Made by a program: the position numbers and the translations under genes. A stretch of DNA of 33,984 nt from a virus: IMG/VR virus record IMGVR_UViG_3300020468_000033, positions 1 to 33,984 of that record. One strand, 5' to 3'. Of this stretch, positions 1 to 33,984 are shown piece by piece. Under the pieces are notes generated by a model. The model saw only the letters and a list, made by a program, of their open reading frames with translations. It was not told the origin of the DNA and searched no databases. Position 1 is the stretch's first letter, and each line of letters starts with the position of its first letter.

Positions 1-267
1 GGTCAATTTTGCCTCTATCCGAACAACAGAATGAGGATCTATGACAACAGTATCACTCCTGAGACACCTAAGATTCCTGATTTTAAGGTATCAACCGTGT
101 ACTATCAGGTGGAGAATGGTCATGATCGTGATGGATTAGGTTCAGAGGACAATTATTTTTGGAAAACATCAAAAGAAAGGTCAGTTGACACAAATATTGG
201 AGTAGGAAATACCGCAAATTTACAAGAAGGAGTAGTAAATATCAATATTAAACCAGAATTAGGATGA
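1..267 (+). CDS. 3' end of an unrecognised phage gene (partial)
   Basis: The frame is open from the first base of the window to a TGA at 265-267, so this is the C-terminal 88 residues of a longer protein whose start lies upstream. The first ATG in view, at 31, is probably internal because the codons before it (GQFCLYPNNR) read on smoothly. I do not recognise a family. The visible part is hydrophilic and rich in Asp, Asn and Pro, has no membrane segment, and includes TPETPKIPDF and DGLGSEDNYFW. It ends in IKPELG. The stop overlaps the speD start (ATGATG at 264-269), so the two are probably translationally coupled. Its position upstream of baseplate genes allows a structural role such as a hub or wedge protein, but nothing in the sequence shows that. 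Confidence 0.7.
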   Translation, partial: GQFCLYPNNRMRIYDNSITPETPKIPDFKVSTVYYQVENGHDRDGLGSEDNYFWKTSKERSVDTNIGVGNTANLQEGVVNINIKPELG

Positions 268-593
268 TGGGAACACATTTACTAGTAAATTTTTACGATG
301 TATCGTTTTATCTCTTAAATCATCGTAAAAATTTAAAAAACCTCATGATTTCTGCTGTCGAGGATGAAGGATTGGAAATTTTAAACGTTTTTAGTCACTC
401 TTTTCCTGTTCAAGGTGTGACAGTTCTTATTTCTCTTGCAGAAAGTCATTTTTCTTGTCATACTTGGCCTGAAAATGGAACTGCAGCAGTTGATATATTC
501 ACATGTGGGTCTGGATCACCTATGAATATTGCAAAAGAACTAATTTATTTCTTTGAAACAGACGAATACAGTATAAAATCAATCAATCGTTAA
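264..593 (+). CDS. speD: S-adenosylmethionine decarboxylase proenzyme (SpeD family)
   Basis: This is a pyruvoyl-dependent decarboxylase of the small bacterial (class 1B) AdoMetDC type. The family makes decarboxylated AdoMet, the aminopropyl donor for spermidine. The hallmark ESHFSCHTWPE spans residues 60-70. Self-cleavage between Glu60 and Ser61 would turn Ser61 into the pyruvoyl group. His66 and Cys81 (FTCG) are spaced from Ser61 exactly as Ser63, His68 and Cys83 are in Thermotoga SpeD, so the catalytic set is complete. At 109 residues it is slightly shorter than cellular homologues (about 120-130). The start is ATG 264 or ATG 267; both overlap the preceding stop, and MGTHLLVNFY fits the family N-terminus. 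No spermidine synthase gene is nearby. Marine T4-like cyanophages are known to carry speD as a host-derived metabolic gene. Some SpeD homologues use ornithine or arginine instead, so the substrate is not proven. Confidence 0.93.
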   Translation: MMGTHLLVNFYDVSFYLLNHRKNLKNLMISAVEDEGLEILNVFSHSFPVQGVTVLISLAESHFSCHTWPENGTAAVDIFTCGSGSPMNIAKELIYFFETDEYSIKSINR

Positions 594-613
594 AAATTTT
601 TGAAAAAAATCGA

Positions 614-621
614 TATAAATA
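614..621 (+). promoter_or_regulatory. T4-type late promoter upstream of gp25
   Basis: TATAAATA is an exact match to the T4 late promoter -10 element, which is recognised by the phage sigma factor gp55 with sliding-clamp activation. It lies in the 46-base gap between speD and gp25, and its first base is exactly 26 bases before the gp25 ATG. The same spacing recurs upstream of gp8 and of the gene at 25130. The flanking gap is almost pure A/T. Confidence 0.8.
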
Positions 622-639
622 ATAAAAAAACTATGTTAA

Positions 640-1041
640 ATGCCAGTAACGAGGATATTTAGATCATATAAGGACATAAGTTTGTCTTTTAACCCACATC
701 CAGTGACTAAAGATCTACCAATTTTAAAAAATGAAAACGCAGTGCGTAGATCTGTGCGAAACATAGTGCAAACAATACCAACTGAAAAATTTTTTAACCC
801 TTTGTTTGGTTCTGATGTTTACCAAAGTTTATTCGACTTCGTAGATTTTGGTACAGCAGCAGTTATTGAGGATCAAATATTGACATCGATTCGTAATTTT
901 GAACCAAGAGTTGAAAATGTAACGGTTGAAGTAGACCCAAGACCAGATGATAATGATTTTGAAGTAACTGTTATTTTTGATATTGTGGGTCAAGAATTTC
1001 CAACACAAGAATACACCTTCATACTAGAGGCAACTCGATAA
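640..1041 (+). CDS. 25: baseplate wedge subunit gp25
   Basis: This is a T4 gp25-like protein (GPW_gp25 family) of 133 residues; T4 gp25 is about the same length. The family is a lysozyme-like fold without enzymatic activity. It sits at the wedge core, where it joins the gp6/gp7 bundle and helps nucleate sheath assembly. Visible family features are NAVRRSVRNIVQTIP at about residues 31-45, then FFNPLFGSDVYQSLFDF, then an EDQILTSIRNFEPRV helix and strand leading to the terminal beta hairpin. The start at 640 is chosen because an upstream ATG at 633 runs into a stop after nine codons. It is the first gene after a late promoter and is followed after one base by gp6, the same neighbour order as in other T4-like cyanophages. 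Confidence 0.93.
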   Translation: MPVTRIFRSYKDISLSFNPHPVTKDLPILKNENAVRRSVRNIVQTIPTEKFFNPLFGSDVYQSLFDFVDFGTAAVIEDQILTSIRNFEPRVENVTVEVDPRPDDNDFEVTVIFDIVGQEFPTQEYTFILEATR

Positions 1042-1042
1042 A

Positions 1043-2968
1043 ATGCCTTATAATAATTACGCAAATCTTGATTTTGACCAAATTAAGACACAAATTAAAG
1101 ATTATCTAAGATCTAATTCAAATTTTAGTGGATTTGACTTTGATGGATCTAATTTTTCAGTATTAATTGATACTCTTGCATATAATACTTATATTACATC
1201 ATTTAATGCTAATATGATAGTAAATGAATCTTTCTTAGATTCTGCAACTTTAAGAGAGAATGTTGTTTCATTAGCTAGTAATATAGGATATATACCAAGA
1301 TCAAAAACTGCTGCATTGTCTCAAATTAGTTTTGATGTAACAGTTCCAGATAATACAACAACCGTTACTCTACAACCAGGTCTTGTATGCACAGGATCAT
1401 TAAATGAATCATCTTTTACATTCTCAACTGTTGATAGCATAACATCAACAGTAAATAATAATATTGCATCATTTAGTAATGTTAATGTTTATCAAGGTAT
1501 TTACCTATCACAAGTATTTTTATATGATGGATCATTAGATCAAAGATTTATATTAGATAATCAAAATATAGATTCATCAACAATTAGAGTATCAATTAAA
1601 AAAAATGGAGATAGTGGAATAGGAATAAAATATAATTTAGCAACAGAATTAAATGATGTTACATCAGGGTCAAGAATATTTTTCTTAAGAGAAATACAGG
1701 ATGAAAGATATGAATTAATTTTTGGAGATGGTATTTTTGGAAAAAAATTAGGCACTGCACATGGATCAAGTGAAGAGGATGGTGATACAATAACAGTACA
1801 ATATTTAATTACAGATGGTGATGATGGAAATGGTGTGTCTAATTTTACTTTTTCCGGAACTCTTGTAAATCAAAATGGTGGGACTATTGCTCCGGAGTCC
1901 TCAGTTCTTATAACAACAAATCAATCATCAATCAACGGATCAGAAATAGAGTCTTTAAGTTCAATTAAATATTATTCACCCTTCTCATATTCTTCACAGA
2001 ATCGTGCAGTAACTGCAAGGGACTATGAATCACTAATAAAAAAAATATATCCAAATACAGAATCTGTTGCTGTGATAGGAGGGGAAGAACTTGATCCACC
2101 AGAATTTGGAACAATAAACATAAGTATCAAACCAAAAAATGGAAGTTTTGTATCTGATTTTTCGAAACAACTTATATTATCAAAATTAAAAACATATGCA
2201 GTTTCTGGTATAAATCAAAAGATAGTTGATTTAAAAGTATTATATGTTGAAATATTATCATCTGTTTACTATAACAATTCTTTAGTTTCAAGTTCATCAA
2301 CATTGAAAACTTCAATAATTGATAATTTAAACGCATATTCAAATTCAATTGAATTAAATAAATTTGGTGGAAGGTTTAAATATAGTAAAATTTTACAAGT
2401 AATTGATAAAACAGATACATCAATTACATCTAATATTACAAAGGTAGTATTGAGAAGAGATTTACAGGTGTCTTCAAATAAATTTGCACAATATGAACTA
2501 TGTTTTGGTAATCAATTTCATGTTAATACATCGGGATTTAATATAAAATCAACAGGATTTTTTATTAATGGTGTAAGTTCAAAGGTATATTTAACTGACG
2601 TTCCTAATAGTGATATGAGAACTGGGGTTATTTCCATTGTAAGAGAAAATACCTCAGGAAATACAGATGTGTTTACTGTTGTTAAATCGTCAGCAGGTAT
2701 CGTTGATTATGTAAAAGGTGAGGTAATACTAAACACAGTTAATATTGTATCAACAGAAAAACCTAATAATATTATTGAGATTCAAGCTTTTCCCGAATCG
2801 AATGATGTTGTTGGACTTAAAGATTTGTATGTATCTTTTAGTGTTGCAGATAGCACCATAAATATGGTTAGAGATGTCATAGCATCAGGTGATGATATTT
2901 CTGGTGTACAATTTGCCAGAGATTTCTATACATCTAGTTATTCAAACGGAAACTTAAAACGTATATAA
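1043..2968 (+). CDS. 6: baseplate wedge subunit gp6
   Basis: This is a T4 gp6-like protein of 641 residues (T4 gp6 is 660). gp6 forms the continuous inner ring of the baseplate and holds neighbouring wedges together during contraction. The N-terminus (NLDFDQIKTQIKDYLRSN, residues 8-25) and the segment through NESFLDSATLRENV are typical of cyanophage gp6. RAVTARDYESLIKKIYPN, at about 321-338, is the baseplate J-like signature seen in gp6 and P2 gpJ families. A GTINISIKPKNG segment and a C-terminal beta-rich region follow. It starts one base after the gp25 stop and ends one base before the gp7-like gene, with no room for a promoter, so these three genes should be transcribed and translated together from the promoter at 614. 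Confidence 0.93.
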   Translation: MPYNNYANLDFDQIKTQIKDYLRSNSNFSGFDFDGSNFSVLIDTLAYNTYITSFNANMIVNESFLDSATLRENVVSLASNIGYIPRSKTAALSQISFDVTVPDNTTTVTLQPGLVCTGSLNESSFTFSTVDSITSTVNNNIASFSNVNVYQGIYLSQVFLYDGSLDQRFILDNQNIDSSTIRVSIKKNGDSGIGIKYNLATELNDVTSGSRIFFLREIQDERYELIFGDGIFGKKLGTAHGSSEEDGDTITVQYLITDGDDGNGVSNFTFSGTLVNQNGGTIAPESSVLITTNQSSINGSEIESLSSIKYYSPFSYSSQNRAVTARDYESLIKKIYPNTESVAVIGGEELDPPEFGTINISIKPKNGSFVSDFSKQLILSKLKTYAVSGINQKIVDLKVLYVEILSSVYYNNSLVSSSSTLKTSIIDNLNAYSNSIELNKFGGRFKYSKILQVIDKTDTSITSNITKVVLRRDLQVSSNKFAQYELCFGNQFHVNTSGFNIKSTGFFINGVSSKVYLTDVPNSDMRTGVISIVRENTSGNTDVFTVVKSSAGIVDYVKGEVILNTVNIVSTEKPNNIIEIQAFPESNDVVGLKDLYVSFSVADSTINMVRDVIASGDDISGVQFARDFYTSSYSNGNLKRI

Positions 2969-2969
2969 T

Positions 2970-5900
2970 ATGATTGGCACTGGTATTAATACAAGAGTAA
3001 AAATACAAGATATTTTATCGAATCAACTTCCACAATTTATTTTGGATGAGAGTCCGTTAACTGTAGATTTTTTAAAACAATACTATATTTCTCAAGAAAA
3101 TCAAGGTGCACCGATTGATCTTGTTGATAATTTAGATCAATATTTAAATCTGGATCATTTAACCCCAGATGTAATTCAAAATTCCACCACTTTGACTGGT
3201 ATCACTACTATTGGTGCTAAAACAATTTCTGTTAATAGTACAAAAGGATTTCCAAATCAATATGGTTTACTAAAGATTGATGATGAAATAATCACTTATA
3301 CTGGAATTACTACTAATACATTTACTGGTTGTGAACGTGGGTTTAGTGGTATTACAAGTTATCATGCAGATCTTGAAAAAGAAAATTTAGTTTTTTCAAC
3401 ATCCATTGCATCAAAACACTCATCATCAACTTCTGTTGAAAATTTATCAGTTTTATTTTTAAAAGAATTTTACGAAAAAATTAAATCAACAATAACACCA
3501 GGACTTGAAAAAACAAATTTTGCAACTGATCTAAATGTTGGTAATTTTTTAAAGAATTCTCGATCATTATATCAATCAAAAGGGACAGACGAATCTTTTA
3601 GAATATTATTCAGAGCATTATTTAATGTAGCTGCTAAAGTTATAAATTTAGAAAATTTTCTTATTAAGCCATCATCAGCAAAGTATATTAGAAGAGATAT
3701 TGCAATTGCCGAAGTAATATCAGGAAATCCTTTACTTCTTGTAGGACAATCATTATTTAAAAGTGATTTAAACTCAGATATAAACACATCTATTTCACAA
3801 GTTGAACCGTTTACAAGAAATAATAAACAATATTTTAAATTTGAACTTTTTGTTGGATTTGATAATGAATCAGAAATTTCAAATGATTTTACTATAATTC
3901 CTAATACAAAATCTCTTGAAGATGTATCTATTGGATCATCAGTTGTTAGTGTTGACTCAACTGTCGGTTTTGGAACATCAGGAACAATAGTCTCTGGACT
4001 TACTACATTTTCTTATGGTAGTAAAACTATTAATCAATTTTTAGATTGCACCGATATAACAAATCAAATTTTAACAACCGATAATATCAGATCAAATAAT
4101 ATTTACTATTCCTATGAAAATGGAGATCTAAGTAAAAAAGTAGAATTAAGATTTACCGGTGTTTTAAATGAGTATGAAAATATAAACTCATTAGATGTTG
4201 AAGAGAGTGATGAGTTATTTGTTAAAAATATTGGTGATAAAATAATAAATCCCACAGTAAAAAATTATAAACAAACATTTGCAAATTCTTGGATTTATAA
4301 TACTAGTTCAACTTATGAAATAAAAGAATTTACTGGTAGTTCTACTATAACATTGTCTAGTGAATGTGATAAATCTAGTTTAAAAGCAGGTGATAAAATA
4401 GAGTTACTAAAATCAGGAACAAATGAAGTTGTTTATCCATTAGAGAATGATGATATTCCATATGTTAATCAAATAATTGACGAAAATACAGTAAGTTTGG
4501 AAAATTTTGAATTTACACAAACAACTGGTGAAAAATATAAAATACGTAGAAAACTTAACAAGGCATTTTCTGATATAAATGCTGCACAAATATTATATGG
4601 AAATAATAAAATTACATCAGATATTCAAAATTTGTATATCGATGAAGATGAAAATTTTGCTTATGTTGCATCAAATTCATTACCATCTTATAATGAAAGT
4701 TTAATATCAGAAAAATATCCCTTTACAGAATTAATAGAAGCACGGATAAATGAAGAAACTTTGAGGATTGGAATTAACACAGAGGGTCAACTAAATGATA
4801 AAAATGATTTAGAAAAATTTACAACTATTACATTTGAAGAAAATGTAAGTTTTATAACCGGAACAGAGGTATTTTATCAACCAAGTGGTGAACCTTTAGT
4901 TGGACTTGAGACAGGATCCTACTTTATTAAAAATAATATTGATGGTAATATAAAGAAAATTAAATTATATAATTCAAGATCTAATATACCAAGTGATTCG
5001 TTTATATCTTTCACACCACCCGTTGGAATTTCTACTCACGTATTTACTTTAATCGATCATAAAGAAAGATTAATTACACCTCAAAAATTATTAAAAAAAT
5101 TCCCGTTAAAACAAGATTTATCAACAGGAGTAAATGAAACTACTAATCCTGGTCAAATAGGAATGTTAATAAATGGTGTTGAAATATCAAATTATAAATC
5201 AAATGATAAAATATATTTTGGTCCTTTAAATACAACTTCTATTTTAAGTGGTGGTGCTAATTTTGATGTTGTAGATGAACCAAAATTTACAGTTTCAACT
5301 GGAATAGGAACGACTGCTTTAGTTCAACCAGTAATAAATGGATCTGTTGAAAAGATTCTTGTTGACCCTCAGGAATTTGATATAAATGAGGTAATTTCAA
5401 TAGGAGTAACAGGTGGTAATGGTTCTAATTGTGTACTGGAACCAATTATTGTTAAAAGATTTAGAAGTGTTATTTTTGATTCAAGAACAACGTTAACTGG
5501 TGGTGGAATTAACACTTCAATAAATACAATAACATTTTTAAAGGAGCACAGTTTTGTTGATGGTCAGGAGATCGTGTATGATAATCAAAATAGCACTTCT
5601 GTGTCCACTGCATCAACAACTTTATTTGATGGTGCATCTTATTTTGCATCAGTTCTCAATAATAAGACAATAAGATTATATAACACTTTTGAAGATCAAA
5701 GAGCAAGTATAAATCCAATTAATATAATAGGTGGTGGTAGTGGTATTCAAAAATTTAGATTAAATTCATCAAAAAATAATTTATCAGAAGTAAAAGTAAT
5801 AAATCCTGGTGAAAATTATAGAAATAAAAAACTATTAGTAAAACCAACTGGAATTTTAACTAATTATAATGCAATTCAATTTACAAATCACGGATTTGAA

Positions 5901-8900
5901 ACTGGTGATGTAGTTCAATACTCCAATGCTGTTGGATTAGGGACAACACAACCTGAATTCATTTCTGGACTAAGCACTACTAATGATTATTTTGTAAAAA
6001 AATTAGATGGAAATAAATTTCAATTATATGATACAGGTGTTGGTGGTACAATTACCTCGAATTTTGAAAGAGATGACATAGTAGAAATATCATCAACTGG
6101 AACTGGATTTCAACAATTCAGTTATCCAAAAGTAAAGGCATATATCAATTTCACATCGGTTGGTCTGGGCACGACTTCACTTCAAACAGTTGAATTGACT
6201 CCTGTGGTCAAAGGTTCTGTAACAAATTTATATCTATATGAGAATGGCACTGGATATGGTTCAACCATATTAAATTATCATAAAAAACCTACCATATCAA
6301 TTCAAAATGGAAAAGATTCCTCATTAAAATTAAATATTATTAATGGTCAGGTGGATTCTGTTAGTATTGAATATGGTGGAACTGAATATTTTTCATCTCC
6401 TGACCTTATTGTAAATGACACAAACGGATCTGGAGCAGAATTAAGACCTATTATAACAAATCAAAAATTAACTGACGTAGTTGTGATTAATCCTGGTTTA
6501 GGGTATTCAACTGATGCTACAGTTACTGTTAAACCATCAGGATCAGATTTTATTTTTGATGTAGATGTCAGATCTTTAACATTAAACAAAAATTATAATA
6601 ATTCAACAAATGCATCTTTTTTATCTAAAGGTGATGGTAAATTAAAGTATTCTAAGTGTGGTTATAGCACCGATACATTTAATGATGGGGGTGATGTTGC
6701 ATCATCAATTATAGGTTGGGCTTATGATGGTAATCCAATTTATGGACCTTTTGGACGGGAGGGAGTAGATGGGAGTGGTTCAATAAAAACTTTAAGTTCT
6801 AGTTATGTTGTAGATACAAATTATATTGATAGACCAAGTTTATTGAATTTTCCATCAGAATTTTTTGTTGAAGATTTTAAATTTAATAATAGTGGAGATT
6901 TAGATAAGTATAACGGTAGATTTGAAATTAATAATGATTTTCCAAATGGTATATATGCCTATCATGCATTAGTTGATACATCAGGATCCAATAATCCTAA
7001 ATTTCCATTTTTTATTGGTGATAAATTTAAATCAAAAATAATTGAAAGTAATTTTACAGAATTTAATCAATCATATGATTTAAATTCTTCTGGTTTTAAA
7101 AGAAATACATTTCCATATAAAGTATCAGATTCTTTTGCTGATAATGATTTTTTAGTTGAAACTAATGAGATAACACAACAAAAGAGTATAGTAGAATCTG
7201 TATCATCAGGAACAGTAGATGGTATAAAAGTTGTTAATTCTGGTCAAAATTATAAAGTTAATGATAATTTAATCTTTGATAATTCGAATACAAGTGGTGA
7301 TGGATTAACTGTAAGAGTATCAAAATTAAAGGGTAAAGAGATAACAAATATTGATACTACTGTTAATCAAATTGATAATGTAGTATTAATATGGAATCAG
7401 GATCAAATAATTATTGATACCGATATTCCACATAATTTCAATGATAAAGATTCAGTAGTGTTGTCAGGATTATCCACAGATATTATTAGTATAGATCAGT
7501 TTAATATTATAGGGGTATCTTCTTTCGTATCTAAAAATATATCAACTATACATGCTACTGTAACTGCAGGTTTAACAACAGAAATTAATGTTTCAAATAT
7601 TCCTGAAAATGTATCAATTGGAGGAAGTATAAGAGTTGGTATTGAAACTATGAAAATTTTGAATGTTTTTGATAATAATGTTCTAAGAATAAAAAGATCT
7701 TTGACAGGAACCTCACATTCAGCTACTTCACCAATTATTTTTGAACCGAATACATTTACATTTGATAAAAAATTATCATTCTTCGATTCTAAGAAAAATA
7801 ATAAAGTATTTTTCAATCCAACAAAATCTGTTGGAGTTGGCACTACACCAGGATTTAATCATCAGACTTCTTTTGTATTTTTAGATAGCACAGTTAATAG
7901 AAATATACCTACACAAAAAGTATTATTAAGTAATCATCCTTTCTATAATAATCAAAAAATTAATTTAACTATACCATCTGGTAAAGCTCAAATTTCCGTA
8001 TCAACAACACCAACATCTGCTGTATTTAATTTACCAACAACTAATTTATACATTGTAGATTCTGGAAAAGATTTAATAGGATTGAAAACAGGACTTGGCG
8101 CATCATTTAATGATTTATTTTTCAGATCTATATCAGGAAGTAATGATAGTGATGAGTACTTATTCAAAAGTGAATTCAATCAAGTAACAGCAAATATTAA
8201 AAAGTTTAATACAAAAGTAACCTTAAGTACTTCACATACTCTAGCATTTAATGACGAAATTTCATTAGATGTTAAACCAAGTTTGAATGTAGGGATTGGA
8301 ACCTTATCAACAGTTAGTGTTAAACGTGATTTAAACACAGGGCATTTATTATTTGATCAAATAGGATTAAATTCGACAGGTATTAATACAACTACAAATA
8401 CCTTAACAGTACAGTCCCATAATTTAAAAACTGGAGATAAAATAAAATATAATTCTAATTTAGCACCACAAGGTCTTGTTAACAAAGAATATTTTGTTTT
8501 TAAAGTTGATGATAATAATTTTAAATTTACTGAAAGTTATCTAGATTCTCAAAGTAAACCACCTGTAGTCGTTGGATTAGGTTCAACTGGAGGATCAACA
8601 CAAACAGTATCAAAAATAAATCCATCTATAAATGTTGTTAAAAATAATAATCTTGTTTTTGATTTATCAGATTCTTCTCTTAATGACTATGAATTTAGAG
8701 TTTACTATGATAATGATTTTAATAATCAATTTATATCTATGGGATCATCTACTAGTTTGAACGTAGTTCAAGTTGGATCATCATTAACTGTTGGATTTTC
8801 TACCTCATTACCATCAAAACTATATTACAATTTGGTAAAATCTGGATATATTAGCACAGTAGATACTGAAGTAATTGATAATAATCAAATAAATTATGTA

Positions 8901-11900
8901 AACAGCAACTATAACGGAGATTATAAAGTTTCATCCATTGGTTCAACCACATTTGATATATTTTTAGACAAAGAACCTGAGAGATTATCTTATAATACCA
9001 ATAATTTCAATGAAAATTTAATTTCTAAATCAAACTCAATTTCTTACAAAACAACCTCTACATCATCTCAGGATGGCATAGGAGACGTTGAATTGATATC
9101 AGGTGGAACAGGATATAAAAAACTGCCAGTGCTATCTGGATCGTCTTCTACGATTGCCTCAGATGCAACTGTTGATTTACTATCAGAATCAATAGGTAAT
9201 ATACAAAAAGTAAGAGTTTTAAATGATAGTTTTGAGTATTCAACAGACAAGACTTTACAACCTAATTCACCTGTATCTCCATTAATTAAAACTTTAAATG
9301 GAAATACTATAGGAATTATTACTGTCACATCTGGAGGTCAAAACTATAGCAGTACTCCTAAAATAATTATTGTTGATCCAAATACAGGTTTAGAAATAAA
9401 CAGTGGATATTTCGAAGTGATAATGAATCAAAGCACAATATCAAACGTATTAATTAATGATAAACCAAATGGGTTGCCAGAAGAAAGGGTAAAAATAATA
9501 ACGACAAATAACACAAATGGTGTTTCAATACAATCAATTGATTTTGATAATAGTGTTGGAACTTCATTTACATGTTTCATATCAACTCCATTAAATGGGT
9601 TTAATATTGAACCATTTACAGCTGGAGATGAAGTTTTTATAGAAGGAGTTCAAAAATATATTGGTGTTTCAACAACTGGAGAAAATTTACCTTTTGTTGG
9701 TAGTGGACATAATTCATCAGATTACAAATATTCTTTCTTAAAAGTATCTGAGTATAATAAGAATACTAATCCAAGAAAAGTTATTATATCTGTATCAGGA
9801 ATACAAACTACAAATAGCACAGGAGTAAGCACTTACGTTGGTATCGCAGTTACGAATCAAAATAACTTTGCCACTATTATTAATAAATCCAGATATCCTA
9901 TTTTTGATTTTAATATAATCAAATCAGTGTTCATAAACGGTGAGAGATTGACAGTAAATAATATAAGTAGAAATTTGTCTGTATCGAGGTACAATGACAA
10001 TTATATTAAAGTTATTGGTTCATTTGATTTAAAAGTAGGTGATATTATTTTAGGTCAAAGTTCAAATTCAAAAGCCGAAGTTAGAGAAATAAATGAAAGT
10101 AAAGGTATTTTTAAAATAGATTTTGCATCTAGAAAAGATATTGGATGGGATGATGAAGTTGGTAAGTTAAGTATTGATAACCAAGTTACTCCCAATAATG
10201 ATTATTTCCAAAATTTATCATACTCAATTAAGAGTGAAATACCATGGAATAAATTTGAAACACCGGTTAATGATATACTTCATACCTCAGGATTGAAAAA
10301 TTTTGCTGATACAGAACTTTCATCATCATCTAGTGTTGGGATAGGATCGACATCTACAACATCAATTACTATAAACATAATTGATGATAAAAGAGTAGAT
10401 GTTATCAAAAATATTGATTTATCAAGAGATAAAGACCCTGTTAACAATTCTTCAAAATTTATAGAATTTAAAAATATTAGACTCACTGACTTTATTAGAT
10501 GTGAAAGTAATAATGTTCTTAATGTTGATGATATAAGTAAAGATTTTTCTAACATTGACGGAAATCCTGATACATTTTTAGATATTTTAAATTTAAATCA
10601 AGTAAAATCTTTTACAAATTTACTAGTTAGAGTAAATAGTTTTATTGGAACAGAGTTAGAATTACAAGAATTATTATTACTAAGTTCATTAAAAAACACT
10701 TCCAGTGCGTCTCCTAGTGAATTGCAAAATGCTTTGATTATTAAATCAAAATTGAATAATGTTGGAACTAATAATATTACTGCAAAAAATGAAACACTTG
10801 GTGATTTTTCTATCGCAACAAATGATGCAGGTGAAAATGTTTTAAGGTATACTCCAAAAGATAAGTTTGATACTGATTATGATTTTAAAATAATAGAAAA
10901 CATATTTACTTCCACTAATGAGTTAGTTCAACCTGTTAGTGGAATTGGCACACTAAGTTTAGGTGTCATAAGACTCATGTCTTCGGAAACTCTCTCTAGA
11001 AGTGGAATTACCACTTCAATTATATCTCTTCCATCAGATCAGTTTAAATCATATTTTGTCAACACTCAAATTGTTAATACAAATTCAGGGGAAATTGATT
11101 TTGTCGAATCTTATTTAACTCATGATAATGTTAATTCTTACTATTCTGAATATTATACGGATAATAATAATACTAATAGTAGAGTGGGTATTTTTAGTGG
11201 TGATTTATCAAATGGAAATCTATCATTAAGTTTTTATAATGATACTGAAGATGTTGTTTTATTAATTAAATCAAAAATAGTGGGTATTGGAACAACTGGA
11301 TTAGGAAATGGTGAGCATAGATTTTTATCAAATGATCAAATAGGAGGACAAGAGAGAAGTATTGTATACCAAGGTATAACAACAGCAGGTGTGGGAACAA
11401 CTTCAATAATCGATTTAGATAAAAATTTATTCAATGCTTTTAAATCAGTTGTTGAGGTAAGCATAGGATCTTCCAAAGCTTTACATCAAGTTTATTCAAT
11501 AAATGATGGATCTCAAATTTTCACTCAACCAGCTCAATTCTTATCAGTTGGATCTACGTCATTATTTGATGATAACATTGGACTAGGAACATTTGGTGGA
11601 GTATATGACGGATCAAAAATAAAAATTAATTTTTATCCTGATAATTTAACTGGTATATGCACTGTAAAAACATTCAATCAATGTTTTTATAATTCAAATG
11701 ATACTAAAAATGTAGCAAATGATTTGGAGTATGGTTCAATAAGAGAGTCTATTGATTTAAAATTCTTTAATGCAATTAATGGTGTTAGAATTAATAGAAC
11801 TGATTTTGAATTAAATTCAAATAATATTCCTATTTTTAGTAAAACTTTTAATCCTAATTCAGTTTCATTAGCAGCAACTACTGGTATTTTTACTATAAAT

Positions 11901-14900
11901 GATCATTTCTTTAGGAATAATGAGGAATTGGTGTATAAACCAGATTCAACAATTGTTGGTGTTGGAACATCATCTCTTGTATACAAAAATGTATCAGCAG
12001 GTATAAACACAGTCTTGACAGAAGTCGGTAATGTATTTTGTATTAAAACTGGAGAGAATACCTTCCAAATATCAACAACTAGAGCAGGAACTGCAGTTAC
12101 ATTCACAGGTTTAGGTGAGGGAAATGCTCATAAATTTACTATGTCTAAGAGAATTGAAAAATCAATTATCACTATTGATGGATTAATGCAGGATCCAATA
12201 TCAGTTAAAAATTTAACACAAACTCTTACTAATAATAATGGTAATATTGGTGCTTCAAGTAGTATATTTTCACTTAGTGGTATTTCATCTGTTTTAGTTG
12301 AGGATATAATCAAAATTGATGATGAGTTTATGAGAATAAACAATGTTGGGGTGGGAACTTCTTTCTCAGGTCCAATTACACCAGGCATCGGAACATTCCC
12401 ATTGGTTCAAGTTGACCGTGCATCATTAGGAAGCAAATCTTCATCTCATAATGATGCAACTAGTATTAAGTTTTTTACAGGGTCATTTAATATTGAAGAA
12501 AGCAATATTCATTTTACAAATGCTCCAATAGGAAATCCACAAGGATCAGATACTTTTAGTAATTTACCGTTTCCACGTTCAACTTTTGCAGGTAGAGTAT
12601 ACTTTAGAAATAATTATGATACAAATATAGTGTTTGATGATGTTTCAGATAAATTTACAGGAATTAATTCATCATTTAATTTAACAGTTGGAGGTGCAAA
12701 CACTATTGGAATTGGAACCACTGGAAATGGATTGATGTTGATTAATGGTATTTTCCAAAATCCAAGCACATTTAACAATCCATCTGGTAATTTTAATTTG
12801 ACTCAAGATGCGAATGTGGGTGTCACTACAATTAATTTTACTGGTTTAAATGTAGATAATGAACTTGTAATAAGTGATGAAGATGTAAATCAGAATCAAT
12901 TACCAAGAGGAGGTGTTATCGTATCATTAGGTTCAACTTCAGGATTGGGATTTGCACCTCTAGCAGGTGCTAAGATAAGACCTGTGGTGAGTTCTGGGGG
13001 AACAATAACTTCAATAGTTGGTGTTGCAACAACTGGATCATCATTAGGAATTATAACCGCATTTTATAATAATACTACAGGTTTACTAACCGTGACAACA
13101 CAAACTGATCCAGATTGGGTATTTGGTGAACAGAGTCAAGATGAAGTTCAACTGAATAGTTTACCTTTTTCTGGTGGATTATCAATTGGTGGCACCTTCT
13201 CAGTAGTTTCAGTGGCAGCAACTAATATATTTGGTGTTAATATTGGTATTAGAGAAACAACACATGATTATCAGGGTGGAGGAGAAGCGTTACCTTGGTA
13301 CGGAGATTTAACATTTGGATCTGGATATAATGGTATTAATGGAATAGGTGTGACTGTTGTTGATCTTGGTTATAAACATCGTTTTTTATATGCTACTTCA
13401 GGTGCAATCACTGTAGCTGGTGGGGGATCAGATCCACTGTTAACACCCACAAATGCAATTTATAATCCTGTATCAGGTATAGTTACTTTTACCGTAGCAG
13501 ATCATGGATTGACTAATTCTAACACCATTACAATAGAAGATGAGAGTTTATATTTCTCTTGTTCAAAAGATAATTTTAAAACTATACATCCGTATCCAAG
13601 ATCAACAGATCCAGCGTCTGTCAATTCACCAGCACTAAACGGTGGTTCATTACCAGTCACAAAAGTAGATGATGATAGTTTTAGTGTTAATGTTGGTACA
13701 AATGTAGGATCTGGTGCTACAATTACTGCTAGTGTTGGTGTGGGAGGAACCCTTGCATTTACTATTGTAGGTGGTGGTAAGAGTTATAAGGATGCAAAGA
13801 TTTTTGTATCTTCTCCTTCTTACTCTGGTTTAGGTATTACAGGTTTATCAAGACTTGGAATAGGTGCAACATACGATACAGGAAAAAATATTACGGTAGA
13901 TGTGAATGTTGGTCCAGTTGCTACTAACGTAGGTATAGGTTCTACATTATTTGAAGTTACAAACTTTAAAGTTAATGGTAATGGAAATGCATTTAATTTT
14001 GGAGATAAATTCACAGTTGTTGGTTTGGTAACTGATTCTAGTTACGCACAACCGGTTAAGAACTTTGAATTAGAAGTTACAAGAGTATATAACGATAGAT
14101 TTACTTTCTTCCAATTCGGGGAATTTGATTTTATTGACTCAATAAAGAGTTTACAAAATGGATCAAGAGTAAGATTTCCTATAAAATATGATCAAGAACA
14201 GTTAAGTATAGAAGAAGGAAATGCGTTTACTGGTGATTTATCAAATGTTTTAATAATTTTTAGGAATGGTGTTCTACAAGAACCTACTAAAAATTACAAT
14301 TTTGATGGTGGTACATCTCTAATATTTACAACACCACCAGCAAGTGATGATGATATACAAATTTATTTCTATAGAGGAACTGCTGGAACAGATTCATTAC
14401 AAGTAGATGCTGAGACTTCTCCTGTTGAAAAAGGTGATACTGTTCAAATAGTTAAAAATGTAGGTTTAATAACTAGCAAATCTCAAGATCCTAGAGTAAT
14501 TTTTGATATAAAAGACTCAGACGAAATTGAAACAAATATTTATTTTGGTCAAGGTATTAATGATGTAAACTTTAAACCTTTAGATTTAATAAAACAAAAA
14601 AGAGATTTAGCTGTAAATGATGAAAGAGTTCCAAAAACAAGACAATTGATAGAAACTTTAGTGTTTCCAACTGCAAAGGTGATTGGTGATATCTCAATTT
14701 CTAATAATGAAATATTTGTGGATGATGCATCTTTGTTTAATTATGAGAATGAATCAAGTCCAAATTTTGAGTTAAATTTGATTTCAGGAGTAAGTAATCC
14801 TGTGGCAGCAGCATTGACTGCTGTTGTTTCAGGAATTGGTACAATTCAATCCTTAAGTATAGTTAATGCTGGAGCTGGATATACCGAATCAACAATACAG

Positions 14901-15644
14901 TTGTCAATTGGCATACCTACCACAGGTATTACATCCTTTACAAAGAATGATGGAACAATTGGATTTGGAACAACTGCAACTGCAACTGCAACCATAACAA
15001 ATGGATCAGTTAGTTTAATTAATATCACAAATCCTGGTTCAGGTTACACAAATACTAATCCACCTAAAGTTCTTGCACCCAAATCATCAAGAGTTGATGA
15101 AATTGCAAGTGGCACTAATCTTGTTTTTGAAAATGCATCTGGTATTATTACAGGTATAGGAACTACAATATTTAACTCAGCATTAGCAATTAAATTTACA
15201 GGTATAAATACTGAGGGATTAGGACCAATCACAATTGGTGATCCATTATTCGTATATAACACTACTGTTGGAAATGGTGTTACATCAACTGATGGAACAA
15301 ATACAAATATAGTTGGTATTGGTACAACTTTTGTTGATAATGTTTATATTGTTGCAGGAATTACAACAATAGGGGTAGTTGGGGGAGGTAATACTATTAC
15401 TGGTATTATCACATGCACCATTGATACTAATAGTATTGGTATTCCTATAAACACGACTGGAGCATCTATAGGAAGATTTTCATTAGGAAAAATATCAAAT
15501 GTAGTAAGGTCTTCAAGTCCAATATCAATCGGAGTTACAGGTTTAACTGTTGATGTGGGATTATCAACTTTCCCAACTGTGATTAGAAGATCAGGTAACG
15601 ATACTCTCAGAAAAACTGGAGCATTAAAAACTAATCTTATATAA
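2970..15644 (+). CDS. 7: giant baseplate wedge protein, gp7-like
   Basis: An uninterrupted frame of 4224 residues lies in the gp7 slot between gp6 and gp8; T4 gp7 has 1032. The first 130 residues (VKIQDILSNQLPQFILDESP, then a coiled or helical stretch to about 65) look like the cyanophage gp7 N-terminus that nucleates the wedge. The rest is a chain of beta modules. Type A, near 74-132, 1526-1587 and 3099-3167, has 'KIDDEIITY...GFSGI' character. Type B, near 617-697, 841-929, 966-1050, 1811-1887, 2972-3060 and 3507-3527, has 'H-G-F-x-x-G-D' then 'N-x-F-x-L-Y', resembling FCCH-type repeats of phage tail proteins. Type C is the short G-x-G-Y module, near 941, 1086, 1131, 1170, 1416, 2039, 2117, 3959 and 4014. 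A YHYH domain lies near 1247-1355 and an NGVLQEP fibre-type domain near 3760-3804. The gp7 call rests on position and N-terminus; the long tail is probably an outward, host-facing extension. Confidence 0.8.
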   Translation: MIGTGINTRVKIQDILSNQLPQFILDESPLTVDFLKQYYISQENQGAPIDLVDNLDQYLNLDHLTPDVIQNSTTLTGITTIGAKTISVNSTKGFPNQYGLLKIDDEIITYTGITTNTFTGCERGFSGITSYHADLEKENLVFSTSIASKHSSSTSVENLSVLFLKEFYEKIKSTITPGLEKTNFATDLNVGNFLKNSRSLYQSKGTDESFRILFRALFNVAAKVINLENFLIKPSSAKYIRRDIAIAEVISGNPLLLVGQSLFKSDLNSDINTSISQVEPFTRNNKQYFKFELFVGFDNESEISNDFTIIPNTKSLEDVSIGSSVVSVDSTVGFGTSGTIVSGLTTFSYGSKTINQFLDCTDITNQILTTDNIRSNNIYYSYENGDLSKKVELRFTGVLNEYENINSLDVEESDELFVKNIGDKIINPTVKNYKQTFANSWIYNTSSTYEIKEFTGSSTITLSSECDKSSLKAGDKIELLKSGTNEVVYPLENDDIPYVNQIIDENTVSLENFEFTQTTGEKYKIRRKLNKAFSDINAAQILYGNNKITSDIQNLYIDEDENFAYVASNSLPSYNESLISEKYPFTELIEARINEETLRIGINTEGQLNDKNDLEKFTTITFEENVSFITGTEVFYQPSGEPLVGLETGSYFIKNNIDGNIKKIKLYNSRSNIPSDSFISFTPPVGISTHVFTLIDHKERLITPQKLLKKFPLKQDLSTGVNETTNPGQIGMLINGVEISNYKSNDKIYFGPLNTTSILSGGANFDVVDEPKFTVSTGIGTTALVQPVINGSVEKILVDPQEFDINEVISIGVTGGNGSNCVLEPIIVKRFRSVIFDSRTTLTGGGINTSINTITFLKEHSFVDGQEIVYDNQNSTSVSTASTTLFDGASYFASVLNNKTIRLYNTFEDQRASINPINIIGGGSGIQKFRLNSSKNNLSEVKVINPGENYRNKKLLVKPTGILTNYNAIQFTNHGFETGDVVQYSNAVGLGTTQPEFISGLSTTNDYFVKKLDGNKFQLYDTGVGGTITSNFERDDIVEISSTGTGFQQFSYPKVKAYINFTSVGLGTTSLQTVELTPVVKGSVTNLYLYENGTGYGSTILNYHKKPTISIQNGKDSSLKLNIINGQVDSVSIEYGGTEYFSSPDLIVNDTNGSGAELRPIITNQKLTDVVVINPGLGYSTDATVTVKPSGSDFIFDVDVRSLTLNKNYNNSTNASFLSKGDGKLKYSKCGYSTDTFNDGGDVASSIIGWAYDGNPIYGPFGREGVDGSGSIKTLSSSYVVDTNYIDRPSLLNFPSEFFVEDFKFNNSGDLDKYNGRFEINNDFPNGIYAYHALVDTSGSNNPKFPFFIGDKFKSKIIESNFTEFNQSYDLNSSGFKRNTFPYKVSDSFADNDFLVETNEITQQKSIVESVSSGTVDGIKVVNSGQNYKVNDNLIFDNSNTSGDGLTVRVSKLKGKEITNIDTTVNQIDNVVLIWNQDQIIIDTDIPHNFNDKDSVVLSGLSTDIISIDQFNIIGVSSFVSKNISTIHATVTAGLTTEINVSNIPENVSIGGSIRVGIETMKILNVFDNNVLRIKRSLTGTSHSATSPIIFEPNTFTFDKKLSFFDSKKNNKVFFNPTKSVGVGTTPGFNHQTSFVFLDSTVNRNIPTQKVLLSNHPFYNNQKINLTIPSGKAQISVSTTPTSAVFNLPTTNLYIVDSGKDLIGLKTGLGASFNDLFFRSISGSNDSDEYLFKSEFNQVTANIKKFNTKVTLSTSHTLAFNDEISLDVKPSLNVGIGTLSTVSVKRDLNTGHLLFDQIGLNSTGINTTTNTLTVQSHNLKTGDKIKYNSNLAPQGLVNKEYFVFKVDDNNFKFTESYLDSQSKPPVVVGLGSTGGSTQTVSKINPSINVVKNNNLVFDLSDSSLNDYEFRVYYDNDFNNQFISMGSSTSLNVVQVGSSLTVGFSTSLPSKLYYNLVKSGYISTVDTEVIDNNQINYVNSNYNGDYKVSSIGSTTFDIFLDKEPERLSYNTNNFNENLISKSNSISYKTTSTSSQDGIGDVELISGGTGYKKLPVLSGSSSTIASDATVDLLSESIGNIQKVRVLNDSFEYSTDKTLQPNSPVSPLIKTLNGNTIGIITVTSGGQNYSSTPKIIIVDPNTGLEINSGYFEVIMNQSTISNVLINDKPNGLPEERVKIITTNNTNGVSIQSIDFDNSVGTSFTCFISTPLNGFNIEPFTAGDEVFIEGVQKYIGVSTTGENLPFVGSGHNSSDYKYSFLKVSEYNKNTNPRKVIISVSGIQTTNSTGVSTYVGIAVTNQNNFATIINKSRYPIFDFNIIKSVFINGERLTVNNISRNLSVSRYNDNYIKVIGSFDLKVGDIILGQSSNSKAEVREINESKGIFKIDFASRKDIGWDDEVGKLSIDNQVTPNNDYFQNLSYSIKSEIPWNKFETPVNDILHTSGLKNFADTELSSSSSVGIGSTSTTSITINIIDDKRVDVIKNIDLSRDKDPVNNSSKFIEFKNIRLTDFIRCESNNVLNVDDISKDFSNIDGNPDTFLDILNLNQVKSFTNLLVRVNSFIGTELELQELLLLSSLKNTSSASPSELQNALIIKSKLNNVGTNNITAKNETLGDFSIATNDAGENVLRYTPKDKFDTDYDFKIIENIFTSTNELVQPVSGIGTLSLGVIRLMSSETLSRSGITTSIISLPSDQFKSYFVNTQIVNTNSGEIDFVESYLTHDNVNSYYSEYYTDNNNTNSRVGIFSGDLSNGNLSLSFYNDTEDVVLLIKSKIVGIGTTGLGNGEHRFLSNDQIGGQERSIVYQGITTAGVGTTSIIDLDKNLFNAFKSVVEVSIGSSKALHQVYSINDGSQIFTQPAQFLSVGSTSLFDDNIGLGTFGGVYDGSKIKINFYPDNLTGICTVKTFNQCFYNSNDTKNVANDLEYGSIRESIDLKFFNAINGVRINRTDFELNSNNIPIFSKTFNPNSVSLAATTGIFTINDHFFRNNEELVYKPDSTIVGVGTSSLVYKNVSAGINTVLTEVGNVFCIKTGENTFQISTTRAGTAVTFTGLGEGNAHKFTMSKRIEKSIITIDGLMQDPISVKNLTQTLTNNNGNIGASSSIFSLSGISSVLVEDIIKIDDEFMRINNVGVGTSFSGPITPGIGTFPLVQVDRASLGSKSSSHNDATSIKFFTGSFNIEESNIHFTNAPIGNPQGSDTFSNLPFPRSTFAGRVYFRNNYDTNIVFDDVSDKFTGINSSFNLTVGGANTIGIGTTGNGLMLINGIFQNPSTFNNPSGNFNLTQDANVGVTTINFTGLNVDNELVISDEDVNQNQLPRGGVIVSLGSTSGLGFAPLAGAKIRPVVSSGGTITSIVGVATTGSSLGIITAFYNNTTGLLTVTTQTDPDWVFGEQSQDEVQLNSLPFSGGLSIGGTFSVVSVAATNIFGVNIGIRETTHDYQGGGEALPWYGDLTFGSGYNGINGIGVTVVDLGYKHRFLYATSGAITVAGGGSDPLLTPTNAIYNPVSGIVTFTVADHGLTNSNTITIEDESLYFSCSKDNFKTIHPYPRSTDPASVNSPALNGGSLPVTKVDDDSFSVNVGTNVGSGATITASVGVGGTLAFTIVGGGKSYKDAKIFVSSPSYSGLGITGLSRLGIGATYDTGKNITVDVNVGPVATNVGIGSTLFEVTNFKVNGNGNAFNFGDKFTVVGLVTDSSYAQPVKNFELEVTRVYNDRFTFFQFGEFDFIDSIKSLQNGSRVRFPIKYDQEQLSIEEGNAFTGDLSNVLIIFRNGVLQEPTKNYNFDGGTSLIFTTPPASDDDIQIYFYRGTAGTDSLQVDAETSPVEKGDTVQIVKNVGLITSKSQDPRVIFDIKDSDEIETNIYFGQGINDVNFKPLDLIKQKRDLAVNDERVPKTRQLIETLVFPTAKVIGDISISNNEIFVDDASLFNYENESSPNFELNLISGVSNPVAAALTAVVSGIGTIQSLSIVNAGAGYTESTIQLSIGIPTTGITSFTKNDGTIGFGTTATATATITNGSVSLINITNPGSGYTNTNPPKVLAPKSSRVDEIASGTNLVFENASGIITGIGTTIFNSALAIKFTGINTEGLGPITIGDPLFVYNTTVGNGVTSTDGTNTNIVGIGTTFVDNVYIVAGITTIGVVGGGNTITGIITCTIDTNSIGIPINTTGASIGRFSLGKISNVVRSSSPISIGVTGLTVDVGLSTFPTVIRRSGNDTLRKTGALKTNLI
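5790..6530 (+). repeat. cluster of G-x-G-Y beta modules in gp7-like gene
   Basis: At least four related short modules occur here: KVINPGENY (about residue 942), LYENGTGYGS (about 1089), SIEYGGTEYFSSPDLIV (about 1132) and VVINPGLGYSTDATVTV (about 1171). Each has the pattern hydrophobic strand, (N/E)-(P/A/G)-G-x-x-Y, six to eight residues, then a V/I-rich strand. They alternate with a type B 'HGF-x-x-GD' module at 5867-6120. Confidence 0.65.
6708..7035 (+). other. YHYH-like domain inside the gp7-like protein
   Basis: Residues about 1247-1355 of the gp7-like protein contain GWAYDGNPIYGPFG, then a YNGRFEINNDFPNGIYAYH segment, then PKFPFFIGDKF. This order (GWAxDGxPIYGP, then NGRF..PNGTYxYH, then a final FPY.IG) is the signature of the YHYH domain family found in secreted bacterial proteins. 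The match is by eye from remembered motifs. The function of the family is not well defined. Here it interrupts the beta-repeat chain once only. Confidence 0.72.
14247..14380 (+). other. NGVLQ-type fibre domain in gp7-like protein
   Basis: Residues about 3760-3804 read IIFRNGVLQEPTKNYNF, then SLIFTTPPASDDDIQIYFYRG. The scheme 'V/I-x-x-NG-x-x-Q-P-x-x-Y-x-x..I-x-F-T-x-x-P-x-x-x-D-x-I-x-I' is common in tail-fibre and tail-spike proteins of many phages. A weaker relative, LMLINGIFQNPSTFNN, is encoded near 12735. Confidence 0.6.
14845..15075 (+). repeat. pair of G-x-G-Y modules near the gp7-like C-terminus
   Basis: SIVNAGAGYTESTIQLSI (about residue 3962) and NITNPGSGYTNTNPPKVL (about 4018) are two close copies roughly 55 residues apart. 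They are very similar to the copies in gp14, for example LLTNPGAGYTVTPTITIV. Confidence 0.7.
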
Positions 15645-15649
15645 TGATG

Positions 15650-15657
15650 TATAAATA
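15650..15657 (+). promoter_or_regulatory. T4-type late promoter upstream of gp8
   Basis: An exact TATAAATA lies in the 31-base gap between the gp7-like gene and gp8. Its first base is 26 bases before the gp8 ATG, the same spacing as at gp25. An A-rich stretch follows it. It would give gp8 and the downstream DUF4815 gene their own late transcript despite the 12.7-kb gene upstream. Confidence 0.8.
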
Positions 15658-15675
15658 TCTAAAAAAACAATAATA

Positions 15676-17295
15676 ATGCCAGCAATTGTAACAGATCAAT
15701 TCAGAATATTTAATGCTAATAATTTTGTTAATTCAGTATTAACAAGTGATGATTCATATTATGTATTTTTAGGATTAACAAATCCATTTGGAAAAATACC
15801 ATTTTCAAATTCGATTGTGGGATTTGGTAGAACTACAAATTGGCAAACTCAAACACCAGCACCTGTAGATAATTTACAATATCTTAGTCATTACAGAGAT
15901 ACCATGTTATTTGGTAAAAAAATTAATAGTGCTAATATACGTAGAGTTGTGAAAAGACATGATTGGGTATCTAATACTAGATATGACATGTATCGTCATG
16001 ATTACCAAACAATAGTCAATCCAGCTCCTAATAGTGATACAGGTAATTTGTATGATTCAAATTATTATGTTGTAAATAGTGATTTTAAGGTGTATATATG
16101 TATTGATAATGGATCAAGTGGTACAAATTTAAAAGGAAATGTATCTGTAGATGAACCAACATTTACAGATTTAGAAGTATCTGCCGCTGGAACAAGTGGT
16201 GATGGATATCTATGGAAATACTTATTTACCGCATCACCATCTGATATTATAAAATTTGACTCTACTGAATTTATCGTATTACCTAATGATTGGGAAACAT
16301 CAACTGATAGTCAAATACAAAATGTGAGAGAATCAGGAAATTCTGATTTAAATTTAAATCAAATTAAAAAAGTTTATATTGAAAATGCTGGTAGTGGTGT
16401 AAACGCTTCATATCAATCAGGATCACATGAAGTAGATATTTTAGGTGATGGAACAGGAGGAAAAGTTCAAATTATTGTTGATACAACTGGAAAAATTACA
16501 AGTGCAAAGGTTTCATCAGGTGGTTCGGGTTATACATTCGGTGTAGTAGATTTAGGAACAGTTCAAATAAATCCAACTGGAAGTTTAAGTGTTGTAAACG
16601 CAGCAAAATTAATTCCGATTATACCACCTTCAAAAGGACATGGATTTGACATATATCAAGAATTAGGTTCTGATAAAGTTTTAATTTATGCTAGATTTGA
16701 TGATTCTACTAAAGATTTTCCAACAGATACTAAGTTTTCACAGATAGGAATCATAAAAAATCCCAGTCAAGTCAGTTCTGCTGCTACTTTTACTTTAAAT
16801 CAATTTAGTTCATTATCTTCGTTAAAGTTAACTTCAGACATAGGTATCACTAAGTCATTAATTGGTCTTGGGATAACTCAATCAACAGAAAGTGGGGTTG
16901 CTAGAGGATATATTTCTTCATATGATAAAGACACAAAAATTTTAAAATTTTATCAAGATAGATCATTATACTTTGTAAATGGAAATGATCAAACTGATAA
17001 TACCAATATTTCATCACAATCAAAAGTTATAGCATTTGAATCATCATCTGAGTCTATTAAATCAGACAATACTGATCCTGATTTAGCATTTACAAAATCT
17101 ATTGATACTACTTTTAGTGGGATAACAACTGTTGTTAATAATAAAATAATAAATTTAGGAGTTACTTTTACAAATGGAATCTCTCAGGAGGAGATAAATA
17201 AAAAAACAGGAGATATTATCTATATTGATAATAGAGAATTGGTTGAAAGAAACTCTAGGCAAAAAGAAGATGTAAAAATCGTTCTTGAATTTTAA
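15676..17295 (+). CDS. 8: baseplate wedge subunit gp8
   Basis: This is a T4 gp8-like protein of 539 residues (T4 gp8 is 334). gp8 is a dimeric wedge subunit that binds gp7 and gp10. Segments colinear with T4 gp8 are an AIVTDQFRIFNANNF start, FLGLTNPFG, RRVVKRHDWVSNTRYDMY, GDGYLWKYLF at about 175 (T4 GDGYVWEYLF), EFIVLPNDW, FSQIGIIKNP (T4 FRQISIITNP), and a C-terminal GDIIYIDNRELVERN at about 512 before ILEF-type strands (T4 GEMIYMENRPPI). The extra length is mostly in the middle and includes two G-x-G-Y-type modules (about 231-256 and 274-299). The gene follows its own late promoter and lies five bases upstream of the DUF4815 gene. No clear Shine-Dalgarno is visible. Confidence 0.92.
   Translation: MPAIVTDQFRIFNANNFVNSVLTSDDSYYVFLGLTNPFGKIPFSNSIVGFGRTTNWQTQTPAPVDNLQYLSHYRDTMLFGKKINSANIRRVVKRHDWVSNTRYDMYRHDYQTIVNPAPNSDTGNLYDSNYYVVNSDFKVYICIDNGSSGTNLKGNVSVDEPTFTDLEVSAAGTSGDGYLWKYLFTASPSDIIKFDSTEFIVLPNDWETSTDSQIQNVRESGNSDLNLNQIKKVYIENAGSGVNASYQSGSHEVDILGDGTGGKVQIIVDTTGKITSAKVSSGGSGYTFGVVDLGTVQINPTGSLSVVNAAKLIPIIPPSKGHGFDIYQELGSDKVLIYARFDDSTKDFPTDTKFSQIGIIKNPSQVSSAATFTLNQFSSLSSLKLTSDIGITKSLIGLGITQSTESGVARGYISSYDKDTKILKFYQDRSLYFVNGNDQTDNTNISSQSKVIAFESSSESIKSDNTDPDLAFTKSIDTTFSGITTVVNNKIINLGVTFTNGISQEEINKKTGDIIYIDNRELVERNSRQKEDVKIVLEF
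16366..16570 (+). repeat. G-x-G-Y modules inserted in gp8
   Basis: Two modules, KKVYIENAGSGVNASYQ and KITSAKVSSGGSGYTFGVVD, flank a DGTGGKVQIIVD segment. They lie between stretches that align with T4 gp8, so they look like an insertion into a T4-length core. The first copy has lost the exact G-x-G-Y spacing. Confidence 0.6.
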
Positions 17296-17300
17296 GTAAA

Positions 17301-20300
17301 ATGAAACAAAAAACAAATTTAAATACAAGTCCATATTATGATGATTTTGATGAATCAAAAAATTTTTACAAAGTTCTTTTTAAACCTGGTTTCCCAGTTC
17401 AAGCAAGAGAGTTAACTGGTTCTCAATCAATATCACAAGATCAATTATCTAAACTAAGCACTTATGTTTTTAAGAATGGGGCAAAAGTAATACCAGGTGA
17501 TCCATCATTTCAAGATAATGTTAGAGCTATAAAATTAAATTCTACAAACTTTGGTGTTGATATATCATTATATACGAATAATTTAGTTGGTAAAATAGTA
17601 TCAGGTCAATCTTCAGGAATACGTGCAAATGTAAAGTTAGCAACAACAATAACCGACTCAGAAAATAATAGTCAAATAATTTTACATGTTGACCAAATAT
17701 CCTCTGGAAACAATTTAAATAGTTTTGATACATTTCAAAATGGAGAGTCATTAGTATGTGATGAAAATATTCTATATGGTAATACCACAATAAATGCAGG
17801 AACACCTGTAGCGTCTTTAATATCAAATAATTCCACTGGTTTTGGTTCTTTAGTTCATATTGAAAAGGGAGTTTACTATATTAGAGGTTATTTTGTTGGT
17901 GTTAATCAACAGTCAATAATATTAGATGCTTTTGAAAATAAACCATCTTATCGTGTTGGTTTGAAAGTAGATGAAATAATTGTAAATGCAAAGGAAGATA
18001 GTTCACTATATGATAATGCAACTGGTTTTACAAATTTTGCAGCACCAGGTGCTGACAGACTACAAATAAATTTAACTCTTACAAAAAAATTATTAACTGA
18101 TAAAAATGATACAGATTTTGTATTATTACTTGAAATTGAAGACGGTAAAGTAAAAAAAGTTGGTGAAGGTGTTAATGATAATTTAAATTTATTAGGTGAT
18201 GCTCTTGCTAAAAGAACTTTTGAAGAGTCTGGAAATTATTCAGTTAGACCATTTATACCATCTATACACAATTCACTGAATGATAAGTTAGGAAATAATG
18301 GATTATATTTTAGTAATCAATTAACAGATCAAGATAACACACCTTCTGACGATTTGATGTGTGTAAAAATTTCACCTGGTTTATCGTATGTTAGAGGAAA
18401 TAGAGTTTTAAAGAGCACAACAAATATTATTGATGTTGATAAACCTAGAGATGTGGGAATACAGACAAGTAGTGCTGTTGATTTTGAAATGGGTAATATA
18501 TTAAGAGTTAATAATGTTCAAGGAGTTCCTAAACAAGGAACAGTTGTCAGTTTATTTGATAATTTCAATTCTACTGGTAATTTAATAGGTAGTGCAAGAG
18601 TCTACAGTTTTAATTTAGAAAATTCTGCTTATTCAGGAGCAACTACAAATTGGGATTTAAGATTATTTGATATACAAACATTTTCAACTATAACATTAAA
18701 TACAACTATTCTTAGCGCTGAAGTGCCTCAGGGATCTTTTGTTAAAGGAAAAAATTCAAATGCATCCGGATTTGTTAGACCTCATCACTCCAGCACTGTT
18801 GGAATTGTAACTTTGAGTGAATCTTCAGGCACATTTATGATCGGAGAAGAATTGACTGTTAATGGTATTGATTTAGAAAGAAGTGTGGGTATTCTAACAT
18901 CAAGTAATATTCAACAAATAAAGTCTGTTTCACAACCAACTTCCAGCAATTTTCCAAGTATATCAGGCAGTGGATTCAAAGCAGACTCTTTTCTCGAAAG
19001 ATTTAGAATTCCAGGTGGTATTGGTAATGTATCTATAACTGCAAGAGGTGGTACAGGCGGAGGTATTTCAACTGTAACTGCTGGAGGGGAACCTTTAACC
19101 GGATTAAGAAAAGGATCAATAGTTAGATATTTAAGTCCAGGTATAAGCACAGAAAGATTTAATAAAGTCCAATCAATTGCAAGTGATGGTTTGTCTATGG
19201 TAATAGAACCAATAACAACTGTATTTGGTGTTTTTGAAGGATCTGTTCCAGATGCAAATATTCAGGTATCAATGTTCGCTGCAGCACCAAATATAAGAGG
19301 TACAGGAAATTTATTTAAATCTTTAAATAATTCGAATGTTGAGTCTATAGATTTATCAAATTCACAATTAACAGTAACTAAACAAATTACTGGTAAAAAT
19401 ATAAGTTCCGGAACTCTTACAGTGAATTCCTCTAGTGATACTGATTTAGTAAACTCAAGTTTTGTATCTTTTGATCAAGAACGTTATTCAGTTCATAACG
19501 ATAATGGGACAATACAAACTCTTAATCGTGATAATTTTAGTACCAATGGAACTACTTTTACATTAACTGGATTAGATGATGACACTGTTGTCTTAAACTC
19601 AACTTTATCAAAAAATGAAATAAAGAGTAAAATAAAAACATATAATAAAAGTCAATTGTATTATGTTAGATTATCAAACGATAAAGCATCTGGTGCTAGT
19701 GCTGGTAATTCAATTCAAGATGGATTGACATTTGATAGAAGATATGGTTTAAGAGTTCAAGATGAAGAAATATCACTTAATTATCCTGATGCGGTTAAAG
19801 TTTTATCTATATTAGAATCTTTAGATGAAAATGATCCAATTCTAGACACATTAAGTTTTAGTGACACTGTAAATGTTGATAATAATGCAATTATTGGTGA
19901 GGATATTATCAGTAATGATAAGTCTATTGTTGCTAGAGTAATTAGTAAACCGACATCAAATCAATTATCTGTTGTATACTTAACCTCAAATAAGTTTACA
20001 TCAACAGACAATGTTACTTTTTCAGAGTCAAATATTCAGACAAAAATTAACAGTATAGTAAATGTAGGGAAATATAAAGATCTTACAAACTCATATGCGT
20101 TAGATAAAGGACAAAGAAACGAATATTATGATTATTCAAGAATTATTAGAAATAAAAATGTTTCATCACCATCAAGAAGATTATTAGTAATTTTCGATTA
20201 TTATTCTGCTGCAAATAATGATGAGGGTGATGTATTTACAGTTCTAAGTTATGATAATGACAGATTTAATTTTGATATTCCTACTATAGGATCATCTAAC

Positions 20301-23300
20301 GTCAGAGCTACTGATACGATTGATTTCAGACCAAGAGTTCCAATATATGATGTAAGCACAGGTACAATATCACCATTTACTTTTGGTTCAAGAGATTTTT
20401 CAACAATAAAACAATTTATTACACCTAATGAAAGTTTTACTTTAAATTATAATTTCTATTTACCAAGAATTGATAATTTATATCTTAGTAAAAATGGCAA
20501 TTTTGTATATGAAAAAGGAGTATCGTCAGTAAATCCAAAACCTCCAGTCAGAAATGATGAATTGATGAAGTTAGCAACAATTACTTTACCACCGTATCTC
20601 TATAGTCCTGAAAATGCATCATTATTAATAACTGAGAATAAAAGATTTACAATGAAAGATATTGGAACTATTGAGGATAGAGTTTCAAATTTAGAGGAAG
20701 TTACTTCTTTATCATTGTTAGAAAATAATGTACAAACACTGCAAATATTAGACTCAGAGGGTAGAAATAGATTTAAGAGTGGATTTTTTGTAGATCCATT
20801 TAGAAATTATAATTTAATGAATTCAACTTTATCAACTGTTGAAGTTGATTTGTTTTCAAATGTAATATTCCCAATTAGATCTAGAAATACGTTAGATTTA
20901 GTTCCAAAGTTAGAAAATCCATTATCTCAAGCAGATTTTGATTCAAGGCAGAATAATCAATTATTTGATTCAAATGTAAGAAGAACAGGTGATTTAATAA
21001 CTTTAGATTATGAAGAGGTAGAATGGTTTGGACAGGAATATGCCACCAGTTCTTTAAATATAAATCCATTTTTAATACCATCATATACTGGACAAATAAG
21101 ATTAACTCCTGCTTCTGATTTATGGACAAGAACAATTGAAAATGATCTTGGTGTAATAAGGCAAGATGGAGTAAACACAACACAAAATTTAAATTTAAAT
21201 ACTATAATAAATGGTGAATTGGGTGGAGATATTACACAGGTAACCACTAGAACTACTCAACAACTTGTAACTCCTGGTCAGGGGTCACAGTTAGGAGTTG
21301 GTAATGGTGGAGTCATATCAAGGACTTTAGAAGATGCTGGAACTAGCACAATAAGGGGTCAATTATCTTTAAATGGTAATGCTTCTGATAGCGTAACTGT
21401 TAGAAGTGTGGATACTGTTATTGATAACAGACTTACTTCATCGATAGCACAATTTATGAGATCGAGAAATGTGCAATTTGAGACTTCTAGTTTTCCTTCA
21501 TATACACAATTTTTTACATTCTTAGATAAAGAGATTGTAGATTTCATTCCAAAATTAGTTGAAGTTTCTCCAACAAAAAATGGATCTGGTTCCGGAACTA
21601 GTAATTCTTCATTCATAATTGGTGAAACTGTCGAAGTTTATGATAATACAAGTGAACCACCTGTGATGCAATTTAGAGTCTGTAAACCAGATCATAAAAC
21701 TGGTGCTTTTAATAATCCAAGTGAATCATATCAATTTAATCCTTACACATATCAAAATAATAATGCCGACAGAGTGCCTCAAAATTATTCTCTTACAACA
21801 CCTATTGTAAATATAGATACACTTTCATTATCTAATGAGTCACAATCAAATTATTTCGGATATTTAGAAACAGGTTACAAATTAGTTGGAACAGAAAGTA
21901 ATGCTGAAGCTTATGTAAAAAATAAAAGATTAATAAGTGATAATAGAGGTGATTTAATAGGAACATTTTTTGTTAAAGATCCAAATACTATTCCACCTCC
22001 TGATAGAAGATTTAATACAGGAGAAAAAACTTTCTTATTAACCACAAGTTCAACAAATGCAACATTTATACCTGGTGTTGATCCAAACATATTTGCTGCT
22101 CAAATTCCATTCACATCTGAAGGAACAACGTTAGAATTTGAAAAAGAAACAATTCAGACAGTTAATTCATCCACTTTCAATATTAATGCTGATTTTCAGG
22201 CAAATATTGAGACTAATATCTCACTTACTCAACAGATTGAAAATGTAGTAGAGGCAGAATATTTTGATCCTTTGGCACAAACATTTGTTATAGGTTCTAG
22301 AAATCCACAAACTGAAAATGCTCTTAACACTTCTAATGATCAGAATGGTGCTTATATTACATCAGTTGAAGTATTCTTTAGAACAATTGATCCAAATACA
22401 GATGTAACTTTACAAATGAGGACTACAGATGAAGGAACTAGACCCTCTAGATCAATTTTAGCATCTAAAACATTACCATCTACAGAATTTGTAAATGGTG
22501 TTTCTAATCAATTAATTCAAACATCTGAGGATGCATCAGTTGGAACTAAATTTACATTTGATGAACCTCTTTATTTAAGTCCAAATGAAACTTACGCAAT
22601 TGTTTTACTTGCCCCAGATTCAGACAAATATACTGTTTTCACTGGAGTTTCTGGACAGACTGCTTTAAATCCTCAATCCATACCTGGTGCAGCAGGGGGA
22701 GAATCAATACAGTATTCACAGCAATATACACTAGGAGCAATTTTCAAATCACAAAATGGTGCACTATGGTCAGAGGACAATGAGCAAGATTTGACATTTA
22801 AATTATATAAAGCTCAATTTGTTACTAGTGGTTCATTACTTTTACATAATTCTGAATTAGGTGAAGGTAATAATTATATTCCAAGATTGACTCCAAACTC
22901 GATAGAAACATTTCCTAAAACTGGATCGATTGGAATCACGACTATTGGAGAACCAGCAGTATCAACTTTAGTCGGAATATTAACTGCAGGTAGAAAAATT
23001 TGTGGTATTAATTCTACAAGTACTGCTGTAATAACGGGTATTGGTGGAAGTGTTCGTGATCCAAGACCAAATGTTGTAGGTAGTGGTCTTACCGTTACAG
23101 ATGGTGGTTTAAATTACACAGCATCTCCTAATGATGGTACATCACCAATTGAAACTTTTGCAATTACAGGTGGAGGCACTGGATTAAAATTAAGCATTGC
23201 TTCAGTTGGGGTTGGAGGTTCAATTATTTCATTCCGTGAGTCATTTAAAGAAGGATCTGGATATAAAGTCGGAGATGTTGTTGGAATAGTTACAAGTTCT

Positions 23301-24899
23301 GTAGGGACATCTGGTGGACAGGGAAGAGGATCAAGACTTACAATTACAAACACTCAAGGTATAGACAAAATATTCCTAACAAATGTAAAAGGTGATAATA
23401 ATTCATTCGCAGGTAATGTAGGAACTGCTCTGAGTTTCTTCAATGATAGTAATAATATTGTAAGTTTAGGTGGAACCTTTATTGTATCAAATAACTTAAA
23501 TACTACAGGAGTTAATGCCGGAAACTTATTTAAAGTTAATAATTTAGATCATGGTATGTATTCCAATACAAACAAATTAGATTTGAAAAATATTTCTAGT
23601 GATATAGTTCCAACAGAATTAAGTGCTACATTATTAAATAATGAATCAAGTAGTATAAGTGTTGCGAGCACATCAGTGTTTACTACTTTTGAGGGAGCTC
23701 CTGTTAGTGGAATTAATACAGGTTACGTTAAAATAGATAATGAAATTATAGGATACGATGGTGTTGGAGGTGGAGTATTAAATATTGCTTCTGGTGCTAA
23801 TGGAAGGGGAGTTGATAATACAAATACATTAAGTCATGATGTGAATACTTTAGTTAGTAAATATGAATTAAATGGTGTTTCCATAAGAAGATTATCTAGA
23901 AATAATTTGAATGTAAACAGTAATCAAATAGAATTAGATAGTCATTTTGTTGAGTTTGACAGATCGACAAATGGTAAAAATAGATCATCAGATTCAATGA
24001 ACTTCCCACAATTATCATTCAACTCAAAACAATCAACTGGTGGAAATTTTGTAAGATCTAGTGAAAATATACCATTTAATTCTATAAAACCTAATATCTT
24101 AGTTTCTACTCCCGTTGGTGTTGATGGTGCAATAACCGATATTAATGCATCAATAAGAACAATATCTGGGACAAGTGTAGGAGGAAATGAACCATCATTT
24201 GTTGACTTAGGTTATGAACCTATTTCTCTTAATAATTTAAATCCATTAAATAGTGTTCGCATGGTGGCATCTAAAGTTAATGAAAATCAATATTTAAATA
24301 GTTTACCAGAAAATAAATCATTTACATTACTTATGAATTTAAGTTCAAACAATCCGAATTTATCACCAGCGATCTCAATGAGAACTTTACCGAACGTTGA
24401 ATTATACTCAAGTAGAATCAATAGACCAATAGATCTTGATTCTTATGACGTAAATGGTGAAGTTAATTCAATATTGAATGATCCTCATGCTGCTGCTTAT
24501 GTTTCAAATAGTATAAGATTATCAAAACCAGCTACATCACTTAAAGTTATTTTAACTGCAAATAGACCTGCCTCTGCTGATTTTAGAGTTTTATATAGTT
24601 TGAATAGAATTAATTCGGAAGAAACTGCACAATCCTTTGAACTATTTCCTGGTTATAAAAATTTAACAAATGTTGATCCTGACGATGGATTTGGAGATTT
24701 GGTTGTAGATCCATCAAAAAATGATGGAAGAGCAGATTCGTTTGTGCCATCAAACACATCTAATCAGTTCTCAGAATATCAATTTACTGCTGATGATTTA
24801 GATGAATTTAATGGTTATACCATAAAGATTGTTATGTCAAGTTCAGATCAATCAGCAGTTCCAAGAATTAAAGAATTGAGGACAATTGCAGTAAGATGA
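17301..24899 (+). CDS. giant DUF4815-containing virion structural protein
   Basis: This is a 2532-residue protein. The N-terminus (SPYYDDFDESKNFYKVLF, then FKPGFPVQARELTGSQSIS and KNGAKVIPGDP) is the DUF4815 signature found in cyanophage and other marine phage structural proteins. Family-type segments continue to about residue 1180, among them SSPSRRLLVIFDYYSA and DTIDFRPRVP, and a short heptad-like stretch near EDRVSNLEEVTSLSLLENNV. The second half is beta-rich. It contains FDPLAQTFVI near 1655, G-x-G-Y-type modules near 1928 and 1982, and a type A module near 2117-2187 (GYVKIDNEIIGYDG) like those in gp7. It occupies the place where T4 has gp9-gp12, which are absent, so a peripheral baseplate or fibre-attachment role is a reasonable inference. 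Its last four bases overlap the next gene (ATGA). Confidence 0.85.
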   Translation: MKQKTNLNTSPYYDDFDESKNFYKVLFKPGFPVQARELTGSQSISQDQLSKLSTYVFKNGAKVIPGDPSFQDNVRAIKLNSTNFGVDISLYTNNLVGKIVSGQSSGIRANVKLATTITDSENNSQIILHVDQISSGNNLNSFDTFQNGESLVCDENILYGNTTINAGTPVASLISNNSTGFGSLVHIEKGVYYIRGYFVGVNQQSIILDAFENKPSYRVGLKVDEIIVNAKEDSSLYDNATGFTNFAAPGADRLQINLTLTKKLLTDKNDTDFVLLLEIEDGKVKKVGEGVNDNLNLLGDALAKRTFEESGNYSVRPFIPSIHNSLNDKLGNNGLYFSNQLTDQDNTPSDDLMCVKISPGLSYVRGNRVLKSTTNIIDVDKPRDVGIQTSSAVDFEMGNILRVNNVQGVPKQGTVVSLFDNFNSTGNLIGSARVYSFNLENSAYSGATTNWDLRLFDIQTFSTITLNTTILSAEVPQGSFVKGKNSNASGFVRPHHSSTVGIVTLSESSGTFMIGEELTVNGIDLERSVGILTSSNIQQIKSVSQPTSSNFPSISGSGFKADSFLERFRIPGGIGNVSITARGGTGGGISTVTAGGEPLTGLRKGSIVRYLSPGISTERFNKVQSIASDGLSMVIEPITTVFGVFEGSVPDANIQVSMFAAAPNIRGTGNLFKSLNNSNVESIDLSNSQLTVTKQITGKNISSGTLTVNSSSDTDLVNSSFVSFDQERYSVHNDNGTIQTLNRDNFSTNGTTFTLTGLDDDTVVLNSTLSKNEIKSKIKTYNKSQLYYVRLSNDKASGASAGNSIQDGLTFDRRYGLRVQDEEISLNYPDAVKVLSILESLDENDPILDTLSFSDTVNVDNNAIIGEDIISNDKSIVARVISKPTSNQLSVVYLTSNKFTSTDNVTFSESNIQTKINSIVNVGKYKDLTNSYALDKGQRNEYYDYSRIIRNKNVSSPSRRLLVIFDYYSAANNDEGDVFTVLSYDNDRFNFDIPTIGSSNVRATDTIDFRPRVPIYDVSTGTISPFTFGSRDFSTIKQFITPNESFTLNYNFYLPRIDNLYLSKNGNFVYEKGVSSVNPKPPVRNDELMKLATITLPPYLYSPENASLLITENKRFTMKDIGTIEDRVSNLEEVTSLSLLENNVQTLQILDSEGRNRFKSGFFVDPFRNYNLMNSTLSTVEVDLFSNVIFPIRSRNTLDLVPKLENPLSQADFDSRQNNQLFDSNVRRTGDLITLDYEEVEWFGQEYATSSLNINPFLIPSYTGQIRLTPASDLWTRTIENDLGVIRQDGVNTTQNLNLNTIINGELGGDITQVTTRTTQQLVTPGQGSQLGVGNGGVISRTLEDAGTSTIRGQLSLNGNASDSVTVRSVDTVIDNRLTSSIAQFMRSRNVQFETSSFPSYTQFFTFLDKEIVDFIPKLVEVSPTKNGSGSGTSNSSFIIGETVEVYDNTSEPPVMQFRVCKPDHKTGAFNNPSESYQFNPYTYQNNNADRVPQNYSLTTPIVNIDTLSLSNESQSNYFGYLETGYKLVGTESNAEAYVKNKRLISDNRGDLIGTFFVKDPNTIPPPDRRFNTGEKTFLLTTSSTNATFIPGVDPNIFAAQIPFTSEGTTLEFEKETIQTVNSSTFNINADFQANIETNISLTQQIENVVEAEYFDPLAQTFVIGSRNPQTENALNTSNDQNGAYITSVEVFFRTIDPNTDVTLQMRTTDEGTRPSRSILASKTLPSTEFVNGVSNQLIQTSEDASVGTKFTFDEPLYLSPNETYAIVLLAPDSDKYTVFTGVSGQTALNPQSIPGAAGGESIQYSQQYTLGAIFKSQNGALWSEDNEQDLTFKLYKAQFVTSGSLLLHNSELGEGNNYIPRLTPNSIETFPKTGSIGITTIGEPAVSTLVGILTAGRKICGINSTSTAVITGIGGSVRDPRPNVVGSGLTVTDGGLNYTASPNDGTSPIETFAITGGGTGLKLSIASVGVGGSIISFRESFKEGSGYKVGDVVGIVTSSVGTSGGQGRGSRLTITNTQGIDKIFLTNVKGDNNSFAGNVGTALSFFNDSNNIVSLGGTFIVSNNLNTTGVNAGNLFKVNNLDHGMYSNTNKLDLKNISSDIVPTELSATLLNNESSSISVASTSVFTTFEGAPVSGINTGYVKIDNEIIGYDGVGGGVLNIASGANGRGVDNTNTLSHDVNTLVSKYELNGVSIRRLSRNNLNVNSNQIELDSHFVEFDRSTNGKNRSSDSMNFPQLSFNSKQSTGGNFVRSSENIPFNSIKPNILVSTPVGVDGAITDINASIRTISGTSVGGNEPSFVDLGYEPISLNNLNPLNSVRMVASKVNENQYLNSLPENKSFTLLMNLSSNNPNLSPAISMRTLPNVELYSSRINRPIDLDSYDVNGEVNSILNDPHAAAYVSNSIRLSKPATSLKVILTANRPASADFRVLYSLNRINSEETAQSFELFPGYKNLTNVDPDDGFGDLVVDPSKNDGRADSFVPSNTSNQFSEYQFTADDLDEFNGYTIKIVMSSSDQSAVPRIKELRTIAVR
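23082..23330 (+). repeat. G-x-G-Y-type modules in the DUF4815 protein
   Basis: LTVTDGGLNYTASPND and FKEGSGYKVGDVVGIV flank a GGGTGLKLSIASVGVGG strand pair. The layout follows the same module scheme as in gp7, gp8 and gp14, with an N-Y or G-Y end to the turn. Confidence 0.55.
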
Positions 24900-25102
24900 T
24901 AAAAGTAGAAGGACACTCAAATCTTTTTAGAGATTCAGAAACAGGAGCTATTATTAATAAAGATAATCATGGATATGATCAATATTTAAAATTAATCAAA
25001 AGTGACAATAAAAAAGAGAGGGAACTGAGTAAAATGAAAAATGATATTGAAGAAATAAAGGAAGCATTATCTCAAATTATTAATAATCTTAATAAGAACT
25101 AA
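24896..25102 (+). CDS. small conserved-looking coiled-coil phage protein
   Basis: This is a 68-residue protein starting inside the stop of the DUF4815 gene (ATGA overlap), so it is probably coupled to it. The N-terminal half reads IKVEGHSNLFRDSETGAIIN followed by a GYDQYLKL helix. I recall very similar 'GHSNL-x-R/K-D-x-x-(T/S)-x-A-I-I-N' small proteins of unknown function in other T4-like marine phages. The C-terminal 30 residues (about 38-68) are charged with spaced Leu, Met and Ile (SKMKNDIEEIKEALSQII), as in a short coiled coil. There is no signal peptide or membrane segment. Its location between baseplate and neck genes suggests a minor virion or assembly protein; the function is not known. 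Confidence 0.85.
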   Translation: MIKVEGHSNLFRDSETGAIINKDNHGYDQYLKLIKSDNKKERELSKMKNDIEEIKEALSQIINNLNKN

Positions 25103-25103
25103 A

Positions 25104-25111
25104 TATAATTA
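25104..25111 (+). promoter_or_regulatory. probable late promoter (one mismatch) upstream of neck operon
   Basis: TATAATTA differs from TATAAATA at one position. It starts exactly 26 bases before the ATG at 25130, the spacing seen at both perfect matches in the window. It lies directly after the preceding stop, in the only other gap longer than 20 bases downstream of gp8. Confidence 0.6.
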
Positions 25112-25129
25112 GGATCACTATAAAAGTCG

Positions 25130-25468
25130 ATGTCAGCAGTATATGTATCAAATCTAGTTATAAACGCTGGATCAACTTTCAGTCAAACATTTGAACTAGG
25201 TAATACTCAAGATAACTCACCATTTAATTTAACTGGATACTCAATAGCAGCTCAATTGAGGAAACATGCGAGTAGTAGTGGTGTAACAACCTTTACTTCT
25301 TCAATAAGTGACGCACCTAGTGGAAAAATTTTAGTTGGATTAGCATCAACTGAAACAATAAACATAAAACCTGGTAGGTATGTGTATGATATAGTTGTTA
25401 CTTCAGGTGCAATAAAAACTAGAGTTGTTGAAGGATCTGCACTAGTACGGGAGGGAGTAACAAGGTAA
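25130..25468 (+). CDS. small beta-sandwich virion protein (BppU-N/Ig-like)
   Basis: This 112-residue protein is not one I can name. Its pattern of strands around FNLTGYSIAAQLRKHAS, then GKILVGLASTETINIKPGRYVYDIVV, then a C-terminal VEGSALVREGVTR resembles a small domain found across many phages. That domain (baseplate upper protein N-terminal or Ig-like) reads roughly 'F-x-L-T-G-x-x-x-x-A-x-x-R ... P-G-x-Y-x-Y-D-(I/V)', and often acts as an adaptor or fibre-binding module. It is the first gene after the promoter at 25104 and overlaps the next gene by one base (TAATG). A structural adaptor role near the neck or fibres is an inference. Confidence 0.75.
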   Translation: MSAVYVSNLVINAGSTFSQTFELGNTQDNSPFNLTGYSIAAQLRKHASSSGVTTFTSSISDAPSGKILVGLASTETINIKPGRYVYDIVVTSGAIKTRVVEGSALVREGVTR

Positions 25469-25863
25469 TGTCAGAAATTAATGCAAACATAGGACCCACA
25501 CCTGCAATAAAGGTTTTAACAACACAACCATCTGTCAATCCAGAACAATCGGTTAATGCTACAAATGTAGTTGGTGGTATAGCTTCTGTTACACAATTAT
25601 CTGTAAGTGGTGTATCTACACTGGGGATTATAACAGTTTCAAGTGGAATTATTTCCTCTACAAGTGGAATTGTTACATACTTAGGAGACGGAAGTCAATT
25701 AACTGGAGTTGTTGCCACAGATCTAGGAGATATAGATGAATTGAATGTAAGTGGTATAACTACCTTAAATAGAATTAAAGTTGAATCTGGTATTATAACA
25801 GCAACAACTGGTGTTGTTACTTTTACTGGTGATATTACATCTCTGGATGGAGGATCTTTTTGA
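25468..25863 (+). CDS. short fibre-like repeat protein
   Basis: This is a 131-residue protein rich in Ser, Thr, Gly and Val with no charged core. After a 35-residue N-terminus it consists of related stretches: QLSVSGVSTLGIITVSSGII, then TSGIVTYLGDGSQLTGV, then ELNVSGITTLNRIKVESGII and TTGVVTFTGDITSLDGG. The same motif family ('LxVSGxTT', 'GIVxATxFxGDGSxLTG') fills the large fibre gene beginning at 29379, so this looks like a minimal fibre or fibre-derived protein. The gene starts at the TAATG overlap with its predecessor and ends at a TGATG overlap with gp13. Its function is unknown; a tail-fibre or whisker-like component is the best guess. Confidence 0.75.
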   Translation: MSEINANIGPTPAIKVLTTQPSVNPEQSVNATNVVGGIASVTQLSVSGVSTLGIITVSSGIISSTSGIVTYLGDGSQLTGVVATDLGDIDELNVSGITTLNRIKVESGIITATTGVVTFTGDITSLDGGSF

Positions 25864-26708
25864 TGGCTAAACCAAGTACAAGACAAGGATTAATTGATTA
25901 TTGTTTCAGAAAATTAGGAGCTCCTGTTCTTGAAATAAATGTAGATGATGATCAGGTGGATGATTTAATCGATGATGCTCTACAACTCTTCAATGAGAGG
26001 CATTATGACGGTGTTGAGAGGATGTTCTTGAAGTATAAACTAACACAAGAAGATTTGGATAGAGGAAAAGCACAAGGAACTAGTGGGGTAGGTATAGTTA
26101 CAACAACTGGTCAATCAACAAATGTGAGTGGTTTGGGAACTGTAACATCTAATTTTTATGAAACATCAAATTTTATACAGGTTCCTGATGCTGTTGTTGG
26201 AATAGAAAAAATATTTAAATTTGATTCAAGCACCATCTCTGGTGGAATGTTTAGTATTAAGTATCAATTATTCTTAAATGATTTGTATAGGTTTAATTCT
26301 GTGGATCTTCTACAATACTCTATGACAAAAACCTATCTTGAAGATATTGATTTTCTTTTAACTACTGATAAACAAATAAGATTTAATAAAAGGCAAAATA
26401 GATTATATTTAGATATAGATTGGAAAGCACAAGAGGTTGATTCCTACCTAATTATTGATTGTTATCGAGCACTTGATCCAACTGAGTTTACAAAAGTATT
26501 TAATGATCCATTTATAAAATTGTATCTTACATCGTTAATAAAAAGACAATGGGGACAAAATTTAATCAAATTTAAAGGTGTAAAATTACCAGGTGGTATT
26601 GAGTTAAATGGAAGAGAGATATATGAGGATGCTGAAAGAGAGTTGGAAAATATACGACAAAGAATGATGCTTGAGTATGAAACTCCTCCTCTTGATTTTA
26701 TTGGATAA
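25863..26708 (+). CDS. 13: neck protein gp13
   Basis: This is a T4 gp13-like head-completion/neck protein of 281 residues (T4 gp13 is 309). gp13 and gp14 close the filled head and provide the tail attachment site. Typical of cyanophage gp13 are the N-terminus TRQGLIDYCFRKLGAPVLEI, DDDQVDDLIDDALQLFNERH (a helix and acidic patch) and, in the C-terminal half, KLYLTSLIKRQWGQNLIKF followed by LPGGIELNGREIYEDAEREL. A short Gly/Thr insert (GVGIVTTTGQSTNVSGLG, about residues 75-92) resembles the fibre-type repeats nearby. The start is the ATG at 25863, overlapping the previous TGA by one base. A TTG one codon upstream also keeps the frame but is less likely. Confidence 0.92.
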   Translation: MAKPSTRQGLIDYCFRKLGAPVLEINVDDDQVDDLIDDALQLFNERHYDGVERMFLKYKLTQEDLDRGKAQGTSGVGIVTTTGQSTNVSGLGTVTSNFYETSNFIQVPDAVVGIEKIFKFDSSTISGGMFSIKYQLFLNDLYRFNSVDLLQYSMTKTYLEDIDFLLTTDKQIRFNKRQNRLYLDIDWKAQEVDSYLIIDCYRALDPTEFTKVFNDPFIKLYLTSLIKRQWGQNLIKFKGVKLPGGIELNGREIYEDAERELENIRQRMMLEYETPPLDFIG

Positions 26709-28138
26709 TGTCTTTAAATCCTTTCTTTCTACAAGGGTCTCAAAGTGAGCAGAGACTAGTTCAAAATCTTATAAATGAGCAATTGCAAATTTATGGGGTC
26801 GAAGTCGTATATTTGCCACGTAAAATAGTAAAAAAAGATCAAATATTAACCGAAATTCAATCTTCTTCATTTAATGATAATTTTTTAATTGAAGCATATG
26901 TTAACACATATGAGGGTTATTCTGGTGCTGGAGATGTTTTAACTAAATTTGGAATGAGTTTAAAGGATGAATTAACAGTAACTATTTCAAGAGAAAGATT
27001 TGAAGATTTTATATCACCATTTTTAGGAAGTTTACCTGCTGATGAAATTGAGGTATCAACAAGACCAAGTGAGGGTGATTTAATATTTTTCCCTTTAGGT
27101 AAAAGACTATTTGAAATAAAATTTGTTGAACATGAAGAACCATTCTATCAGTTAGGTAAAAATTATGTTTATCAATTAAAGTGTGAACTATTTGAACTTC
27201 AAGATGAAATTGGTGGTTGGAATGAGTTAACTAGAACTACACAGACTATCGATGACACATTAGTTGATCAAGGTTATATAACATCATTACAATTAATTTC
27301 AATTGGATCAACTGCAACGGTTGGTATTACAACAACGACTGGTTATATTCGAAACATAATTTTAAATAATGATGGATTTGATTATTCAAAAACTCCAACC
27401 GTATCCATATCAACTGCACCATCTGGTGGTGTTAATGCTACTGCTGTTGCAATTACCACTTCTGTATTAGGGTCACAATCAGTTAAAGAGATACTACTAA
27501 CAAATCCAGGTGCGGGATATACAGTTACACCAACTATAACTATTGTAAGTGCCTCCTCTACTATCACTGGTGTTGGATCAACATCATATGGTGTTGGCGC
27601 AGCAGCAACAGCTGTCCTCGTAACTGATTCTGCAGGTATTGGTGCAATCAGCATTGCCTCAAGTGGAAGTGGATATGCAAGAAATCCAACAATATTCTTC
27701 AATACACCTACATCAGGTATCGGAACTGCTGTTGGTAGAGTGAGCATCAGCACAGATGGTTTTGTCACTCAAACCTTTTTGGAAGATGCTGGTATTGGAT
27801 ATACTTCTGGAACTGGTATCGCAACTATTTCTCCACCACCAGTAATTACAGGAGTTGGTACTTACATCTTTAATGAGCAGATAACAGGAAGTATATCTGG
27901 AGCAAAAGGTAGAGTTAAATCATGGGATACATCTAATAATGTATTAAAATTGGGGACAACAGATGGCACATTTATCGCAGGAGATGTAGCTATAGGATCC
28001 ACCTCAAATGCTAGATTTACAGTTGATTTTATTGAATCAGCTGAATTTGCTGATAAATATGATAAGGGTGATGAAATAGAAAGTGAAGCTGATGACATCA
28101 TCGACTTCTCAGAAGGAAATCCATTTGGTACATTTTAA
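26708..28138 (+). CDS. 14: neck protein gp14 with a large repeat insert
   Basis: This is a T4 gp14-like neck protein of 476 residues; T4 gp14 has 256. Residues 1-185 carry the conserved core: NPFFLQGSQSEQRLVQNLIN, then IYGVEVVYLPRK, then GDLIFFPLGKRLFEIKFVEH and YVYQLKCELFELQDE. The C-terminal end (SAEFADKYDKGDEIESEADD to GNPFGTF) also looks like gp14. Between them, from about 190 to 440, is a Gly/Thr/Ser-rich block with four G-x-G-Y-type modules that T4 gp14 lacks. Because both ends of gp14 are intact, the block is an insertion, presumably exposed at the neck surface. The gene overlaps gp13 and gp15 by one base each. Confidence 0.92.
   Translation: MSLNPFFLQGSQSEQRLVQNLINEQLQIYGVEVVYLPRKIVKKDQILTEIQSSSFNDNFLIEAYVNTYEGYSGAGDVLTKFGMSLKDELTVTISRERFEDFISPFLGSLPADEIEVSTRPSEGDLIFFPLGKRLFEIKFVEHEEPFYQLGKNYVYQLKCELFELQDEIGGWNELTRTTQTIDDTLVDQGYITSLQLISIGSTATVGITTTTGYIRNIILNNDGFDYSKTPTVSISTAPSGGVNATAVAITTSVLGSQSVKEILLTNPGAGYTVTPTITIVSASSTITGVGSTSYGVGAAATAVLVTDSAGIGAISIASSGSGYARNPTIFFNTPTSGIGTAVGRVSISTDGFVTQTFLEDAGIGYTSGTGIATISPPPVITGVGTYIFNEQITGSISGAKGRVKSWDTSNNVLKLGTTDGTFIAGDVAIGSTSNARFTVDFIESAEFADKYDKGDEIESEADDIIDFSEGNPFGTF
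27345..27828 (+). repeat. four G-x-G-Y-type modules inserted in gp14
   Basis: Copies, with approximate residues: IILNNDGFDYSKTPTVSI (216-233), LLTNPGAGYTVTPTITIV (263-280), SIASSGSGYARNPTIFF (315-331) and FLEDAGIGYTSGTGIATI (356-373). Spacing is about 40-50 residues, with strand pairs between. The second copy is close to the pair near the end of the gp7-like protein. Confidence 0.75.
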
Positions 28139-28935
28139 TGTTAGGAACTTACTACTACCATCAAATAATTAGAAAGACAATAATATCTTTTGGAACATTA
28201 TTTAATGCAATTTACATCAGACATGATGATAAAGATGGGGACACTTATAGTGAAATGAAAATTCCTTTAGCATATGGACCTTCACAAAAATTCTTAGCAA
28301 GATTAGAACAACAGGCAGATTTAAACAAACCTGTAGCAATGACTCTACCCAGAATGTCATTTGAAATGACTAATGTTACTTATGATGCTACAAGAAAAAC
28401 TGGTATAACACAAACCTTTAAAGCATCTGATGGAAATAAGATTAAAAAGGTATTCATGCCTGTTCCATATAACATTGGATTTGAATTAAATATTTTAACA
28501 AAAATAAATGATGATGCATTACAAATTGTTGAACAAATATTACCATTCTTTCAACCATCATTTAATTTAACTGTAGACTTAGTAACTGCTATTGGTGAAA
28601 AAAGAGATATACCCATAGTTTTAGATTCAATTAATTTTCAAGATGATTATGAAGGTGATTTTTCAACTCGTAGAGCATTAATTTATACTTTAACATTTAC
28701 TGCAAAAACATATCTATTTGGACCTGTTCCAGATAGTTCTCAAGGTTTAATTAAAAAAGCACAAATTGATTATCATACTGATGTTGACACTAAAAATGCA
28801 AAACGTGAAGTAAGATACACTGTTGAACCTGATCCAATAACAGCAGGTCCTGATGATGACTTTGGATTTAGTGAAACTACTTCATTCTTCTCTGATGGTA
28901 AGACATATAGTCCAACTCAACAAAAGGATATATAA
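28138..28935 (+). CDS. 15: tail sheath stabilizer/completion protein gp15
   Basis: This is a T4 gp15-like protein of 265 residues (T4 gp15 is 272). gp15 forms a hexamer that caps the finished tail tube and sheath and joins the tail to gp13/gp14 of the head. Typical segments are LGTYYYHQIIRKTIISFGTL at the start, PLAYGPSQKFLARLEQQ, VAMTLPRMSFEMTNVTYDA, FMPVPYNIGFELNILTK, VEQILPFFQPSFNLTV and, near the end, LTFTAKTYLFGPV. It has no repeat insert and so, unlike its neighbours gp14 and gp8, keeps T4 length. The gene overlaps gp14 by one base. The 28942 ATG of gp16 follows six bases after its stop. Confidence 0.94.
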   Translation: MLGTYYYHQIIRKTIISFGTLFNAIYIRHDDKDGDTYSEMKIPLAYGPSQKFLARLEQQADLNKPVAMTLPRMSFEMTNVTYDATRKTGITQTFKASDGNKIKKVFMPVPYNIGFELNILTKINDDALQIVEQILPFFQPSFNLTVDLVTAIGEKRDIPIVLDSINFQDDYEGDFSTRRALIYTLTFTAKTYLFGPVPDSSQGLIKKAQIDYHTDVDTKNAKREVRYTVEPDPITAGPDDDFGFSETTSFFSDGKTYSPTQQKDI

Positions 28936-28941
28936 TGAATT

Positions 28942-29376
28942 ATGGAAGACAAATTTAACTCATTAAATAAAACATTTAATACAGACTCTGTTGAAATTGA
29001 ACCTGTCAAAGAGAAAAAACTCAATCTTTCAAAAAATAAAAATGACGTAGATAAAGATTACGAGTATACTAGAGGGCAGTTGTATTCCTTAATAGAGAAG
29101 GGTCAAGAAGCAATAAATGGTATAATGGAAGTTGCTGGTGAGAGTGCAAGTCCCAGAGCATATGAGGTTGCAGGTCAATTAATAAAATCTGTTGCAGACA
29201 GCACAGATAAATTAATGGATTTGCAGAAAAAACTTAAGGATGTTGAAGAAGACATTCAGAAAACAACAAATAACGTCACAAATAATTCTTTATTTGTAGG
29301 ATCAACTGCTGAATTGTCAAAACTACTCAAAGATGGTCTTCTAAATAATAATACTAGTTTAAATGATAAGTCTTAA
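28942..29376 (+). CDS. 16: terminase small subunit gp16
   Basis: This 144-residue protein fits T4 gp16 (164 residues), the ring-forming small terminase that regulates DNA packaging by the large terminase gp17. Family features are a variable charged N-terminus, DYEYTRGQLYSLIEKGQEAI leading into a long helical hairpin, GESASPRAYEVAGQLIKS at about residues 66-83, and a coiled region DSTDKLMDLQKKLKDVEEDI that would form the central oligomerisation core. An upstream ATG at 28935 is out of frame and stops quickly, so 28942 is the start. In T4, gp17 follows directly; here the next gene, two bases downstream, is a fibre-like giant. Confidence 0.9.
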   Translation: MEDKFNSLNKTFNTDSVEIEPVKEKKLNLSKNKNDVDKDYEYTRGQLYSLIEKGQEAINGIMEVAGESASPRAYEVAGQLIKSVADSTDKLMDLQKKLKDVEEDIQKTTNNVTNNSLFVGSTAELSKLLKDGLLNNNTSLNDKS

Positions 29377-29378
29377 TA

Positions 29379-32300
29379 ATGGGGATCAAAAAACCTTCAG
29401 ATTACTTTAAAAAGGAAAGTAAAGATAATGAGAATTTAATTGGTAAACCAAACTTAAGTTCTTATTCGGAAGCTTTTAATTCTTTTAAGGAAAATTTATC
29501 AAAATTTGATAAAATTACCGAGACAATTAAAGTTGTAGATGAAATAAAAACTGAATTAGAAGATTTTCTTAAAAAAGAAGACCTTGATAATGCGATGATG
29601 TCGTATGTCTTTTTGTTGGAAGAAAATATAAACACATTACAGAATAATGTAAAGAGTATTAATACAGAAACATTAACTGAAATAAAATCAAAGGTCACAG
29701 ATGTTACTGACGTAGTAAATAATTTTGCAGAAGTAGAATTACCAAAATATAAAAAAAATATAATCGATTCTGAATTAAGGTCAGAAGAAAAATTTGATAA
29801 ATTTAAAGAAGAATTTTCAAAATTACTAAATGAAGTTTCAACAAATATTGATACTAAACAGTTTGAGATAGAATCTAAAACAGAAAAAAATTTAAATGAG
29901 GTTGTAAAAAACATAGATTCTTTATATGTTGATATTCCAAAATACGAAAAAAACATTATTGATGTTGAGGTTAAAACAGATCAAAAATTTGATGAATTTA
30001 AAGAAGAGTTTAATAATTTTATTAATGAAATATCAAACAATTCAGAAAAGAATTTAAATGAAGCCGTAAGTAATTTAGAAAATCACATAAAAAATATTGA
30101 TGATGATAGTAAAAATATATCAAATACACTTAAAGTAAAAGTAAATGAAATAAAAAAATTAAAGAAAAATGTTATTGAAGAACTAAAAGTAAGTAAAACT
30201 TTACAAAAAGATTTCAATAAAAAAATTACAAATCTTGAGATTGAAGTAATTCGTGGTGAAAATAACATAAAGGAGCAAAATGATAATATTTTATCAATTG
30301 AAAAATCTTTTAAAGATACGATTGATAAATTAAATGTTAAAGATTTAGAAAAAGAAAATTTTGTACTTTCAACAAAAATTAAACATCTTGAGGAAGTTTA
30401 TGAAAATTTAAAAGAAGAGAGTAAAATAAATGAAACTTTAATTGAAGAAACACTACCATCTACAAAAACATCAGATCCACTCACACCTTTAGATCAAAAC
30501 TATGTTACATTAGATCAACTTCAACAACATTATAGACTATTTTTAAATCGCATTCAGACTCAACTATCCACATTAGGTGGTGGTGGAGAGACAAGATTGC
30601 AATATCTTGATGATATTGTTGGTATTGCCACTGATTTAAGTGAATATAACGGTAAATTTTTAAAAGTAGACACATCACAACCAGCAGGAAAGAATTTTGT
30701 ATTTGAAACTGTCTCTGGAGGCGGTGGAGGAGGATCCACAGGTGCTGGAGGAACGTGGGCTACATTTGACAGTAATACTGGAATTACAACGACAAAGAAA
30801 GTCAAGATTGCTAATGATCTTGAGGTCACTGGTGTCACCACATTTGCTAGTACTGTCAACTTGGGTGATAATGATAGATTAAATTTCAAAGATACAAATA
30901 CTGCAATATATGGTGATGTATCAAACTTAAACATTGAAGCTGCTGCTAACAGAAATGTTAGTATTAAAGTTAATGCTGCTGGTGGAACATCGGGAGATAT
31001 TATATTAAAAACTGGAAGCACTGAATCAGTAAAAGTAAATGGTGATGGTGGTGTTATTGTAACTGGTGTTACCACAATAGGCAATGTTGTGGTTGGTGGT
31101 GCTACTACAGACTTAATTGTCAATGGTGATGCCAGAGTAACTGGTATATTAACTATTGGAACTGGATCAATTACTCTAAATCCAACTGAAAAGAAAATAA
31201 GTGGTGTAGATGAGATTGAAATTGGATCGGGAACGACTGCTATCACGATTAAAAAATCAGAGACAGGAGAAATAAAGTTTACTGACGAAAATGGTGATGA
31301 GAAATCAGTTGGTATTGGAACAACAGTAAGTATTAATACATCTGGTATTATAACTGCAACAACTTTAGCAGGAACACTCCAGACTGCTGCACAACCAAAC
31401 GTAACTTCACTAGGAACATTAAGTTCGTTAAACGTAACTGGAAACGTATCAGTCGGTGGAACATTAACATACGAAGATGTAACCAATATAGACTCGGTAG
31501 GATTAATAACAGCAAGAAGTGGTATTGAATTTGGTGTTGCTGGTGCTGGTGGAACAATTAGAGCAAATGGAGATACTACTTTAGCTGGTGTTGTTACTGC
31601 ATCATCATTTGTTGGTGGTGGTTCAGGATTAACTGGATTTACAGCATCTCAAATACCGAATTTAGCATCAAGTAAAATAACTTCTGGAACTTTTGACGCA
31701 GCAAGAATACCAACACTAAACCAAAATACTTCAGGAACCTCTGGAGGTTTAACTGGATCTCCAAATATAAACGTAAGTAGTATAGTCGGAACAGCATTAT
31801 CAATAAGTGGTATTTCAAGTGTAGGCACTGCTATTACGATGTATGGGTCTTCTGGTATTGTTAGTGCTACTAGTTTTTATGGAGATGGTTCCGCACTGAC
31901 TGGACTTGCTGGATTCTCACCAGACGGACAAGAGAACTTATATGCAGGAACAGGTGCTGGTGCATCCTCTGATGCTGATACTTGCTTCAACATTGCTCTA
32001 GGTTGTAATGCTGGTAAAACAAACTGTGCAGGTGATTACAACGTATTATTGGGATGTACTGCAGGATGTTTACTTACATCTGGTGGTTGTAATGTATTAA
32101 TAGGTAAAGAAACAGGATCATATCTCACAACTGGTAATAGAAATGTATTCATAGGTCGTAATGCTGGTAAGTATTCAAGCACAGGAACTAATAATGTTAT
32201 TTTAGGAAATGCTGCTACAAGTGGTCCTGGTTTAACTGGTAGTAATAACTTTATTACTGGTTTTGCAGCGGGAGAGGCCATGACAAGTGGTCGTTACAAC

Positions 32301-33984
32301 GTTCTTACTGGAAGTTATGCTGGTAATGACATAACTGAAGGTGAGCAGAATATTTTACTGGGTCTAAGTGCTGGTGAAAAACTCACTACAACAGATAAAA
32401 ACATCTTTCTTGGTTCTTATGCAGGAAAATGTAATACTGGTACTGCAAACATTTCATTAGGTTGTGATTCCCTTAAAGCTTCTGGTGCTAGTTTTGGAAC
32501 CATTGCGATTGGAGGAAAGGCAGGATTAAGTAATGCTGCTGGTTCTTATAATATTTTCTTCGGATTTTGTTCAGGAAATACAACTACGTCTGGCGGTAAA
32601 AACATCGCAATTGGTCGTAATGTTGAACTACCATCTGCGACTGGTAATTGTCAATTAGCAATTGGTGATGATACAAATCGTTGGATTACTGGTGATAGTT
32701 CCTTTAATGTAACTCTTTCTGGTATTGCAACTGTTTATGCTGCCACTGGTATTGTTAGTGCTACTAAGTTCTGTGGTGATGGTTCGGCACTGACTGGTAT
32801 TAGTGCTGGTGGATTTACACCAGACGATCAATATAATTTATATGCTGGAACATGCGCTGGTAATGCATCTGATGCTGATACTTGTTTTAATATTGCACTT
32901 GGTTGTAGAGCAGCTCAAGCATTAAATGCAGGTGATGATAATATTGTGTTGGGTCGTAGTTCGGCTCTTTCTCTGACGACTGGTAATTACAACCTTTACT
33001 TTGGTTTAGCCGCAGGATGCAACAGTGCCACTCAAAGTAATAACATGGGTATTGGAAAATACACAGGAGTTAATTACTGCACATCGGCACAATGTAATAT
33101 TTCAATTGGTGTGTATGCTGCTAAAAACAGAGCAAGTGGATGTCATAATATAGCATTAGGTGCTTCAGCTCTTTGTGGTGCGGAAGGTCAAATAACAAGT
33201 AATACTGGTAAAGCGAATATTGCGATTGGTTATAACGCAGCATTCTGTATGAGCTCTGGTGCATGTAATACTTTCTTAGGAGAATCTGGAAAATATGTAA
33301 CTACTGGTAGTCATAACATTGGAATAGGTAAGTTAGCAGGTGGATCTGCTGTTACTGCAACTGGAAGTTGTAACATTTCATTTGGATATTATGCTGGATG
33401 TTGCCTCACTTCGGGTTTTCAGAACATATTAATTGGTCAAAATGTAGGAAAAACTCTAACGAGTGGTTATGATAATATTGCACTTGGTTGTAATGCGATG
33501 AGTGATGGTGCAGTAACTGGTGCTTGTAACATTGCAATTGGTATAAGAGCATTAAAAAAAGTTGTTGCTGGTGGACAAAATATTGCAATCGGAGAAGGTG
33601 CAGGATGTAGTACAACTTATGCTAATAATAATATATTTATTGGCCAAAAGGCAGGTAACAATAACGTAGGAGGAGCAAGAAATATTGCCATAGGTCTTGA
33701 TGTTGAATTAAATGAAGCTAATGATCAACTTGCTATAGGTTGTTGTGGAAGTCGTTGGATTGAGGGTGACAGTTCCTTTAATACAACTTTAGCTGGTATT
33801 GCAACTGTTTATAGTGCCACTGGTATCGTAAGTGCAACTAAGTTCTGTGGAGATGGTTCGGCACTCACTGGTATTAGTGCTGGTGGATTCTCTCCTGATG
33901 ATGATCAAAACTTATTCGCATCTAATACTTGTTCTGGATGTAATCTTGATGGGTCTTCTGGTTGTTATAACGTATTCTTTGGTG
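29379..33984 (+). CDS. large coiled-coil and repeat-containing tail-fibre-like protein (3' end outside window)
   Basis: I read this frame by hand from the ATG at 29379 to the last base without a stop: at least 1535 residues. The order is: residues 1-25, leader MGIKKPSDYFKKE; about 25-358, a long Lys/Glu/Asn coiled coil with a 65-residue internal repeat; about 370-450, a segment with YVTLDQLQQHYRLFLNRIQ, GGGGETRLQYLDDIVGI and a Gly-rich hinge (SGGGGGGSTG) that I associate with cyanophage fibre proteins. Next, about 465-830, come 'LEVTGVTTF', 'AGTLQTAAQPNVTSLGTL' and 'ASSFVGGGSGLTG' beta modules. From about 834 on there are cassettes of about 20-residue N-x-x-x-G units resembling trimeric adhesin head repeats, many with Cys. 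A trimeric host-recognition fibre is the likely role. The gene starts two bases after gp16, in place of the expected gp17. Confidence 0.85.
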   Translation, partial: MGIKKPSDYFKKESKDNENLIGKPNLSSYSEAFNSFKENLSKFDKITETIKVVDEIKTELEDFLKKEDLDNAMMSYVFLLEENINTLQNNVKSINTETLTEIKSKVTDVTDVVNNFAEVELPKYKKNIIDSELRSEEKFDKFKEEFSKLLNEVSTNIDTKQFEIESKTEKNLNEVVKNIDSLYVDIPKYEKNIIDVEVKTDQKFDEFKEEFNNFINEISNNSEKNLNEAVSNLENHIKNIDDDSKNISNTLKVKVNEIKKLKKNVIEELKVSKTLQKDFNKKITNLEIEVIRGENNIKEQNDNILSIEKSFKDTIDKLNVKDLEKENFVLSTKIKHLEEVYENLKEESKINETLIEETLPSTKTSDPLTPLDQNYVTLDQLQQHYRLFLNRIQTQLSTLGGGGETRLQYLDDIVGIATDLSEYNGKFLKVDTSQPAGKNFVFETVSGGGGGGSTGAGGTWATFDSNTGITTTKKVKIANDLEVTGVTTFASTVNLGDNDRLNFKDTNTAIYGDVSNLNIEAAANRNVSIKVNAAGGTSGDIILKTGSTESVKVNGDGGVIVTGVTTIGNVVVGGATTDLIVNGDARVTGILTIGTGSITLNPTEKKISGVDEIEIGSGTTAITIKKSETGEIKFTDENGDEKSVGIGTTVSINTSGIITATTLAGTLQTAAQPNVTSLGTLSSLNVTGNVSVGGTLTYEDVTNIDSVGLITARSGIEFGVAGAGGTIRANGDTTLAGVVTASSFVGGGSGLTGFTASQIPNLASSKITSGTFDAARIPTLNQNTSGTSGGLTGSPNINVSSIVGTALSISGISSVGTAITMYGSSGIVSATSFYGDGSALTGLAGFSPDGQENLYAGTGAGASSDADTCFNIALGCNAGKTNCAGDYNVLLGCTAGCLLTSGGCNVLIGKETGSYLTTGNRNVFIGRNAGKYSSTGTNNVILGNAATSGPGLTGSNNFITGFAAGEAMTSGRYNVLTGSYAGNDITEGEQNILLGLSAGEKLTTTDKNIFLGSYAGKCNTGTANISLGCDSLKASGASFGTIAIGGKAGLSNAAGSYNIFFGFCSGNTTTSGGKNIAIGRNVELPSATGNCQLAIGDDTNRWITGDSSFNVTLSGIATVYAATGIVSATKFCGDGSALTGISAGGFTPDDQYNLYAGTCAGNASDADTCFNIALGCRAAQALNAGDDNIVLGRSSALSLTTGNYNLYFGLAAGCNSATQSNNMGIGKYTGVNYCTSAQCNISIGVYAAKNRASGCHNIALGASALCGAEGQITSNTGKANIAIGYNAAFCMSSGACNTFLGESGKYVTTGSHNIGIGKLAGGSAVTATGSCNISFGYYAGCCLTSGFQNILIGQNVGKTLTSGYDNIALGCNAMSDGAVTGACNIAIGIRALKKVVAGGQNIAIGEGAGCSTTYANNNIFIGQKAGNNNVGGARNIAIGLDVELNEANDQLAIGCCGSRWIEGDSSFNTTLAGIATVYSATGIVSATKFCGDGSALTGISAGGFSPDDDQNLFASNTCSGCNLDGSSGCYNVFFG
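29742..30131 (+). repeat. 65-residue repeat in the fibre coiled coil
   Basis: PKYKKNIIDSELRSEEKFDK (from 29742) and PKYEKNIIDVEVKTDQKFDE (from 29937) start 195 bases apart. Both continue as FKEEF(S/N)(K/N)...NE(V/I)S.N and later EKNLNE(V/A)V. This is a tandem duplication of a helical segment of 65 residues; the second copy decays toward the end of the interval. Confidence 0.8.
32650..32824 (+). repeat. cassette junction, copy 1
   Basis: This block runs from CQLAIG through NRWITGDSSFN, GIATVYAATGIVSATKFCG and GDGSALTGISAGGF. It is repeated with high nucleotide identity, offset by exactly 1074 bases, at 33724-33898. A shorter, more diverged copy of its second half lies near 31855-31921. Confidence 0.85.
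33724..33898 (+). repeat. cassette junction, copy 2
   Basis: This is the second copy of the junction block. The stretch from 33795 (GIATVYSATGIVSATKFCG) to 33893 is nearly identical to 32721-32819, with mostly silent or single-residue changes. The start (DQLAIGCCGSRWIEGDSSFN) is more diverged. Confidence 0.85.

Follow-up and report, generated by a model that had tools for sequence, protein, structure and literature searches.

The window, meaning the whole stretch of 33,984 bases analysed here, is an entire virus contig from a T4-like marine phage, and it ends within a long fibre gene (Table 1). The fibre product matches PHROG profiles 6002 (virion structural), 30742 (tail fiber) and 4636 (tail spike) with E = 7e-44, 5e-38 and 4e-26, respectively, which places it among the repeat fibres of marine T4-like phages that these profiles describe. 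Among the nine window proteins compared with PHROG, those encoded further upstream include matches to baseplate wedge, neck, tail sheath stabiliser and small terminase profiles, and the closest phage DNA in GenBank is that of AG-345 single-cell phages and Synechococcus phage S-SKS1 (74-75% identity); together, these upstream genes and nearest DNA identify the setting as a T4-like myovirus genome. The fibre gene comes after gp16, the small terminase gene, both in the window and in one relative (L009), and in another (L039) it precedes gp17, the large terminase gene, with a few genes between. That second relative also carries three consecutive similar genes of about 250-270 residues after its fibre gene and upstream of the large terminase gene (L039:2782-5104; phrog_24210, tail fiber). 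Elsewhere in the window, two very large baseplate-region genes (2970-15644 and 17301-24899) encode 4,224 and 2,532 residues, the former matching a baseplate wedge family of 4,179 positions, and a separate 131-residue protein distant from the fibre gene (25468-25863) contains GDGSQLTG, a form of the GDGSxLTG linker motif. The G+C content of the cassette region (31881-33984) is 39%, compared with 31% for the whole window.

Table 1. Features of the fibre gene. Positions are those of the window; related loci are designated by L and a number.
Feature	Position	Strand	Description and basis
Fibre gene	29379..33983	+	At least 1,535 residues; last gene, open at contig end; ORF and translation
N-terminal region	29379..30500	+	Lys/Glu-rich, Cys-free; common to L006, L017, L018, L019, L012 and L021
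Linker modules	30560..31880	+	Gly/Thr/Val-rich, ahead of the cassettes; translation; mosaic matches to L006, L017 and L019
Partial junction block before cassette A	31852..31903	+	52-nt repeat family D3; 83-88% identity among three GDGSALTG copies
Cassette A	31881..32774	+	Leader 31881-31934, 15 units 31935-32705, linker 32706-32774; unit segmentation
Junction block, copy 1	32645..32841	+	End cap, linker, GDGSALTGIS-Gly and next start cap; 197-nt direct repeat, 80% identity
Cassette B	32775..33848	+	Leader 32775-32834, 18 units 32835-33779, linker 33780-33848; unit segmentation
Junction block, copy 2	33719..33915	+	197-nt direct repeat, 80% identity to copy 1
Cassette C, start only	33849..33984	+	Cut by contig end at 33984; different cap (NLFASNTCSGCNLDGSSGCYNVFFG)

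The N-terminal region is presumed to form an anchor and shaft, and its composition suggests a coiled-coil-like structure. With residues 1-607 as the query, the six relatives listed for this region in Table 1 are 52-79% identical at the amino acid level. Pfam and NCBIfam searches with the fibre protein and its cassettes returned no usable family; Pfam matches to Csm6 CARF and IF2 did not reach the cut-off and resemble what coiled-coil or linker composition would produce. A sequence search for a solved structure found none, and neither did a search for relatives of cassette B in bacterial genomes.

Beyond the linker modules, the gene consists of cassettes built from a 17-residue unit, N-x-x-x-G-x-x-A-G-x-x-x-T-T-G-x-x, for which we derived a profile from 1,159 units. 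Across 20 repeat proteins, successive units are spaced by 17 residues in 707 cases, by 18 in 145, by 16 in 88 and by 20 in 27, and 17 is the modal length in both cassettes A and B. This periodicity and the junction copies recur at about 20 loci and do not reflect chance. The original prediction had described GDGSALTG starts at 31881, 32775 and 33849, with spacings of 894 and 1,074 nt whose 180-nt difference was taken as three whole units of 20 residues. The starts and spacings are all as described, and the accompanying counts of 13 and 16 units are correct if the first and last cap units are left aside (15 and 18 with caps). Segmentation, however, rules out a 20-residue unit, and the 180 bases are not whole units: the extra 60 residues of cassette B correspond to three 17-residue units (51 residues) plus nine residues of small indels, two in the leader and seven in loops. 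By segment, cassettes A and B have leaders of 18 and 20 residues, unit blocks of 257 and 315, and tails of 23 in both. Among 210 pairs of cassettes from relatives, the length difference is a multiple of 20 in 6.7% and of 17 in 9.5%, so the exact divisibility by 20 is a coincidence and means little. The conserved junction block around the cassettes, also part of the original prediction, is borne out by the long direct repeat in Table 1. The longest exact repeats internal to the fibre gene are only 20-23 nt, and three of the four longest lie within junctions.

The further proposal, that the fibre grew by whole units through unequal recombination, stands in part: register is kept and recombination at the junctions is well supported, but growth from A to B is not, as the interiors of the two cassettes are not collinear. 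What A and B share is confined to their ends and the junction block, with 14, 10, 9 and 12 of 17 residues alike in the first two and last two units. A unit-by-unit alignment of the interiors against shuffles detected no collinearity (p = 0.19), and in both A and B neighbouring units resemble each other no more than units farther apart do (nucleotide identities of 0.50 and 0.45, compared with 0.46-0.48). Among relatives, adjacent units are marginally more alike than distant ones (0.512 versus 0.496). Tandem Repeats Finder reported no array in the cassette region and, like adjacent-unit identity, gave no signal of recent tandem unit duplication in the window gene. Interiors that are not collinear and adjacent units at background identity indicate that neither cassette recently grew from the other. 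That unequal crossing over, unit by unit, lengthened B by three units from an A-like ancestor would account for the difference of three in the counts and for the kept register, but it is unlikely given these results, the absence of a detectable array and an extra 60 residues that are not three exact units. Duplication of single or multiple units can occur, as seen in one relative (L014:2-3511), a divergent repeat protein unlike the other relatives, in which many units are 80-92% alike at lags of 2 to 37.

Comparison with relatives pointed to a different kind of event. As the original prediction implied, unit number varies widely, from about 8 to 31 per cassette among relatives; first cassettes behind the same anchor, counted by hand, hold 15 units in the window, 18 in L006, 18 in L012 and 20 in L017, and their interiors differ. 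In an all-against-all DNA comparison of the IMG/VR relatives, cassettes that are 88-97% identical occupy different positions and orders in different phages. For example, a 319-residue cassette of L005 is missing from L013 at a junction reading GDGSxLTGISGGGG, and the flanking sequences of these loci agree at about 97% before it and about 94% after it; judging from the two contigs, the difference is a clean insertion or deletion of a whole cassette at a junction. Likewise, the last units of cassette B and the junction that follows are 93.6% identical to L008, which then enters a cassette 94% identical to one in L046, and the window continues with another cap type, NLFASNTCSGCNLDGSSGCYNVFFG, resembling that of a later cassette of L012. 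Overall, 29 of 39 ends of shared segments lie at or near junctions against 16.7 expected, an enrichment that is partly built in, as the 39 ends depend on one another and alignments tend to stop at conserved junctions anyway. The other 10 breakpoints fall inside cassettes, several of them at a conserved unit start, which indicates that blocks of units are exchanged too. The event that these alignments appear to record is thus the exchange or loss of whole cassettes and unit blocks, not one cassette growing, and recombination at the junction block is a well-supported reading of them.

Conservation in the alignment is highest at the caps and junctions, and unit interiors are saturated, a pattern that would also arise if the junctions were structural caps under strong purifying selection and the cassettes had diverged in place after ancient duplications, without recent exchange. 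We consider this very unlikely because near-identical cassettes recur in differing contexts across phages, and the presence of a whole cassette in one locus and its absence from another, between flanks that are nearly the same, contradicts it unless the contigs are misassembled. Most relatives are metagenome contigs, several ending within repeats, and some chimeras could have arisen when repeats were assembled from short reads, but it is highly improbable that the mosaics as a whole are assembly chimeras of repetitive genes: identity within the shared blocks is mostly 88-97% and not 100%, L005 and L013, and L008 and L046, come from different datasets (judged from contig names), the longest exact repeat within the window gene is 23 nt, and the single-cell phage AG-345-L05 has the same architecture, with 107 units.

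Cassette B was modelled as a monomer with AlphaFold2 from an input that included 15 related cassettes. It is predicted to form a regular roll of repeated strands (mean pLDDT 72.7, pTM 0.70), and this model matches many predicted viral fibre proteins, with E down to 1e-13, including the P-SSM2 proximal tail fibre. Matches in the PDB were weak, none with E below 0.07, with the trimeric autotransporter proteins UspA1, CbpF and BoaA at 0.09-1.8, and the YadA head family in Pfam matched neither the fibre protein nor any of the 16 window and relative cassettes. Columns 6, 7, 10, 11, 16 and 17 of the unit are variable. Comparison of near-identical cassettes gave nonsynonymous-to-synonymous ratios of codon differences of 3.54 in the variable columns, 1.39 in the scaffold and 0.87 outside the units, values in keeping with constraint on the scaffold and with relaxed or diversifying change at the surface positions. 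Mutagenesis by a diversity-generating retroelement was considered and rejected: the variable columns hold many Lys, Gln, Glu and Arg (AGA) codons rather than NNY only, and PHROG matches for the nine proteins scanned from this incomplete phage genome include no reverse transcriptase.

The cassettes are also rich in cysteine, which accounts for 4.7% of their residues (33 of 701) compared with 0.25% in the other main ORFs of the window (24 of 9,734; odds ratio 20, p = 1.6e-24); fibre residues 1-834 have none. Cys-rich repeats, with the cysteines mostly at the six variable unit positions, were seen in the window at 31881-33983 and also in L002-L019, L035, L040 and L046. In relatives, cysteine makes up 5.15% of unit residues and 0.87% elsewhere, reaching about 160 per chain; it supplies about 10-21% of each variable column and is almost absent from most scaffold columns. 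No consistent pairing was found within or between units: disulfide pairing at fixed unit positions was rejected after about 170 pairs were scored at lags of 0-3, where the few z values near 3 are expected from the number of tests. In near-identical cassettes, 95% of variable-column cysteines are kept compared with 82% of other residues, with p, under single counting, between 2e-6 and 0.07 depending on how seven changes are split. One possibility, which we put forward tentatively, is that cysteine is selectively concentrated at the variable surface positions, so that the fibre would be dense in thiols, may be cross-linked, redox-switched or metal-binding, and would be reshuffled as whole cassettes between phages. 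The nearest precedent for a Cys-rich phage tail is Agrobacterium phage Milano, whose disulfide-linked tail has a mapped disulfide network and 2.1% Cys in its structural proteins (PMC10811340). The disulfides of Milano are paired and position-specific, whereas in the window fibre Cys amounts to about 5%, is spread across repeat positions and shows no sign of pairing. Our literature search found no report on Cys-rich cyanophage fibres; for a phage, it is unusual to find cysteine enriched 20-fold and only at the variable positions of a repeat, and the literature searched offers no explanation.

Several known systems resemble this fibre in part. The hypothetical protein QCW22875.1 of the Synechococcus phage isolate S-B05 (Kyanoviridae) has the 17-residue units, end cap, linker and GDGSxLTGIS junction, and it occupies the same locus as the window fibre, between the small and large terminase genes. 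It differs in having one cassette of about 15 units and 0.19% Cys, whereas the window fibre has three or more Cys-rich cassettes; Cys richness is therefore a property of a subgroup. Marine phages also encode adhesin-like repeat proteins with YadA domains, such as S-TIM4 ORF108 (PMC6224464, PMC3909814, PMC9146016), and the predicted roll weakly resembles the YadA-like heads of the trimeric autotransporters named above. These systems differ in that the window fibre is without a Pfam YadA match and its PDB fold matches are weak, and the likeness to S-TIM4 ORF108 is one of description. In cyanomyophage S-TIM4, laboratory evolution left a 2,235-residue structural protein with a YadA domain carrying a new 120-bp cluster of changes, which the authors ascribe to recombination between regions of similar sequence (PMC6224464), and marine phage fibres are hypervariable in metaviromes (PMC3909814). 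In T-even phages, according to Tetart et al. 1998 as cited in PMC3797505, adhesin modules are swapped by recombination between conserved motifs. On that summary, the distal tail fibre and gp38 adhesin would work alike, with variable host-contact modules bounded by conserved motifs at which crossover takes place; this is a likeness of working rather than of demonstrated homology, and the window gene chains many whole cassettes. Adhesin-module swapping is thus already known, and what is new here is that the chained cassettes share their junctions and have variable positions rich in Cys.

Taken together, the window gene probably encodes a modular host-contact fibre of a Kyanoviridae-like, T4-like cyanophage, diversified by junction-guided cassette swapping. 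In one long fibre, a presumed N-terminal anchor is followed by several cassettes, each of which opens with a start cap, runs through roughly 8-31 copies of the 17-residue unit, a predicted beta-roll turn, and closes with an end cap and a linker whose last residues are GDGSxLTGIS-Gly. In the mechanism we propose, scaffold residues would hold the roll, and the six variable positions of each turn would probably be exposed and make contact with the host, presumably from a trimeric assembly. The conserved junctions would offer short homology at which recombination, probably homologous, swaps, inserts or deletes whole cassettes in frame, and the conserved N-x-x-x-G unit starts may offer secondary short homology for the exchange of unit blocks. 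Such exchange would change the length and surface of the fibre while leaving its fold intact, and altered reach or receptor specificity, as the original prediction had suggested, is a plausible consequence. The gene thus provides a concrete example of how the host-contact fibre of an ocean cyanophage may be rearranged, with a fixed anchor, fixed junctions and exchangeable repeat cassettes, a design that would let long-read viromes be used to test how host range relates to fibre content.
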